A DNA stretch of 64,000 bases from Dechloromonas sp. TW-R-39-2 (GTDB lineage: Bacteria; Pseudomonadota; Gammaproteobacteria; Burkholderiales; Rhodocyclaceae): the NCBI RefSeq assembly GCF_016864195.1, contig NZ_CP045202.1, positions 2,325,001 through 2,389,000 on the forward strand, given 5' to 3'. Below the pieces are notes generated by a model. It did no database searches and was not told the origin of the DNA. It worked only from the letters and a program-made list of their open reading frames with translations. Positions 1-64,000 of the stretch are shown in pieces. Every line of letters begins with the position of its first letter. Within the stretch, counting starts at the first letter, position 1. The translations under genes and the position numbers were made by a program.

Positions 1-772
1 TCAAAAGCAATAACGCAACCAGCGTCAATCCAAGATTAGCAACAATCGTATACTGAATGTCAAAATATGATTTCATATAAACACCATAATAACCATATCT
101 AAAATACTCAACACAATTGACCAACGGAAAGTACAAAACATATGTTCGAGCCGGCTCAGGAATAAGATAGGTCGGAATAAATGCTCCACAAACCGGTAAC
201 ATAAAATACAACAAAACATGACTTATCTTATCAATCGTTTCACTAATTTCCGACAAAGCGCCAATTGAAATTGCAAAGCCAAATGTGAACCAAGCAATCA
301 TCAACCAGCCAAGAATCATCGAAAGTGGCTCTTGCGGAAGATGAGATATACCCAAAAAATAAAATATCAAGTACAAAACAAATGTCGAAGCGGTCACGCT
401 CGATAACTCAAGAATTAGCCTCGAATAGAAAAAATCCATTGCTCGTATCGGTCTATGGTGGAGTAATGGCTTGTTAACCTCGATCGACTTGCTCATTCTA
501 TTAGTTGAGTTTCTCCAAAGCAAAATCGTTGAATAACTAACCAAAGCAAATTCCGCGACACTTCCTGTCGACATTTCTCTTTGCCCCCCCATCGACCAAA
601 GCACCGAAACGCCAACAATAAACATAAGAGGCTCGACAAAAAACCATAATATCCCCAACCCCTCTCTTCCATAGCGGGTAATTATTTCGCGCATCAACAA
701 TGCCCAAATTACCCGCTTTTGCACCTTCAATGCCGAAAAAAAGTTCTTATAACTATCAGCATTAATGATCAT
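1..772 (-). CDS. kpsM: Capsule polysaccharide ABC exporter permease, KpsM-like (3' end outside window)
   Basis: Translating the minus strand from an ATG at 772 gives an open frame of 257 residues that runs off the left edge. It is rich in hydrophobic segments, as expected of an ABC-2 type permease. Near the N-terminus it has R-E-I-I-T-R-Y-G-R-E-G-L-G followed by LWFFVEPLMF, the hallmark of the KpsM/BexB/CtrC family, which moves capsular polysaccharide across the inner membrane with the ATPase KpsT. Family members are about 260 residues, so only a few residues are missing. Its start overlaps the kpsE stop by 11 bp, which indicates translational coupling. The region is visibly AT-rich compared with the synthase genes upstream. 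The ATPase gene is expected just beyond the window. Confidence 0.85.
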   Translation of the reverse strand, partial: MIINADSYKNFFSALKVQKRVIWALLMREIITRYGREGLGILWFFVEPLMFIVGVSVLWSMGGQREMSTGSVAEFALVSYSTILLWRNSTNRMSKSIEVNKPLLHHRPIRAMDFFYSRLILELSSVTASTFVLYLIFYFLGISHLPQEPLSMILGWLMIAWFTFGFAISIGALSEISETIDKISHVLLYFMLPVCGAFIPTYLIPEPARTYVLYFPLVNCVEYFRYGYYGVYMKSYFDIQYTIVANLGLTLVALLLL

Positions 773-1856
773 GATGTTCCAGCACTCCTGCTACAAGAAT
801 ACTTGAAATCCCCCACAAAACCAGACCGATCAAAAACGTACCCAATATAATCTGCAATCTTTTGGGTTCAACAGCCTTATCGGGAATCTGGGCTTTGGAT
901 ATCACTTCAAGATACAGCTGCTTTTTTTGCGCCTCATATCTCGCCTGCTCTAAATAGTTCAACGCACTTACAAGAAGACGTTCAGAAAACTCTTTTTCAA
1001 GCAACAGTCGATGATAGGTAACAGCCTTTCCAGATAGTGATCGCTCCCCACCTGTAACCCGTTCTGTTTCGGAAGAAATCTCAGCCTCCAAAAACGCTAT
1101 TCTCTGTTTTATGCTTGGAATTTGAGGATTAGAGCTTGCCAACTTCTGCAAGCTAGACAATTGCGCTTTTGCTGCGACTAAATCATCTTGTAATTTACCG
1201 ATTTGCTGAAGAGGGATTTGAGACTGTTTCTCTGGATCCAATACACCCTTTTCCTTACGATACGCTGCCAAAGCAATTGATGCGTCTTTAGCTTTTTTTT
1301 CAGCATTTTCAACTTCATCGTAAGCAAATTTAATCGCATCTTGCTGGGCTCTATAATTAATCTTATTCACCAACTGCTCGGCCAATTCAACTAATTTGTC
1401 ATTGATTGCTCTAGCCTCCTCAGCTGTAAAAGCCTTAACATATAACGTACTAATAGAAGAGGTTGAGTCCAACTTTAAATTTATCTTTTTCTCGAAATAC
1501 TCGTAAAAAGACTCCAGTCCATCATCCCTTCCAAAACTAGCAAATCGACTTAGATACTCAGCATTGCTCGACGAATAGGAAGCCCTAACTTTTAAATCGT
1601 CATCTAATAACTTAAGCGCATCACGTGAGGTGATGTAGTCCTGCACCACATAAGAATCATCTTGGGCTTTTGAAATCCCGGCCCCTTTCAAAAAAACCCC
1701 TAAAGGAGAAGAGTTTTCCTTGCTTGGACTGCGAACAACAAATCGCGACTCAGAGACATATAAATCCGAGGCAACAAAACCAAAATATACTATTGAAACT
1801 AGCGTTGGCAATATCGTCGTTGCCACCAACAAGCGATCTTTAAAAAAACGCTTCAT
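762..1856 (-). CDS. kpsE: Capsule polysaccharide export inner-membrane protein, KpsE/BexC/CtrB-like
   Basis: This 364-residue protein has one membrane segment near the N-terminus (about residues 8-28), then the motif YVSESRFVVRSP typical of KpsE/BexC/CtrB polysaccharide co-polymerases. A long charged, helical and probably coiled-coil periplasmic region (about 150-320) follows, and a second membrane segment lies near the C-terminus (about 336-357). Proteins of this family bridge the KpsMT ABC transporter to the outer-membrane channel. It lies 119 bp downstream of the oxoamine synthase gene and overlaps kpsM. Codon use and base composition are AT-rich, unlike the synthase genes, so the export genes may have a different history. 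Confidence 0.88.
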   Translation of the reverse strand: MKRFFKDRLLVATTILPTLVSIVYFGFVASDLYVSESRFVVRSPSKENSSPLGVFLKGAGISKAQDDSYVVQDYITSRDALKLLDDDLKVRASYSSSNAEYLSRFASFGRDDGLESFYEYFEKKINLKLDSTSSISTLYVKAFTAEEARAINDKLVELAEQLVNKINYRAQQDAIKFAYDEVENAEKKAKDASIALAAYRKEKGVLDPEKQSQIPLQQIGKLQDDLVAAKAQLSSLQKLASSNPQIPSIKQRIAFLEAEISSETERVTGGERSLSGKAVTYHRLLLEKEFSERLLVSALNYLEQARYEAQKKQLYLEVISKAQIPDKAVEPKRLQIILGTFLIGLVLWGISSILVAGVLEHHDH

Positions 1857-1975
1857 AAAAATTTACCTATTAAATTCTCAATCAAAACTCACCATATCGA
1901 AACCATCAAACCTTATTTCTGATATGCTGCTTATCTATTTTTCAAAAAAACATAAATCGCATCACGCAATGGCAA

Positions 1976-3295
1976 TCAAACCAACAATGCAATTATTTTC
2001 GAAATTTGTAATACATCATGGCTACAACTAATAAAAAATCTCAACCTCGCTGCCCGCTCCTCAACTGCCGGATGAATGATCGGCTGTACGTTAATGCCCT
2101 GTTCGAATAGCTGCTGAGAAAGCTTGGTTGCCTTCAAAGAGCTCCCAATAATGGCGGGAATGACGGCGTAGCCTTGTGAGAGGCCGGTATCGATGCCATG
2201 TTTGCGGGCTTGCTCGAGGAAATAGGTAGCGCGTTCGCGCAAGCCGACCAGGCGCTCAGGTTCGGCCAGCATGATGCGGATGGCTTCGAGCGAAGCAGCA
2301 GCCATGGCCGGGGCAATACCCACGCTATAGACAAAACCGGGCGCCGCATATTTCAGGTGCTCGATGAGAGCCCGCTCCCCGGCAATGTAGCCGCCGCAGC
2401 TGGCAAAAGCCTTGCTCAAGGTCCCCATCCAGATATCCACGGCATTGCCGGGCAATCCGTAGTGTTCGCGAATCCCGCGCCCGGTCTGGCCGAGAACGCC
2501 GATCGAGTGCGCTTCATCCACCATCAGGAAGGCTTTGTAACGTTGCTTGATGTCGATGAAACGCGGCAGGTCCGGGATGTCGCCATCCATGCTGTAAAGG
2601 CCTTCGACAACGATCAGCGTGCGTTCGAAATTGCCACGTAGTTCGGTCAGGACACGCTCCAGCGATTCCGGGTCGTTGTGGTTGAAGGCACGACGTGTGG
2701 CACCGGAGAGCCTGATGCCTTCGAAAACGCTGTTGTGAATCAGACTGTCGTGGACGATCAGATCCTTGGGGCCGAATAGCGTTGCAATGGTGGTGACGTT
2801 GGTGGCATGGCCGCTGACGAAGACGATGCAGTCGTCGACGTCGTAAAGGCCGGCAATCGCTTCTTCGAGTTCACGCTGGATCGGGCGCTCGCCTGCCACC
2901 AGACGGCTGGCCGAGGCCGATGTGCCGTAACGGTCAATTGCGTCTTTCGCCGCCTGGTTGACCCGCGGGTCGCCTGACAAGCCCAGGTAGTTATAGCTGG
3001 AGAAGTTGATGTAGGGCTTGCCGCCAATGATGGTGGTGGCATCGGCAACGCCATCGTGCATCTTGAAATACGGATTCTCGATGCCGAGTTTGCGGGCCGC
3101 CGCTTGCGGAATAGCGACCTTCTCATAGCCGGGGAATTTGTCGAAACGGCAGAACTTTTCCGGAATTTGGGCGAGATTCGGTGTCGACCGTGGGATCACT
3201 CCCGCCACCTCAGGCTGACTGTTGCGCCGGGCCAGGAAGCGCTTGACGAGTTGCTCCTTGGCGTTACCGACGAGGCCGAAATTTTGCTTGCTCAT
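1976..3295 (-). CDS. rkpG: PLP-dependent alpha-oxoamine synthase (RkpG/8-amino-7-oxononanoate synthase family)
   Basis: The 439-residue protein is a fold-type I PLP enzyme of the alpha-oxoamine synthase family, which condenses an acyl thioester with an amino acid. Visible signatures are FSSYNYLGLSG, GTSASASRLVAGE, VDEAHSIGVLG, and the PLP-lysine segment GTLSKAFASCGGYIAG. A roughly 50-residue N-terminal extension precedes the catalytic core. The start overlaps the stop of the giant synthase upstream by 4 bp (ATGA), so the two are translationally coupled. The enzyme probably takes the acyl chain from that synthase's carrier protein. The same pair occurs in rhizobial K-antigen loci as RkpA and RkpG. 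A biotin role (bioF) is less likely because no other bio gene is present. Confidence 0.8.
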   Translation of the reverse strand: MSKQNFGLVGNAKEQLVKRFLARRNSQPEVAGVIPRSTPNLAQIPEKFCRFDKFPGYEKVAIPQAAARKLGIENPYFKMHDGVADATTIIGGKPYINFSSYNYLGLSGDPRVNQAAKDAIDRYGTSASASRLVAGERPIQRELEEAIAGLYDVDDCIVFVSGHATNVTTIATLFGPKDLIVHDSLIHNSVFEGIRLSGATRRAFNHNDPESLERVLTELRGNFERTLIVVEGLYSMDGDIPDLPRFIDIKQRYKAFLMVDEAHSIGVLGQTGRGIREHYGLPGNAVDIWMGTLSKAFASCGGYIAGERALIEHLKYAAPGFVYSVGIAPAMAAASLEAIRIMLAEPERLVGLRERATYFLEQARKHGIDTGLSQGYAVIPAIIGSSLKATKLSQQLFEQGINVQPIIHPAVEERAARLRFFISCSHDVLQISKIIALLV

Positions 3296-6200
3296 GCGCT
3301 TGTCTGTTTCTTCTGGATATCGGCCAGGGCCGCATCGATAATTTCTTGCGACACCGCTTCTCCGTGCTGGGCGGCCATGCCGTGGGCGGTAGCAGCCAGG
3401 TTGCTGGCGTCATCGTCTGTGCTATCCGTCGTAGTCAGGCGCTCCAAAATGCGTGCCGTCACCCTTTCAACCGTTGGGCCTTCGTTCAGCAGCATGGCCG
3501 GCACCTGTATGCCGAAACGCTTTTCCAGGCTGAGAGCCAGTTCGACACCCATCAGCGAATCCAGGCCCAAATCATGCAGCGAGCGGGCCGGGTCGATACG
3601 TTCGGCGCTCACGGCGAGAATCTGCGCCACCTCCTGGGTTACCAGCTGGGCAACCAGCGCCTGCACCTCACTGGACGATTTGCCCTCGATCATTGCCTTG
3701 AAGTCATCCAGGCTCTCGGCTCCAGCCGACGCATCGGCACCATGCCGGCGCAGGCTGTTGAAACGTGGCCCCTGGGCCGACGGCAACAGGCGGGCTAGTG
3801 CAGAAAACTGGAAATCCGCGATCGCCACATTGGACTGGGGCGCAGCCAAAGCCAGCCCGAGCATGCGCAAGGCTCCCTCGGCACTCAGCGGCTCGGCACC
3901 AAGGCGACTGGCCAGGCTATCCTTGACTACCTGGTTGCGGGTCAGATAACCGGCGTCGCCGATTGGCCCCCAGCCGATGCAGGTCACCGGCAGTCCTTCT
4001 GCCCGACGCAGCACGGCCAAGCCTTCCAGCCAGGCATTACCGGCGACGTAATTGGCCTGCCCCGGGTTGCCGATGAAGGTGGTTACCGACGAATAGAGCA
4101 TGAAGTGATCAAGCGGCAGCGTGTGGGTGAGTTCATGAAGGTTCCACGACCCTTTAATTTTGGGAACCAGCACGCGGTCCATACGTTCGGGATCGAGATT
4201 GGCCATCAGGGCATCGTCGATCACCATGGCGGCATGGAATACCCCCTTTAGAGGCAGGATATCCGGATGCCTCAAGGCTTCTGCCAGAGAAGCCCGATCT
4301 GCCACGTCACAGGCAAGCACAAGCACCTGGGCGCCGAGGGCACGCAAGCTGGCAACTGCCTCCTCGCCTCCAGGTGTCGATGCACCGCGCCGGCTGAGCA
4401 GGACCAGTTGGCCGGCGCCGTGGCGGGCCAGCCAGCGGGCCGTTTCAAGACCGAAACCTGAAATGCCGCCGGTCACCAGATACGCGCCGTCACCGGCAAA
4501 TTCGATACGCGGGTGTTGTGGCTGTATGGCCTGCGGTACGAGGCGGGCGCCCTCGAAGCTGACCACCACCTTTCCGATCTGCTTGGCCTGCTGCATATAG
4601 CGGAAAGCATCAACCACCCGCTCGGCGGGGAAGGCACGCACCGGCAGCGGTGTCAGCACACCACTCCGGAAGAGCGCCATCACCTCGCGGAAGAGTCGGC
4701 CAGCCAGGTCGGGCCGGGATATCAGCAGTTGATCGGCATCGATGCCGAAATAGCTGATGTTGTCCTTGAAGGGGCGCAGACCGATTGGCGTATTCTCGAA
4801 GAAATCGCGCTTGCCGAGTTCGAGGAAGCGACCGAAGGGTCGCAGAACCTGCAGGTTGCGGCGGATGGCTTCGCCGGCCAGCGAATTAAGGACAACATCG
4901 ACGCCCTCACCGCCGGTCGCCGCCAGTATTTGTTCGCCGTAGGCGAGGCTGCGCGAATCGAAGACATGGTCGGCGCCAAGCAGTGCGACGAATTGCCGCT
5001 TCTCGTCGCTGCCGGCTGTCGCAAATACTTCGGCTCCCAGATGCCGGGCCAGCTGCACCGCGGCAATGCCGACGCCGCCCGCGGCGCCGTGAATCAGCAC
5101 GCGCTCGCCCGGCTGCAGGTTGGCCAGCTGGCGCAAGGCGTAATAGACAGTAAAGAAAGCGGTTGGTACCGTTGCTGCGGCCTCGAAGGACCATCCCTCA
5201 GGCTTGGGCGTCACGGCATTGGCGCGCGTAACGACATGGCTGGCGAAACAAGCTGAGCCGAAGCCCATCACCGCATCGCCAGGGACGAATTCGTCTACCC
5301 GGTGGCCAACGCGCGTGACGATACCGGAAAACTCTAGGCCCAAGCTAGCGCCGGCAAAGCCGTGTTCGACGGCCTCGTCGGGCAGCAGGCCCATAACGTA
5401 CATAATGTCGCGGAAGTTAAGGCCGGTGGCGACCGGGCGCACTTCGATCTCGTCGGCAGCCAGTTCGCGTACTGGTTGTTCCAGCCAGAGCAGGTTGCGC
5501 AATTGGCCCGGAACACGGAAATCGAGGCGGAAGTGTCGGGCGTCGCCGGTGTCCTGCCGGGGCGCCGTCAGGTGGGTATGGAACATGCGCAGGGCATGCC
5601 GATTGGCCGATTGGAGTACGACTTCGCTCTCGCCATCCGGATGAAGTAACTCGTCGACTAACAATTCACCAAGCGAAGGCAACGGGATCTTGTCCTGCTG
5701 AGGCAGGTCAATCAGGCGACACGCGAGGATCGGATACTCGTTCATCACCACCCGCCCGAATCCCCACAGGGCCGCGTGGGCAGGATTGCAGTTATGGGCA
5801 TCGAGCAGGCCATCGACGGGAACGCCGCCGCGTGTCACGAAGCCAAGCTGCGGTGCTTGAGCGAGGCCTGTCAGCGCCTGCACCAGATTCAGCGCATCGG
5901 CCGGCAGGCTGGTGTCGTCCCGTCCATGATCACCAGCAATCAGCAGAACCCGATCGATAGCGCCATCAAATTCACTTTTCAGGTCGGCCAGCAGGGCAGC
6001 CGCCGTCTGCTGGCTGCGCAAGTGCTCGCCAATCTCGATGCCGACGGCTACCTGGCCGCGAGTCACCATGATTTGTTGCAGGGACTGCGCCAGCTCGGCT
6101 GCTGGCGCATCACCAGCCAGCAGCAGCCAACGCGCTGTATCTGGCGTGGTTTCGGCGGCCGCTGTTGCTGGCGCTTTGGCAAGCAATAAGTAAGCCCCTG

Positions 6201-9200
6201 CGGGGCTCCCCTCCCCTGCCGGCTCACGACACAATTCAACCTCATCGAAACCGAGGGTTTCGAGTTCGATCTGCCAGGCTTGCGGGGCTGCCAAACGGCC
6301 AGCTCCCCAGACCAGGTCGGCGGCAAGATCGGCATGGCGCTCGGCCAAGACGAGCAGGCCACCATTGGCAAGGTTGGCCTTGGCCCAGACCAGCATCGCA
6401 CGGTGATCGGCAACACTGTTCAGGGAATGCCGGAAAACCACTACGTCATAGCAGGCAGGCAAAGAACATTTCGCCTTGAGGGCCGGCGGTGAGATCTCCA
6501 GTTCGGCAACGCTGATCCACTCATCGTCCTGATATTCATGGCGCAGATGGTCGCAGGCCTCTGCGTCGCCGTGAGCCAGCACGTAATCGATAGAATCAGT
6601 CGGGACTCGATGGCCAAGTTGCCGGGGTACCTCGCTCAGGCCTGCAGCAATTTCCAGCACGCGCAGTTGACGGTTGGCCGGCCCCCCCCGGGCCAGTGCC
6701 TCAAGGAGTTGCTCAACAGCCAGGCGGCTGCCACGGTAAGTGATTGAATCGTCGAACAGGGTTTCGAACTGGTGGCTGCATCGCAAGTTGGCAGCCAGTG
6801 CCGAAGGAGCCAGATCCCCGGCCAGCATCGGCAACAGGGCGTGGCCCATGCGTCCAACCAGGATCAATTCGGGCATGGCTTCCGGGTATTCCGCCAGCAG
6901 GGTCCGCCAGATTTCTTCAGCAGGCGGCAGATCGCTGTTGGTCAGTCGCCAAGCTTCTTCGTCCCGCGCCAGATAGGACTGCTCAAGCAACAGGTCGCGT
7001 ACCCAGGCCAATATGCTGCGGTGCTCGTCATTGACGATCACGGTTTCGTCTAGCCAGCTTCCCGCCTCAGTCGGCTTGGCAGCAAGCAAGGCCTGCATGG
7101 CTTCGCTGGCAAAAGCGCTGACCAGAGCATCGAACAAGGGTTGCGCCTCGCCGAAGTAGGCATTGCGTCGTAGATCATCCTCGCAGTCGACAAACCATTC
7201 CTTCAGTTGTTGGACCAGCGTATGGACTTCTGGCAATGCGGCTGTAGCGGCAGCCAATGCACCCGGCTGCACGACCGGGCGGATTTCCCAGCAGGCCGGC
7301 ACCTGTCTGCCATCCTGCCGCAACGACGCAGCGCGGAAACGGCAATTTTCCAGAACAGCCACTTTGGTGCCATCGACCGAGAGCAACTCGAATTCAGCCA
7401 GCACGGAGCGCAGACTGCGGCGCAGGATGCGCGTGCGGAAGGCGCCAATCGGTTGTTTGCCTAGCAAGCGCAGCCGGCCGACCTTGACGGGTAGCAAAGG
7501 CAGGCCGAGGCCGGCCTCGATCTCGGACTGAAAAAAATCGAGCAACGACTGGAAACAGACGTCGACGATGGCTGGATGCAGCAGCCAGGACTCATCCTCC
7601 AGATTCAGATCGACCTGCGATTCAAAGCGCCCTTCGAGTGAGCTACCAACCAGGTTGGCCTGGGCCATGCCCTGGAAGAGCGGGCCGTAGTCAAGACCGA
7701 GTTCGTGGGCCAGGCGGTAATGGGTTTGGCGATCTACCGTTGCCTCACCATCGGCAATTGCGGCTGATTCTCCAGCGACATAGCCGCTGACCGCCCCGAG
7801 CAGACGTCCCGAAGCATTGAGTGCCCATTCGTCGTCGGAAAGACGCTGGCGGCTGCGAATCTGGAAGCTACCGTCACGCAGGCTCAGGTCGAGACGGATG
7901 CTGCGCGCGTGATCGCCGTCGAAAACGATCGGCGCCACAATGTCAAGTTCTTCAAGCTCCTGCGTTTCGCCGCCGAAATATTCACGGGCAGCACCCAGGG
8001 CCATTTCGATATAAGCCGCCCCGGGATAGACGATGGCGCCCGCCACTCGGTGATCCGCCAGCCACGGCTGAGCGATGGGGTCGAGCACATTTTCCCAAGC
8101 GGCATCTGCACCATGCATGCGCCAACCCAGCAGAGGATGGACGCGGTGGCGTTGGATAGACAGCAAACCCTCACTGGTAGTTGAGTGCCAATGCCGTTCG
8201 CGCTGCCAGGGATAGTTCGGTAACCGCACTTGCCGACCAAGATGCGGAAAATAGGATTGCCATGCAGGCTGTTCAGCGAGCAACTGAATGCGCAAAGCTG
8301 CCTCGGTCACTCTTTCCTGGCCATCGTCATTCCGGCGCAAGGTGGAGATGACGCGCCCTTTGGTTGCTGCCGCAGTCAGACACTCGCTGATGTAGCGCTG
8401 CAAGATGGCATGCGGGCTAATTTCGACGAACACCCGGCAGCCCAGTTTCGCTAACCGGCCTACCGCATCGGCAAAGCGCACCGGCTCGCGAACGTTGCGC
8501 CACCAGTATTCGGCATCCAGCTGCGCACCATCAAGGATGTCACCCGTAACGGTAGACACGAAAAAGGCATTTTCCTGGCCCGCTGGTTTGAAGCCTTCGA
8601 GCCGCTGTGCGAGATCAGCCCGTGCCGGCTCCATTTGCCGACTGTGGAAGGCGTAGTCGAGATCAAGCAGCCGGAAGAAACCGCCACGCGTCTCAACCAT
8701 GTTTTGAATTTTGTGCAGGGCTTCCAGGCTACCGGAAAGGGTGACATTGCCCGGGCTGTTGATACCTGCGATTTCTACGTCTGAAGCGTTACCCAGCTCA
8801 GCGATCAGTTGGCCAACAGCTTCAGCCGACATGCCGACCGCCGCCATCCGCCCGGTGCCGCGCGTAAGACCTTGTGCCTGGCTGCGCGCCACGATCACGT
8901 GAATGGCTTGCTCAAGGTCAAGGGCTCCCGCTGCCCAGGCAGCCGCGATTTCTCCAACGCTGTGCCCGGTCGTGGCCGCCGGGGCGATGCCTGCTTCCTT
9001 CAGCAGCGTGGTGATGGCCACCTGAATGGCAAAGAGCAAGGGCTGAGCGACGGTCGTGTCGTCAATTCTGGCTGCAGCATGATCGGCCTGGAGTTCCGTA
9101 ATAACCGAGAACCCAACCAGCGGCTGCATGACGTTATCGACTTCGGCAAGCAGTTCGGCAAAGCGCGGGGATTCGAGCATGAGAACCTGCCCCATGCCGA

Positions 9201-10905
9201 CCCACTGGGCACCATTTCCCGAATAGACAAAGGCAACATCCCCTTCGGATGGCAGCGCGTCTTCAACCGTGATGCCGGCAGGTGACTCACCGGCCGCGTA
9301 GCGCTGAAGAAGCTTGACCGCTGCATCGACCGAATCGGGCATGCATGCGAGGCGCTTCTCCATACGCTCACGGTGGAAAACCGAGGCATAGGCGATGTCG
9401 TAATAGTCCTCTGCTGATTTTCCACTCAGCAACTCTGCATAACGTCGAGCCATAGCGCGCAACGCCGCATCCGTGCGTGCCGAGAGAACGAGCGGCGGCA
9501 AGGAAATATCCTTTGCAACGTCACGCGATTCATCAACGGAGGGGACAAACTCCTGGAGCAGCACGTGCGCATTGGCACCACCAAACCCGAAGGAGTTGAT
9601 GCCAGCGGTGAGCGGCTTATCGTTCTCTTTTGTTAGCGGCTTGTAATCGGTAACAAGTTCGAGATTCAGCTTCTTGAAATCGATGCGCGGATTTGGCGTA
9701 TGCAAGTGGAGCGATGGGGGCAACGCGCGGTTCTTGAGGGCAACCACCGTTTTGACCAAACCCGCCAAGCCGGATGCCGGCTCAAGGTGCCCCAGGTTTG
9801 CCTTCACCGAACCAATCGGCAAGGGCTTGACGCGGCCTTGACCATAGACAGCACCGATCGCAGCCGTCTCGATGGGGTCGCCCGCGGATGTTCCGGTTCC
9901 GTGCGCCTCGACAAAGTCGATATCGCCAGCAGCCAAGCCGCTACGAGCCAAGACTTTGCGCATCAGTTCCGCCTGGCCTTCGCTGCTGGGGATGGTGATG
10001 CCTGTTTTGCGAGCGCCATCAGCATTGACACCACTGGCCAGAATCACGCCATGGATTTGATCCCCTGAAGCCAATGCGTCATCGAGCGGCTTCAACAACA
10101 GTACAACACCACCTTCGGCCCGCACGTAACCGTCTCCGGCAGCATCGAAGGATTTACAGCGGCCATCAGCGGAAAGCATTGATGCTTTGGTGAACCCGAT
10201 GAATGGCTGGGGGTGCAATAGCAGATTGACCCCACCGACCAGCGCACTGGATGCTTCGCCATTGCGCAGGCTATTGCAGGCGTGATGGAGAGCGACCAGA
10301 GAAGACGAGCACGCCGTATCGACAGCCAGCGAGGGGCCGTGCAGATCGAAAATGTACGAGAGACGATTGGCGGCAATACTCAGCGTGTTGCCCGTCATGG
10401 AGTGCGACGTAAGGACCGAGAGGTCGTCCGCCCCCCGCATGCCGTAATCGAACCCAGAAATTCCTATATAGACCGCGCAATTGGTGCCAGCCAATGACGA
10501 AGGCGGCACACCCGCATTCTCCATGGCCTCCCAGGACAGCTCGAGGAGCAATCGCTGCTGGGGGTCTAAAAGCGCAGCCTCACGGGGCGAAATGCCGAAA
10601 AACCCCGCGTCGAACTCGTCAATGCGCGACAGAACCCCCGCCGAAAACGTAATGCTACGCCCCGGCTCGGATCGCTTGTCATGCTGCAACTCAGCAGTCG
10701 CCCAGCGATCCTCGGGAATTTGGGTGACCAGATCGCGTCGCTCTAGCAACGCGCGCCAGAATTCATCTTCCTCACCTAGATCACCGGGCAAGCGAAAAGA
10801 CAAACCGGTGATCGCGATAGGCATCCCTACATCAAGCCGCGCCACCAATGCATCCCTCGCAGGATCAATTTCCTGACACATCCTTGTTATATTTTTTTTT
10901 GACAA
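3292..10905 (-). CDS. rkpA: Fully reducing type I polyketide/fatty-acid synthase, RkpA-like
   Basis: This is a single 2537-residue multidomain synthase. The order is ketosynthase (about 30-450, active Cys199 in DTACSSS), acyltransferase (about 550-870, Ser649 in GHSVGE), dehydratase (about 915-1200, His952 in HRVAGAIVYPG and Asp1115), a methyltransferase-like region (about 1370-1600) that looks degenerate, enoylreductase (about 1760-2070, GAAGGVG), ketoreductase (about 2115-2300, Tyr2286) and carrier protein (Ser2450 in LGLDSL). There is no thioesterase, so release probably uses the coupled oxoamine synthase. The predicted product is a saturated chain, as for rhizobial RkpA in capsule production. 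The start is uncertain: the listed start is TTG, an in-frame ATG lies at 10881, and a run of nine A residues lies between them. Confidence 0.87.
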   Translation of the reverse strand: MSKKNITRMCQEIDPARDALVARLDVGMPIAITGLSFRLPGDLGEEDEFWRALLERRDLVTQIPEDRWATAELQHDKRSEPGRSITFSAGVLSRIDEFDAGFFGISPREAALLDPQQRLLLELSWEAMENAGVPPSSLAGTNCAVYIGISGFDYGMRGADDLSVLTSHSMTGNTLSIAANRLSYIFDLHGPSLAVDTACSSSLVALHHACNSLRNGEASSALVGGVNLLLHPQPFIGFTKASMLSADGRCKSFDAAGDGYVRAEGGVVLLLKPLDDALASGDQIHGVILASGVNADGARKTGITIPSSEGQAELMRKVLARSGLAAGDIDFVEAHGTGTSAGDPIETAAIGAVYGQGRVKPLPIGSVKANLGHLEPASGLAGLVKTVVALKNRALPPSLHLHTPNPRIDFKKLNLELVTDYKPLTKENDKPLTAGINSFGFGGANAHVLLQEFVPSVDESRDVAKDISLPPLVLSARTDAALRAMARRYAELLSGKSAEDYYDIAYASVFHRERMEKRLACMPDSVDAAVKLLQRYAAGESPAGITVEDALPSEGDVAFVYSGNGAQWVGMGQVLMLESPRFAELLAEVDNVMQPLVGFSVITELQADHAAARIDDTTVAQPLLFAIQVAITTLLKEAGIAPAATTGHSVGEIAAAWAAGALDLEQAIHVIVARSQAQGLTRGTGRMAAVGMSAEAVGQLIAELGNASDVEIAGINSPGNVTLSGSLEALHKIQNMVETRGGFFRLLDLDYAFHSRQMEPARADLAQRLEGFKPAGQENAFFVSTVTGDILDGAQLDAEYWWRNVREPVRFADAVGRLAKLGCRVFVEISPHAILQRYISECLTAAATKGRVISTLRRNDDGQERVTEAALRIQLLAEQPAWQSYFPHLGRQVRLPNYPWQRERHWHSTTSEGLLSIQRHRVHPLLGWRMHGADAAWENVLDPIAQPWLADHRVAGAIVYPGAAYIEMALGAAREYFGGETQELEELDIVAPIVFDGDHARSIRLDLSLRDGSFQIRSRQRLSDDEWALNASGRLLGAVSGYVAGESAAIADGEATVDRQTHYRLAHELGLDYGPLFQGMAQANLVGSSLEGRFESQVDLNLEDESWLLHPAIVDVCFQSLLDFFQSEIEAGLGLPLLPVKVGRLRLLGKQPIGAFRTRILRRSLRSVLAEFELLSVDGTKVAVLENCRFRAASLRQDGRQVPACWEIRPVVQPGALAAATAALPEVHTLVQQLKEWFVDCEDDLRRNAYFGEAQPLFDALVSAFASEAMQALLAAKPTEAGSWLDETVIVNDEHRSILAWVRDLLLEQSYLARDEEAWRLTNSDLPPAEEIWRTLLAEYPEAMPELILVGRMGHALLPMLAGDLAPSALAANLRCSHQFETLFDDSITYRGSRLAVEQLLEALARGGPANRQLRVLEIAAGLSEVPRQLGHRVPTDSIDYVLAHGDAEACDHLRHEYQDDEWISVAELEISPPALKAKCSLPACYDVVVFRHSLNSVADHRAMLVWAKANLANGGLLVLAERHADLAADLVWGAGRLAAPQAWQIELETLGFDEVELCREPAGEGSPAGAYLLLAKAPATAAAETTPDTARWLLLAGDAPAAELAQSLQQIMVTRGQVAVGIEIGEHLRSQQTAAALLADLKSEFDGAIDRVLLIAGDHGRDDTSLPADALNLVQALTGLAQAPQLGFVTRGGVPVDGLLDAHNCNPAHAALWGFGRVVMNEYPILACRLIDLPQQDKIPLPSLGELLVDELLHPDGESEVVLQSANRHALRMFHTHLTAPRQDTGDARHFRLDFRVPGQLRNLLWLEQPVRELAADEIEVRPVATGLNFRDIMYVMGLLPDEAVEHGFAGASLGLEFSGIVTRVGHRVDEFVPGDAVMGFGSACFASHVVTRANAVTPKPEGWSFEAAATVPTAFFTVYYALRQLANLQPGERVLIHGAAGGVGIAAVQLARHLGAEVFATAGSDEKRQFVALLGADHVFDSRSLAYGEQILAATGGEGVDVVLNSLAGEAIRRNLQVLRPFGRFLELGKRDFFENTPIGLRPFKDNISYFGIDADQLLISRPDLAGRLFREVMALFRSGVLTPLPVRAFPAERVVDAFRYMQQAKQIGKVVVSFEGARLVPQAIQPQHPRIEFAGDGAYLVTGGISGFGLETARWLARHGAGQLVLLSRRGASTPGGEEAVASLRALGAQVLVLACDVADRASLAEALRHPDILPLKGVFHAAMVIDDALMANLDPERMDRVLVPKIKGSWNLHELTHTLPLDHFMLYSSVTTFIGNPGQANYVAGNAWLEGLAVLRRAEGLPVTCIGWGPIGDAGYLTRNQVVKDSLASRLGAEPLSAEGALRMLGLALAAPQSNVAIADFQFSALARLLPSAQGPRFNSLRRHGADASAGAESLDDFKAMIEGKSSSEVQALVAQLVTQEVAQILAVSAERIDPARSLHDLGLDSLMGVELALSLEKRFGIQVPAMLLNEGPTVERVTARILERLTTTDSTDDDASNLAATAHGMAAQHGEAVSQEIIDAALADIQKKQTSA

Positions 10906-11223
10906 AACTCATTTAGCGCATTTTGCAAAAACCCTATCGATATATGCAAAACGCAATTTTCGCTTGAAAGTAACATTTCTAATTGTATCAAATTGACCTG
11001 AAACTGACGATATGACCAACGCAATAGGTCGGCCCTACAAATTCATTTCCACGCCGCTACCGCTTGAAGGAAGCGGGATGCCGGCCTGACGGAGATAAGT
11101 CGGCCGCTTTACTGGAAATACATGCCTCGAAAGCCGAGGGTTTCGAGAACGTTGAACTGCTTTTATTGAAGGCCATTTTTCACCTTTCGTTAATTGGCGC
11201 TGGTGTATCGGTGCTGTGGAAAA
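10906..11223. other. Intergenic region between capsule locus and mobile island
   Basis: No convincing gene is seen in these 318 bases. The part next to the synthase start (10906-11010) is AT-rich and presumably holds the promoter for the capsule operon, but no promoter with good spacing could be identified. The distal part is GC-richer and blends into the small island genes. It is the likely left junction of the accessory island, although no direct repeat matching the tRNA side was found. Confidence 0.5.
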
Positions 11224-11352
11224 TCAGCTCAGATCCCATGCCTCCCGGCCGAGTTGAACCGGCTCGGGGGGAGGGTTGATAGAGGCGTACATATCCACGG
11301 CCAGCACGGCTGACCAGAAGAAAATCATGGAAAGGATCTGAACGCGACTCAT
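11224..11352 (-). CDS. Small predicted membrane protein, 42 residues, unknown function
   Basis: An ATG at 11352 opens a 42-residue frame ending in TGA at 11224. The N-terminal half (VQILSMIFFWSAVLAVDMYA) is hydrophobic enough for a single membrane segment or signal anchor, and the C-terminal half is proline-rich and polar. It starts 3 bp after the stop of the upstream DUF6573-like gene, so it would belong to the same transcript. No family is recognised. It could be a chance frame; the tight spacing and the membrane-like composition are the only support. Confidence 0.4.
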   Translation of the reverse strand: MSRVQILSMIFFWSAVLAVDMYASINPPPEPVQLGREAWDLS

Positions 11353-11355
11353 GTC

Positions 11356-11748
11356 TTAGTCTTCGTGCGGCAGCATGATCGTGATCACCAGCTCGCCCTG
11401 GTCGCCTGGGCCAACGACGAGCTTGAATTCGAAGTTGCGGCGGCGACCGGCGCCCGCGATGATCACGGGGAAAACCACGGTGGATTCGTCCAGCTTGCGG
11501 CCGGCTGCGCGGCTCATCCAAAGCATGTCGTGGAGGATTCCGGCGTAGCTGTTGCAGTAATTCCGGTTATCCACGGCCTTCTGCATCACCTCGAACACCG
11601 CAGCGGTAGCGGCGACCGGGAATTTGTAGTGCTGGCGGCAAACCGGCGCGGTATCACTCTCCGGATAGGAAAAATCGACCAATACGCCATCCTCGATCGC
11701 CTGGGCGCGGGTATAGGCGTAGATCACGTCACCGAAAATTGCATTCAT
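11356..11748 (-). CDS. DUF6573-like island protein, unknown function
   Basis: The 130-residue protein begins MNAIFGDVIYAYTRAQAIEDG, a segment I associate with the DUF6573 family found on plasmids and integrative elements. The body is mixed alpha/beta with no membrane segment and no catalytic motif that I can name. A ribosome binding site (AGGAG) sits 7-8 bp before the ATG. It lies 18 bp downstream of another small unknown gene and 3 bp upstream of a possible tiny membrane protein, so three genes probably form one unit. Functions for this family are not established, and the domain assignment is from memory of the N-terminal motif. Confidence 0.7.
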   Translation of the reverse strand: MNAIFGDVIYAYTRAQAIEDGVLVDFSYPESDTAPVCRQHYKFPVAATAAVFEVMQKAVDNRNYCNSYAGILHDMLWMSRAAGRKLDESTVVFPVIIAGAGRRRNFEFKLVVGPGDQGELVITIMLPHED

Positions 11749-11766
11749 GGTTTGCTCCTGGTGGTC

Positions 11767-12090
11767 TTAGATGAGGGGAAGAAGGGCCGGCAGTGCGGCA
11801 AAGGCTTTGCAGTTGGCAGCCAGATCGTTGAGATCCCGGTAGTAGCGCCCTCCTCCGATGTGCATCGACCCGAGGGCGATACGGTGCGTTGAAACCCACC
11901 ATTGATCGCTGTCGTGTTGCTTGTAAGCGCAGTAATGAACGCCCCGGCGGGTGGTGCTGAAGTAGGAAGCGCCATCGAGCGTTTCGCAGGTAATCGGGTG
12001 GCTGTTCAGGGTCTGGGGTTTGCTGATCTGGATTGCTGCATCCCGTACCTGGCTTTTGCTTGTGGTGGCTGGTTGTTGATGTGCGTGCAT
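11767..12090 (-). CDS. Hypothetical island protein, 107 residues
   Basis: I start this gene at 12090 (MHAHQQ) because a good AGGAGAAA ribosome binding site lies just upstream; the frame is open for 34 more codons but without a comparable signal. The protein has a polar N-terminus, then a segment with several aromatic and histidine residues (YFSTTRRGVHYCAY, WWVSTHRIALG), and no membrane span. I do not recognise a family. It is the first gene of a three-gene minus-strand cluster with the DUF6573-like gene, and appears to be a cargo or maintenance gene of the mobile island. Confidence 0.6.
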   Translation of the reverse strand: MHAHQQPATTSKSQVRDAAIQISKPQTLNSHPITCETLDGASYFSTTRRGVHYCAYKQHDSDQWWVSTHRIALGSMHIGGGRYYRDLNDLAANCKAFAALPALLPLI

Positions 12091-12555
12091 GGCTGTTTCT
12101 CCTTTTCCTAGATCCGTCTTGCTTGCAGTGCCCGTGCCGTCGAGGAACACGCCAGGAAAAGCGACCAGAAAGGGAGAAACCACAGGCCGCATGCGGACCG
12201 CAGCGCAGCGAGGACCGAACGGGCGCGGATTTCAGGGCGAAGCCCGGCCCTTGCAGGGAGCGCTGGCGTGTTACACGTCGGCGTTTTAGGGCGCTGCATG
12301 CGTTTAAGACGGTTTTAGGGAAAGGAAGCGCACCGTAGATCAACGGCTTCCAGCCACCAAAGGCCGATTTATCGGCCGACTGACTGCCGCGCAGCGGCCG
12401 GGGCTTTAGCCCCTACAGCGCCGGGACGGCGCAAGCGAAAGGGGGCAGAAGGGTTTTCTCACCGCTTTGCGGGGAGATAGCCGAGCCTGACTCGGCTACC
12501 CTGGCAGAACCCGCTCGGCCCTCGGCCGATTCGCCGAACAGAACATAGGGCCGAT
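12091..12555. other. Gene-poor GC-rich stretch left of the IS4 element
   Basis: No gene with a credible start was found in these 465 bases. The stretch contains a near-perfect palindrome at 12362-12377 (GGCCGAT, two bases, ATCGGCC) and ends with the 9-bp sequence AGGGCCGAT that the IS4-family element duplicated. It presumably holds the promoter for the minus-strand genes ending at 11224. Confidence 0.5.
12362..12377. repeat. GGCCGAT palindrome
   Basis: GGCCGAT-TT-ATCGGCC is a perfect 7-bp inverted repeat with a 2-bp centre. It belongs with the related AGGGCCGATATA motifs at 12547, 13881 and 13954. It is possibly an operator or a replication/partition site of the island. Confidence 0.55.
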
Positions 12556-13880
12556 CAGTAGTGTCCGGTTAAAACGCACCCCATGAGCCTGAAACCAAGA
12601 ACTGGAGGGACTTTCGGCGACTTTTTTCCTGTCCCCGATTTGAACGGCGATTTGCCGATCGGGCAGTCTGTCGGCTTTGAATTCGCCGGAGACGCCGATG
12701 AATCTCGGCAAGACACTGTTCGCCCAACTCATGGATTTCCTGCCATGGAAGACTTTTCATCGCATTGTCGATCGCCACGACGGCGATCGCTACGTCAAGT
12801 CGATGACCTGCGCCGAGCAATTCCGTGTGATGGCCTTCGCGCAACTGACCTACCGCGAAAGCCTGCGCGACATCGAGGTCTGTCTCTCGGCGCAGTCGGC
12901 CAAGCTTTACCACATGGGATTTCGGCAGGAGATCAAGCGTTCGACGCTGGCCGATGCCAACGAGGCGAGAGACTGGCGTGTTCATGCAGCCTTCGCTCAA
13001 CATCTGATCAACCAAGCCAGAAAGCTCTACACCGGCGACAGTCTGGGCTTCGAGTTGGAGAACACGGCGTACGCGCTCGACTCGACGACCATCGATCTTT
13101 CCTTGTCGCTGTTTCCGTGGGCGCCGTTTCGCACGACCAAGGCGGCGGTGAAAATGCACACGCTGCTCGATCTGCGCGGCAGCATTCCCAGCTTCATCCA
13201 CATCTCGAACGGCAAGCTGCACGACGTCAATGTGCTCGACCTTCTGGTGCCGGAAGCGGGCGCAATCTACGTCATGGATCGCGGCTACTTGGACTTCGCT
13301 CGGCTGTACGCCATGGATCAGGCCAGCGCTTTCTTCGTAACCCGCGCCAAATCGAACATGGATGCTCGGCGAATCTATTCCGCAACCACCGACCGAAGCA
13401 CGGGGATCATTTGCGACCAGACGATCGGCCTCAACGGCTACAAGACCGGCAAGGACTACCCGGCGCATCTGCGACGCATCCGTTTCAGGGATACCGAGTC
13501 CGGCAAGACGCTGGTGTTCCTGACAAACAACTTCGCGCTGCCGGCAGCCACTATCTGCGCGCTCTACAAGAGCCGCTGGCAGGTCGAGTTGTTTTTCAAG
13601 TGGATCAAGCAGCATCTTCGTATCAAGAAGTTCTACAGCACGTCGGAGAATGCGGTGAAGTCGCAAATCTGGATTGCCGTGTCGGTCTATGTCCTCGTTG
13701 CTATCGTAAAGAAGCGGCTGAACCTCGACGCTTCGCTCTACACTTTGCTACAGATTTTTTCGCTCACCCTGTTCGAGAAGATGCCCATCCAGCAAGCCTT
13801 TGCGGGCGGCAGCTACACTTCAGAACCGATCGGCGATTGCAACCAATTGAATCTATTCGCGTTTTAACCGGACACCACTG
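12556..13880 (+). mobile_element. IS4-family insertion sequence with perfect 9-bp target duplication
   Basis: The element is 1325 bp. Its left end reads CAGTAGTGTCCGGTTAAAAC and its right end, on the other strand, CAGTGGTGTCCGGTTAAAAC, so the terminal repeats differ at one position over 20 bases. The 9-bp sequence AGGGCCGAT flanks it on both sides (12547-12555 and 13881-13889), as expected of a recent single insertion. It encodes one intact DDE transposase. The insertion split an AGGGCCGATATATGTCC motif that belongs to a repeat family of the island. Confidence 0.93.
12698..13867 (+). CDS. IS4-family DDE transposase
   Basis: I place the start at the ATG at 12698 (MNLGKTLFAQLMDFLP), which has GGAG eight bases upstream, giving 389 residues. 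The N-terminal part resembles the DUF4372-type domain of this IS group. Catalytic landmarks are ALDSTTIDLS for the first Asp, YVMDRGYLDF for the second, and the IS4 signature Y-(2)-R-(3)-E-(6)-K in YKSRWQVELFFKWIK. The frame is uninterrupted and ends 13 bp before the right end of the element, so the enzyme is probably active. Confidence 0.93.
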   Translation: MNLGKTLFAQLMDFLPWKTFHRIVDRHDGDRYVKSMTCAEQFRVMAFAQLTYRESLRDIEVCLSAQSAKLYHMGFRQEIKRSTLADANEARDWRVHAAFAQHLINQARKLYTGDSLGFELENTAYALDSTTIDLSLSLFPWAPFRTTKAAVKMHTLLDLRGSIPSFIHISNGKLHDVNVLDLLVPEAGAIYVMDRGYLDFARLYAMDQASAFFVTRAKSNMDARRIYSATTDRSTGIICDQTIGLNGYKTGKDYPAHLRRIRFRDTESGKTLVFLTNNFALPAATICALYKSRWQVELFFKWIKQHLRIKKFYSTSENAVKSQIWIAVSVYVLVAIVKKRLNLDASLYTLLQIFSLTLFEKMPIQQAFAGGSYTSEPIGDCNQLNLFAF

Positions 13881-13995
13881 AGGGCCGATATATGTCCTAA
13901 CCTTCGGACATGTTTGACGACACCAACCTCGCATCCGACAACGCCAGCAAACCAGGGCCGATATATCGGACATATATCGGCCCTGTTTGACGACA
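13881..13995. repeat. Duplicated palindromic unit with TGTTTGACGACA direct repeats
   Basis: Two related units lie 73 bp apart. Unit one (from 13881) reads AGGGCCGATATATGTCC, an inverted pair ATGTCC/GGACAT (13892-13897, 13906-13911), then TGTTTGACGACA (13911-13922). Unit two has perfect 12-bp arms AGGGCCGATATA (13954-13965) and its complement (13973-13984), then the same TGTTTGACGACA (13984-13995). The duplication of palindrome plus 12-bp direct repeat suggests a protein-binding array. No gene overlaps it. Confidence 0.7.
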
Positions 13996-14006
13996 AGCGC
14001 CGGGCG

Positions 14007-14411
14007 CTACCAACGGCGAGGCAATGCCGGGAACGACAGCCAAAGGTCGAGCGTGTGCGGAGCATCCGGCGCCATGGCCCAGTAGTAGATGCCACAAGCA
14101 CGAGAAAACCAGATGGGTGAATCCTCGATCGTGCCGATAGTGATCCAGCGACGACCGAGCAGGCGAAGCTGCTCGGCTGGCACATTGGACGACGACACAT
14201 AGCGCAAAACCAGATCCTCACGGGTCAAGGCGAGCACCGCATCGGATGACAGATCGCCAGTCACCCAACGATCTTCCATCAAGGCATCGTGATGGCGGAA
14301 GGACAGCCAAGCATCCTCGTCCATCTGCTGAAGATGATCGAGCACCTGGCTCCGAAAGCCGATGATCTGCTCTGGTGAGAAGATATCGACGAACAAGACG
14401 CCATCAGACAT
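14007..14411 (-). CDS. Hypothetical island protein, 134 residues
   Basis: The start at 14411 (MSDGVLF) is chosen because GGAGGTG lies 6-7 bp upstream, although the frame extends further. The protein is acidic and soluble with many tryptophans (AWLSFRHHDAL, RWITIG, IYYWAM). I recognise no domain. Its start overlaps the end of the preceding gene by 8 bp, so it belongs to the operon of small genes just downstream of the relaxase gene. Its 3' end abuts the palindromic repeat array at 13881-13995. Confidence 0.6.
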   Translation of the reverse strand: MSDGVLFVDIFSPEQIIGFRSQVLDHLQQMDEDAWLSFRHHDALMEDRWVTGDLSSDAVLALTREDLVLRYVSSSNVPAEQLRLLGRRWITIGTIEDSPIWFSRACGIYYWAMAPDAPHTLDLWLSFPALPRRW

Positions 14412-14691
14412 GCTGCACCTCCGGGGACACCGATTCAAAAACAGGGGCGGAAGAAACCGCAACCGGCTCCGGACCAGCGGCCACAGGCGCTGCGGATGCC
14501 GCCAGCTCGGCCTCGGCCTGCCTGACCAGGCGCGACAGCGCCTTGGTCAAGGCCGGTTCGATATCGAGCACCAGGCCAAGGGGTTGCGAAGCCGCCCGCA
14601 CGGCCGTCAGGCGGGCGGCGAGCTCGGCCGGGACACGGAACGACACGGAAGCAGCGGCAGACGCCGGCTTCAGGATGGATTTGCTGCTCAT
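14404..14691 (-). CDS. Hypothetical protein with ribbon-helix-helix-like N-terminus
   Basis: This 95-residue protein contains VSFRVPAELAARLTAVRAA near its N-terminus, which resembles the beta strand and first helix of ribbon-helix-helix DNA-binding proteins. An alanine/proline/valine-rich tail follows. It overlaps the following gene by 8 bp and the preceding gene by a single base, which shows tight coupling in a relaxase-linked operon. It could be an accessory DNA-binding protein of the mobilisation system, but the resemblance is short and the rest is of low complexity. Confidence 0.5.
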   Translation of the reverse strand: MSSKSILKPASAAASVSFRVPAELAARLTAVRAASQPLGLVLDIEPALTKALSRLVRQAEAELAASAAPVAAGPEPVAVSSAPVFESVSPEVQHV

Positions 14692-14966
14692 CAGATACTC
14701 CTTTGCGGTAGGGTGGTGAAACGGAGGGGCTCGCCGTTGGTCTCGAACCAGATCAGGACCGGCTGACCGGGCCGGGGCGGTGGCCGGTCAGCAGCCAGGC
14801 GCACCGTTTTGGTATCGCCATCGTCGAGCTGGTAGGTCAGCAGCAGAAAGCCGTCAGGCTTCAAATGACAGGACACCGTGCGGGCGGCGAGCATGTTGCA
14901 ATGCGGCGCAATCGCCATGCCGTACGCCTTGGGCAAAGGCGGCGGCGGTAGGGGAGTTGGCTTCAT
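14691..14966 (-). CDS. Hypothetical island protein, 91 residues, proline-rich N-terminus
   Basis: The product starts MKPTPLPPPPLPKAYG and continues as a probably beta-rich small domain (TVSCHLKPDGFLLLTYQLDDG, TVRLAADRP, GQPVLIWFETNG). No family is recognised. It lies just downstream of the relaxase gene, and the 19-bp box at 14998-15016 precedes it by about 30 bp, so it may have its own promoter as the head of a three-gene unit (14966 down to 14007). Confidence 0.55.
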   Translation of the reverse strand: MKPTPLPPPPLPKAYGMAIAPHCNMLAARTVSCHLKPDGFLLLTYQLDDGDTKTVRLAADRPPPRPGQPVLIWFETNGEPLRFTTLPQRSI

Positions 14967-14997
14967 AACGATCCTTGAAAGAGTGGGCCATACCTCT

Positions 14998-15016
14998 TAT
15001 GGCGCCAGCGCGAACC
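14998..15016. repeat. 19-bp box, copy A (upstream of the 14966 gene)
   Basis: TATGGCGCCAGCGCGAACC on the plus strand. It matches copies at 17772 and 20083 over the invariant TATG at one end and AGCGCGAACC at the other. It lies about 30-50 bp upstream of a minus-strand start, in a position fit for an operator or promoter element. Confidence 0.75.
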
Positions 15017-15028
15017 CAAAACGCCGAC

Positions 15029-17737
15029 TCACAGGCCGAACTGCATAAAATCCCGAGCCAGGCGGCTGATATCGCGGGACTTGTCAGCGAGGTCACGCAT
15101 CTTGTCCACCAGCTCGTGGGCCTGTTCGCTGGTCTCCATCGCCTTCTCAGAAAAGCTGTTGCCCAGGTCGCCGCCGTCGTTCGACTGCTCCAGCGCCTGG
15201 TGTTTGTCGGTCTGCTTCTGGACCGCCTTGCCGAGTTTGGCGCGGTCGTCGGTGTAGACCTTTAGCTCCTGTTTCACGCGGGTCACATCGGTATAGAACT
15301 CGCGTTGGCTTGCCGTACGGCAGGCCGAACTGCGCTCCAGGAGCACGCGCTTGGCGCCCAGGCCCTGGGCGGAGTGGCCGGTCGCGGCATAGCCATAGTC
15401 GAGGGAGAGCGGCTTGCCGTTCTCCAGATTGATCGCAACCTTCTTGCCGCCATCCAGTTGCACCTGCATCTGCTTGTCCGAGATGGCGAGCACCGTGGCG
15501 CGCTGGCCGTTCCGCAGGCGCTCCCCGGTGGCCGCAATATCGCCCGTGACGCGAATCCGGTCGCCAGCTGACAACTCGCGCCGGTCTGTTCTGCCGACGG
15601 TCCAGCCCTTGCCGGAGAGGTTGGCCGGGGTGAACGTCACTGTAGAGCCATCCGGCCGGGCGAGTTCAATTTCGTTCGTACGAATTGCCTTGACCTTGAG
15701 AATGTCGCCGGACTTCACCCCCAGGCTGCGGTAATCCTTATCGAAACGCACAGCATCCCCTTCGGCGTAGAACTGTGCCCGGCGCTGTTGATTTGCCGTC
15801 AGATCGCCACGCTCAAAGGTCTCCACCGTCTTCCCCTGCCCCGCCAGGCTGAGGCCTTCCCGCACGGCAGCATTGATCTGGCGGCGTGCCTCGTTGGTGC
15901 CGGTGAGGACCAAGGTTTCCCGGCGCTCCTCCGCCGGAAGGGCGCAGAAATCGGCGGCAATCGCCGCCAGGCGCTGCGCCTCGTCCTTGATTTCCACCAC
16001 ACCGCCCGCCTTCGCCAGCGCCTCCAGGGCGGCGGCGCCCTTGCCCTCGGCGGCCAACTGGGCGACTTCGCGGGTAATGTCGGTCTGCTGGCGCAGCATG
16101 GTGTCGACGATGCTCGTCTGCATCCCGGCTTGCTGCAACTGCTGGAAGCCTCGGCCTGCTTCCACGCTCTGGTACTGATCGCTGTCGCCGACCACGAGGA
16201 CGCGTGCCCCCGCCTTTTCCGCACGAATCACGGCCTCCGCCAGTTGCCGCGTGCTGGCCAGCGACGACTCGTCGATGACCAGGATCGTCCTATCGTCCAG
16301 CTTGGAGCCTGAGACCTCCCAGCTCTGGAGGGTCTTGCCCTCGATGCCGGCCTCGGCCAGCGCCTTGACGGCGCCGTGCGACGGCGCTACCCCTGCCAGG
16401 GTGTAGCCGCAGGCCTCGGCCTGCTGGCGGAATTCGTTGAGAAGGGTTGTCTTTCCAACCCCGGCCAGACCTTGGATGCCGGTGATGCGGTTCGTGGTGG
16501 TCAACGCCGCCTCAACGGCTGCCCGTTGGCGTTCGTTCAACTTGGGGTCAAGGGACAGCGTGCCCGATGCAATCGCCCGAACGGCCCCACGCCCCAGCAA
16601 CTCGACCTCCAGCATGCGCTGCTCACGGGCGATCGAGGCGCGATCGGTAATGCGGCCGTCCGATTTCTGAACCAGGTCGCCCCAGGCCAGCGCCTTGTTG
16701 AATGCCGCCTCAACCTCGGCCAGCGTAGCCCGGCCATAGGCGACGGACATAGCTGCCGCCATGGAATCCTTCTGCTCAAAGGCTGCCTCGCGCTCGGAGA
16801 GGTGGCCGATGGCGAATTTAATCGCCTCCTGGGCTGCCTCCTTCGAGTCGCGTGCCAGTCCAGGCAATTGGCCGGCCGGCAGCGAAACGGCCAGGCCCAG
16901 TTCGGCGGCGCGTTCGCGCCAGGCTGCGACCAGCAGATCCCGGTCGTAGTGAACCTTCCGGTCGCGGGTGTCGAGCGCGGTCTTGTCGCGCAGCTCGGCA
17001 CTCGCCTCCTCCCGGCTCAAACCCCGCGCTGCCAGGGCGGCGTCGATGGCTGCCGTGCGCGTCGAGAAGGATTTAATCTGGTTATCGCTGACCGTGGCCA
17101 GCTCGAAGCCGCTCTTGTTGTGGCGCAGCTGGTAGCCCAGCTCAGCGAGGCGCACCGCCAGTTCCGACTTGTAATGCACGTCGAGTTCGCGCTGCATTTT
17201 GAAGAGCTCACGGTTTTCCATGGCACGCCAACGGCCGTCCGGCGTTTGGGTCGCGTTGATCAGCACGCAATGGGTATGCAGATTCGGGTCGGCGGCGCGG
17301 CTGGTGTCGTGGAGGACCGTGCGGGCGATCAGGTTGCCGGTGTCGACGGTGATGGTTTTACCGTCCGGCCCCACCATGCGGGCCTGAATCCGCTTTTCTG
17401 CGGCGTCCAGGGCAGCCCTGACGGCCGCGTTATGCGCTTCGGTGACGCGGGCATCGGCATAAACCAGGGCGGCGATGCTGACGCTTTTCGGGGCCGAAAT
17501 GGTCAGATCGGTGCCGGCACGGTGCTTGCCGCCCTGCCCGCCCGGAATTTCCTCGCCGTTCGGCAGCTTGCCGCGCAGCAGATCGCCAAACAGGCGGTCG
17601 GCGTTGTCCTCGGAGAGGCCCAGCGCCGCCGCCCCTTTGCCGTACCAGGAGGCTGGTGGATTGTCCTGGGTGTAGTAGTCGTCCCGCGAGTAATAAGATT
17701 CGGCCTGTCTGGCGGCCACATTGGTGCAGCGAATCAT
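15029..17737 (-). CDS. MobF-family conjugative relaxase/helicase, TrwC/TraI-like
   Basis: The 902-residue protein has an N-terminal relaxase domain (about 1-300) and a C-terminal superfamily 1 helicase. Candidate nicking tyrosines are Tyr15, 16, 21 and 22 (YYSRDDYY). The metal-binding histidines are His143, His154 and His156 in HDTSRAADPNLHTH, with the same spacing as in TrwC. The helicase has Walker A GLAGVGKTT (Lys429), Walker B ILVIDESS, and a late GHSAQGLGAKRV motif. It nicks oriT and unwinds the transferred strand. The length is close to R388 TrwC and much shorter than F TraI. A 19-bp box lies 35-53 bp upstream of the ATG, and AAGGA serves as ribosome binding site. Confidence 0.92.
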   Translation of the reverse strand: MIRCTNVAARQAESYYSRDDYYTQDNPPASWYGKGAAALGLSEDNADRLFGDLLRGKLPNGEEIPGGQGGKHRAGTDLTISAPKSVSIAALVYADARVTEAHNAAVRAALDAAEKRIQARMVGPDGKTITVDTGNLIARTVLHDTSRAADPNLHTHCVLINATQTPDGRWRAMENRELFKMQRELDVHYKSELAVRLAELGYQLRHNKSGFELATVSDNQIKSFSTRTAAIDAALAARGLSREEASAELRDKTALDTRDRKVHYDRDLLVAAWRERAAELGLAVSLPAGQLPGLARDSKEAAQEAIKFAIGHLSEREAAFEQKDSMAAAMSVAYGRATLAEVEAAFNKALAWGDLVQKSDGRITDRASIAREQRMLEVELLGRGAVRAIASGTLSLDPKLNERQRAAVEAALTTTNRITGIQGLAGVGKTTLLNEFRQQAEACGYTLAGVAPSHGAVKALAEAGIEGKTLQSWEVSGSKLDDRTILVIDESSLASTRQLAEAVIRAEKAGARVLVVGDSDQYQSVEAGRGFQQLQQAGMQTSIVDTMLRQQTDITREVAQLAAEGKGAAALEALAKAGGVVEIKDEAQRLAAIAADFCALPAEERRETLVLTGTNEARRQINAAVREGLSLAGQGKTVETFERGDLTANQQRRAQFYAEGDAVRFDKDYRSLGVKSGDILKVKAIRTNEIELARPDGSTVTFTPANLSGKGWTVGRTDRRELSAGDRIRVTGDIAATGERLRNGQRATVLAISDKQMQVQLDGGKKVAINLENGKPLSLDYGYAATGHSAQGLGAKRVLLERSSACRTASQREFYTDVTRVKQELKVYTDDRAKLGKAVQKQTDKHQALEQSNDGGDLGNSFSEKAMETSEQAHELVDKMRDLADKSRDISRLARDFMQFGL

Positions 17738-17771
17738 GGGCAGTGTTCCTTTTTTGTGGGTGACACTGCTT

Positions 17772-17790
17772 TATGTCGCCAGCGCGAACC
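17772..17790. repeat. 19-bp box, copy B (upstream of the relaxase gene)
   Basis: TATGTCGCCAGCGCGAACC on the plus strand. It differs from copy A at one base and lies between the coupling-protein terminator and the relaxase start. This placement suggests that the relaxase gene has its own promoter controlled like the other two units. Confidence 0.75.
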
Positions 17791-17799
17791 AAACGAACA

Positions 17800-17823
17800 A
17801 AAACCCCGGTTTTCCGGGGTTTG
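17800..17823 (-). terminator. Intrinsic terminator after the coupling-protein gene
   Basis: On the minus strand AACCCCGG-AAAA-CCGGGGTT is followed by a short T run. It lies 5 bp past the stop of the TrwB-like gene and upstream of the relaxase start, so the relaxase is probably transcribed separately. Confidence 0.8.
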
Positions 17824-17827
17824 GGTG

Positions 17828-19570
17828 TTAGCTCAGTCGCTTTTCACATGCGGGGATCGGGATCTTCACCTTTGCTACTGGATGATCTCCAGCGAGCTTC
17901 AGAAAACCACGCAAAGCCGGCAGTGTTTCGATTTCGGATGGCAGAACCAGCTTTTCTATCGCCCGCCGTTCCGCTTCCGACTTCGACGGGTCGCCGCCCA
18001 GGCCGAACAGGCCCCGCCGGCTGCGACTCTGCTCCTGGCGGATGCGCTCCTGGTCACCGATGGCCTTGGCGCACCATTCCGCCGTCTCGGGGTCGCCGGC
18101 TGCCAGGTACAGCTTCGTGTTCAGGCAGCTGAGGAGCACCGTTGCACCGTCGCGGCCGTAGGTCGTCCACAACTGAGCCACTGATTGCACGCCCCACAAA
18201 ATCTTGCCGTTGTAGCGGCGCAGCTTAGAGACGCCATCTGCGGCGCTGGGCACTTGGCCAAGGCTAGAGAATTCATCTGCGACGAACCACGTTGGCGGTG
18301 GAACGTTTTTATCGTCACTGATCGTTTGTGAGATCGCGCTTTTCAGCCAGGTCGCCAGCAGCTGCCGCATGACTCGGACGTTGCCGTCTGTGTAGCGCAT
18401 GAACAGCCACTGCCCAGGCGGTGCGGTGCGAACCCACTCCCGAAGCGAAAAGTTGCCTTGGTCGTCGAGGGTTTGCCAACCTGACAGGGCAGTGCCCAGC
18501 ACTGAGCGGACGCTCACCAACAACCTATCGGCATCGTCGGCGGTAAATACGGCCGCAGGCGTATTGGCCACAATCGGGGCCATTTCTTCACGACTGGCCA
18601 CACAGCAAACATGCAGCAGGCGGCTAACGGAGTGTTCTCCGCTGTTGTAGAGGCTCCTCATCACCTCGGCCAGCAACACTCTGGCCATGTCCACCCACTG
18701 TTGATTCTCGCCAGGGCTGTCCGGGATGGCGTTCGCGGCCATCTCGGCGAAGTCCGTCGCCCGGCGGATTTCACAGAAAGGATTCCATTTGGCAGTCGCC
18801 CAGGTCTCGCCAGGGGCGAGAACCACATCGCCTTTCCGGAAAAATCGCTGCATGGCGGCGCCGCCGATATCGGCGACGATCCCACGATCGCCCCGGCGGC
18901 GGGCATCGAGGATGACACCATAGATGGCCATGGATTTGCCGCTGCCGGTTGTGCCGAAAACGCAAGTGTGCCGCCCTTCGGCTTCTCGGGGGATGGGGAT
19001 GCCGCCGAGGTGCACCTGGGCGGGCCTTGGCTTGGCGCTGACGCGCTCGGCCACGATGAATACAACCAGGCCAAGGGCACAGCCAACAGGCACGGCCAAG
19101 GCGCTCTTAAACATCAACAGGCCAGACAACGAAAAAAACACGGCATAGACCCCGCCCAGCAGGACGGCTTTCTTGTTTTCTCGCCACCACAGCTCACGCC
19201 TTAACAGAAGCGCAGTGACCAGCCTTGCCCCTCGAATGCGGCCTTCTTTCCCGCTTCCGGCCAGCGCGGGAAGCAAAGCGGTAGCGGCCGTCAGTAGAAG
19301 CGACAATCCCACCGAAAACAGGACGCCGTTGAAGATTTTCGTTTCAATCTCTGGGTCATAGTTTTGCAGTTGGCGCTGGAGTAAAACCTCCTTTTCTGTT
19401 CCCGAAAAATCAACTAGGGCGCGCGCCATCGAGCTTACATACGCGGCGCGCAGCTGGGTTTCTGGCCAGCGCTTTTCCTGCCAGTCTGGCGACCAGACAA
19501 GGTTATAACCGGCGACGGAAAAAGACAGGACTGCCACCACCAACAACAGGATTTTTTTGATGCTTCCCAT
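17828..19570 (-). CDS. Type IV coupling protein, TrwB/TraD-like
   Basis: The 580-residue protein has N-terminal membrane segments (about 5-22, and further hydrophobic stretches about 80-100 and 135-175). A hexameric ATPase domain follows, with Walker A GTTGSGKS (Lys212) and Walker B TWFVADEFSSLG. This is the architecture of coupling proteins that bring the relaxase-DNA complex to a type IV secretion channel. It starts within the stop of the RHH gene upstream (TAATG), giving the order trwA-trwB-trwC known from plasmid R388. No secretion channel genes are in the window, so it would need a channel from elsewhere or from beyond the window. Confidence 0.9.
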   Translation of the reverse strand: MGSIKKILLLVVAVLSFSVAGYNLVWSPDWQEKRWPETQLRAAYVSSMARALVDFSGTEKEVLLQRQLQNYDPEIETKIFNGVLFSVGLSLLLTAATALLPALAGSGKEGRIRGARLVTALLLRRELWWRENKKAVLLGGVYAVFFSLSGLLMFKSALAVPVGCALGLVVFIVAERVSAKPRPAQVHLGGIPIPREAEGRHTCVFGTTGSGKSMAIYGVILDARRRGDRGIVADIGGAAMQRFFRKGDVVLAPGETWATAKWNPFCEIRRATDFAEMAANAIPDSPGENQQWVDMARVLLAEVMRSLYNSGEHSVSRLLHVCCVASREEMAPIVANTPAAVFTADDADRLLVSVRSVLGTALSGWQTLDDQGNFSLREWVRTAPPGQWLFMRYTDGNVRVMRQLLATWLKSAISQTISDDKNVPPPTWFVADEFSSLGQVPSAADGVSKLRRYNGKILWGVQSVAQLWTTYGRDGATVLLSCLNTKLYLAAGDPETAEWCAKAIGDQERIRQEQSRSRRGLFGLGGDPSKSEAERRAIEKLVLPSEIETLPALRGFLKLAGDHPVAKVKIPIPACEKRLS

Positions 19571-20037
19571 TACTCACCTCCGAGCAGTTCGGCCAACTGG
19601 GCGTTGGCTTTTTCACGTGCGATTCGGATGTGCACCCCAGCCGGTTTTTGGGGGGTGCCCGGCATTTCGGCGGTGATGATTTGTGCACTTAACGCAGCTG
19701 AAAACAGGGCTTCGCCGAACAGCAGCCGGGCGGGTTTTTCAGGAATAAAAACGCCTTCGGGGAGCGCTCCAGCAGAGGGTTTTTCAACGCTCAGATGTTT
19801 TTCTATGAGGCCCAACTGAGCACTGATCTTCCTCAGTTCCTCTGCTCCCCCGGTCCCGGATTGCAGGTTATTTTTGATCGCCAAAAGCTGCTGCTCGATC
19901 GTGATTTTCTCGGCCCCGCGTTGCGCCATTTCGGCAAAATTTGCTGCTAGAGAGCGCCCATTTTCGGCGCTAAATTGCCGCAGTTGACGCTCTAAACTTG
20001 TCGAAATAGGGACGCTCAAACGGTTGGTTTTGCTCAT
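19570..20037 (-). CDS. TrwA-like ribbon-helix-helix accessory protein of conjugative relaxosome
   Basis: The 155-residue protein begins with a basic, short beta-strand-like segment (RLSVPISTSLERQLRQFSAENGRSL) typical of ribbon-helix-helix DNA-binding proteins. A helical middle and a less conserved tail follow. Position supports the call: it is the first gene of a unit running into the coupling protein and then the relaxase, as TrwA does in R388, and the oriT candidate lies directly upstream. TrwA binds oriT, represses its own promoter and stimulates nicking. The ribosome binding site CAGGAGAAA lies about 7 bp before the ATG. The family call rests on context and the N-terminus. Confidence 0.68.
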   Translation of the reverse strand: MSKTNRLSVPISTSLERQLRQFSAENGRSLAANFAEMAQRGAEKITIEQQLLAIKNNLQSGTGGAEELRKISAQLGLIEKHLSVEKPSAGALPEGVFIPEKPARLLFGEALFSAALSAQIITAEMPGTPQKPAGVHIRIAREKANAQLAELLGGE

Positions 20038-20082
20038 GGTTTTTCTCCTGGTTGGGCATCGAAACTCGACGCCTTACCGACC

Positions 20083-20101
20083 TATGTACGTAGCGCGAAC
20101 C
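20083..20101. repeat. 19-bp box, copy C (upstream of trwA-like gene, edge of oriT)
   Basis: TATGTACGTAGCGCGAACC on the plus strand, the most divergent copy but with the same outer blocks. It lies 46-64 bp upstream of the TrwA-like start and next to the hairpin cluster. A TrwA-like repressor is the obvious candidate ligand. Confidence 0.7.
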
Positions 20102-20156
20102 GTGCTGCGCGGGTTTTCAGGTGCGAAGCACGGTTTTCCGGCCTTGGCTGGGAGGG

Positions 20157-20337
20157 TTGCCGCACTTGTGCGGCAAACGGTGCCGCACCAGATGCGGCAC
20201 GGCCAAGCCTTGCGCAGCAAGGCGTTACCGCCCGAAGGGCGGCGGATGTGCAGCCCATAGGGCTGCGTGGTGTGTGATGCCTGACGCTTGCGGCAGGCAT
20301 TGTGCCTTTTGCTGGGGGTCTGGGGGCTCGCCCCCAG
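20157..20337 (+). other. Origin of transfer (oriT) candidate with seven hairpins
   Basis: Seven perfect or near-perfect inverted repeats lie in 181 bp: 20157-20176 (TTGCCGCA arms), 20180-20200 (GTGCCGCA), 20207-20223 (GCCTTGC), 20228-20242 (CCGCCC), 20250-20266 (GCAGCCC), 20278-20299 (TGCCTG) and 20320-20337 (CTGGGGG). The first two share the arm TGCCGCA. The cluster lies immediately upstream of the mobilisation operon, where MobF systems keep oriT. The fifth hairpin is followed by an F-like nic sequence. Confidence 0.8.
20250..20280 (+). other. Predicted nic site (F-like) at 20275/20276
   Basis: The hairpin GCAGCCC-ATA-GGGCTGC is followed directly by GTGGTGTGTGATGC. In plasmid F (from memory) a hairpin ending in TTGC is followed by GTGGGGTGT/GGTGC. 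The match is 12 of 14 bases with the same hairpin-to-nic distance. Cleavage would fall between T20275 and G20276 on the plus strand. Transfer would then lead toward higher coordinates, so the mobilisation genes enter last, as usual. Confidence 0.75.
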
Positions 20338-20438
20338 GTTGAGCTTGCAAGGCCAACTGCCTTACGCTTCTCAGGATCAACCAACGGGAGATCAGCGCGC
20401 AGCTGGTGGCTGACGAAGGTCAGTTAGTCAATGGCTTA

Positions 20439-21346
20439 GAACCGCTAACAAAATGATCAAGGTCGCTTGAGCTGCCGCCAGCAAATGATGCAGCAGGCGA
20501 TCTTGATAAAGGCTTCGTGGATGATGGCTAGGCGCTCGAATCGAACGCGCAGTCGCCGGAAGTTGTGCAGCCAACTGATCGTTCGTTCAACGACCCAGCG
20601 GGTTTTGCCCAGGCCGCTCCCGTGCAGCGTATTGCGCCGTGCAATCAGGGTACGGATTCCTTGCGCATGAAGCGGGCGACGATACTTGTCGTGGTCGTAC
20701 CCACGGTCGGCCTGAATGATTCTGGGTTTGCTTAACGGTCGTCCCGGCAAACCACGGATGGGAGGAATGGCCGCCACCAACGGCAGCAACTGGGTTACGT
20801 CGTTGCGATTGGCCCCGGTCAGGATGACCGCGAGCGGGATGCCCTGGGCTTCGGTGATGAGATGGTGCTTGGAGCCTGGACGAGCGCGGTCGGTGGGATT
20901 CGGTCCTGTTTTTGACCGGCGCCCACGGCACGAATGGAAGCGGAATCGACAATGCAGCGCGACCAGTCAATCCGGTCGGCAAGGCGCAGTTGTGCCAGCA
21001 GCAAAGCGTGCAAACGGTCCCAGACCCCGGCTTCCTGCCAGGCCCGAAGCCGTCGCCAGCAACTCATGCCAGAACCACAACCCAGTTCCTTGGGCAGCAT
21101 TTCCCAGGGAATGCCGCTCTGGAGCACAAACAAAATCCCCGCCAGAACCGCACGATCATCCAGTGGCAAGCGTCCTGGATACTTGGCTCGGCGCGGCTTG
21201 GGCGGCGGCAAGAGCGGGGCGATCAGCGCCCACAACTCGTCATCGAGAATCGATTTATCCATTTCCTCTGCCCAAAAAAAAGCGCAGAGGTTAACCAAAT
21301 TCAGCCGCTGTGAACAGAGGGAAAGGCTTCTTTTTGTTAGCGGTTC
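20439..21346 (-). mobile_element. IS5-family insertion sequence (two-frame transposase type)
   Basis: The terminal inverted repeats are GAACCGCTAACAAAA at the left end and its complement at the right end. TTA flanks both ends (20436-20438 and 21347-21349) as a 3-bp target duplication. The 908-bp length and two-frame transposase fit the IS427-type branch of IS5. It lies between oriT and the toxin-antitoxin pair. Confidence 0.88.
20457..21262 (-). CDS. IS5-family transposase, read across a -1 frameshift
   Basis: Frame one starts at 21262 (MDKSILDDELW, after AGAGG) and carries the N-terminal domain and the first Asp in IVDSASIRA. After GAGQK it departs from the family sequence. The family continuation (TGPNPTDRARPG onward) is in the -1 frame, which then gives IIQADRGYDHDKYR and the C-terminal part with ERTISWLHNFRRLRVRFE. 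The switch falls at CAAAAAC near 20915. Across the shift the total is about 268 residues, a normal length. Many IS5 elements use programmed frameshifting at A-rich runs, so this may be functional; a plain mutation or a sequencing error is the alternative. Confidence 0.82.
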
Positions 21347-21409
21347 TTACTGGTTTGCCCGCCATAAAGCGGGCAAAGCCGAAGTCCAAGTCGGAGGCTA
21401 TCGGTCTTC

Positions 21410-21673
21410 TCAGGTGTGCCACAGGCGCAGCATGTAGACGGTCGATTCCTGAATCTCATAGCGCATCTCGTAGTGCCCAATGAGCAATCGCCTGACCTCA
21501 CGCGGCTCGAACTCGAAGAGTTGCTCACCAATCCGAGGATTGGTGAGCAGGATGGTCGGGCCCTTGGTCAACGCCTGCACCGTCCGCACGGCGGCCTGCT
21601 TATTCGCCGGGCCCAGAAATTCGTACAAGCGTACCAAGTCGGAAAGCGCCTTGCTGGACCACTTTAGTTCCAT
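21410..21673 (-). CDS. ParE/RelE-family toxin
   Basis: The 87-residue protein has the layout of ParE/RelE superfamily toxins. It starts MELKWSSKALSDLVRLYEFL (strand, then first helix), has a central P-R-I-G-E segment (NPRIGEQLFEF), and ends with strands REVRRLLIGHYEMRYEI and TVYMLRLWHT. ParE toxins poison gyrase and RelE toxins cleave mRNA; the sequence does not separate these, although the linked RHH antitoxin favours the ParE type. Its ATG overlaps the antitoxin stop by one base (TGATG). Such pairs stabilise mobile elements. A hairpin of TTTGCCCGC and its complement (21354-21377) lies just downstream. Confidence 0.85.
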   Translation of the reverse strand: MELKWSSKALSDLVRLYEFLGPANKQAAVRTVQALTKGPTILLTNPRIGEQLFEFEPREVRRLLIGHYEMRYEIQESTVYMLRLWHT

Positions 21674-21945
21674 CAGCGCGGCACCGGCAGCGGTTCATCT
21701 GTTCCCAGACTATCGGCCCATGCCTGTACGGACTGATGATCGATAACATGGCCAGCCTCCACGTCGGCAAGGGCCTCTCGGGTCAGTCGCTCTCGCTCTT
21801 CTTCCTGAGACAGCCAGGCCGACAGTGCCTGTTTCATGATCCAGCCGCGGGAGCGCTCCAAGCGCTCAGCCATCTGGTCGACTTTATCGGCCAGAGGAAG
21901 CGGGACATGGGCAGTGAGAACCTTGGTTGATATAGCTTGAGTCAT
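21673..21945 (-). CDS. Ribbon-helix-helix antitoxin (ParD/CopG-like)
   Basis: I start at 21945 (MTQAISTKVLTAHVP), 90 residues. The N-terminal segment TKVLTAHVPLPLADKVDQMAERLERSRGWIMKQALSAWL is a typical ribbon-helix-helix DNA-binding domain, and the acidic tail would wrap the toxin. It is translationally coupled to the ParE-like toxin. By analogy the antitoxin, with the toxin, would repress this promoter. The IS66 element has inserted with its 8-bp target duplication only 41 bp upstream of this start, so the native promoter may be disturbed and transcription may now depend on the IS end. Confidence 0.83.
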   Translation of the reverse strand: MTQAISTKVLTAHVPLPLADKVDQMAERLERSRGWIMKQALSAWLSQEEERERLTREALADVEAGHVIDHQSVQAWADSLGTDEPLPVPR

Positions 21946-22106
21946 ACAGCATCCAAACTGATTAGTTTTTAATAACAAAGATTAGACTTCAATCGTAAGC
22001 GCCCGGCCAACCCATCTAATGGGATGGTCGCCCCTACTTGAAACGGCATCAGAAGTGCCAAAGTGTGGCGAATGGAAATTCCCACCCAGCAAGAGAGGCG
22101 ACCGAA

Positions 22107-23135
22107 ATGAAGCTTACGACGATTGGCATCGATCTGGCAAAAAACGTATTCCAGGTTCATGGCGTGGATGAACGGGGCAAAGCCGTCCTGAAGAAACAAC
22201 TGAAGCGGGAGCAGATGGCAGCGTTCTTCGCCAACCTGGCGCCGTGCCTGATCGGCATGGAAGCCTGCGGCAGCGCACATTTTTGGGCGAACAAGCTGCA
22301 AGCGATGGGGCATACCGTCAAATTGATGGCGCCGCAATTTGTGAAGCCCTACGTCAAGACGAACAAAAATGATGCAGCGGATGCGGAGGCGATCTGTGAA
22401 GCGGTGAGCCGGCCAAACATGCGTTTTGTGCCGATCAAGCAGGCCGAGCAGCAGGCTGTACTCGCGCTGCATCGGGCTCGCCAAGGCTTCGTCAAAGCGA
22501 GGACAGCCCAGGCAAATCAGATTCGCGGCCTGCTGGCCGAGTACGGCATCATCATTCCCCAGGGCATTGCGCACATCGGCAAGCGTCTGCCGGAGATCCT
22601 CGAAGACGGCGAGAATGGCTTGCCCGGCGTCTTTCGTCAGCTAATTGCCCGTCTGGGAGACCACCTCAAGGAACTGGATCGGCAGGCCCAGGAGCTGGAA
22701 GGTCAAATCCAGGTCTGGCATAGCGAGAATGCCGCCAGTCGAAAGCTCGCGCAGATACCAGGGATTGGTCCGATTACAGCCAGTGCGCTGGTGGCATCCA
22801 TCGGCAATGCCCGGAACTTCGAAAATGGCCGACAACTGGCAGCCTGGCTCGGGTTGGTGCCACGGCAGAACTCCAGCGGCGGCAAGCAGACCCTGCTGGG
22901 GATCAGCAAACGGGGCGATACCTATATGCGGACACTCTTGATCCACGGAGCGCGCGCCGTCATTCGGGTAGCCGAACGCAAGGCAGCCCACGCCGGGAGC
23001 TGGCTGGCAGGAGTGATGGGGCGACGCAACAAGAATGTGGCTGCTGTGGCCCTGGCGAACAAGAATGCCCGGATTGTCTGGGCGCTCCTGGCCCAGGATC
23101 GGGACTACAAAGCGGATTACGGATTGACGGCATAA
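22107..23135 (+). CDS. IS110-family DEDD transposase/recombinase
   Basis: I start at 22107 (MKLTTIGIDLAKNVFQVHG) because GAGAGGCGA precedes it, giving 342 residues. The N-terminal RuvC-like DEDD domain shows GIDLAKNVFQVHGVD, then KNDAADAEAICEA. The C-terminal Transposase_20 domain shows IPGIGPITASALVASIG and LGLVPRQNSSGGKQTLLG, with the conserved serine region in that stretch. These enzymes recombine with the help of a structured RNA from the element's own non-coding end. The frame is intact. Confidence 0.93.
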   Translation: MKLTTIGIDLAKNVFQVHGVDERGKAVLKKQLKREQMAAFFANLAPCLIGMEACGSAHFWANKLQAMGHTVKLMAPQFVKPYVKTNKNDAADAEAICEAVSRPNMRFVPIKQAEQQAVLALHRARQGFVKARTAQANQIRGLLAEYGIIIPQGIAHIGKRLPEILEDGENGLPGVFRQLIARLGDHLKELDRQAQELEGQIQVWHSENAASRKLAQIPGIGPITASALVASIGNARNFENGRQLAAWLGLVPRQNSSGGKQTLLGISKRGDTYMRTLLIHGARAVIRVAERKAAHAGSWLAGVMGRRNKNVAAVALANKNARIVWALLAQDRDYKADYGLTA

Positions 23136-23463
23136 ACACGGGTTATCCCCCGTGCCGCAGGCCTACGGTCTAAAGGGACCTTCGGCCCACGGCCCCGTGG
23201 ATAACCCTGCCACTGAGCAAGACAGCAGCACACTTCAAGGAGAACCACCGATTGCACAGGCAATCATGACGTGATGGCGAGATAGGTCAGACCGGGGTTG
23301 GACAAGCCTGAACTTTACAAGGCGCCTCACAGCGCGACCATCTGTTAAGGCTCCAACCAGCGTATTCCATCAGGGACGGAGGCTGTGGCCTCGATCAAAG
23401 TCCGGATCTATGGCTGCAATCTCCACCTTACTTACCATCATCGATTGAGGGCTTGGCAAACCG
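23136..23463 (+). ncRNA. Candidate guide (bridge/seek) RNA in the IS110-type right end
   Basis: This 328-bp stretch inside the element has no gene. Near its start CACGGGTTATCC (23138-23149) can pair with GGATAACCC (from about 23197), and the intervening part holds GGACC/GGTCC-like pairings, so a long stem is likely. Recent work on IS110/IS1111 elements showed that such non-coding ends encode RNAs that specify target and donor DNA. No boundary or loop assignment can be made from the sequence alone. Confidence 0.5.
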
Positions 23464-23540
23464 GGGGCGACCATCTATGTAAATTGACGCGTTAGACCGC
23501 GAAGATCGTGTCCCCTTAAAAACGATGGTGGACACTTTCG

Positions 23541-23918
23541 ATGGAAATCCAGAAGCCAGGCCGGCGCAGGCGACATCATCCAGAGGAGTTCAAGCAGGCG
23601 GTGATTGCTGCGTGTTGCGAGCCGGGCGCCTCTGTCGCCGGCATTGCAATGGCCAACGGCGTCAATGCGAACCAGGTCCGGCGGTGGATGCGTGAGCGCG
23701 GTATTGAACCACCGACGCGGCGCCAACCAATGCCCGTCGTGCTCGAAACAGCGCCGGCGATCGCGCCTGCCTTCGTACAGTTGCCGATTGCCCCTGCGAT
23801 GCCGGCATTGGGGGATATCCGGATCGAAGTCCGGCGCGGCAACACCGCGATCAAGGTGGATTGGCCGGTTCAAGCATCAGGCGATTGCGCCACCTGGTTG
23901 CGCGACTGGCTGCGATGA
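23541..23918 (+). CDS. tnpA: IS66-family accessory protein TnpA
   Basis: The 125-residue protein has a helix-turn-helix near the N-terminus (HPEEFKQAVIAACCEPGASVAGIAMANGVNANQVRRW, broken here only by its loop), the form seen in IS66 OrfA/TnpA. A proline-rich linker and a C-terminal segment VRRGNTAIKVDWP follow. Its stop overlaps the tnpB start by 4 bp (ATGA). TnpA is needed for IS66 transposition together with TnpB and TnpC, although its biochemical role is unclear. Confidence 0.9.
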   Translation: MEIQKPGRRRRHHPEEFKQAVIAACCEPGASVAGIAMANGVNANQVRRWMRERGIEPPTRRQPMPVVLETAPAIAPAFVQLPIAPAMPALGDIRIEVRRGNTAIKVDWPVQASGDCATWLRDWLR

Positions 23919-24244
23919 TCCGGGTCGATGCCTTGTGGCTTTCGACCCGGCCGCTGGACATGCGGGCGGGAACGGAAACTATCCTGGCTCAGGTCGTCCA
24001 GATCTTCGGTGAAGCAAAGCCACACCATGCCTACCTCTTTGCCAACCAACGCGGTAGCCGGTTGAAGGTGCTGGTGCATGACGGTTACGGCGTTTGGCTA
24101 GCGAACCGTCGTCTGAATCAAGGGCGGTTTCAACTCCGGCCAAGCGATGGCAGCGTGGCGCTCACCCGGGGGCAATTCGATGCCCTGATTCTGGGCCTAC
24201 CCTGGGAACGGCTGGCCGATGGTGGCGTGATCCGGATTCTGTGA
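23915..24244 (+). CDS. tnpB: IS66-family accessory protein TnpB (Orf2-like)
   Basis: The start at 23915 gives MIRVDALWLSTRPLDMRAG, the standard opening of the IS66 Orf2 family, with 109 residues. Conserved features include HHAYLFANQRGSRLKVLVHDGYGVWLANRRL as a near-continuous family block. This is not the RNA-guided TnpB of IS200/IS605 elements despite the name. It is coupled to tnpA and lies 25 bp before tnpC. Confidence 0.92.
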   Translation: MIRVDALWLSTRPLDMRAGTETILAQVVQIFGEAKPHHAYLFANQRGSRLKVLVHDGYGVWLANRRLNQGRFQLRPSDGSVALTRGQFDALILGLPWERLADGGVIRIL

Positions 24245-24269
24245 CGGTCCACCAGTAGGGAAGTCCACG

Positions 24270-25808
24270 ATGACCGGCGGGGGCGCTGGCTGGCATCATC
24301 CCCGGATGTCGCTTCCCGCCAATATCGATCAACTCAGCGCCGATGAATTGCGCCGCCTGCTCGTTGAGCAAGACCGGGAACTCAACTGGCGCCAAGTGAA
24401 GATCGACAAGCTGACGCATGAAGTGGCGTACTACAAACGCCATTACTTCGGCGTCAAGGCGGAACGCTTGCCGGTTGAGCAGGGACAACTGTTCGAAGAA
24501 ACCCTCGCAGCCGACATGGCGGCCATGACCGAAGAGCTGGCACAGCTTTCGGAAACGAAGCCCAAGGGACAAGCGAAGCGCAAACCTTTGCCGCCGGAGT
24601 TGCCGCGCACCGAGATTCACCACGACCCGGAGTCGACCACCCGCGCCTGCGGCTGCCAGATGAAGCGCATCGGCGAAGATGTTGCCGAGAAACTGGATTA
24701 CATGCCGGGAACCTTTACGGTTGAGCGCCACATCCGTGGCAAGTGGGCCTGTACCGAATGCGAAACCCTGGTGCAGGCACCGGTGCCGGCCCATGTGATC
24801 GACAAGGGTATCCCGACCACCGGTCTGCTTGCGCATGTGCTGATCGCCAAGTATCTCGATCACCTGCCGCTGTATCGTCAGGAAGGCATCTTCGGCCGGG
24901 CCGGCTTGCCGATTCCGCAATCGACGCTGGCTGAATGGGTCGGCCAGATGGGGGTTGCCCTGCAACCGCTGGTCGATGCCCTGAAAGCCGAGATGCTCAC
25001 CTACCCGGTGCTGCATGCCGACGAAACGCCGGTGGCGATGCTCGATCCCGGGGCCGGCAAGACCCATCGGGCTTATCTGTGGTCCTACAGCATCGGCGCT
25101 TTCGAGCCGGTCAAGGCGGTGGTCCATGACTTTGCCGACAGCCGGGCGGGTAAACATGCCCGAGAATTCCTCGGCAACTGGCGCGGTACGCTGGTTTGCG
25201 ACGACTACTCGGGGTACAAGGCCCTGATCGCTGACGGCGTGACCGAAGCGGGTTGCATGGCGCATGCGCGCCGGAAATTCTTCGACCTGCATGCCAACAA
25301 CCAGAGCCAGATTGCGGGGCTGGCGCTGGCCACCATTCAGAAGCTCTACCAGGTCGAGCGGGAAGTCGCCGACCTGAGCCCGGACGAACGACGACGAATA
25401 CGCCAGGAGCAGGCCAAGCCGATTCTGGATGAATTCCATGACTGGCTGAGCCGGCACCGATTGCAGGTGCCCAACGGGTCATCGACGGCTAAAGCGATCG
25501 ATTACAGCCTCAAACGCTGGACGGCGCTCGCCCATTACCTCGGCAATGGCCAGGTACCGATCGACAACAACTGGATCGAGAACCGAATCCGGCCCATCGC
25601 CACGGGCCGGAAGAACTGGCTATTTGCCGGCAGCCTGCGTGCCGGCAAACGGGCGGCCGCCATCATGAGCCTGATCCAGTCGGCCAAGCTGAACGGCCAT
25701 GATCCCTTCCTCTATCTCAAGGACATCCTCTCTCGCTTGCCGACTCAGCCCAACAGCAGAATCGGCGAACTGCTGCCGCATCGCTGGCAGCCTGAAATCT
25801 CGGCCTGA
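24270..25808 (+). CDS. tnpC: IS66-family transposase TnpC
   Basis: The 512-residue DDE transposase has an N-terminal coiled-coil/leucine-rich region, a zinc-finger-like part (ACGCQMKRIGEDV and WACTECETL), and a catalytic domain with LHADETPVAML, VCDDYSGYKAL and the C-terminal NNWIENRIRPIATGRKNW, which carries the final acidic residue. A second ATG at 24306 (MSLPANID) could be the true start, but the first has a better ribosome binding site (AGGGAAG). The stop is 34 bp before the IS end. All three IS66 genes are intact despite the nested element. Confidence 0.93.
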   Translation: MTGGGAGWHHPRMSLPANIDQLSADELRRLLVEQDRELNWRQVKIDKLTHEVAYYKRHYFGVKAERLPVEQGQLFEETLAADMAAMTEELAQLSETKPKGQAKRKPLPPELPRTEIHHDPESTTRACGCQMKRIGEDVAEKLDYMPGTFTVERHIRGKWACTECETLVQAPVPAHVIDKGIPTTGLLAHVLIAKYLDHLPLYRQEGIFGRAGLPIPQSTLAEWVGQMGVALQPLVDALKAEMLTYPVLHADETPVAMLDPGAGKTHRAYLWSYSIGAFEPVKAVVHDFADSRAGKHAREFLGNWRGTLVCDDYSGYKALIADGVTEAGCMAHARRKFFDLHANNQSQIAGLALATIQKLYQVEREVADLSPDERRRIRQEQAKPILDEFHDWLSRHRLQVPNGSSTAKAIDYSLKRWTALAHYLGNGQVPIDNNWIENRIRPIATGRKNWLFAGSLRAGKRAAAIMSLIQSAKLNGHDPFLYLKDILSRLPTQPNSRIGELLPHRWQPEISA

Positions 25809-25850
25809 ATCAGAAATCAACCTGGGTTTGCCGGGTGCTTACCTTCAATC

Positions 25851-25921
25851 ACATGAAAATCAATCCGGATACCTGAAATATCAGATCAGCCCCCCGCCTG
25901 CGGCGGGGGGGGTGGGGTATG
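25851..25921. other. Short spacer right of the IS66 element
   Basis: This spacer contains a C/G-rich hairpin (CCCCCCGCCTGCGGCGGGGGGG, split by its loop) at about 25890-25914, downstream of the minus-strand gene ending at 25922. It may end that transcript, but no T run follows on the minus strand. Confidence 0.35.
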
Positions 25922-26860
25922 TCAGTTTGACGCGAGCGAAATGCCTTTCCATGGCCCATGGCGCAGCTGATATATCTCCGCTGCGGCTTGGTCACTCACA
26001 ACCTCCCCTCTCCTTATACTCACCTCACCTCCCCTCTCCTGGGAGACAACCCTTTGATTTTCTGGTATTTTTATTTTTCTCAGTTTGCACTCTTGAGAAA
26101 ATATTCGAAAAATCAATGGACTGATGATCTGCTCAGCCTCCTCAAATATTTTTTTGGCATCTCTTGCTTTGGCGCAACGGAGCCTCGACGCAATAAAAAT
26201 TTCTCCAGTGGCAGCATCAGAAGCAGCGGCCCCCCTCCCCTGCAAGCTGGCCAGGACCTCTGCGAAAGTTGTGGCCGGCACGGACGCAAGGTCGGCAAGC
26301 CCGTCTAGCCAACCACCTGGCCTGAAAACGCCCGACGCGGTCTGGTCCGGGTTGGCTGCCAAGACAAAGGCAGCGAGCATTTCCGTCGCTGACCACTGCT
26401 GGCCAGGTCCCCGCGGAGGCAGCGCGGTCAGAAGATTTGAGTAGAGCAGAACCGACGGCACGCGTGGTCCACCCAAATACCTTTCCAAATCCGCCCGGAT
26501 TGCCTCAGCAACCCTGGAATCACGCACGCCAGCAAGGGCGGTGCGCACCTGACGAGCCCATGGTGTCACCTCTTCCTCGGCCGGGCTGCGATGCCAAGAA
26601 AACGACCCACACAGGTATGCCTCACAGGTGTTCTGGCTGACAACTGCCAGGCCACGCTGGTCGAGGTCGGTCAGAATTCCCCAAATCACATCGACCGGCA
26701 AAGGCAAACCCCGGCACGAATAGGGGGTGGGTGCAAAAAGTAGGCAGGGGGTCAGGGAGTGATGGTTCGCAAGAACCACAACCATCAGTTTGTGCTCGGC
26801 TGGCAACGCCCAAATACCAGGCCGATTCAAAAGATCAGGGGGGAAAAGTATTTTTTCCAT
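25922..26860 (-). CDS. Island protein of unknown function, 312 residues (possible replication-type protein)
   Basis: I do not recognise this family. The N-terminal 110 residues (MEKILFPPDLLNRPGIWALP, then alternating helices and a SRGLPLP-like turn) look like a winged-helix fold. The middle has LLYSNLLTALPPRGPGQQWSA and many alanines. The C-terminus is basic and polar. It is the last gene of a tight three-gene operon (1-3 bp gaps) that begins with an AlpA-like regulator and has 10-bp-phased repeats upstream. That layout would suit a replication initiator of an integrative element, but this is inference only. Confidence 0.55.
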   Translation of the reverse strand: MEKILFPPDLLNRPGIWALPAEHKLMVVVLANHHSLTPCLLFAPTPYSCRGLPLPVDVIWGILTDLDQRGLAVVSQNTCEAYLCGSFSWHRSPAEEEVTPWARQVRTALAGVRDSRVAEAIRADLERYLGGPRVPSVLLYSNLLTALPPRGPGQQWSATEMLAAFVLAANPDQTASGVFRPGGWLDGLADLASVPATTFAEVLASLQGRGAAASDAATGEIFIASRLRCAKARDAKKIFEEAEQIISPLIFRIFSQECKLRKIKIPENQRVVSQERGGEVSIRRGEVVSDQAAAEIYQLRHGPWKGISLASN

Positions 26861-26861
26861 A

Positions 26862-27284
26862 TCACTCCCCCCCCGCCATGAAGAGGTCGCCCTGGCCGCG
26901 CTTGGCGGCGTCGCGCTGCCTCTTTAGGCGTTTCTGGGCAGCGCGCAGCCCCACCCCAAGGTCGGCAGCCACACCGGCAGCCACTGAGCCGCGACGTGCT
27001 TTTGGCCGGGGCATCTCGCCAGTTGGTGCAACAAATGCGTCGTCGTTTTCCGCCCGACGGGCGGTAACGTGAAGATCCTGCGAAACCCAGCCACGACCAA
27101 GGCGCCGAACGCCGACAGCTGCCGGCACGGCAGCGCTTGGATCTTGCCCAGCAAGCCAGGCGACTGCTACTTCCTGGCGAATATCGTCCATGCTAAGCCC
27201 AGAAGCCTGGGCAAGAGTATGGACAAGGGGCCCGTACTGGCTGAGGACCGCCTCGCAGTCCACCGGGTAGCCGTTCCTAGCCAT
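26862..27284 (-). CDS. Island protein with sigma-factor-region-2-like N-terminus
   Basis: The 140-residue protein has LVHTLAQASGLSMDDIRQEVAVAWLAG near its N-terminus, which resembles sigma-70 region 2 (helix, acidic D-D-I-x-Q-E). The C-terminal half contains ARRGSVAAGVAADLGVGLRAAQKRLKRQRD, which could be a helix-turn-helix. The protein is small for a sigma factor and is linked to no anti-sigma gene. It sits between the AlpA-like gene (3 bp upstream) and the unknown 312-residue gene (1 bp downstream). A regulatory or replication-accessory role is plausible. Confidence 0.5.
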   Translation of the reverse strand: MARNGYPVDCEAVLSQYGPLVHTLAQASGLSMDDIRQEVAVAWLAGQDPSAAVPAAVGVRRLGRGWVSQDLHVTARRAENDDAFVAPTGEMPRPKARRGSVAAGVAADLGVGLRAAQKRLKRQRDAAKRGQGDLFMAGGE

Positions 27285-27287
27285 GCG

Positions 27288-27575
27288 TCAGCCCCCCGCC
27301 GCGATCTTGCGAGGCCGACCCCGGCCTCGTTTTTCCACCTGCTGCTCAACTGGCGATGCCGCATTGGATGGATTGGATGGGGCTGACCCTGAAAAAACAA
27401 GCTCAAGATCGACGAGCCGGCAAACCCTCTTGCCGCCAAGCTCGACCACGGGCAGAGGGAAAGTGCCAGCCAAAATGCGGTTCGCTGTCGTTTTGGCTGA
27501 CCAGCCAAAAACGGCCTTGCCGGCCTCAGCCGGCGAAACGGCCACGCGGCCGGGAAAAACGGAATAAAAAGACAT
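27288..27575 (-). CDS. AlpA/excisionase-like small DNA-binding protein
   Basis: The start at 27575 (MSFYSVFPGRVAVSPAEAGK) has GGAG six bases upstream, giving 95 residues. The segment AGKAVFGWSAKTTANRILAGTFPLPVVELGGKRVCR resembles the winged helix of AlpA-type regulators, which read a P-L-P wing followed by R-V-x-x-V. A basic R-G-R-G-R-P-R-K AT-hook-like tail ends the protein. AlpA-like proteins commonly lie near the ends of integrative elements and control excision or operon expression. A 7-bp inverted repeat CAGCTCC/GGAGCTG (27578-27598) spans the leader beside the ribosome binding site. Confidence 0.6.
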   Translation of the reverse strand: MSFYSVFPGRVAVSPAEAGKAVFGWSAKTTANRILAGTFPLPVVELGGKRVCRLVDLELVFSGSAPSNPSNAASPVEQQVEKRGRGRPRKIAAGG

Positions 27576-27830
27576 GCCAGCTCCGAGAGGAGGAGCTGAG
27601 CCGTGGCCAAAACCCACGGTGGCCAGCAAAATTGCCGGTATCCCATCCCATTCGCTAAGGCAGCGCAGGGAATTTTGTAATTGCTAGCCGCTCACCAGTA
27701 AATACCAGCATGCATAAAATTGACCAGCTGAGACCAATTTAACATCCCAAAGAATCCTAGGCAACCCCTATTTAAGCAAGTGCACGACCGGCTCGGCCAA
27801 AGCCAGGCCAAAACGGGTGCAGATATTCAA

Positions 27831-27869
27831 GGACAAACCGGGACAAACGGGGACAAAACGGGGACACTC
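27831..27869. repeat. Four 10-bp-phased GGACAAA repeats (iteron-like)
   Basis: GGACAAAC begins at 27831 and 27841, GGACAAAAC at 27851 and GGACACTC at 27862, so the period is 10, 10 and 11 bp. All copies lie on one face of the helix upstream of the AlpA-like operon. Confidence 0.7.
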
Positions 27870-27896
27870 ACCGACAAGATGACGCCCTTTAGCGCA

Positions 27897-27917
27897 ATAG
27901 TGGCTAGTAACCACTAT
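27897..27917. repeat. Inverted repeat ATAGTGG/CCACTAT near tRNA-Arg
   Basis: A perfect 7-bp inverted repeat with a 7-bp spacer (CTAGTAA) lies 32 bp from the tRNA-Arg CCA end. It could be a regulator or recombinase site. Confidence 0.5.
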
Positions 27918-27948
27918 CGGCGAAACACTTGATTTTAATTGTGTTTTT

Positions 27949-28025
27949 TGGCGTGCCCGGAGGGACTCGAACCCCCGACCTGCTGCTTAGAAGGCAGCTG
28001 CTCTATCCAGTTGAGCTACGGGCAC
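27949..28025 (-). tRNA. tRNA-Arg (anticodon TCT)
   Basis: On the minus strand the acceptor stem GTGCCCG/CGGGCAC, D arm, anticodon loop CTTCTAA (anticodon TCT), T arm GGGGG-TTCGAGT-CCCTC, discriminator G and an encoded CCA (27949-27951) are all present. The 3' end faces the mobile island, the usual orientation for an integration site. Confidence 0.95.
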
Positions 28026-28049
28026 TAGAGGGGGAAAACCAGAAATGGA

Positions 28050-28126
28050 TGGTCGGGGCGGTGGGATTCGAACTCACGACCCTCTGCTCCCAAAGCAGAT
28101 GCGCTACCAGACTGCGCTACGCCCCG
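28050..28126 (-). tRNA. tRNA-Pro (anticodon TGG)
   Basis: On the minus strand the acceptor stem CGGGGCG/CGCCCCG, anticodon arm TCTGC-TTTGGGA-GCAGA (anticodon TGG), T arm with TTCGAAT, discriminator A and an encoded CCA (28050-28052) are complete. It lies 24 bp upstream of tRNA-Arg, so the two are probably one transcript. Confidence 0.95.
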
Positions 28127-28265
28127 ACACAAGAACTCCATTATAGCACCACCCCGAAATCCGCACCAGATCAGGAGCCTATGTTTTTGAAACAAACTTT
28201 TCTTGCGAAAACTACGCCAATCTGATATTTAATCGCCTTTTTCGTAACTGGGACACACAAGCAAA

Positions 28266-28691
28266 ATGGCAGAAGAGCTGCTCCACAAACATTTCCCCCC
28301 GTACGAACCCAAAGAGGGCGAGGAGTACATGAGCGCGAAGCAACTCGCGCATTTCCGCAAAATTCTTGAAACACTCAAAAAGGAATTGGGTGAAGATATC
28401 GACCGCACGGTACACACCATGCAGGACGAAGCAACTGTCTTTGCCGACCCGAACGACCGTGCCAGCCAGGAAACCGATATCGCCATCGAATTGCGCAACC
28501 GTGACCGCGAGCGCAAGCTGATCAAGAAAATCGATGAAACGCTTGGACGCATCGAAAGCGGCGATTACGGCTTCTGCGACAAATGCGGCGTCGAAGTTGG
28601 CATCAAGCGCCTGGAGGCCCGCCCGACAGCCACGCTGTGCATTGATTGCAAGACACTGGAAGAAATGAAGGAACGCCAGATGGCGAAGTAA
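28266..28691 (+). CDS. dksA: RNA polymerase-binding transcription factor DksA
   Basis: The 141-residue protein has a long coiled coil, the tip motif DPNDRASQETD carrying the Asp and Ala needed in DksA, and a C-terminal zinc finger CDKC...CIDC. DksA enters the RNA polymerase secondary channel and works with ppGpp in the stringent response. Length is close to the family norm. A later ATG at 28329 (MSAKQLAHF) would give a shorter protein, but the extra N-terminal residues resemble those of related DksA proteins. It is followed by a strong bidirectional terminator shared with pnp. Confidence 0.95.
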   Translation: MAEELLHKHFPPYEPKEGEEYMSAKQLAHFRKILETLKKELGEDIDRTVHTMQDEATVFADPNDRASQETDIAIELRNRDRERKLIKKIDETLGRIESGDYGFCDKCGVEVGIKRLEARPTATLCIDCKTLEEMKERQMAK

Positions 28692-28732
28692 TTCGCCCGG
28701 CTGATTCCTGCGGTCGACCTACACCGAACCGC

Positions 28733-28768
28733 AAAAACAAAGGGCGCCTTACGGCGCCCTTTGTTTTT
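28733..28768. terminator. Bidirectional terminator between dksA and pnp
   Basis: A 16-bp perfect stem (28733-28748 and 28753-28768) with a TTAC loop has an A run on its left arm and a T run on its right arm, so it can stop both convergent transcripts. Confidence 0.93.
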
Positions 28769-28804
28769 CAGAAGCCTGCCGAAGCAGGCCCGCTGACTAC
28801 GCTA

Positions 28805-30940
28805 TTACTGAGCAGCTTCCGGGGCAGCAGCAGGAGCGGCAGCGCCACCCTCTTCTGCAGCAACGGCCTTCATCGACAGCTTGACGCGACCGCGGTCGTC
28901 GGTTTCGAGAACCTTGACGCGAACGATCTGGCCTTCCTTGACGTAGTCTTCGACCTTGTTGACACGCTCCTGGGCGATCTGCGAGATATGCAGCAGACCA
29001 TCCTTGCCCGGCAACACGGAAACGATGGCACCGAAATCAAGAATCTTCAGTACGGTACCTTCGTAGATCTTGCCGATCTCGACTTCTGCGGTGATCGCAT
29101 CGATACGCGAACGGGCGGCAGCAGCAGCTTCGCCGCTGGTCGCAGCGATGGTGATCGTGCCGTCGTCCTGGATGTCGATCGTCGTACCGGTTTCTTCGGT
29201 CAGGGCACGGATAACAGCACCGCCCTTACCGATGACGTCACGGATCTTTTCCGGGTTGATCTTGAAGGTGTACAGACGCGGTGCGTAAGCAGACATCTCT
29301 TCACGCGGACCGGCAGCCGATTCCTGCATCAGGTTCAGGATGTGGATACGGGCATCCTTGGCCTGGGCCAGTGCAACCTGCATGATTTCCTTGGTGATGC
29401 CCTGGATCTTGATGTCCATCTGCAGCGCGGTAATACCGGTCGTCGAGCCAGCCACCTTGAAGTCCATGTCGCCGAGGTGATCTTCGTCGCCCAGGATATC
29501 GGTCAGCACGGCGAAACGGTTGCCATCCTTGATCAGGCCCATGGCGATACCAGCCACATGCGCCTTGAGCGGCACGCCGGCATCCAACAGCGCCAGACAG
29601 CCGCCACAAACGGAAGCCATCGAGGACGAACCGTTGGATTCGGTGATTTCCGAAACCAGACGCATCGAGTAGGAAAAATCTTCCGGCTTCGGCAGCACGG
29701 CGAGCAGCGCGCGCTTGGCCAGACGGCCGTGACCGATTTCACGACGCTTCGGCGTACCGACACGACCGCATTCGCCGGTGGCGTACGGGGGCATGTTGTA
29801 GTGCAGCATGAAGCGGTCACGGTATTCACCGGCCAAGGCGTCGATGATCTGTTCATCGCGGTTGGTGCCGAGCGTGGCCACAGCCAGCGCCTGGGTTTCG
29901 CCACGCGTGAACAGTGCCGAGCCGTGGGTGCGCGGCAGAACGCCGGAACGCATGGTGATCGGACGCACGGTGCGCGTATCGCGACCGTCGATCCGCGGGG
30001 CACCGGAGAGGATGCGGCCGCGAACGATGGAAGCTTCGATTTCGTGGAACAGGTTGCCAACGGTGTTTTCGTCCGGGGCGCCTTCGGCACCGGTACACAG
30101 GGCAGCAACAGCTTCAGCGCGAATGACCTTGACGGCCTGGCTACGCGTCTGCTTGACGGTGATGTTGTAGGCTTCTTCGAGCTTGGCACCGACCAGGGCG
30201 GTCAGGCTGGCAACCAGCGCTTCGTCCTTCGGTGCAGCTTGCCATTCCCATTCCGGCTTGCCGGCTTCTTCAACCAGTTCGTTGATGGCATTGATCGCCT
30301 TCTGCATTTCGGTATGGCCGAAAACGACAGCGCCGAGCATGACTTCTTCGGACAGCTGATCGGCTTCGGATTCAACCATCAGCACGGCAGCTTCGGTACC
30401 GGCAACGACGAGGTCGAGCTGGCTGGACTTGAGCTGGCTCAGGGTCGGGCACAGGACGTACTGGCCGTCGATGTAACCGACGCGGGCAGCGCCGATCGGG
30501 CCGTTGAACGGCACGCCGGAGATGGCCAGGGCGGCAGAAGCGCCGATCAGGGCCGGGATGTCGGAGTCAATTTCCGGGTTCAGGGACATCACGGTGGCGA
30601 TGACCTGGACTTCGTTGTAGAAGCCTTCCGGGAACAGCGGACGGATAGGACGGTCGATCAGGCGGCAGGTCAGCGTTTCCTTTTCGGAAGGACGGCCTTC
30701 GCGCTTGAAGAAACCACCGGGGATACGGCCGGCAGCGTAGGTTTTTTCCTGGTAATCAACGGTCAGCGGGAAGAAATCCTGGCCCGGCTTGGCACTTTTG
30801 GCAGCCACAACGGTAACCAGAACCACGGTTTCTTCCATGGAAACGAGAACAGCACCGCCAGCCTGGCGGGCAACTTCGCCGGTTTCGATGGTGACTTGAT
30901 GGGCACCATAAGCGAACGTTTTTTTCACGACATTAAACAT
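28805..30940 (-). CDS. pnp: Polynucleotide phosphorylase
   Basis: The 711-residue protein has two RNase PH-like domains (about 10-230 and 310-540), a KH domain (about 550-615, with [17 protein letters not shown]), and an S1 domain (about 620-690, [20 protein letters not shown]). It ends in an Ala/Pro-rich tail instead of the usual RNase E-binding peptide. It performs phosphorolytic 3'-to-5' RNA decay. It lies downstream of rpsO in the same orientation, as in many proteobacteria, but a terminator intervenes. Confidence 0.97.
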
Positions 30941-31023
30941 AGTTTCCTTTCACTCTCAACACAATAAACAACGATTTATCAACAACTTACAATAGACAAC
31001 AACAAACAGCACTGCAAAAAAAG

Positions 31024-31054
31024 AAAAAAGCGGCCGGGAAAAATCCGGGCCGCT
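31024..31054 (-). terminator. Intrinsic terminator between rpsO and pnp
   Basis: AGCGGCC pairs with GGCCGCT (with a further G/C extension) around an A/T loop, followed on the minus strand by a T run (31024-31028). It may be leaky, letting some rpsO transcripts continue into pnp. Confidence 0.85.
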
Positions 31055-31075
31055 CTTTCGTGGCTTCGTTCTGGC

Positions 31076-31345
31076 TTACTTGCGCAGACCGAGACGGGTA
31101 ATCAGGGTACGGTAGGAATCAACATCCTTGCCCTTGAGGTAGTCGAGCAGCTTGCGACGCTGGCTAACCAGGCGCAGCAGACCACGACGGGAGTGGTGAT
31201 CCTTGGAATGTTCCTTGAAGTGCGGCGTCAGGTCGTTGATGCGTGCGGTCAGCAGAGCGATCTGAACTTCGGAAGAACCGGTGTCGCCCGGAGCGCGCTG
31301 GAATTCTGCAACGATTGCAGCCTTGACTTCAGTAGTGAATGCCAT
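31076..31345 (-). CDS. rpsO: 30S ribosomal protein S15
   Basis: The 89-residue protein is a standard S15, with [35 protein letters not shown] and [14 protein letters not shown] segments (here [13 protein letters not shown]). It binds 16S rRNA at the central domain three-way junction and helps assemble the platform. It lies between truB and pnp, each separated by a terminator, so it is probably transcribed from its own promoter. Confidence 0.97.
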
Positions 31346-31403
31346 TTCAAACTCTCTTTCATGGTTACGACGCCGCCCCGGTTTGATAGAGCCAGCGCCA
31401 GTT

Positions 31404-31431
31404 AAAAAAACTTCCTGTTGGCGACAGGAAG
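31404..31431 (-). terminator. Intrinsic terminator after truB
   Basis: CTTCCTGT/ACAGGAAG with a 5-base loop is followed on the minus strand by seven Ts (31404-31410). It would close the rimP-to-truB transcript. Confidence 0.9.
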
Positions 31432-31438
31432 CCTTGAA

Positions 31439-32347
31439 TTATAACTCTTTTACAGCGAGTTGTACCAAACGTTTTGGCCAAAGCCGCCCATCGGACCCCG
31501 GCTCACCCACGCCAATCAGACATCCGGCCGCATAAACGCGGATCTTGCCGCTCAAACCGGCCGGCAAATCGACCGGATTGCCGTGCCGGAAGCGTTGCTC
31601 GGCCTCACCTTCGACCGCAATCACCGGCAGGCTGCTGACCAGCGCATCGACCGGCTGCAGGCGCCCTGCCCGTCCGGCGTCATCGAGCGCTTCAAGCTCG
31701 GCCAGGGTCACGGAGTTTTGTAGATCGAGATCACCGACCTTCGTCCGCCGCAAGCCTTTCAAGTGCGCCCCGCAGCCGAGCAAGCCACCGATATCGGTGG
31801 CCAATACACGGATGTAGGTCCCCTTGCTGCAACTGACACGCAAGCTCAGGGTATCACCCTCCAGCCCCAGCATATCGATGCCGTGAATCGTCACCGCACG
31901 CGGTTCGCGCTCAACCTCGATACCCTTGCGAGCCAACTCATAAAGCGGCCGACCATTACGCTTGAGGGCCGAATGCATCGGGGGAATCTGCTGGATGTCG
32001 CCAATAAACCGGGGCAAGACGGCCAAAACATCGGTCTCGGAGACGTTGACCGCAGCAGTGGTCAAAACCACCCCGTCAGCATCGCCGGAATCTGTCGTCA
32101 CACCCAATTGCAGAATAGCTTCGTAGGTTTTGTCGGCATCGAGCAAATCAGCCGAAAATTTGGTCGCCTCACCGAAGCAAAGCGGCAAAAGGCCGGTTGC
32201 CAATGGATCGAGCGTTCCGGTATGGCCGCCTTTGGCAGCCGAAAACAAACGACGCGCCTTTTGCAGCGCGTCGTTGGAGGTCAGGCCGATCGGTTTGTCG
32301 AGCAACAGCACACCGTCGACCTGTTTCCAGGTCTTCTTGACTTGCAT
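31439..32347 (-). CDS. truB: tRNA pseudouridine-55 synthase TruB
   Basis: The 302-residue protein carries the TruB signatures GVLLLDKPIGLTSNDALQK and GGHTGTLDPLATGLLP, the latter with the catalytic Asp, and a CSKGTYIRVLATDIG segment. It makes pseudouridine 55 in the T loop of tRNAs. A C-terminal PUA-like extension is present. It lies 6 bp downstream of rbfA, so it is the last gene of the rimP-nusA-infB-rbfA-truB operon before a terminator. Confidence 0.96.
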   Translation of the reverse strand: MQVKKTWKQVDGVLLLDKPIGLTSNDALQKARRLFSAAKGGHTGTLDPLATGLLPLCFGEATKFSADLLDADKTYEAILQLGVTTDSGDADGVVLTTAAVNVSETDVLAVLPRFIGDIQQIPPMHSALKRNGRPLYELARKGIEVEREPRAVTIHGIDMLGLEGDTLSLRVSCSKGTYIRVLATDIGGLLGCGAHLKGLRRTKVGDLDLQNSVTLAELEALDDAGRAGRLQPVDALVSSLPVIAVEGEAEQRFRHGNPVDLPAGLSGKIRVYAAGCLIGVGEPGSDGRLWPKRLVQLAVKEL

Positions 32348-32353
32348 GAAAAC

Positions 32354-32722
32354 TCAGTCGTCCGGCGTTTGATCGCTCAGGGCCGAAGCACGGTCGATCA
32401 GTTCCGACATGCTGGCCCCGCGTTCGAGCGAGTTATCGTAAATGAAGTGCAACTCCGGCAGCGTATGGATATGAATCCGGCGCCCCAGTTCGCGACGCAG
32501 GAAACCCGACGCCCGCTTCAGACCACGCTCGATTTCTTCAAGATGCTCGGCATTGAGCGTCGTGAAGAAAATCTTGGCGTGGGCGTAATCCGGCGTCAGC
32601 TGGACCTCGGTCAGGCTGATCATGCCGACACGCGGATCCTTCAGCTCGGTACGAATCAGATCGGCGAGGTCGCGGCGAACTTGCTCCGCGACCCGGTCGC
32701 TACGTTGAAACCCGCGCTTCAT
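32354..32722 (-). CDS. rbfA: Ribosome-binding factor A
   Basis: The 122-residue protein has the RbfA KH-like domain with [24 protein letters not shown] and [20 protein letters not shown]. RbfA acts in late maturation of the 30S subunit and in cold adaptation. Its start overlaps the infB stop by 4 bp (ATGA), indicating coupled translation. Length is normal. Confidence 0.96.
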
Positions 32723-35478
32723 TTGAGCGTACGCGCCACTTCCTGGATTTCGTACACTTCGAGCTGATCGCCCTCTTGAATATCGTTGTTATTCTTGAGC
32801 GACAAACCACACTCGAAGTTGCTGCGAACTTCCTTGACGTCATCCTTGAAGCGCTTGAGCGAGTCAAGCTCACCGTCCCACTGAACCACGTTGTTGCGCA
32901 ACAGGCGAACACGGGAACCGCGCTTGACGAAACCTTCCAGGACGTAACAGCCGGCAATGGCACCCACCTTGGAAACCATGAAGACCTGGCGAATTTCGAC
33001 CATACCGGTAACCTGCTCGCGCTTCTCCGGCGACAACATGCCGGAAAGAGCCGATTTCACTTCGTCGACCGCGTCATAGATCACGTTGTAGTAACGGATA
33101 TCGACACCGAAGGTTTCGGCCAGCTTGCGCGAATTGGCATCGGCACGGGTATTGAAGCCGATAATGACCGCGCCGGAAGCCTGCGCCAGATTGACGTCGG
33201 ATTCGCTGATCGCACCAACGGCACCGTGAATGATCTGCACACGAACTTCTTCGTTCGACAGCTTGGCCAGGGTTTGCACCAGGGCTTCCTGGGAACCTTG
33301 CACATCGGCCTTGACGATGAGGGGCAGCGTCTTGATTTCGCCTTCCTTCATCTGCTCGAACATATTCTCGAGCTTGGCAGCCTGAGCCTTGGCCAGCTTG
33401 ACGTCGCGGAACTTGCCTTGACGGAAGAGCGCGATTTCGCGAGCCTTCTTTTCGTCGACCAGGACAATCGCCTCTTCGCCAGCCGCCGGAACGTCCGACA
33501 GACCAAGGATTTCAACCGGGATGGACGGACCAGCCTCGTTGATCGGCTTGCCGTTTTCGTCGAGCATGGCACGAACGCGACCGAAAACCTGACCGGCCAA
33601 CACGACATCGCCGCGCTTCAAGGTACCGGACTGAACCAGCATGGTGGCCACAGCACCGCGACCTTTGTCGAGACGGGCTTCAATGATCAGGCCCTTGGCC
33701 GGCGCATCCTTCTGGGCGGTCAGTTCAAGCACTTCTGCCTGAAGCAGAACCTGCTCAAGCAACTCGTCGATGCCCATGCCCTTCTTGGCGGAAACCGGCA
33801 CGAACGGCGAATCGCCGCCGTACTCTTCAGGAATGACGCCTTCGGCAACCAGTTCCTGCTTGACGCGATCCGGATTGGCATCCGGCTTGTCCATCTTGTT
33901 GATCGCCACGACCAGCGGCACACCGGCTGCCTTGGCGTGGTGGATGGCTTCCTTCGTCTGCGGCATGACGCCGTCGTCGGCAGCAACCACCAGAATAACG
34001 ATATCGGTCGCCTTGGCACCGCGAGCACGCATCGCCGTAAAGGCTTCGTGACCCGGGGTATCGAGGAAGGTCACCATGCCACGCTCGGTTTCAACGTGGT
34101 AGGCACCAATGTGCTGGGTAATGCCACCGGCTTCGCCAGCCGCAACCTTGGCGCGACGAATGTAGTCGAGCAGCGAGGTCTTGCCGTGGTCGACGTGACC
34201 CATGACAGTAACAACCGGCGCACGCGGCAATACGGGCACATCCTTGTGCTCGACGCCTTGGGTGTCTTCGAGGAAGGCATCCGGATCATCCAGCTTGGCA
34301 GCCAGCGCAACGTGGCCCATTTCCTCGACCACGATCATGGCCGTTTCCTGGTCCAGCACCTGGTTGATGGTAACCATCGAACCCATTTTCATCATGGCGC
34401 GAATAATTTCGGTCGCCTTGATGGCCATCTTGTGAGCCAGATCAGAAACAGAAATGGTTTCCGGAATGTGCACTTCACGCACGACCGGCTCGGTCGGCGC
34501 CTGGAAGCTACCCTGACCGTCATCGGCCTTGCTGCCATGCTTCTTGTGGCCATGACGACCATCTTTCCAGGAACTTCCGGTATCGGACGAACGCGTCTTG
34601 ATGCCCGGCTTCTTCTTGCCATCATCGGCACGACCGCCAGCCTTCTTGGCATCCTTGCCCGGAGCATCCGGCTTCTTGTGCAAGGTACCTTTTTCGGCAG
34701 CGGGCGCTTGCGCCTTGGCCAGGGCGGCAGCTTGCTGCTTGGCAAGCTCGGCTGCCTTGGCAGCGGCAGCCGCCGCTTCGGCCTGCTGACGGGCACGCAC
34801 CAGTTCAGCTTCGCGCTCCTGCTTCTGCTTCAGCTCACGCTCTTGAATTTCACGCAATTGACGATAGCGACGATCCTGCTCTTCACGCGCCTTCAGCTCG
34901 GCTTCACCAATAACCTGGGCGCGGGTCGGTGGAACAACCACCGCAGGCGTCTCAACAACAGCCTCAACCGGCGCCACTTCAGCAACCGGCTCTGGAATCG
35001 GTTCGGGCTCGACAACCGGCTCGGGCACAGGCTCCGGCTCGGGTTCCGGCATCGGCTCAGGCTCGACAACCGGCTCTGGAATCGGTTCAGCTTCAACAAC
35101 CGGTACTTCGACGATAGCGTCGACTGGCAATTCATGGGACTCGTCTGCCAGTTCGCCAATGGCGTCACCAGCATGCTCACCCAGCTCACGCTTGACCAGA
35201 ACACGCTTTTTACGAACTTCAACCTGGACAGTACGGGCCCGACCATGCGAATCGGTTGCCTTGATTTCGGACGTCTGCTTGCGCATCAGGGTGATCTTGG
35301 TCTTGGACTCATCACCGTGCGCACGGCGCAGGTAGTCGAGCAGACGATTTTTGTCCTGATCCGTCAGCGAATCATCGGCGCCTTGCTTGCCAACCCCGGC
35401 CTTGCCCAATTGCTCGAGCAGGGCCGCGACCGGCATTTTCAGTTCAACGGCAAATTGAGAAACAGTTGTTGCGGACAT
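32719..35478 (-). CDS. infB: Translation initiation factor IF-2
   Basis: I start at 35478 ([15 protein letters not shown]), which has GGGAGG eight bases upstream, giving 919 residues. The order is IF2 N-terminal domain, a long low-complexity linker (about 130-330) with Pro-Glu repeats and a K/E/A/Q helix, then the GTPase domain with [19 protein letters not shown] and NKMDK, then domains II-IV. IF-2 brings initiator tRNA to the 30S subunit. Alternative internal starts giving shorter IF2 forms, known in E. coli, cannot be judged here. It is coupled to rbfA and lies 16 bp after nusA. Confidence 0.97.
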
Positions 35479-35494
35479 ACTTGCTACCTCCCGC

Positions 35495-36967
35495 TCACTC
35501 AAACCAGTGAGCACGTGCCTTCAGAATAATTTCCTTGGCACGCTCTTCGTCGATGCCGGTCATTTCCGTGAGTTCATCTACCGCCAGTTCCGCGAGATCA
35601 TCACGGGTCTTGACGCCATTGCCAGCCAACTTGGCGGCCAGTTCCTTGCTCATGCCTTCAAGACCGATCAGATCGTCGGCCACATTCTCGAGTTGTTCTT
35701 CGGTGACGATGGCTTCGGTCAGCAGGGTATTGCGTGCACGGTTGCGCAGTTCGTTGACGATATCTTCGTCCAGACCGTCGATTTCGAGCATTTCGGCGAG
35801 CGGCACGTAAGCCACTTCCTCAAGGGTCGAGAAACCTTCGTCGATCAGCAGGTCAGCCAGTTCTTCGTCGATATCCAGCTTTTCCATGAACATGATGCGG
35901 GTCACGGCATGTTCGGCTTCGGACTTCTTGCCGGCTTCATCCTGAGTCATCAGGTTGATCGTCCAACCCGTCAGCTCGGAGGCCAGACGAACGTTCTGAC
36001 CGCTGCGACCGATGGCGATGGCGAGGTTATCTTCGTCCACCACCACGTCCATGACGTGCTTTTCCTCATCGACAACGATGGAAGAGACTTCAGCCGGCGA
36101 CAGTGCGCCGATGACGAACTGGGCCGGATCAGCCGACCACAGGACGATGTCGATGTTTTCGCCGCCGATTTCGTTACGCACGGCAGTAACGCGCGAACCG
36201 CGCAAACCAACGCAGGTACCGATTGGATCGACACGCGGATCGTTCGACTTGACGGCGATCTTGGCACGCAGACCAGGATCACGGGCACAAGCCTTGAGTT
36301 CCATCAGACCGTCAGAGATTTCCGGCACTTCCATGTCGAACAGGCGGATGATGAATTCCGGCGCAGTACGCGACAGAATGATTTGCGGACCGCGGGCGTT
36401 GCGGTCGATGCGCAGCAGGTAGGCACGAACGCGATCGCCGACCCGCAGATTTTCCTTCGGAATCATCTGGTCACGCGGCAGCAAGGCTTCGATCTTGCCG
36501 GCTTCGACAATTGCGTTGCCACGTTCCATGCGCTTGATGGTGCCGGAAACAACATGTTCCTTACGATCCAGGAAGTCGGTCAGGATCTGTTCGCGCTCGG
36601 CGTCACGGATCTTTTGCAAGATGACCTGCTTGGCTGCCTGGGCGCCGATACGGCCGAAATCGATCGGCTCAAGGGCTTCTTCGAGAGAATCACCGGCTTC
36701 GATTTCCGGATCTTCCTTCTGGGCTTCAGACAGCGGTGTTTCGAGGTATTCGTTGACGTATTCGTTATCCGGCACGACCTGCCAGCGACGGAAGGACTCG
36801 AAGTTACCCGTATTACGGTCGATAGCAACGCGCACATCGGCTTCATCATGGATACGCTTTTTGGTCGCAGAAGCGAGCGCCAGCTCAAGGGCACCAAAGA
36901 CGATATCCTTATTGACGTTCTTTTCGCGGGCCAGTGCATCAACCAGCAGCAACAGTTCACGGCTCAT
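35495..36967 (-). CDS. nusA: Transcription termination/antitermination factor NusA
   Basis: The 490-residue protein has the NusA N-terminal RNA polymerase-binding domain, S1 domain (about 135-200), two KH domains ([20 protein letters not shown], here read [14 protein letters not shown], then [18 protein letters not shown]) and two C-terminal acidic repeats, the long form found in gamma- and betaproteobacteria. It governs pausing, termination and rRNA antitermination. It lies between rimP and infB, with short gaps, in a conserved operon. Confidence 0.97.
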
Positions 36968-36988
36968 GGGCTAAAACCTCCTAGTCCT

Positions 36989-37435
36989 TCAGTCGAATCG
37001 GGGCACGATGCGTGCCTTTTCGATATTATTGAATTCGAGTTCCACATCATCTTTTTCGAGGCGCAGACCGACCTTGCCATCCTTGCAACCAAGCAGTTCG
37101 CCCTGGAAATTGCGGCGACCGGCATGCGGAATGCGCAGCTTGATCTGGATATCCTGACCGGCAAAACGCTCAAAGTCAGCAGCCTTCTTGACAACCCGAT
37201 CCAGGCCCGGCGAAGAAATTTCCAGACGGTCGTAATCGTAGTTTTCAACTTCGAAAACACGCGACAACTGGTTGGAAACCTTGGCGCAATCCTCGACATC
37301 GACCCCCGTCGCCTTGCCCGGCGCATCGATAAAGACACGAATAGTCCGGCCGCGCGGCGACATCTCGACATCGACGAGTTCATAACCCAGACCGACAACG
37401 GTCGTTTCAAGCAGCGTATTTAAATCCATAGCCAC
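36989..37435 (-). CDS. rimP: Ribosome maturation factor RimP
   Basis: The 148-residue protein matches RimP, with an N-terminal alpha/beta domain ending VDVEDCAKVSNQLSRVFEVE, the SPGLDRVVKKAADFERFAGQ segment and a C-terminal SH3-like domain. RimP acts in 30S subunit assembly. It is the first gene of the nusA operon. Its leader contains a promoter (37515-37543) and two terminator-like hairpins, suggesting regulated readthrough. Confidence 0.96.
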   Translation of the reverse strand: MAMDLNTLLETTVVGLGYELVDVEMSPRGRTIRVFIDAPGKATGVDVEDCAKVSNQLSRVFEVENYDYDRLEISSPGLDRVVKKAADFERFAGQDIQIKLRIPHAGRRNFQGELLGCKDGKVGLRLEKDDVELEFNNIEKARIVPRFD

Positions 37436-37439
37436 AAAT

Positions 37440-37498
37440 AAAAAATGGGCGAAACGCCCACCTCATTAAAAAAAAGATGCCCCGCCAAAAATGGCGGG
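37440..37498 (-). promoter_or_regulatory. Tandem terminator-like hairpins in the rimP leader
   Basis: On the minus strand the first hairpin CCCGCCA-TTTT-TGGCGGG (37481-37498) is followed after five bases by eight Ts (37468-37475). The second, TGGGCG-TTT-CGCCCA (37446-37460), is followed by six Ts (37440-37445) and then the rimP start. Both lie downstream of the promoter at 37515-37543. They may attenuate the operon. The first may also end rluB transcripts. Confidence 0.7.
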
Positions 37499-37514
37499 AG
37501 GAACAAACCCGTGA

Positions 37515-37543
37515 ATTATAACGAGTTTATCCCTTCCCGTAAA
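37515..37543 (-). promoter_or_regulatory. Sigma70-type promoter for rimP-nusA-infB operon
   Basis: On the minus strand TTTACG (37538-37543) and a perfect TATAAT (37515-37520) are separated by 17 bp. It lies between the rluB stop and the rimP leader hairpins, predicting a leader of about 70 bases. Confidence 0.82.
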
Positions 37544-37557
37544 TGAATCCCCCGACT

Positions 37558-38595
37558 TTATGCGCTCTCCGGATCCTGAAGTGGCGGCGCAATGGCCTTG
37601 TCCAGTTCGCGAACAAAAAGCTTGGCCTCGGCATCGGTCAATTCACGGACACGACCGCGCTTGAGCTGCGGCGGCAACTGGAACGGCCCGTAGCGAACAC
37701 GAATCAGGCGGCTTACCGTGCAATTGACCGCCTCGAACATGCGTCGCACCTCGCGGTTGCGGCCTTCGTAAATAGTCACGCGATACCAGTGGTTCGCCCC
37801 TTCCCCACCACCATCTTCCAGTGAGGCAAAGCTGGCCGGACCATCTTCAAGCTCGATCCCGGCAAGCAATTGCTTCTGCGCCTCGTCGGTCAGTTCGCCA
37901 AGCACACGCACGGCGTATTCGCGAACCAGCTGGGAGCTCGGATGCATCAGCTTGTTGGCCAGCTCACCAGAGGTTGTAAACAGCAGCAGGCCAGAGGTGT
38001 TGAAGTCGAGACGACCGACCGCAATCCAGCGCCCGCCACGAATCCGCGGCAAGGCCGAAAAGACCGAAGGACGACCATCCGGATCGTCGCGCGAAACGAT
38101 TTCACCTTCCGGCTTGTGATACATCACGATACGCGGCACCCGGGCGCTGGTGAAGCGCAGATTGACCAGACGCCCGCCAATCTTGACCTTGTCGGTCGGA
38201 ATCACGGTTTGACCAAGCACAGCCGTCACGCCATTGACGCTGATCCGGCCGGCGGCAATCCACTCTTCCATTTCGCGACGCGAACCCACACCGCCCTGGG
38301 CCAGCACCTTCTGCAGACGCTCCGGCTTGGCTTCGGCGATCAGCTTGCCGCTGCGTGCAACATTGCCGCGATTGGCCCGACCGATGGCCGGCGGCCCGGA
38401 ACGACGACGCGGCGCGGCAGCCGGTGCTGCAACCGGAGCACCCTCGCCGGCTTCACCCGCCTCGACCGGCGCTGGACGCGGCCCACGGCCACGCGGCGCA
38501 TCGCTTTTGCGGTCTACACCGCGTTCGCTGCGTTTTTCAAAACCGCCCTCACCCTTCTGGGGCGATGGACGAAGCGGAGTACGTTTAGATTTCAT
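37558..38595 (-). CDS. rluB: 23S rRNA pseudouridine-2605 synthase, RluB-like
   Basis: The 345-residue protein has an N-terminal low-complexity basic/proline-rich extension (about 1-85), an S4 domain (about 90-140, [21 protein letters not shown]), and a pseudouridine synthase domain with the catalytic-region motif [14 protein letters not shown]. RluB modifies helix 89 of 23S rRNA, and RluE/RluF relatives are alternatives, but the S4 domain plus linkage to scpB favours RluB. The start overlaps the scpB stop by 11 bp. Confidence 0.92.
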
Positions 38596-39127
38596 GGTTC
38601 AGCTCCAGTGTCTGGCTGATTTGTTCGAGCGGCGGCAGTTCGCTGACGCTACGCAAGCCCAGATCATCGAGAAATTGTTTGGTCGTGGCAAACAGTGCCG
38701 GCCGACCGGGGGTTTCGCGATGGCCGACGACGTCGATCCAGCCTCGCTCTTCCAGGGTTTTAATGACGTTGCTACTGACCGCAACGCCGCGAATGTTTTC
38801 AATATCGCCACGGGTTACAGGCTGACGATAGGCAATGATCGACAGGGTTTCAAGCACCGCCCGTGAATAGCGTGGCGGCTTTTCAGGGTTGAGGCGATCA
38901 AGATACGGCAAATACTCGGCCCGCGTCCGAAAACGCCAACCGGAAGCCAGCTGGATCAGTTCGACCGGCCGATCTTCCCACTCAGCCCGCAACTGATCGA
39001 GCAATTTTCGGATCATCTCGGTCGACAAGGAATCGTCGAACATTTTGCGCAACTCGAGCGGCGTCATCGGCTCGCGGGCGGCGAGCAAGGCCGCTTCAAG
39101 CACTTTCTTGACTAGGCTCGGTTCCAC
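38585..39127 (-). CDS. scpB: Segregation and condensation protein B
   Basis: The 180-residue protein is a ScpB with two winged-helix domains, seen in [22 protein letters not shown] and [27 protein letters not shown]. ScpB with ScpA and Smc forms a condensin-like complex for chromosome segregation. It overlaps scpA by 32 bp and rluB by 11 bp, an unusually deep nesting that suggests coupled translation of the three genes. Confidence 0.95.
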
Positions 39128-39941
39128 CTTGCTGCACTCTCACGTAAATGGGTTGAAAGGATTCGGTCTGTGTAATCTCGACCAGCTTTTCGCGCGCCAG
39201 TTCAAGCATGGCGAGAAAGTGAACGACCAGACTCGGGGCGCCCATTTCAGGATCAAACAGCGTTTCAAACTGGACAAAACCGCCGCGCTCCTGCAAAACG
39301 CGAAGAATGATGCCCATATGTTCGCGCACCGACAACTCTTCGCGGCTGATTTTATGGTTTTTCGTCAATTTTGCCTGACGAACCACCGACATCCACGCCT
39401 CTTTGAGATCGTCGACCGAGACTTCCGGCAAGCGCACATAAAGCGATTTTTCAACCAGCGTTTCAACCCAGAAGAACTCACGATCCGCTTGCGGCAGTTC
39501 GTTGAGCTTCTGGCCAGCAATTTTCATCTGCTCGTATTCCATCAGGCGACGAACCAGCTCGGCCCGCGGATCTTCCGCCTCATCCCCATCACCCAGCTTC
39601 GGGCGCGGCAGCAACATGCGCGACTTGATCTCGATCAGCATCGCCGCCATCACCAGATATTCGGCCGCCAGTTCGAGATTGCTCGCCTGCATGCTGTCGA
39701 TGTAGCTGAGATACTGCCGGGTCAGCGGCGCCATCGGGATGTCGAGAATATCGACGTTGGCCTTGCGGATCAGATAAAGCAACAGGTCGAGCGGGCCTTC
39801 GAAGGCGTCGAGCATGATCTCGAGCGCATCCGGCGGGATGTAGAGATCCTGCGGCAGGTGCTGCATCGCCTCGCCATAAATGCGGGCAACCGGAACAAAA
39901 AGATCCGAAACAGGCACGTCGACCGCAGTATTCATGCTCAC
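39096..39941 (-). CDS. scpA: Segregation and condensation protein A
   Basis: The 281-residue protein matches ScpA, with [25 protein letters not shown] at about 65-90 and a C-terminal winged helix ending near YVRVQQGG. It is the kleisin subunit that links Smc heads and binds ScpB. Its start overlaps the stop of the LAB_N gene upstream by 4 bp and its end overlaps scpB by 32 bp, within a trpS-LAB_N-scpA-scpB-rluB cluster. Confidence 0.95.
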
Positions 39942-40231
39942 GAGGCGGCCGAGCGGCCCTTGCCTTTGTAGTGCAGATGCAGATTGCGCACGTAGATGAT
40001 CAGGCTCAGCGCCTGACCAAAAATGAACACCGGATCCTTGCGATGAATGGCGTAGATGGTCAGCACGATGCCGCCAGCCAGGCTGAAATACCAGAACGAA
40101 ACCGGTATGACGACCATCTTGGCCTTTTCACTACTCCACCACTGGATGACGAAGCGCATCATGAACAGCGCCTGGCCGCCAAAGCCGATGGCGATCCAGA
40201 TCAGCGCCTCGATATCGATGTTATCGAGCAT
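39938..40231 (-). CDS. LAB_N (lipid-A-disaccharide synthase N-terminal) domain membrane protein
   Basis: The 97-residue protein has three hydrophobic segments (about 8-27, 38-58 and 66-84) and matches the LAB_N family, with GFGGQALFMMRFVIQWWSSEK and PVSFWYFSLAGGIVLTIYA. Such proteins are small inner-membrane proteins linked by context to lipid A or lipid-linked sugar metabolism, and the fold is SWEET/PQ-loop-like. The function is not established. It sits between trpS (one base overlap) and scpA (4-bp overlap). Confidence 0.85.
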   Translation of the reverse strand: MLDNIDIEALIWIAIGFGGQALFMMRFVIQWWSSEKAKMVVIPVSFWYFSLAGGIVLTIYAIHRKDPVFIFGQALSLIIYVRNLHLHYKGKGRSAAS

Positions 40232-41433
40232 CAGTGGTACTCAAGTCCCATCGCTTCGCGCACATCGCGCATCGTTTCGCGCGCCAGGTCGCGTGCTTTG
40301 TCGCAGCCGTCGGCAATGATGTTCTTGACCAATGTCGGATCGTCGAGATACATCTGCGCCCGCTCACGCATCGGCACCTGTTCGCGCAGAATGCCGTCGA
40401 TCACTGGCTGCTTGCATTCGATACAGCCGATACCGGCCGTGCGGCAACCTTGCTGGACCCATTCCTTGCAGGCATCGTTCGAATAAACCTGGTGCAATTG
40501 CCAGACCGGACACTTGGTCGGCTCGCCCGGATCGGTACGGCGCACGCGATTGGTATCGGTCGGCATGCTGCGCACTTTCTTGGTCACCGATTCCTCGGAT
40601 TCGCGCATGGTGATCGTGTTGCCATACGATTTCGACATCTTCTGGCCATCCAGGCCCGGCATCTTCGACTCTTCGGTCAGCAGATAGCCCGGTTCGACCA
40701 GGATCATCTTGCCGGTGCCTTCAAGGAAACCGAACAGTCTTTCGCGGTCGACCGCAGAAAGATGCTGAATTTCATTGAGCATGGCCTTGGCCTGCTCGAT
40801 GGCTTCCTTGTCGCCATTTTGCTGGAAGCGCGTACGCAACTCTTCATACAAACGCGCCTTCTTGCCGCCCAGTTTCTTGACTGCTTCGCGTGCCTTGTCC
40901 TCGAAACCGGGTTCGCGGCCGTACATGTGATTGAAGCGACGGGCCAGCTCACGGGTGAATTCGACGTGCGGAATCTGGTCTTCGCCGACCGGCACCTTGT
41001 CGGCCCGGTAGATCAGGATGTCGGCGCTCATCAGCAGCGGATAGCCGAGGAAGCCGTAGGTCGTCAGATCCTTGCCGGCCAGTTTCTCCTGCTGGTCCTT
41101 GTAGGTCGGCACGCGTTCAAGCCAGCCGAGCGGCGTCATCATCGACATCAGCAGATGCAGTTCGGCATGTTCCGGAACGCGGGACTGGATGAACAGCGTT
41201 GCCTGGTTGGGATCAACCCCGGCAGCCAGCCAGTCGATGATCATGTCCCAACTGGCCTGCTCGATACCCTGCGGATTATCGTAATGCGTCGTCAGGGCGT
41301 GCCAGTCGGCGACGAAGAACAGGCAGGGATGCTCGTGCTGGAGCTTGACCCAGTTCTTGAGAACACCGTGGTAGTGGCCGAGGTGAAGGGCGCCGGTCGG
41401 GCGCATGCCGGAAAGAACACGTTCTGCGTACAT
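40231..41433 (-). CDS. trpS: Tryptophanyl-tRNA synthetase
   Basis: The 400-residue class I synthetase has the HIGH-type motif in GALHLGHYHGVLKNW and KMSKS in GQKMSKSYGNT. It is longer than the roughly 330-residue E. coli enzyme because of an insertion of about 70 residues before KMSKS (EPGFEDKAREAVKKLG through EESKMPGLD), a variant found in several proteobacteria. It charges tRNA-Trp. It overlaps the LAB_N gene and starts 9 bp after the M50 protease gene. Confidence 0.95.
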   Translation of the reverse strand: MYAERVLSGMRPTGALHLGHYHGVLKNWVKLQHEHPCLFFVADWHALTTHYDNPQGIEQASWDMIIDWLAAGVDPNQATLFIQSRVPEHAELHLLMSMMTPLGWLERVPTYKDQQEKLAGKDLTTYGFLGYPLLMSADILIYRADKVPVGEDQIPHVEFTRELARRFNHMYGREPGFEDKAREAVKKLGGKKARLYEELRTRFQQNGDKEAIEQAKAMLNEIQHLSAVDRERLFGFLEGTGKMILVEPGYLLTEESKMPGLDGQKMSKSYGNTITMRESEESVTKKVRSMPTDTNRVRRTDPGEPTKCPVWQLHQVYSNDACKEWVQQGCRTAGIGCIECKQPVIDGILREQVPMRERAQMYLDDPTLVKNIIADGCDKARDLARETMRDVREAMGLEYH

Positions 41434-41442
41434 AGTCTTTAT

Positions 41443-42090
41443 TTAGAAACTGAAAATGGCTCGGATTATCCGCGTCGCGAGACCGAGCAGCGGATTCATG
41501 ATGGCATCGAGGATACCGGTGAACAACAGGACCAGCAAAATAGGGAAACCCCAGCGCTCAAGCTGGGCAAATTTCCAGGCCAGCGAATAGGGCAACAGAC
41601 TGACCGCAATCCGCCCGCCATCGAGCGGCGGCAGCGGCAACAAATTGAGCACCATCAGCGCACAATTGATCAGCACGCCAACCCGGCTCATTTCAGCCAG
41701 CGGCAGCGAATACAGGTTTTCCGGTGCGCTGACCGCCAGCTTGAGCAGCGCAGCCCAGCCCAACGCCATCAGCAAGTTGACTGCCGGCCCGGCCGCCGCC
41801 ACCCAGAGCATGTCGCGCTTGGGATGGCGCAGGCGGCCAAAGTCGACCGGCACCGGCTTGGCGTAGCCGAACAGGAACGAGCCGCCGGAAAAAAGCAGGA
41901 TCATCGCCGGAATCAGGATGGTGCCGACCGGATCGATATGGCGCAACGGATTCAGCGTGATCCGACCCGCCAGATAAGCCGTCGGGTCGCCAAAATGGCG
42001 CGCCGCATAGCCGTGTGCCGCCTCATGCAGGGTGATGGCAAAAATCACCGGCAAGGCCGAGATGGCGATGGTCTGGATCAGGCTTTCCAC
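41443..42090 (-). CDS. Site-2-protease-type M50 family membrane metalloprotease
   Basis: The 215-residue protein has the zinc motif HEAAHGYAARHFGD in the first membrane segment and a later LNLLPLPPLDGGRI carrying the third zinc ligand Asp. About five hydrophobic segments are seen. It lacks the PDZ domain of RseP, so it belongs to the compact YwhC/SREBPG group of unknown substrate. It lies between trpS and the YciO-type gene on the same strand, with 10 bp gaps, and is probably cotranscribed. Confidence 0.9.
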   Translation of the reverse strand: MESLIQTIAISALPVIFAITLHEAAHGYAARHFGDPTAYLAGRITLNPLRHIDPVGTILIPAMILLFSGGSFLFGYAKPVPVDFGRLRHPKRDMLWVAAAGPAVNLLMALGWAALLKLAVSAPENLYSLPLAEMSRVGVLINCALMVLNLLPLPPLDGGRIAVSLLPYSLAWKFAQLERWGFPILLVLLFTGILDAIMNPLLGLATRIIRAIFSF

Positions 42091-42100
42091 GGTCTACCTC

Positions 42101-42727
42101 TCAATCCAGCCCGAAAAGTGCCAGCGGACCGCGTCCGGCACGAATCAGCTCGGGCGCCGTGCCGGTCAGGTCGATGATCGTCGTCGGCTCGGTGCCGCAG
42201 TGGCCGGCATCGAGAATCAATTCAAGCTGATCTTCGAGGCGATCCTGGATTTCCCAGCCTTCGGTCAGCGGAAACTCATCGCCCGGCAATTGCAGCGTAG
42301 TGGTCAGCAGCGGCTCGTTCAGTTCTTCAAGCAGCGCCAGCGCCACGGGATGATTAGGTACACGCAGGCCGATGGTCTTGCGCTTCGGGTGCAGCACGCG
42401 GCGCGGCAATTCCTTGGTGCCTTCGAGAATGAAGGTGTAGCTGCCCGGTGTCGCGGCTTTCAGCAGGCGGTACTGGGCGTTGTCGACGCGGGCGAAATGG
42501 GCGATTTCAGACAAGTCGCGCACCATCAGCGTCAGGTGATGCCTATCGTCCATCTGACGAATCAGGCGAATGCGATCCATCGCCTCCTTGTCACCGAGAT
42601 GACACCCCAACGCGTAGCAGGAGTCGGTCGGCAGCGCGACCAGCGCGCCATTGCGAATGAATTCAGCCGCCTGCACGAGCAAGCGCTGCTGCGGTGAATC
42701 AGGATGAATATTGACAACACGAGCCAT
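42101..42727 (-). CDS. Sua5/YciO/YrdC-family protein
   Basis: The 208-residue protein has the YrdC-like fold: GALVALPTDSCYALGCHLGD at about 32-50, then the KxR-type contact residues and SYTFILEGTKELPRRVLHPKR. The length and context (next to a PHP-domain gene, as in the E. coli yciO-yciV pair) point to YciO rather than TsaC or Sua5. Enzymes of this family make threonylcarbamoyl-AMP for tRNA t6A. YciO itself has been linked to RNA metabolism but its role is less certain. Confidence 0.88.
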   Translation of the reverse strand: MARVVNIHPDSPQQRLLVQAAEFIRNGALVALPTDSCYALGCHLGDKEAMDRIRLIRQMDDRHHLTLMVRDLSEIAHFARVDNAQYRLLKAATPGSYTFILEGTKELPRRVLHPKRKTIGLRVPNHPVALALLEELNEPLLTTTLQLPGDEFPLTEGWEIQDRLEDQLELILDAGHCGTEPTTIIDLTGTAPELIRAGRGPLALFGLD

Positions 42728-42730
42728 AAA

Positions 42731-43585
42731 TTAACGAACCAGACGCCAGATGGGTTTGAGATCTTCCGGCAACTGCGGCAGCTTGCCGAGATCGACATAG
42801 CTTTCAGTCGGCCCGTGAAAATCCGAGCCGCGCGAGGCGTGGAAGGCGTAATGCCGGACCAGCCGGGCAAAATGCATGATGTGATCGGGCGAATGGCTGC
42901 CGCAGGTCACTTCGACCCCCTGCCCACCCAGATCCTTGAAATCGTCGAGAAAACGGCGCATATCGCCGCCTGACATCTTGTAGCGACCGGGATGCGCCAC
43001 CACGGCCACACCACCTGCCGCATTGATCCAGCCAATCGCCTCTTCGAGCGAAGCCCAGCGATGATCGACATAGCCCGGCTTGCCCGGCGTCAAATAATGC
43101 TGGAATACGCCCGGCACATCGCGGGCAATGCCGATTTCGACCATGTAGCGCGCAAAGTGAGCGCGGGAGATCAGATCGGGATTGCCGGCATAGCGCATCG
43201 CACCTTCCAGCACGCCGGGAATGGCAATCGCCGCCAGCGCATCGGACATCCGCTGCGCCCGCTCGACGCGACCAAGGCGCAAGGCTTCCAGCCCACCGCT
43301 CAGCCCCGGATGCTGCGCATCGAAACCCAGGCCGACGATATGGATCGGCGTGTTGCGCCATTCGATCGAGATTTCGACGCCATTGACGAAACCCATGCCG
43401 ACCTCGGCCGCCGTAGCGGCCGCCTCGGCCAAACCACCCAAGGTATCGTGGTCGGTCAAAGCCCAGAGATCGACGCCATTGGCCGCAGCCCGTCTTGCCA
43501 CCTCACGCGGCGGCAAAAAACCATCGGAAACGGCCGAATGGCTATGAAAATCGAAATTGGTCGGAATCACGGGCTTGGTTTGCAT
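42731..43585 (-). CDS. rnm: PHP-domain phosphoesterase, RNase AM/YciV-like
   Basis: The 284-residue protein shows PHP motifs: DFHSHSAVSDG, LTDHDTLGGL, a central HPGRYKM and a late RGSDFHGPTE, which provide a trinuclear metal site. E. coli Rnm (YciV/TrpH) is a 5'-to-3' exonuclease that trims 5' ends of rRNAs and also acts on 3',5'-bisphosphonucleotides. The neighbour is a YciO-type gene as in E. coli. The gene is divergent from the glycine riboswitch operon. No competing function is evident. Confidence 0.88.
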   Translation of the reverse strand: MQTKPVIPTNFDFHSHSAVSDGFLPPREVARRAAANGVDLWALTDHDTLGGLAEAAATAAEVGMGFVNGVEISIEWRNTPIHIVGLGFDAQHPGLSGGLEALRLGRVERAQRMSDALAAIAIPGVLEGAMRYAGNPDLISRAHFARYMVEIGIARDVPGVFQHYLTPGKPGYVDHRWASLEEAIGWINAAGGVAVVAHPGRYKMSGGDMRRFLDDFKDLGGQGVEVTCGSHSPDHIMHFARLVRHYAFHASRGSDFHGPTESYVDLGKLPQLPEDLKPIWRLVR

Positions 43586-43640
43586 TTGTAATCGCCGAGT
43601 TTAACACGAAGGTGCCAAGACCCTTGTGCAGTGCAGCAGG

Positions 43641-43669
43641 TTGCCTCGCCCCATGCATCCCGCTATAGT
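43641..43669 (+). promoter_or_regulatory. Sigma70-type promoter of the gcv operon
   Basis: TTGCCT (43641-43646) and TATAGT (43664-43669) are separated by 17 bp and lie just before the glycine riboswitch, so transcription would begin close to its first base pairs. Confidence 0.8.
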
Positions 43670-43676
43670 GCCTCCC

Positions 43677-43845
43677 GTTCCATGGGAGAGCGCAGATTAA
43701 GTCTGCCGCCGAAGGCGCAATTTCACCCGAAAACGCTCAGGCAAAAGGACCATGGAACCGAGATGGCTCGCCATTTCGAAACTCTGGAGAGCGGCGTTAA
43801 CAGCGCCCACCGATGGGGCAAATCTCTCAGGTATCGAGGACAGAG
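43677..43845 (+). promoter_or_regulatory. Tandem glycine riboswitch upstream of gcvT
   Basis: Two aptamers are seen. The first is closed by GTTCCATGG and CCATGGAAC (43677 to about 43758) and holds GGGAGAGC, then CGCTCAGGCAAAAGGACC. The second (about 43759-43845) holds CTGGAGAGC, then CTCTCAGGTATCGAGGACAGAGG. This tandem architecture binds glycine cooperatively and turns on the cleavage operon when glycine is abundant. Confidence 0.93.
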
Positions 43846-43885
43846 GGGTGAAACGCAAGATTCGTTCTTTCGTTTCACCCCTTTT
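43844..43885 (+). terminator. Riboswitch expression-platform terminator
   Basis: AGGGGTGAAACG (43844-43855) pairs perfectly with its complement (43871-43882), followed by Ts. Its left arm overlaps the end of the second aptamer, which explains how glycine binding could prevent termination. Confidence 0.88.
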
Positions 43886-43929
43886 CCGTTTCTAGATTCG
43901 ACATTAACAAATGTTCGTAAAGGATTGAT

Positions 43930-45021
43930 ATGCTGAAGAAAACGGTTTTAAATGCAGCGCATCGCGCAATGAATGCCCGGATGGTTGATTTCGGCGGCTG
44001 GGACATGCCGGTCAACTACGGTTCGCAGATCGAAGAACACAATGCCGTACGCTCCAACTGTGGCATGTTCGATGTTTCGCACATGTGCCCGGTCGATGTC
44101 GTCGGTGCCGATTGCCGTCCGTTCCTCTCCCGCCTGGTCGCCAATGACGTGGCCAAGCTGCAGGTTTCCGGCAAGGCACTGTACGCCGCGATGCTCAATG
44201 ACGCCGGCGGCGTGATTGACGACCTGATCATCTACTTCATCAACGAAACGCGTTTCCGCATCGTGGTCAATGCCGGCACGGCACTCAAGGATCTGGACTG
44301 GATGCAGGCCAAGGTCGCCGAATGGAAGCTGGACGTGACCATCACCCAGCGCCGCGACGGCAATAACCCGCTCGGCATCATTGCCGTACAAGGTCCGAAT
44401 GCCCGCGCCAAGGTCTGGGAAGTACTGCCGCAGACCAAGACGGTAACCGAAGGCCTGAAGGCGTTCTTTGCCGCTGAAGTCGACCAGTATTTCATCGCCA
44501 GCACCGGCTATACCGGTGAAGACGGCTACGAAATCATGCTGCCGGCCGGCGAAGCCGAAGCACTGTGGAACAAGCTCAACGCCGCCGGTGTTGCCCCTTG
44601 CGGCCTCGGCGCTCGCGACACGCTGCGCCTCGAAGCCGGGATGAATCTGTACGGCCAGGACATGGACGAAAGCGTTTCGCCGCTCGACGCCGGCCTGAGC
44701 TGGACCGTCGCCATGAAGGACGAACGCGATTTCGTCGGTAAAGCTGCGTTGACCGCGGCAGGCCAGCAAAAGCAGTTCCTCGGCCTGATCCTGCTCGACA
44801 AGGGCGTATTGCGCGGCCATCAAACAGTCGTTACAAAACAAGGCAATGGCGAAATTACCTCAGGTAGTTTCTCACCAACACTGCAGCAATCCATCGCCCT
44901 TGCCCGCCTGCCGCTTGGCGTCGCCATCGGCGATGAAGTCGAAGTCGACATCCGCGGCAAGCTACTCAAGGCCAAAGTCACCAAACCCGTATTCGCCCGT
45001 AACGGCAAAGCAGTCATTTAA
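43930..45021 (+). CDS. gcvT: Glycine cleavage system aminomethyltransferase (T protein)
   Basis: The 363-residue protein matches GcvT, starting [31 protein letters not shown] (split here as ALNAAH and [14 protein letters not shown]) with [12 protein letters not shown] and [16 protein letters not shown]. It transfers the methylene unit from the aminomethyl-lipoyl H protein to tetrahydrofolate. It is the first gene behind the glycine riboswitch, followed by gcvH and gcvP. AAAGGA precedes the ATG. Confidence 0.97.
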
Positions 45022-45044
45022 TTACCCCCATTCAGGAGAAAACC

Positions 45045-45431
45045 ATGTCCAACGTCCCCGCCAACCTCAAGTACGCCGCCTCCCACGAATGGATGCTGCT
45101 CAACGCTGACGGCAGCGTCACGGTCGGCATCACCGACCACGCTCAGGAAGCCCTCGGCGACCTCGTTTTCGTCGAACTGCCGGAAGTCGGCGCCCATTTC
45201 GATGCCGAAAAGGAAATTGCCGTCGTTGAATCGGTCAAGGCCGCGGCTGACGTCTACGCCCCGATCGCCGGCACCGTCACCGAAGTGAACCAAGCCGCGG
45301 CCGACGCACCGGAATCGGTCAATCAGGACGCCTACAGCGCCTGGCTGTTCAAGATGACGCCGGACAACGTTGCCGATCTCGACAAGATGCTCGACGCTGC
45401 CGCCTACCAAGGCCTGGCTGACGCCGCCTAA
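45045..45431 (+). CDS. gcvH: Glycine cleavage system H protein
   Basis: The 128-residue lipoyl carrier has the lipoylation lysine Lys65 in [14 protein letters not shown] and the family motif [20 protein letters not shown]. It shuttles the aminomethyl group between the P, T and L proteins. It lies 23 bp after gcvT with an AGGAG site, and is followed 13 bp later by gcvP. Confidence 0.97.
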
Positions 45432-45444
45432 GCAAGGACAGCCC

Positions 45445-48336
45445 ATGCCGCTCAATCAACCGCTCTCCGCGCTGGAACAGCACGACGAGTTCATCGGCCG
45501 TCACATCGGCCCATGCTCGACCGAAATGGCCGCCATGCTCGCCGCCATCGGTGCCGACAGTCTCGAACAGCTGATCGACCAGACCGTCCCGGCCGCCATC
45601 CGCCTGCCGGCCGACCTGCCGCTGCCCGCACCGCGCCGCGAGCATGAAGCCCTGGCCGACCTGAAGGCAATTGCCAGCAAGAACGTGATCAACAAGTCCT
45701 GCATCGGCATGGGCTATTACGACACGCTGACGCCCAAGGTCATCCTGCGCAACGTGATGGAAAACCCAGGCTGGTACACCGCCTACACGCCCTACCAGGC
45801 CGAAATCGCCCAGGGTCGTCTCGAAGCACTGATGAATTTCCAGCAGATGGTCGTCGACCTGACCGGCCTGGAAATCGCCAACGCCTCGCTGCTCGACGAA
45901 GCGACTGCCGCCGCCGAAGCCATGACCATGGCGCGCCGCGTTTCCAAGTCCAAGTCGAACCGCTTCCTGGTCGATGCCAACTGCTTCCCGCAAACTATCG
46001 ACGTGGTCAATACGCGCGCTGGCTATTTCGGCTTCGAACTGGTCATTGCCGCGGTCGACAGCGTCAAGGACGAAGAATTCTTCGGCGCCCTGCTCCAGTA
46101 CCCGAACAGCACCGGCGACGTGCACGACCTGAGCGACACCATTGCCAGCCTCAAGGCCAAGGGTGCCACTGTCGCCGTGGCCAGCGACCTGATGGCGCTG
46201 GTCCTGCTCAAGTCGCCCGGCGCGATGGGCGCCGACATCGCCCTCGGTTCGAGCCAGCGTTTCGGCATTCCGATGGGTTTCGGCGGCCCGCACGCCGCTT
46301 TCTTCGCCACCCGCGAAGCCTTCGTCCGCTCGATGCCGGGCCGCATCATCGGCGTTTCCAAGGATGCGCGCGGCAACACCGCCTACCGCATGACGCTGCA
46401 GACGCGCGAACAGCACATCCGCCGCGAGAAGGCCAACTCCAACATCTGCACCTCGCAGGTACTGCTCGCCAACATGGCCGGCATGTACGCCGTCTATCAT
46501 GGCCCGCAAGGCCTGCGCACCATCGCCGGTCGCATCCATCGCCTGACCGCCATTCTGGCCGAGGGCCTGAAGCGCGCCGGAATCAACCTGCTGACCAAGC
46601 AATTCTTCGACACCGTTCATTTCGACCTCGGCACCCGTGCCGACTCGGTTTATAACGATGCGCTGGCCGCCGGTTACAACCTGCGCCGCGTCTCGGCCGG
46701 CGTGCTCGGCATTTCGTTCGACGAAACAACAACGCGCAACGATGTCGCCGCCCTGTTCAAGCTGATCGCCCAGGTCACGCTCGACATGGAAGTGATCGAT
46801 GCCCAGGTCGCAGCCGCCGATTCCGCACTGCCCGACGCGCTGTTCCGCAGCGACGCCATCCTCAGCCACCCCGTGTTCAATACGCACCACACTGAACACG
46901 AAATGCTGCGCTACCTCAAGTCGCTGCAAAACAAGGATCTGGCGCTCGACCATTCGATGATCTCGCTCGGCTCCTGCACCATGAAGCTGAACGCGACCAG
47001 CGAGATGATTCCGGTTACCTGGCCTGAATTCGGCGGCATGCACCCGTTCGCCCCGCGCGACCAGGCTGTCGGCTACCTCGAAATGATCGCCAGCCTGACC
47101 GAATGGCTGAAGACCGTCACCGGCTTCGACGCCATCTGCATGCAGCCGAACTCCGGTGCGCAGGGCGAATACGCCGGTCTGGTGGCAATTTCCCGCTACC
47201 ACGCCAGCCGCGGCGACAACCATCGCAATGTCTGCCTGATCCCGAAATCGGCTCACGGCACCAACCCGGCAACGGCCCAGATGTGCAATATGCAGGTTGT
47301 CGTCGTCGACTGTGACGACAACGGCAATGTCGATGTTACCGACCTGAAAGCCAAGGCCGAGCAGCATGCCGCCAACCTGGCCTGCCTGATGATCACCTAC
47401 CCGTCCACGCATGGCGTGTTCGAGGAAGCCGTACGCGACATCTGCGCCATCGTGCATAGCCACGGCGGCCAAGTGTATATGGATGGCGCCAACCTCAACG
47501 CTCAGGTCGGCCTGACCTCGCCCGGTTTCATCGGCGCCGACGTCAGCCACATGAACCTGCACAAGACCTTCGCCATCCCGCACGGCGGCGGCGGACCGGG
47601 CATGGGCCCGATCGGCCTGAAGGCGCATCTGGCGCCGTTCATGGCCGACCACGCCGTTGCCGCAACGGGTGAAGCCGATCGCGTCAATGCCGGCCAGGGT
47701 GCGGTTTCCGCCGCCCCGTTCGGTTCGGCCTCGATCCTGACCATCTCCTGGATGTACCTCGCCATGCTCGGCGGCGAAGGCGTCAAGAAGGCGACGCAAG
47801 TGGCCATCCTCAACGCCAACTACGTCGCCCGCAAGCTCGATGCGCACTACCCTGTGCTTTACGTCGGCAAGAACGGCCGCGTGGCGCATGAGTGCATTCT
47901 CGACATCCGCCCGATCAAGGCCGCCACCGGCATCGCTGAAATCGACATTGCCAAGCGCCTGATGGACTACGGTTTCCATGCGCCGACGGTGTCCTTCCCG
48001 GTCGCCGGCACGATCATGGTCGAGCCGACGGAGTCCGAATCGAAGGCTGAACTGGATCGCTTCATCGCCGCCCTGATCAGCATCCGCGAGGAAATCCGCC
48101 AGATCGAGAACGGCACCTGGTCGGCCGACAACAATCCGCTGAAGAATGCACCGCATTCGCAGGCCGATGTAATCGACGCCGACTGGACGCATCCGTACAG
48201 CCGTCAGCAGGCCGTCTTCCCACTGCCGTGGGTCGCCGCCAACAAGTTCTGGCCGAGCGTCAATCGCATCGACGATGTGTTTGGCGACCGCAACCTGAAC
48301 TGTGCCTGCCCGCCGATGGAAGCGTACGCCGACTGA
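45445..48336 (+). CDS. gcvP: Glycine dehydrogenase (decarboxylating), P protein
   Basis: Starting at 45445 ([21 protein letters not shown] upstream) the protein has 963 residues, the single-chain P protein. The first half holds FIGRHIGP and [13 protein letters not shown]. The second half holds the PLP lysine Lys707 in [16 protein letters not shown]. It decarboxylates glycine and loads the H protein. It is the third gene of the riboswitch-controlled operon. The lpd gene is not in the window. Confidence 0.97.
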
Positions 48337-48890
48337 TGACGGTCGATCTCTCCGGCATTGCCAAGTGGCCGAATGTCCCCGCCTGTTACGACTGGTTGTC
48401 GCTCGACCGGCGGGGCGACTGGCGCTTGCAGGGAGAGCGTGTCACTCACAGCGGCCTGATCAACTTCATCAACCAGCAGTATGGTTGTGATGAATCAGGC
48501 TGCTGGTTTGTCCAAAACGGGCCGCAGCGGGTCTTTGTCAGTCTCGCCTGCACCCCGTGGGTTTTTCGTTTCAACGCCACGCCTGAACGCGAACTGGTCA
48601 GCCAGACCGGTCAGGCGACCGGCGCCATCAAAGCCATTTACCTGGATGCCGATGGCAACATTCTGTTCGACACCGAACTCGGTATCGGCTTGCTCGACGA
48701 CCGTGACCTGGCCACCTTTATCGGCCAGTGCTGCGACATCAACGGCCAACCGGCAGAAGAAAATGCTTTCTTCGGCCTGATGCAGGGCCGCTCCACCCGG
48801 ATTGACTGGCACGGACTGACGCTCGGCAAGATCGCCGCGGTCGACCTGCCCAAACGCTTCAAATTCAATCCCCAGCCCCATCCGGCCTGA
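48336..48890 (+). CDS. Hypothetical protein coupled to gcvP, 184 residues
   Basis: The ATG at 48336 overlaps the gcvP stop by one base (TGATG), so I start here: [20 protein letters not shown]. The protein is soluble, with GDWRLQGERVTHSGLINFI, and a later NILFDTELGIGLLDDRDL. I recognise it as a small conserved betaproteobacterial family of unknown function, without a domain name I can give with confidence. Being the last gene of the glycine operon, it may be glycine-induced, but its role is unknown. Confidence 0.75.
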   Translation: MTVDLSGIAKWPNVPACYDWLSLDRRGDWRLQGERVTHSGLINFINQQYGCDESGCWFVQNGPQRVFVSLACTPWVFRFNATPERELVSQTGQATGAIKAIYLDADGNILFDTELGIGLLDDRDLATFIGQCCDINGQPAEENAFFGLMQGRSTRIDWHGLTLGKIAAVDLPKRFKFNPQPHPA

Positions 48891-48944
48891 GCGCCCGAAG
48901 CCACTGCCCGGTTTTTTCCGGCCGCAATCCGGCGCCCTCCCGTT

Positions 48945-50867
48945 ATGATTCGCCCTGCCATGTCCATCACTACGCCCCGCATCCTGTCCGTCATCCCACC
49001 GATGACCCAGCTCAACACGCCCTACCCGTCCACCGCCTACCTGACGGGTTTTCTGCGCTCGCGCGGGGTCGATGCCATACAGGAAGACATTGCGCTGGGC
49101 CTTGTTCTCGAACTGTTTTCGCCGTCCGGCATGGCCGCCATCCGCGAGCATGTCCGGGCCATCCCGGCACGCAAGCGTTCGCCGATAGTCGCTTATTTCG
49201 ACGAACAATTCGACCGCTACAGTGCAACGATCACCCCGGCCATTGCCTTCCTGCAAGGCCGTGACCCGTCGATCGGCCACCGCATCTGCGGCCGCAATTT
49301 CCTGCCCGAAGGGCCGCGCTTCGCCTCGCTCGACAATTACATCGACGACGATGGCGGCGACCCGCTGGCCTGGGCTTTCGGCTCACTTGGCGTGCAGGAC
49401 CGGGCGCGCCACCTGGCAACGCTCTATCTCGACGATGTCGCCGACGTGCTGCGCGATGCCGTCGATCCGCGCTTCGAATTTGTCCGCTACGCCGAATCGC
49501 TGGCCCGCAGCCAACCGACCTTCGAGCCGCTGGCCCGCGCCCTGGCCGCAGCGCCCACCTTGGTCGACCAGACGCTGGAAAAATTGACCCTGGCCGCCGT
49601 CGACCGCAGCAAACCGACCATGGTCCTGCTTTCCGTCCCCTTTCCCGGCTCGGTCTACGCCGCCTTCCGGATGGCGCAGGCGATCAAGGCACAACACCCG
49701 GAAATCGTCACCGTGCTCGGCGGCGGCTGGGTCAATACCGAATTGCGCGAGCTCAAGGAGCCGCGTGTCTTCGACCACATCGACTACATCACGCTCGACG
49801 ACGGCGAACGCCCGCTGCTCGCGCTGCTCGACCATCTCGCCGGCCAGCGCCCGAGGCTCAATCTCGTGCGCACCTATGCGCGGGTCGACGGCAAGGTGCG
49901 CTACTTCAACAACAGCGAGCCGGATGTTCCCTTCGCCGAAGTCGGCACGCCGACCTGGGATGGATTGCCGCTCGACCGCTACCTGTCGTTACTCGACATG
50001 CTCAATCCGATGCACCGGCTGTGGTCGGACGGGCGCTGGAACAAGCTGACCGTCGCCCACGGCTGCTACTGGAAAAAATGCAGTTTCTGCGATGTCAGCC
50101 TCGACTACATCGGCCGCTACGATGGCGCACCGGCTGCGCTGCTGGTCGATCGCATCGAGGAAATCATTGCCGAAACCGGGCAAACCGGCTTCCATTTCGT
50201 CGACGAAGCCGCACCACCGAAAGCCCTCAAATCACTGGCCGACGAACTGCAAAAACGTAACCGGGCAATTTCCTGGTGGGGCAACATCCGCTTCGAAAAA
50301 TCCTTCACGCCGGAACTCTGCAACCAGCTGGCCGACAGCGGCTGCATCGCCGTTTCCGGCGGTCTGGAAGTCGCCTCGGACCGCCTGCTGCAACTGATGA
50401 AGAAAGGTGTCTCGGTCGATCAGGTGGCGCGCGTCACCCGCGCCTTCAGCGAATCCGGCATCCTGGTCCATGCCTACCTGATGTACGGCTTCCCGACGCA
50501 AACGGTGCAGGACACCGTCGACGCGCTGGAATACGTTCGCCAGCTGTTCATGGAAGGCTGCATCCAGTCCGGCTTTTTCCACCGCTTTGCCTGCACCGTG
50601 CATTCCCCGGTCGGCCTCAACCCGGCCGAATACGGCATCAAGCTCAAAGCCCTGCCGCCCATCACCTTCGCAACCAACGATGTCGAATTCATCGACCCGA
50701 CCGGCGTCGACCACAACGCGCTCGGCAAGGCGCTGAACAAGGCGCTCTACAACTACATGCACGGCATCGGCCTGGATGAGGATGTGCGCGCCTGGTTCAC
50801 CGGCAACACGCCGAAAACGCGCGTGCCTCGGCATTTCGTTTCACGCGCGCTGTCCGCCCAGCGTTAA
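48945..50867 (+). CDS. B12-binding-domain radical SAM protein with CX4CX2C motif, unknown substrate
   Basis: The 640-residue protein starts MIRPAMSITTPRILSVIPPM; an ATG at 48960 is an alternative start. The N-terminal half resembles a cobalamin-binding Rossmann fold (LSVPFPGSVYAAFRMAQAI, VTVLGGGWVNTEL, YITLDDGERPLLALL). The radical SAM core begins at HGCYWKKCSFC, where Cys374, Cys379 and Cys382 are spaced CX4CX2C instead of CX3CX2C. Later ISGGLEVASDRLLQLMKKG-like (here AVSGGLEVASDRLL) and YLMYGFPTQTVQDT are typical. The substrate is unknown. It stands apart from the gcv operon and converges on ccoG with a 4-bp overlap. Confidence 0.87.
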   Translation: MIRPAMSITTPRILSVIPPMTQLNTPYPSTAYLTGFLRSRGVDAIQEDIALGLVLELFSPSGMAAIREHVRAIPARKRSPIVAYFDEQFDRYSATITPAIAFLQGRDPSIGHRICGRNFLPEGPRFASLDNYIDDDGGDPLAWAFGSLGVQDRARHLATLYLDDVADVLRDAVDPRFEFVRYAESLARSQPTFEPLARALAAAPTLVDQTLEKLTLAAVDRSKPTMVLLSVPFPGSVYAAFRMAQAIKAQHPEIVTVLGGGWVNTELRELKEPRVFDHIDYITLDDGERPLLALLDHLAGQRPRLNLVRTYARVDGKVRYFNNSEPDVPFAEVGTPTWDGLPLDRYLSLLDMLNPMHRLWSDGRWNKLTVAHGCYWKKCSFCDVSLDYIGRYDGAPAALLVDRIEEIIAETGQTGFHFVDEAAPPKALKSLADELQKRNRAISWWGNIRFEKSFTPELCNQLADSGCIAVSGGLEVASDRLLQLMKKGVSVDQVARVTRAFSESGILVHAYLMYGFPTQTVQDTVDALEYVRQLFMEGCIQSGFFHRFACTVHSPVGLNPAEYGIKLKALPPITFATNDVEFIDPTGVDHNALGKALNKALYNYMHGIGLDEDVRAWFTGNTPKTRVPRHFVSRALSAQR

Positions 50868-52255
50868 GGCAAAACAAAGCTGCTTTTCTCCTGCGCCTGG
50901 GCGGCCGGATTGTTGAGCGCAAAGATCTTGAACTGGATAGGCTGGATACCCGACAACGGCTGCCCGCCCTGAGCCAGAAGCGTCAGGGGAACCGCCCGGA
51001 TACTGCCCGGATCGGCAGAAAAGCGGGAGGAGCCGACAATTTGCAACCCCGGCACGCCGCTGACCTCGATCTGGAACTCCTGGGTCATTTCATCAAGGTT
51101 CATCAGTTTCAGGGTGTATGAATTCTCGATCGCCCCATCCGACGTTTCACGCAACAGCGCACCGCGATCGCGCAGCACATCGACCATCAGCAGCGAACGC
51201 TGGCTGACAGTCCAGAGCGTCATGCCGGTACACAGCAGCAGCAAGCCGGCATAGACGGCAACCCGGCGCTGAAAGCGCTTCCCACTGGGCTTGGGCTGCC
51301 CGGCCAGCTCACGCTCGGAAGCAAAACGGATCAGGCCGCGCGGCGTACCAATCTTGTCCATGACCTGATCGCAGGCATCGATGCACAAGCCGCAGTTGAT
51401 GCATTGGTATTGCAGGCCATCACGAATATCGATACCCGTCGGGCAGACCTGAACGCAAACGCCGCAGTCGATGCAATCGCCTGCCCCAGCAGCATGGCGC
51501 CGGAGATTGCGGGGCTCGCCACGCTGGCCATCGTAGGCGACATTGGCCGTTTCCGGATCAAACATCACCCCCTGGAAGCGTGAATAGGGACACATGTGCT
51601 GGCAGACCGACTCCCTGGCCAGGCCGGCCTGGATATAGGTGAATACGGCATAAAAGCCAAGCCAGAAGGTTTCCCATGGCCCGGTGCCAAAATCGACAAT
51701 CGAGGCGAGCAATTCGCGGATCGGCGTGAAATAACCAACAAAGGTAATCCCCGTCCAGGCTGCAATCAAAAACCAGACACCGTGCTTGCCAAGCTTGATC
51801 GCTGCTTTTCGCCAGCTCATCGGGCTCTGATCGAGCTTCAGGCGCGCCAGATGATCCCCTTCCAGCTTGGCTTCGACCCAGACAAAGATCGAGGTGTAGA
51901 CCGTTTGGGGACAGGCAAAGCCACAAAACAAGCGGCCCGCCAGTGCCGTCACCAGGAAAAGTGCCGTCGCTGCAATAATCAGGACAAACGCCAGCAACAA
52001 GGCATCCTGCGGCCAGAGAACCAGTCCGAACAGGTAGAATTTTTCGTGCGCAATGTCGAACAGGACCGCCTGGCGCGTCACGCCCTGACTTTCCCAGCCA
52101 AGCCAGCAGGCACCATAGAAAATGATCTGGGTCAGCCAGACAACAGCCCAGCGCAAGTTATTGAATTTTCCGCCAACTGCCTTGGCGTGGATTTTCCCGC
52201 TTTTGCGGTACAACTCCAGCTTGGCTTCCCGGACCTTGCTGACTGGCTTGCTCAT
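50864..52255 (-). CDS. ccoG: Cytochrome oxidase accessory ferredoxin protein CcoG (FixG/RdxA)
   Basis: The 463-residue membrane protein has about five hydrophobic segments, the CGFACPQTVYTSIFVW motif, two 4Fe-4S cluster motifs (CIDCGVCVQVCPTG and CINCGLCIDACDQVMDKIG), and a C-terminal Ig-like domain. CcoG acts in assembly of cbb3 oxidase, where it reduces copper for the CcoN subunit. The ccoNOPQ genes are not in the window. The start at 52255 has GGAGC before it. No convincing FNR box was seen upstream. Confidence 0.94.
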   Translation of the reverse strand: MSKPVSKVREAKLELYRKSGKIHAKAVGGKFNNLRWAVVWLTQIIFYGACWLGWESQGVTRQAVLFDIAHEKFYLFGLVLWPQDALLLAFVLIIAATALFLVTALAGRLFCGFACPQTVYTSIFVWVEAKLEGDHLARLKLDQSPMSWRKAAIKLGKHGVWFLIAAWTGITFVGYFTPIRELLASIVDFGTGPWETFWLGFYAVFTYIQAGLARESVCQHMCPYSRFQGVMFDPETANVAYDGQRGEPRNLRRHAAGAGDCIDCGVCVQVCPTGIDIRDGLQYQCINCGLCIDACDQVMDKIGTPRGLIRFASERELAGQPKPSGKRFQRRVAVYAGLLLLCTGMTLWTVSQRSLLMVDVLRDRGALLRETSDGAIENSYTLKLMNLDEMTQEFQIEVSGVPGLQIVGSSRFSADPGSIRAVPLTLLAQGGQPLSGIQPIQFKIFALNNPAAQAQEKSSFVLP

Positions 52256-52373
52256 GCATTTGCTCCTGATCGGATGATGGCCGCCAGTTAATCAGCCAAA
52301 GCCAGACAGGAACAGATTCAGACAATACGATTTTCAATATGCACAGATTGCCAGTATCCCCGACGGCCAGGGA

Positions 52374-53690
52374 TCACATGCATTGCCGCAAGCTGCGTTC
52401 GATTTCGCTGAAAGCCGGTCGGTCCATGACATTTTCCTGGACGCACCGCTGTTGCAACTCACTCAGCAATTCATGGTGATTTGACGGGTCGACCGCGACA
52501 ATGCTGCGTTCGAGCAATTCCTCCAGCAAACAACCGAATGCCCGGACCTCGATGCCTTGCAGCGCACGCGCCAAAGCGGGGTCGGTCCGGGAGAAGAAGG
52601 AGGCGGCGCCAAAATCTCCGAGCAATGCCCGCCCATCGCCGGCATGCAGAATATTGTGTGCATACAGATCGCCATGCATGATTCCCTGCGCATGCAAATG
52701 CCGGGCGGCCGACGCAATGCCATGCGCCAGCCGGATGGCTGCCACGAGCGAAAACTGCAGCTCGGCAGAATAGATATCGCGCGTACAGCTTTCGAGGCTG
52801 GGCGGACCGGCCAGGGTGACGAACGCGGGATCGACCAGGGCCATGACCAATGCTTCGACCTGCTCCGGATGGTCGTCTACCCGACCGAGCAGCGGAATCA
52901 GATGGGCATGTTCTCCGGCGTGGATACAGGCCTGCATTTCGTGATGCGGCAAACCGTCGCTGGTCATCGCGCCCTTGAAACGCTTGACGGCGACAGCCAG
53001 CCGCTGGCCCCCTTCAAGCCACTCAGCCTGATGAATCACCCCCGAAGCCCCCTCGCCCAACTTGATCGACGGCCGCAAGGCGGACCACGGAATAGCACAA
53101 ATCAGCGCTGCATCGAGCGGCGCAAAACCAGCACAAAACGGATTTCCGGCATAAGCCAGCCAGGACAAGCGAGGCAAGGCGAGCAACCAGGCCGGCAGGC
53201 CCGGCAACTGATTGGCCGACAGACGCAGCAACTCAAGCCGCCGACAAGCCGCCATGCGCGACGGCAAGGCACGCAATGCATTGCCGGCCAGCATCAACTT
53301 CTGGAGAAAGACGCAATCGCCGATCTCCGGCGGAAGTTCCGCAATGCGATTGTCCGTCAGGATCAACCAACGCAAGGCTGGCGGCAGTGCCTGGCCGGAG
53401 ACAACGTTGATCTGGTTGGCCTTGAAACCGATCATTTCCAGCCTTGGGCAACGGCCAAGTACCTCGGGTAGCTCGGCAAACTGGTTATCGGAGCAAAAAA
53501 TGATGCGCAGCCTGGCGAGGCGCGGCAGATCGTCGGGCAAGGCAGACAGGGCATTACCCGATAAATCGAGTATCTCCAGCGTGTCAGCCAGACTGAAAAT
53601 TTCAGGCGGAAACTCGCGCAAGCCGCAAGCCAGCTTGAGATGCCGACAGCCATGCAGTGCGCCGCTACGTAATTGTTCGAGTGTGTGCAA
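52374..53690 (-). CDS. Leucine-rich-repeat serine/threonine protein kinase
   Basis: I start at a TTG at 53690 (MHTLEQLRSG), because a frame from 53735 would run through a terminator hairpin, giving 438 residues. About seven leucine-rich repeats (roughly 20-190) precede a kinase domain with a glycine loop LGEGASGVIHQAEW, VAVKRFKG (ATP lysine), HGDLYAHNIL (catalytic Asp) and GDFGAASFF. These are the residues of an active eukaryotic-like kinase. There is no membrane span, so it acts in the cytoplasm. The substrate is unknown. Confidence 0.85.
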   Translation of the reverse strand: MHTLEQLRSGALHGCRHLKLACGLREFPPEIFSLADTLEILDLSGNALSALPDDLPRLARLRIIFCSDNQFAELPEVLGRCPRLEMIGFKANQINVVSGQALPPALRWLILTDNRIAELPPEIGDCVFLQKLMLAGNALRALPSRMAACRRLELLRLSANQLPGLPAWLLALPRLSWLAYAGNPFCAGFAPLDAALICAIPWSALRPSIKLGEGASGVIHQAEWLEGGQRLAVAVKRFKGAMTSDGLPHHEMQACIHAGEHAHLIPLLGRVDDHPEQVEALVMALVDPAFVTLAGPPSLESCTRDIYSAELQFSLVAAIRLAHGIASAARHLHAQGIMHGDLYAHNILHAGDGRALLGDFGAASFFSRTDPALARALQGIEVRAFGCLLEELLERSIVAVDPSNHHELLSELQQRCVQENVMDRPAFSEIERSLRQCM

Positions 53691-53702
53691 GATCAGGGAG
53701 AC

Positions 53703-53726
53703 AAAAAAGCCCGCTGACGCGGGCTT
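53703..53726 (-). terminator. Intrinsic terminator after the DUF3597 gene
   Basis: AAGCCCGC-TGAC-GCGGGCTT is followed by six Ts on the minus strand. It closes the DUF3597 transcript just before the kinase gene and supports the shorter kinase start. Confidence 0.9.
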
Positions 53727-53750
53727 GGTGGGCAAATACCAGCCGTGCTT

Positions 53751-54131
53751 TTAAAGCAGTTCGGCCGGGATATTACCGCCGTTTGCAGCCAGTTTCTGCA
53801 ACACGGTCTTGTGCAGCCACATATTCATTTGTGCCGAATCGCCCATTTTATCTGCCGGACAAGCAAGCTCCCCGGCCAGTTCCTTGCGGGCGGCGAGACT
53901 GCTGTCCAGACCAAGCAACTTGAGCAGGTCGACAATCGACACCTTCCAGTTCAGTTTTTCGGCATGCGCCGCCGCCAGCAATTCGAGCTTGGCAACAACG
54001 TCGACCGCGCTGATTGCCTGCGGCACAGCGACAGCAGCCGACTCGGGAGCCGGCGCGGCAGTTTCACCGGTAACCGCCTTTGAATCGCTGCCAAAACCCA
54101 GCTTGGACATGATGCTGCTGAAAATTCCCAT
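53751..54131 (-). CDS. DUF3597 family protein
   Basis: The 126-residue protein begins MGIFSSIMSKLGFGS, has an alanine-rich linker, and ends in a helical domain VDVVAKLELLAAAHAEKLNWKVSIVDLLKLLGL, the DUF3597 signature. A lysine-rich cytoplasmic protein of unknown function, sometimes compared to LysM-associated proteins, is all that can be said. An intrinsic terminator follows it. A spaced AGGAATC precedes the start. Confidence 0.85.
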   Translation of the reverse strand: MGIFSSIMSKLGFGSDSKAVTGETAAPAPESAAVAVPQAISAVDVVAKLELLAAAHAEKLNWKVSIVDLLKLLGLDSSLAARKELAGELACPADKMGDSAQMNMWLHKTVLQKLAANGGNIPAELL

Positions 54132-54377
54132 TTTGATTCCTTTAAGCCTGATTCAAGAGGATGCGCCGGAAATCCGGAACACAAGTACATGCTAGCCAGA
54201 ATCGGCCAAACAATTGGTTAAGTTATATGCATGGAATGTAAGCATTCCTGTTTTTAGCGACCGGCAAGCACGACAAGTCGAACTCAGGGCAGCGTTCGGG
54301 TCAGAAAACACGTAACATTTGCACCTTGCCCCATTGACCTCAGCAGGCGAGCCTGCGGACCGGAATCGCCGAACACC

Positions 54378-56759
54378 ATGACCGACCAGCTCAACCTTTT
54401 CGATGCCAGCGCCAAACCGCTTGCGGATCAACCGCAGAGCACCGTTACAGGCCCCGTCATCGGTGCGCAGCCGCCAGCGGCATTGCCGCCGGATTTGCCC
54501 CCCGATCTGCCGCCATCGGCAACAGCAGCCGCACCGGACATTCCCTCGCCAGCCGATTACGCCGCCCGCCGCTACCTCGAATACGCGATGAGCGTCGTTA
54601 CCGGCCGCGCCCTGCCCTCGGCCGCCGACGGCCAGAAACCGGTACAGCGCCGCATTCTCTACGCCATGCACCGGATGGGCCTGTACAAGAGCCCGCGCCA
54701 TGTGAAGTCGGCGCGCGTCGTCGGCGATGTGATCGGTAAATATCACCCGCACGGCGATTCCTCGGTCTATGACGCGATGGTCCGCATGGCGCAGGACTGG
54801 AGCCTGCGTTACCCGATCGTCGATGGCCAGGGTAATTTCGGCTCGCGCGACGGCGACAACGCCGCCGCCATGCGCTACACCGAAGCCCGCCTGACGCCGA
54901 TCGCCGAATTGCTGCTCGCCGAACTCGACGAAGGCACGGTCGACTGGAAGCCCAACTACGACGGCGCCAACGACGAACCGGCGCTGCTCCCGGCCCGCCT
55001 GCCGTTTTGCCTGCTCAATGGCGCCTCCGGCATCGCGGTCGGCATGGCGACAGAAATCCCGGCGCACAATCTGCGCGAAGTGGCGAATGCCGCGGTCAAC
55101 ATCATCAAGAACCCGAATTTCAGCGAAGACGAAGTCCTGGCCCTGATTCCCGGCCCGGATTACCCGGGGGGCGCGCAGATCATTTCCAGCCCCGAGGAAA
55201 TCGCCGCCACCTACAAGAGCGGCCGCGGCAGCCTGCGTGTGCGCGCCAAGTGGAAGATCGAAAACCTGGCCCGCGGCCAGTGGAAGCTGGTCATCACCGA
55301 ACTGCCGCCGGGCGTCTCGACCGCCACGGTGATGTCGGAAATCGAAGCCTGCTCCAACCCGGTGGCCAAGGAAAAGGCTGGCAAAAAGGTCTTTACGCCT
55401 GAACAGCTGAACCTCAAGGCGGCCTTCCTCTCAGCCATTTCGGAAAGCGGCGTACGCGATGAATCCGGCAAGGAACACGCCGTCCGTCTAGTCATCGAAC
55501 CGGCCAGTTCGCGCCAGGGCCAGGACGATCTGGTACGCATGCTGCTCGCTCACACCAGCCTGGAAACCAATGCCTCGATCAACCTGACCGTACTCGGCGT
55601 CAGCGGCACGCCGCGCCAGGCGTCGCTTTACAGCATGATCGAGGAATGGTGCCGTTTCCGCCTGTCGACCGTGGCAAGGCGCACGCGCCATCGCCTGACG
55701 GCCGCCGAGAAGCGCATCCATATCCTTGAAGGCCGCCTGGCCGTGCTACTCGACATCGACAAGGTGATCAAGGTCATCCGCGAATCGGACGACCCGAAAG
55801 CCGATCTGATGGCGCACTTCAAGCTGTCCGAGATCCAGGCCGAAGATATTCTCGAAATCCGCCTGCGCCAGCTGGCCCGGCTTGAAGGCATCAAGATCGG
55901 TGAAGAACTGGCCAAGCTGCGTGAAGAAGCCAAGGGCCTCAACCATCTGCTCGATTCCGACGATGCGCTGCGTGCCTGCGTCGCCGCCGAGATCGAAGCC
56001 GATGCCAAGAAATACGGCGACGATCGCCGCACGCTGATCGAGGCCGATGCCAAGGTCACGATGTCGGATGCCAAAACGGTCTCCATCGTCGATGAACCGA
56101 CGACGCTGATCGTCTCCAAACACGGCTGGCTGCGTTCGCGCCAGGGTCATAACATCGACCCGACGCAACTGACCTTCCGTTCCGGCGACAGCCTGATGGC
56201 CTGCCTGCCGTGTCGCACGGTCGACCATCTGATTTTGCTCGATACCAAGGGCCGGGCCTACTCGATTGCCGCCTCGGACATTCCCGGCGGCAAGGGTGAT
56301 GGCGTGCCGGCCACGTCGCTGACCGACTTCCAGGATGGCGGCAAGCCCTGCCTGGCGCTCGCCGTTTCCGGCGACAAGACCTATCTCGTCGCAGCCGACG
56401 GCGGCTACGGCTTCCGCTGCCAGGGCACCGACTTCCTGTCGCGCGGCAAGGCCGGCAAGGCCTTCCTGACGCTGGGCGACAACGAAGCACCGGCCATCTT
56501 CATGGCGGCACCGGCCGATGGCGAAGTGGCCTGCATCACCAAGGACGGGCGCGCACTGGTCTTTGGCATTGATGAAATCCGCCTGCTCGCCAAGGGGCGT
56601 GGCCTTAAACTGATTGACGCCATCCCCGGAAAAACTGCACTGGATGACATCATTCCGGTGGTTGACGGAGCCGCCGGCAAGCTCAAGGGCGAACGCCTGG
56701 AAATATGCCGTGGCAATCGCGGCGGCAAGGGCAAGCTGGTCCGGGCTGGCCGGAAATAA
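54378..56759 (+). CDS. parC: DNA topoisomerase IV subunit A
   Basis: The 793-residue protein matches ParC, with [15 protein letters not shown] and the catalytic Tyr167 in [12 protein letters not shown] ([16 protein letters not shown]). The N-terminus is extended by about 55 residues of Pro/Ala-rich sequence. The C-terminal beta-pinwheel is present. It decatenates daughter chromosomes with ParE, whose gene is not in the window. Downstream, a small gene follows 12 bp later. Confidence 0.95.
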
Positions 56760-56771
56760 GCAGGAGGCAGC

Positions 56772-56981
56772 GTGTTCCGTGTTCTGACCAAACGTTTTGA
56801 CCATCGCGACCGCTGGATCGTCGAAGCCGGCCCCTGGCACAACAAGCGCGAAGATGCCGAATATTGGGCCGAGCTTTTGCGCAACGTCGGTTATTCAGTC
56901 GAAGTCGATGCCCAGCACGGCCTTGTTGCTGATTCGGGCGGAAATGATGAACTGATGGATGCCCTGTCCAGCATGGCTTGA
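56772..56981 (+). CDS. Small SPOR-like protein, 69 residues, unknown function
   Basis: The start codon is GTG at 56772, supported by a strong AGGAGG site seven bases upstream. The protein (MFRVLTKRFDHRDRWIVEAG, then NKREDAEYWAELLRNVGYSV) has a beta-alpha-beta pattern like part of a SPOR or a small regulatory domain, with an acidic end. It follows parC closely, so it is probably cotranscribed. I do not recognise a named family. Confidence 0.65.
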   Translation: MFRVLTKRFDHRDRWIVEAGPWHNKREDAEYWAELLRNVGYSVEVDAQHGLVADSGGNDELMDALSSMA

Positions 56982-56986
56982 GCCAT

Positions 56987-57015
56987 AAAAAAAGCCCTTG
57001 CAAAGCAAGGGCTTT
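56987..57015 (-). terminator. Intrinsic terminator after the phasin gene
   Basis: On the minus strand AAAGCCCTTG-CTTTG-CAAGGGCTTT is followed by a T run. The plus-strand side has only a short T run, so it mainly serves the phasin gene but may also slow parC-side transcripts. Confidence 0.85.
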
Positions 57016-57061
57016 CCGGCGACCGGTTAGCGAACCGGTCCGTCGGGGACCGGAACAACGA

Positions 57062-57586
57062 TCAAGCAGCCTTGGCAGCCTTGATGGTTGCGGCAGTCGC
57101 AGCAGCAACGCTGGCTTCAGCAACGTCAGCAGCTTGCTTGGCAGCCTTGTTCAGACCTTCATAAGCTTCGTTGGCGGTCTTGATGGCGGTCTTGACAGCA
57201 GCAACAGCCACTTCGGAACCAGCCGGGGCAGAAGCCAGGGCCTTTTCAACCAGACCGGAAACCTGGGCGTTGGCGGTTGCAACGTGGGTTTCAACTTCCT
57301 TGGCCAGCTTTTCCTTGGTTTCGTTGGCGATGGCGATCACGTTGCGTGAATATTCCACACCCTTTTCGAGGGAAGGAGCAGACAGACCCTTTTGCAGATT
57401 GACGAAGGCGCTGACATCCTTGGCACCCAGGATGGCGGTGACGTTGGACAGCGAGGCTTCGAAAATCGAACGGGCTGCAGCCAGGTTCAACAGGGCCAGA
57501 CGCTCAGCACCTTCAAAGGCGGTGTTGGCAAAGAACAGGGCAAAGTTGAAACCGGATTTGGCGAAATCTTCAGGTTTGAACATCAT
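57062..57586 (-). CDS. Phasin family protein (polyhydroxyalkanoate granule-associated)
   Basis: I start at 57586 (MMFKPEDFAKSGFNF), which has GGAGAAAA before it, giving 174 residues. The sequence follows the Phasin_2 family: FNFALFFANTAFEGAERLALLN, ALNLAAARSIFEASLSN-like (here NLAAARSIFEASLSNV) and a long alanine-rich amphipathic helix to the C-terminus. Phasins coat polyhydroxyalkanoate granules. The protein is highly helical and has no signal peptide. It stands alone with its own terminator. Confidence 0.92.
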   Translation of the reverse strand: MMFKPEDFAKSGFNFALFFANTAFEGAERLALLNLAAARSIFEASLSNVTAILGAKDVSAFVNLQKGLSAPSLEKGVEYSRNVIAIANETKEKLAKEVETHVATANAQVSGLVEKALASAPAGSEVAVAAVKTAIKTANEAYEGLNKAAKQAADVAEASVAAATAATIKAAKAA

Positions 57587-57742
57587 GGTAATTTTCTCCG
57601 TAGGGTTGGGGTAATCCTTGCGGCATTCAATGGTGCACCGCAGCATGATTTCATTCTAACGGATGGAATTACCTTGTCAAGCAATTTTGTGCACCGCAAC
57701 AAAATGGCAACAAACCGCTTGGGAACTGCCTGAAATCAATAA

Positions 57743-58144
57743 CTACTGGATGATGAAGCTGGTGAAAAGCGCTTCCTTGACACCGGTCTTTTCCGTTTCG
57801 TGAATGACGTGATTGGCCGTTTCGATGATCTCGCCGGCCAGCGCTTTCTTGCCCTTCAGGCTGCGCAGTTCCTCGACATCGACCCCGGAGAGCATGAGGA
57901 TGATGGCATGCCTGATCTTCGGCTTGTACAACGCCAGTTCATGACCCGCTTCTGGCGTGGCGGTTTCGAAAACGACACCAAACTGCAAATACTTGCCATC
58001 ACCGACGTTGACCGTGAAAACCTGCGGCTCGGGCGCGGCGCTGCCTCCGCCATCACTTGCCAGCACAGGCAGGGAAACAAGCAGGCAGGCCACGGAAAGC
58101 ACTCGCGCCAGAAAAGTCATAAATCCTTTGAAGCCGAAATTCAT
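57743..58144 (-). CDS. FliL-like secreted protein
   Basis: I start at 58144 (MNFGFKGFMTFLARV), preceded by AAGG, giving 133 residues. A signal peptide (about 1-27, cleaving near LPVLASDGG) is followed by a FliL-type domain, with YLQFGVVFETATPEAG, IRHAIILMLSGVDVEEL and a C-terminal VKEALFTSFIIQ. Classical FliL is anchored in the inner membrane and strengthens the flagellar stator. Here it stands outside a flagellar cluster with a cleavable-looking signal, so it may have another envelope role. Confidence 0.75.
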   Translation of the reverse strand: MNFGFKGFMTFLARVLSVACLLVSLPVLASDGGGSAAPEPQVFTVNVGDGKYLQFGVVFETATPEAGHELALYKPKIRHAIILMLSGVDVEELRSLKGKKALAGEIIETANHVIHETEKTGVKEALFTSFIIQ

Positions 58145-58363
58145 ATCAAACCTTGCCTTGATAAGGATGGGCAATCAGCGCGAAGGCCGATTCGAGGTGA
58201 AAACAACGCCCGTGAGGATAAAACAAAACCGTCGGACGATGGGCAGCAAATTGCATAAACGCCGACTGTTCCCTTGCGTTTTTACCCAAAATGAAACGCA
58301 ACACCAAGCCTGAGGTAAGTAAAAGCAAGGCTATCCCGGGTTTAATTGACCATCACCGCAGTC

Positions 58364-58410
58364 GTTCGGAAAACCGAACAGCTGTCGCAGCCAAAACATC
58401 GGAAAACCGA
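58364..58410 (+). promoter_or_regulatory. Two phased palindromes: candidate DctD-type activator sites
   Basis: GTTCGG-AAAA-CCGAAC (58364-58379) and TCGG-AAAA-CCGA (58399-58410) share the core TCGGAAAACCGA. The centres are 33 bp apart (about three helical turns), so both face one side. They lie about 84 and 117 bp before the -12 element of the sigma54 promoter, a normal enhancer distance. Confidence 0.7.
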
Positions 58411-58474
58411 AATCGGAGTCAAAGACCACCGAATAAACCCCATAAAAATCAGTTACCTGATCATTTCAAAAAGC

Positions 58475-58490
58475 TGGCACGCACCATGCG
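58475..58490 (+). promoter_or_regulatory. Sigma54 promoter of the aspA-dctA unit
   Basis: TGGCACG-N4-ATGC matches the sigma54 consensus TGGCACG-N4-TTGC at all but one position. The invariant GG (58476-58477) and GC (58488-58489) are exactly 10 bp apart, and the site is about 60 bp upstream of the aspA ATG. Confidence 0.83.
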
Positions 58491-58549
58491 TTAAGGAAAT
58501 AGCCGAATGCCAAGAATTGCTCGGCCAACAACGATGAACAGGAGACAAA

Positions 58550-59974
58550 ATGAACAAGCTGACATCCCACCGTATCGAGCACGATCTGCTCGGTGACCGA
58601 GAAATTCCTGCCGAAGCGTATTACGGTGTCCATACGCTGCGCGCCCTCGAAAACTTCGACATTACCGGCATTTCAATTGCCGTCTATCCCGACCTGATCC
58701 GCGCCCTGGCGCAAATCAAGAAAGCAGCCGCCCAGGCCAATCAACAGCTCGGCCTGCTCGACGCAAAACGCTGCGACGCGATTGTTGCCGCCTGCAAGGA
58801 GGTGATCGACGGGAAGTGGCATGACCATTTCGTGGTTGATGTCATCCAGGGCGGCGCCGGCACCTCGACCAACATGAATGCCAACGAGGTGATCGCCAAC
58901 CGCGCACTGGAAATCCTCGGCCATGCCAAGGGCGAATTCAAACACCTGCACCCGAACGAACACGTCAACATGAGTCAATCGACCAATGACGTTTATCCGA
59001 CCGCATTGAAGCTGGCCACCTACGTTGGCATTTTCCGCCTGGTCGACGCCATGGCCTACCTGCGCAATGCCTTCGAACGCAAGGCAGTCGAGTTTGCCGA
59101 CGTCCTCAAGATGGGCCGCACCCAGTTGCAGGATGCCGTACCGATGACGCTCGGCCAGGAATTCTCGACCTACGCCGTGATGCTCGGCGAAGATGAAGAG
59201 CGCCTCAAGGAAGCCGCCTTGCTGATCCGTGAAATCAACCTCGGCGCCACCGCGATCGGTACCGGCATCAACGCCCACCCCGACTACGCCCCGCTGGTCT
59301 GCCGTCGCCTGATCGAAATCAGCGGCGTGCCGGTCGTGACCGCCCCCAATCTGATCGAAGCGACGCAGGATTGCGGCAGCTTCGTGCAGCTTTCCGGCGT
59401 GCTCAAGCGCGTTGCCGTCAAGCTTTCCAAGGTTTGCAACGATTTGCGCCTGCTCTCCTCCGGTCCACGTGCCGGTTTCGGCGAAATCAACCTGCCGCCG
59501 CGTCAGGCTGGCTCGTCGATCATGCCGGGCAAAGTCAATCCAGTCATTCCGGAAGTGGTCAACCAGATCGCCTTCGAAGTGATCGGCAACGACACCACCG
59601 TCACCTTCGCTGCCGAAGCCGGACAACTCCAGCTCAATGCCTTCGAACCGATCATCGCCCACAGCCTGTTCAAGAGCGTGCTGCATCTGCGCAAGGGCTG
59701 CAAGGCGCTGGCCGACCATTGCGTCGACGGCATCACGGCCAACCGCGAAACCCTGCGCGCCAGCGTCGAACGCTCGATCGGTATCGTCACCGCACTCAAT
59801 CCCTACATCGGTTATGCCAATGCCACGGAGATTGCGGCCGAAGCGCACCTGAGCGGTCGCGGCGTCGCTGAAATCGTCCTCGAACGCAAGTTGATGAGCC
59901 CCGAACAACTCGCAGAAGTGCTGCGCCCGGAAGTGCTGACCCGGCCGCAAATGATTCCGACCCACGCCGCTTGA
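58550..59974 (+). CDS. aspA: Aspartate ammonia-lyase
   Basis: The 474-residue protein is a class II fumarase/aspartase family enzyme. It has STNMNANEVIANRA, the HVNMSQSTNDVYPTA block, and the signature GSSIMPGKVNP with the catalytic serine loop. IPAEAYYGVHTLRALENF at the N-terminus is typical of aspartase. It converts aspartate to fumarate and ammonia. It lies behind a sigma54 promoter and 41 bp before a DctA-type symporter gene, so uptake and breakdown of C4 acids are linked. Confidence 0.95.
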   Translation: MNKLTSHRIEHDLLGDREIPAEAYYGVHTLRALENFDITGISIAVYPDLIRALAQIKKAAAQANQQLGLLDAKRCDAIVAACKEVIDGKWHDHFVVDVIQGGAGTSTNMNANEVIANRALEILGHAKGEFKHLHPNEHVNMSQSTNDVYPTALKLATYVGIFRLVDAMAYLRNAFERKAVEFADVLKMGRTQLQDAVPMTLGQEFSTYAVMLGEDEERLKEAALLIREINLGATAIGTGINAHPDYAPLVCRRLIEISGVPVVTAPNLIEATQDCGSFVQLSGVLKRVAVKLSKVCNDLRLLSSGPRAGFGEINLPPRQAGSSIMPGKVNPVIPEVVNQIAFEVIGNDTTVTFAAEAGQLQLNAFEPIIAHSLFKSVLHLRKGCKALADHCVDGITANRETLRASVERSIGIVTALNPYIGYANATEIAAEAHLSGRGVAEIVLERKLMSPEQLAEVLRPEVLTRPQMIPTHAA

Positions 59975-60015
59975 ACGGCTGAATTCGTCCAATTTTCAAA
60001 ACAAGGAAAAACATC

Positions 60016-61320
60016 ATGAAAATGAACCGGCTGACTACCCTGATCGGTATCGCCCTGGTGCTCGGCGTCATCGTCGGCTATGCCTGCAACACGCTGGCAT
60101 CCAGCCCGGCCCAGGCCAAGGAAATCGCGTCTTACTTCGGCATTCTGACCGACATTTTCCTGCGCCTGATCAAGATGATCATCGCCCCGCTCGTCTTTGC
60201 GACGCTGGTTGCCGGCCTGGCCGGCATGGGCGACTCCAAGACCGTCGGCCGGATTGGTGCCAAGGCACTCGGCTGGTTCGTCGGCGCATCATTCTGCTCG
60301 CTGCTGCTCGGCCTCGTCTTTGCCAATATCCTGCGTCCGGGTGAAGGGCTGAGCGTGGCATTGCCGGATACAGGCAGCGCCCTGAGCCTGAAAACCAGCG
60401 CCCTGAACCTGAAGGATTTCATCACCCACGTTTTCCCGAAGAACATCTTCGAAGCGATGGCTGCCAATGAAATCCTGCAGATTCTCGTTTTTGCTGTCTT
60501 TTTTGGTCTGGCACTGGGCCATCTGCATAACCAGACGGCCCGTAGCCTGGTATGCACGATGGAAGAAATCGTCCATGTCATGCTCAAGGTCACCGACTAC
60601 GTCATGCGTTTTGCCCCGGTCGGCGTTTTCGGTGCCGTTGCCGGCGCAATTACCCTGCAAGGCCTCGGCATGCTGATGGTTTTCGGCAAACTGCTGGTCA
60701 GCTTCTACGCTGCCCTGGCCGCACTCTGGATCGTCCTGATCACGGCTGGCTACTTTGTCCTCGGCAAGGATGTTTTCCGCCTGCTCAAACTGGTCCGCGG
60801 TCCGATGCTGGTTGGTTTTTCAACCGCCAGCAGCGAATCGGTTTATCCGAAGCTGATGGAGCAACTGGAAAAATTCGGTATCAAGAACCGTGTAACCAGC
60901 TTTGTCCTGCCGCTGGGTTACTCCTTCAACCTCGACGGCTCGATGATCTACACCACCTTTGCCGCGCTGTTTGTCGCCCAGGCCTACAACATCCCGCTGA
61001 CCCTGACCGCCCAGATCACCATGCTGCTGGTGCTGATGGTGTCGAGCAAGGGGATTGCCGGCGTGCCGCGCGCATCGCTGGTCGTCGTTGCCGCCGTTCT
61101 GCCGATGTTCGGCCTGCCGGAAGCCGGCCTGCTGCTGGTTCTTGGCATTGACCACTTCCTCGACATGGGGCGCACCGTGACCAACGTGCTGGGCAATGCC
61201 ATCGCCACGGCCGTCGTCGCCAAGTGGGAAAACGCCATCGTCCCGGTTGATGAAACCTTGGCCGATGCCGACGAAGCCCTGCCGGTTGAAGGGGAAGATC
61301 TCGTTCCCGCTGCTGCCTGA
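60016..61320 (+). CDS. Dicarboxylate/amino-acid:cation symporter (DctA/GltP family)
   Basis: The 434-residue protein has about eight membrane helices and re-entrant loops of the DAACS family: RLIKMIIAPLVFATLVAGLAG near the N-terminus, TASSESVYPKLMEQL (HP1 serine-rich), SYSFNLDGSMIYTTF (NxDG) and SSKGIAGVPRASLV (HP2). It takes up C4-dicarboxylates or aspartate/glutamate with protons or sodium. Location after aspA favours aspartate, fumarate or succinate. A strong terminator follows. The name dctA is probable but not certain over gltP. Confidence 0.92.
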   Translation: MKMNRLTTLIGIALVLGVIVGYACNTLASSPAQAKEIASYFGILTDIFLRLIKMIIAPLVFATLVAGLAGMGDSKTVGRIGAKALGWFVGASFCSLLLGLVFANILRPGEGLSVALPDTGSALSLKTSALNLKDFITHVFPKNIFEAMAANEILQILVFAVFFGLALGHLHNQTARSLVCTMEEIVHVMLKVTDYVMRFAPVGVFGAVAGAITLQGLGMLMVFGKLLVSFYAALAALWIVLITAGYFVLGKDVFRLLKLVRGPMLVGFSTASSESVYPKLMEQLEKFGIKNRVTSFVLPLGYSFNLDGSMIYTTFAALFVAQAYNIPLTLTAQITMLLVLMVSSKGIAGVPRASLVVVAAVLPMFGLPEAGLLLVLGIDHFLDMGRTVTNVLGNAIATAVVAKWENAIVPVDETLADADEALPVEGEDLVPAAA

Positions 61321-61369
61321 CATGTACCCTCTCCTCGGTTCGGCTTCCCTCGAGTCGAACCATTTTAAT

Positions 61370-61402
61370 GACCCGGTGCGCTTTGCACCGGGTCCTTTTT
61401 TT
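61370..61402 (+). terminator. Intrinsic terminator after the DctA-type gene
   Basis: GACCCGGTGC-GCTTT-GCACCGGGTC followed by CTTTTTTT. The 10-bp perfect GC-rich stem closes the aspA-symporter transcript. Confidence 0.93.
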
Positions 61403-61410
61403 GGCAAATC

Positions 61411-62166
61411 ATGACAATCGACTGGTTCATTCTCGCTCCTGCAGCTTTCTTCGCCGGCATGGTCGATGCCGTCGTCGGGGGCGGCGGCCTTATCCAGATT
61501 CCCGTATTGCTCTCCTCATTTCCTCAAACGGCCATTCCAACGCTTTTCGGGACCAACAAGGTTTCCAGCATTGCCGGCACCAGCGCCTCGCTCTGGCGCT
61601 ATGCGCGGGCCGTTAGCATTCCCTGGCGGATTGTCCTGCCGGCGACGGCAACCGCCTTGCTCGGCGCCTGGATCGGTGCCGCACTGGTCGCCTGGATTTC
61701 ACGCGAAGCGATGCGCCCGCTGGTCGTCATCATGATGCTGACCGTTGCGATTTATACCTTCATGCGCAAGGACCTCGGCCAGACCGAAGAGCGCGAGGCC
61801 AGCCCGCGCGACGCCTGGCTGGGAGCACTATTTGGACTCGTCATCGGCATCTATGACGGATTTTTTGGCCCCGGCACCGGCAGCTTCCTGATTTTCGGCT
61901 TCGTTCGCCTGTTTGGCATGAATTTTGTACGCGCTTCGGCCAGTGCCAAGGTGATCAATGTCGCAACCAACATTTCAGCCATCGGCTTTTTTGCCAGTCA
62001 CGGCCCTATCCTGTGGGCCGTCGGCCTGACCATGGCCGTCTGCAATCTGGCAGGCGCCCAAGTCGGCACCCAACTGGCGCTGAAACATGGTGCCGGATTC
62101 ATCCGCAAAGCCTTTCTCGGCGTTGTCTGCATCCTGATCGCCAAGCAACTGATCGACCTGCTGTAA
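61411..62166 (+). CDS. TauE/SafE (TSUP) family membrane permease
   Basis: The 251-residue protein has about eight hydrophobic segments and the TSUP motifs AGMVDAVVGGGGLIQIPVLL (N-terminal glycine-rich) and FGLVIGIYDGFFGPGTGSFL (C-terminal repeat). Members move sulfite, sulfoacetate or other organic anions. The substrate here is unknown. It starts 9 bp beyond the terminator T run, with no strong Shine-Dalgarno, and is followed 37 bp later by the DctB-like sensor gene. Confidence 0.92.
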   Translation: MTIDWFILAPAAFFAGMVDAVVGGGGLIQIPVLLSSFPQTAIPTLFGTNKVSSIAGTSASLWRYARAVSIPWRIVLPATATALLGAWIGAALVAWISREAMRPLVVIMMLTVAIYTFMRKDLGQTEEREASPRDAWLGALFGLVIGIYDGFFGPGTGSFLIFGFVRLFGMNFVRASASAKVINVATNISAIGFFASHGPILWAVGLTMAVCNLAGAQVGTQLALKHGAGFIRKAFLGVVCILIAKQLIDLL

Positions 62167-62203
62167 GCCCTGCTACCATACGCGACTCCACCGCTTGCCG
62201 ACC

Positions 62204-64000
62204 ATGTCCAGCCGCCGCTCACTGCGCCACCTGCCGATTTTCATCCTGCTTCTCGTGCTGATGGGCCTGAGCAGTTTCGCTGCGCACCGCATCGCCCAGC
62301 AACTGGGCATTGCCGACCTGCAAGCCACCGGATTGCACCGACTCGACCTCTACACCGCCAGCCTGGAACGCGAGATCGGCAAATATGCTTTTCTCCCCGG
62401 CACACTCGGGCTTGAGCGCGATGTCCTGGACCTGCTCAGGAAACCGGTCGACAACAAGCTGGCACCGCAAGTCAATGCCTACCTTGAACAACTGAATGAC
62501 CGTGCCGGCACGCTGTCGATCTATGTCATCGATGCCAGCGGCCATGTCGTGGCTTCAAGCAACTGGCGCCGGGCCGACAGTTTTATTGGCGAAGATCTCT
62601 CCTTCCGCCCCTATTTCCGGGAAGCGATCGACAGCGGCAACGGCCGCTTTTTCGGCATCGGAACAACCCGCGGCGAACCCGGCTATTACCTGGCGTCGAC
62701 CCTGGCGGACGAAAGCCGGACGTTAGGTGTAGCCGTCATCAAGGTCAGCCTTGAGCAACTCGAAAAATCATGGAGCACCGTCGAGGCACCGGTCATGGTG
62801 ACCGACGAAAACGGCGTAGTCATTCTGGGCTCGGTCGCCGACTGGAAATTCACCACGCTGCGGCCGCTCGATGAAAACACCCGCAGCGCCTTCGACCAGA
62901 CCCAGCAATACAACCGGCGCGCCCTGAAACCGCTCGGCCTCAAGGAAATACAGGAACTCGACCACGGCGCACGCCTGGTCCGAATTGCCAAGGAAGGTCC
63001 GGAGATGGTCACGGTCTACCCCGTTGCCGGCCGTTTTTTGGCGCAGTCGCGCCCGCTGCCCGGCACGCCATGGACACTGACCGTCCTCTCGCACCTTGAA
63101 CAGGTCGACGACATTGCCCAAAGCCGTGCGGCACTGGCCGGCGTCGGCGCCGCCTTCCTGTTCATGCTCGGCCTGATGCTCGATGAACGCCGGCGCCACC
63201 TGAAGGACCGCCTGGCCGCCAGAGAGGCGCTGCAACAAGCACATGATGAACTGGAACGCAAAGTCGATGAACGCACCGCCGATCTCTCGGCCGCCAATCA
63301 CTTGCTGCAGGATGAAATTGCCGAACGGATCAGGGCCGAACGGACATTGCGTGCAGCCCAGGATGAACTGGTCCAGGCCGGCAAGCTCGCCGTTATCGGA
63401 CAACTATCGACCGGTATCGCCCACGAACTGAATCAACCACTGGCTGCACTGCGCACGCTTTCCGGCAACGGCGTACGCTTTCTCGACCGGGGCGACCTGA
63501 CAACGACGCGCGCCAACCTCGAACGAATCGCCCAACTGGTCGACCGCATGGGCTTGATCACCGGACAACTGCGCGCCTTTGCCCGAAAATCAAGCGGCCA
63601 GTTGCAAGCGGTGGCGCTGTGCAGTGCGCTGGACAACGCACTCGCCCTGCTCGAACAGCGCCTGAGCGAACGCGGCATCAATATCGTTCGTCACTGCCCG
63701 TTGCCCGAGCCGTTCTCGCTCTGCGACGCCAATCGGCTGGAACAAGTGCTGGTCAACCTGATCGGCAATGCCCTTGATGCCATGGATGGACAAAGCGCAC
63801 CATGCCTCGAAATCAGCTGTGAAACCATCGGCCAGCAAGCTCGCCTGACCGTTCGCGACCACGGCCCCGGGCTGGCCGAAGAAGCCCTCGCCCATTTGTT
63901 CGAACCCTTCTTTACCACCAAGGAGGCCGGCGTGGGCCTGGGCCTCGGCCTGACCATTTCGGCCGGCATCGTGCGCGACTTTGGCGGTACGCTGAGCGGT
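62204..64000 (+). CDS. dctB: DctB-like sensor histidine kinase (3' end outside window)
   Basis: The open frame from ATG 62204 gives 599 residues and is cut by the window end. A membrane segment (about 10-27) precedes a large periplasmic dCache-like sensor domain (about 30-305). A second segment (about 316-334) leads to a coiled coil, then the dimerisation helix with His407 in IAHELNQPLAALRT, and ATPase motifs NRLEQVLVNLIGNALDAM, DHGPGLAEEALAHLF and FEPFFTTKEAGVGLGLGL. The layout is that of DctB, which senses C4-dicarboxylates and phosphorylates DctD, an activator of sigma54 promoters. The dctD gene is expected just past the window. Confidence 0.88.
   Translation, partial: MSSRRSLRHLPIFILLLVLMGLSSFAAHRIAQQLGIADLQATGLHRLDLYTASLEREIGKYAFLPGTLGLERDVLDLLRKPVDNKLAPQVNAYLEQLNDRAGTLSIYVIDASGHVVASSNWRRADSFIGEDLSFRPYFREAIDSGNGRFFGIGTTRGEPGYYLASTLADESRTLGVAVIKVSLEQLEKSWSTVEAPVMVTDENGVVILGSVADWKFTTLRPLDENTRSAFDQTQQYNRRALKPLGLKEIQELDHGARLVRIAKEGPEMVTVYPVAGRFLAQSRPLPGTPWTLTVLSHLEQVDDIAQSRAALAGVGAAFLFMLGLMLDERRRHLKDRLAAREALQQAHDELERKVDERTADLSAANHLLQDEIAERIRAERTLRAAQDELVQAGKLAVIGQLSTGIAHELNQPLAALRTLSGNGVRFLDRGDLTTTRANLERIAQLVDRMGLITGQLRAFARKSSGQLQAVALCSALDNALALLEQRLSERGINIVRHCPLPEPFSLCDANRLEQVLVNLIGNALDAMDGQSAPCLEISCETIGQQARLTVRDHGPGLAEEALAHLFEPFFTTKEAGVGLGLGLTISAGIVRDFGGTLSG

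Follow-up and report, generated by a model that had tools for sequence, protein, structure and literature searches.

The plasmid R388 (IncW) carries its mobilisation genes in the order trwA-trwB-trwC, with the origin of transfer (oriT) upstream of trwA, a stem followed by a 9-nt stretch, and a polarity by which the mobilisation genes are transferred last. Its nic site reads GTATTGTCT/AT, where C at base 8 goes with Lys262 of the relaxase TrwC, the residue that has been reported for R388 position 24 (PMC4176350). R46 (IncN), from which pKM101 is derived (PMC4853378), has the same gene order and GTGT before nic, within an F-like GGTGT; its site, placed by eye as GTTAGGTGT/ATAGC, is accompanied by Lys188 and Lys196 (residues are numbered as in pKM101 TraI unless stated otherwise). 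In F, a hairpin is followed by GTGGGGTGT/GGTGC, and the corresponding sequence of R100 is GTAGTGTGT/GGTGC; both plasmids have the gene order traM/traJ/traY and an F-type T4SS. Representative MOBF nic sites are aligned in Figure 5 of PMC4176350, according to which a purine is required after nic, a T21 to G21 change is present in pKM101 and F, and some MOBF plasmids have G at position 24. Published specificity work swapped residues between F and R100, namely Q193 and R201 of F (PMC3245843), and in the crystal structure of pKM101 TraI residues 188 and 196 contact bases 3 and 5 (PMC9868005).

The window analysed here (64,000 nt of Dechloromonas sp. TW-R-39-2, contig NZ_CP045202.1, positions 2,325,001 to 2,389,000) contains a locus with the gene order, oriT position and stem-to-nic length of R388 (Table 1). 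As in F, a hairpin is followed, at the same 9-nt spacing and with the same polarity, by a nic-like motif, which agrees with F's own record at 12 of 14 bases, as the earlier reading of this DNA had stated, and with R100 also at 12 of 14. Unlike R388, a self-transmissible plasmid with a VirB-type T4SS, and the conjugative plasmid R46, the locus belongs to a chromosomal island; unlike F and R100, its relaxase falls in another clade and comprises 902 aa, compared with 1756 aa for F TraI. Two Acinetobacter plasmids, p5729 and pAbPK1b, share with the window an identical 11-mer, GTGGTGTGT/GA, and the order of coupling protein and relaxase, but their relaxases lie in the clade of the Ptw plasmid and they are typed MPF_F. 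On the oriT parts, their conservation, a strand bias of the motif and the covariation of relaxase residues with nic bases, all of which are observed in the sequences, we read the locus as part of an integrative mobilisable element whose MOBF origin of transfer looks functional, with a probability of roughly 0.87; cleavage, excision and dependence on a helper are predicted properties.

Table 1. Features of the mobilisation locus and its surroundings (window positions)
Feature	Position	Strand	Evidence
MOBF relaxase-helicase, 902 aa	15029..17737	-	Pfam TrwC 260 bits, AAA_30; NCBIfam MobF 266 bits
Coupling protein, TrwB/TraD type, 580 aa	17828..19570	-	Pfam TrwB_AAD_bind 311 bits
TrwA-like accessory gene, 155 aa; overlaps trwB by one base	19570..20037	-	Location and length; L032 copy at 85% identity
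oriT region, array of short hairpins, from trwA to IS5-type insertion	20040..20435		Inferred boundaries
Second conserved hairpin in oriT, GCCTTGCGCAGCAAGGC	20207..20223	+	Identical in window, L032 and L090
Nic-proximal inverted repeat, GCAGCCC-ATA-GGGCTGC	20250..20266	+	Sequence, folding; identical in L032, another paired stem in L090
Nic motif GTGGTGTGT/GA, predicted cleavage 20275/20276	20267..20277	+	Motif scans, L032 conservation, relaxase residue match
IS5-type insertion, leading region	20438..21347	-	Pfam DUF4096; IS5 model below cut-off; ends by eye
IS110 transposase	22110..23135	+	Profile match
IS66 unit (transposase 24270-25808)	23541..25808	+	Two small genes before the transposase by position
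attR core, 3' end of tRNA-Arg(TCT)	27949..27995		47-bp attL partner outside the window

Mobilisation genes and the predicted nic site

The first-pass annotation had described a TrwA-TrwB-TrwC-type operon with a relaxase near TrwC in length. Profile matches bear out the coupling protein and the relaxase, whereas the trwA label comes from position and size and is tentative: TrwA accessory proteins are ribbon-helix-helix DNA-binding proteins, and the 155-aa protein found no notable counterpart in Pfam or the PDB and no match among plasmids. The 902 aa of the relaxase compare with 962 aa encoded by the 2889-bp gene of R388. Its NCBIfam MobF score stands against a cut-off of 100, three His residues align (H/H/H) with those of MOBF relaxases, and AAA_30 at residues 399-584 marks a C-terminal SF1-type helicase domain; the catalytic motif YYSRDDYY has a spacing of 4, compared with 5-6 in the YY-X(5-6)-YY definition. 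Among PDB sequences, the relaxase domain is best matched by TraI of pKM101/pCU1 and by TrwC (225 and 212 bits), compared with 139-140 bits for F-type TraI. In a midpoint-rooted tree of 41 relaxase domains, the protein groups with those of the survey loci L032, L090 and L091 (support 100/99), within a clade of 10 rows beside, and outside, a 15-row clade that contains pWW0 together with R388 and R46, the latter two standing for the MOBF11 subclade of R388 and pKM101; it lies outside the F/R100 clade, and thus outside MOBF12.

Approximately 240 bp upstream of the operon, the sequence reads as a perfect 7-bp hairpin (20250-20256/20260-20266, loop ATA), with GTGGTGTGT/GATGC directly on its 3' side. 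The folding energy of the 29-nt strand is -8.4 kcal/mol (z -4.27) and was equalled by none of 200 shuffles. The 14-mer immediately after the hairpin, GTGGTGTGTGATGC (20267-20280), is by itself no more similar to F than chance allows: with up to two mismatches, the F 14-mer has one match in the window against 0.50 expected, and 39 of 100 shuffles contain at least one, so we discarded this match as a measure of significance. The combination of hairpin and motif is rarer than the 14-mer, and adding the hairpin alters this picture. Under a strict rule (hairpin score of at least 4.5, followed by [GA]TNNNGT[GC]T/R, with bases 3-5 free), the only matches on either strand of the 64-kb window are at 20267 and at 7043, the latter inside a polyketide synthase (PKS) gene. 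The site thus has a stem, 9 nt ending in GT[GC]T, a purine after nic and mobilisation genes that would enter last, and it looks like a genuine MOBF oriT of the ordinary kind. The second conserved hairpin is perhaps a target of an accessory protein or a structural element.

The closest locus found is that of D. agitata is5 (L032), whose relaxase is 97%, TrwA-like protein 85% and TrwB 54% identical to those of the window; unlike the window, L032 has no IS match at its oriT, and it carries its own integrase gene. A block of 37 nt, from upstream of the hairpin through GTGGTGTGTGA, is unchanged between the two, inside a segment (19437-20423) with an overall identity of 79%, and divergence begins directly after the block. 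L090, whose relaxase shares approximately 54% identity, retains the 9-nt motif behind a different stem and loop, GCAGCG-CTTG-CGCTGC. Compared with plasmids, the oriT DNA gave only weak matches to six records, covering at most 11% of the query. The coupling proteins (window 17828-19570, L032 6154-7896) are least alike over residues 40-200, where 30-48% of positions agree, and together with the low overall value this suggests that the coupling-protein gene may have undergone recombination.

A survey of 52 loci (the window, L032, 40 genome loci in two groups of 20, and 10 plasmids) provided 51 with upstream sequence, all but L105. A strict match occurs on the strand that places the mobilisation genes last in 24 of the 51 and on the opposite strand in one, a descriptive comparison rather than a blind test, as the rule was shaped after early matches had been seen; dinucleotide shuffles of the survey gave a mean of 0.46 matching loci and a maximum of 3. 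F, R100, R388 and pWW0 were recovered with hairpin and motif in a single scan, R46 being placed by eye; the strict rule misses 27 of the 51 loci. In a second set of 25 loci (L146-L170), of which 23 were scanned (L163 and L165 lacked upstream sequence), there were five strict matches on the expected strand (L158, L161, L168, L169, L170) and two on the opposite one (L162, L167). Family f186 accounts for 14 of the 18 misses in this set, and 13-mers shared there pointed to no oriT; its members (L141, L143, L144, L146-L157 and L159) have TrwC-like relaxases with no strict nic match. In the loci with strict matches, trwB lies upstream of the relaxase gene on the same strand, with starts 1.7-2.6 kb apart; gene order in the genome loci was compared for these two genes.

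Base 8 is G in 21 of the 24 strict matches, and C only in R388, L095 and L096. An F-like nic site together with the trwABC order, which had been thought unusual, is therefore ordinary, given also the GGTGT of R46/pKM101 and the remarks cited above (PMC4176350); among the sampled loci, it is the TGTCT of R388 that is the exception. The two other proposals made for the site fared better. A MOBF nic at 20275/20276 is supported, as a prediction, by the strand bias, by the conservation in L032 and L090 and by the fit to the relaxase residues described below, and the late entry of the mobilisation genes agrees with the polarity of F, R100, R388 and pWW0.

Covariation of relaxase residues with nic bases

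Equivalent relaxase residues were listed starting from the contacts in the pKM101 TraI crystal, and the analysis covers 32 rows with a placed nic: 23 of the 24 first-survey matches, four of the five second-set matches (L161, L168, L169 and L170, all in agreement with the pattern), F, R100, Ptw, R46 and L091. Base 3 is G in all 18 rows with Gln188 and in none of the 14 others, and base 5 is G in all 17 rows with Arg196 and in two of the 15 others, L091 (placed by a relaxed rule) and R46 (placed by eye). Bases 3-5 are free in the strict pattern, so that in the 28 rows placed by it the covariation involves no circularity; F, R100, R46 and L091 were placed otherwise. Over 250 variable columns in 25 representatives with less than 75% identity, the best-scoring column is residue 188 for base 3 and residue 196 for base 5. 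Residue 262 is the top column for base 8 at a lower score, and residue 259 is another high scorer, for bases 3 and 4. Strong associations are confined to bases 3 and 5. In each protein's own numbering, residues 188, 196 and 262 correspond to F Q193, F R201 and TrwC K262.

Three matches were handled separately: L138, a strict match with a distant relaxase, stayed outside the 32 rows (its Arg188 and Lys196 with A3 and T5 would agree); L158 (ATCCTGTGT; Arg188, Met196) was omitted as doubtful; and a second match in L161 was not used. In 23 loci whose nic had not been placed, the base 3/5 class, one of six, was predicted from the relaxase. The expected strand gave eight hairpin-plus-motif matches. 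Five had the class predicted for them (L107, L140, pXAC64, L160 and L162) and three did not (L141 and two in L158, which were counted as wrong); the other strand gave three, none in the predicted class. The five loci were found by using the pattern at a lower hairpin threshold, L107 having fallen below the original one, and were kept outside the 32 rows.

At base 8, Lys262 accompanies C in all three rows that have it and is absent from the remaining 34. L140, near R388 in the tree, reads GTATTGTGT/ATAGC where R388 reads GTATTGTCT/ATAGC, and has Arg250 and Ala262 in place of Pro250 and Lys262. The pKM101 crystal places Arg250, not residue 262, on base 8 (PMC9868005), but Arg250 was rejected as the determinant: G is present in 21 of 21 rows with Arg and also in 8 of 11 without it, and residue 262 fits better. 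At base 1, all 33 rows with G have Arg or Lys at position 80 (TrwC R81), and the three rows with A, two of which were found by using the pattern, have Gln, Gln and Thr there; L091 (T1, Arg80) is the exception. Within one relaxase clade, L095 and L096 carry GTGGGGTCT with Leu250 and Lys262, and L097 and L108 carry GTGGGGTGT with Arg250 and Ala262.

It could be argued that shared ancestry, not direct recognition, has produced the covariation. The Fisher values for the associations ignore ancestry, phylogenetically independent pairs are few (five for Gln188, five for Arg196 and two for Lys262), and the high score of residue 259 for two bases is what common descent might also leave. On the tree, however, residue 188 and base 3 have each undergone at least five changes, all concordant; residue 196 has changed seven times and base 5 six times, with two discordant rows; and residue 262 and base 8 have each changed twice. 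The independent pairs are concordant in 5/5 cases for residue 188 (p 0.0625; 4/4 without the five loci placed late), in 3 to 4 of 5 for residue 196 with none opposite, and in 2/2 for residue 262, which is consistent with recognition, the pairs being too few for significance on their own. The first ranks of residues 188 and 196, their contacts in the crystal, their equivalence to F Q193/R201 and the joint difference between R388 and L140 at base 8 and at residues 250 and 262 likewise count against descent as the whole explanation, and we regard it as unlikely. Direct recognition is the reading that we favour, and on balance, if with some reserve, we propose a portable code in which nic bases 1, 3, 5 and 8 are dictated by the residues at positions 80, 188, 196 and 262 across F-like, R388-like and other clades, so that nic could be predicted from the relaxase and a hairpin.

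The comparison suggests that the cut site of a MOBF relaxase is largely readable from a few of its amino acids. What is new here is the covariation across MOBF: the determinants F Q193/R201 and TrwC K262 were known before from work on one plasmid at a time, and they appear to be family-wide in the sampled MOBF loci. Among the open-licence PMC titles and abstract openings listed, none concerned a family-wide code of this kind. If the code is true, nic sites and possible cross-mobilisation would be predictable from sequence. The window site fits the pattern: its Arg73, Gln182, Lys190 and Ala254 (own numbering) occupy positions 80, 188, 196 and 262 and go with G1, G3, T5 and G8.

The pattern also suggests a candidate nic in the Ptw plasmid of Burkholderia cenocepacia (pBCJ2315), which resembles the window in its trwABC-like gene order and in a hairpin followed by ATGGTGTGT/GACG, and differs from it in its F-related T4SS. 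Its functional oriT was mapped to 65490-66190, where the authors report nothing like the R388 nic (PMC4853378). The predicted site, GCAAC-AAC-GTTGC ATGGTGTGT/GACGATC at 66047-66068, is the sole strict-pattern match on either strand of a 1.4-kb stretch; a looser pattern with 4-bp arms matches at 10 places there, the candidate included. The relaxase has Gln80, Gln188, Asn196 and Ala262, and the candidate nic has A1, G3, T5 and G8; base 1 and Gln80 set it apart from the window. Ptw is mobilised weakly by R388, at about 1e-7 (PMC4853378), which fits a site that would be a poor target for TrwC.

The island and its proposed transfer

The locus belongs to an island of approximately 45.2 kb at tRNA-Arg(TCT), with an integrase gene, att repeats, relaxase and oriT. 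The attL copy (47 bp, 98%) lies at genome positions 2307730-2307776 and is adjoined by a Phage_integrase gene (2307806-2308966). The right end of the island is placed at the 3' end of the tRNA gene (27949): in 30 genomes of the genus, 12 of the 16 matches listed above 600 bits begin at query positions 306-310, which is the end of the tRNA, three begin at 290-293 and one at 411. The absence of a T4SS of its own was judged by two ATPase families, PF03135 and PF11130, neither of which had a match in the genome, and this suggests that transfer would need a helper. The cargo comprises genes for capsule/polysaccharide synthesis and export, glycosyltransferases, an ABC transporter and a type I PKS besides the mobilisation module. 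The locus enlarges a well-known kind by one more member, a mobilisable island in the chromosome that carries surface-polysaccharide genes; the wider interest lies in the comparison of relaxases and nic sites.

The island could instead be immobile and its oriT a non-functional remnant, the conservation reflecting a recent common origin with the element of D. agitata. The IS insertions around oriT and the mobilisation genes, unmatched in L032, would suit such a history, as would the lack of matches to the two T4SS ATPase families. The IS5-type insertion begins approximately 160 bp past nic, however, and leaves the core oriT intact; the frames of the relaxase, coupling protein and integrase are all open; the 37-nt block is unchanged amid 79% identity; and L090 has kept the motif with another stem. 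We consider a remnant very unlikely, while the several IS elements do suggest an ageing island. That nic lies at one of the other strong hairpins of the region (e.g., 20207-20223 or 20277-20300), the F-like motif being incidental, is a suggestion that could draw on the chance-level 14-mer match and is highly unlikely, as 20250-20266 is the sole strict-rule match in the region, 20277-20300 differs in L032 and the residue pattern fits GTGGTGTGT.

For a functional oriT, a feasible model is as follows. The integrase beside attL would excise the island from tRNA-Arg(TCT), and the TrwA-like protein, by homology, would help to expose the plus strand at oriT. The relaxase would then read the proximal hairpin arm and the nine unpaired bases GTGGTGTGT, cut at 20275/20276 by its first tyrosine and remain attached to the 5' end. 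From there the TrwB-type protein would pass the complex on to a helper present in the same cell, whose channel would carry out the transfer. Since the cut is on the plus strand, the 5' end would lead to the right and the mobilisation genes, on the left and on the minus strand, would enter last.

Several further observations concern the island and its surroundings. The cargo spans window positions 762-10905 and genome positions 2311290-2325772 (L179, L180). The PKS, a type I enzyme of 2537 aa, adjoins a gene resembling BioF/serine palmitoyltransferase (below curated cut-offs), and the pair possibly represents a surface-glycolipid pathway on the mobilisable island. At 12583-13881 (+), a 432-aa ORF without a Pfam or NCBIfam match appears by eye to be an IS4-type transposase with GTGTCCGGTTAAAACG-like inverted ends; its flanks match L032, which is without this ORF. 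A small gene pair at 21410-21978 (-) comprises a gene for an RHH_1 protein (39 bits in Pfam) and an 87-aa ORF resembling, by eye, a ParE/RelE toxin. Close to the island's right boundary, a 312-aa protein without a Pfam match is encoded at 25922-26860 (-), and the adjacent 26877-27297 is matched in L032. Tandem glycine riboswitch aptamers are located at 43673-43853 (+).
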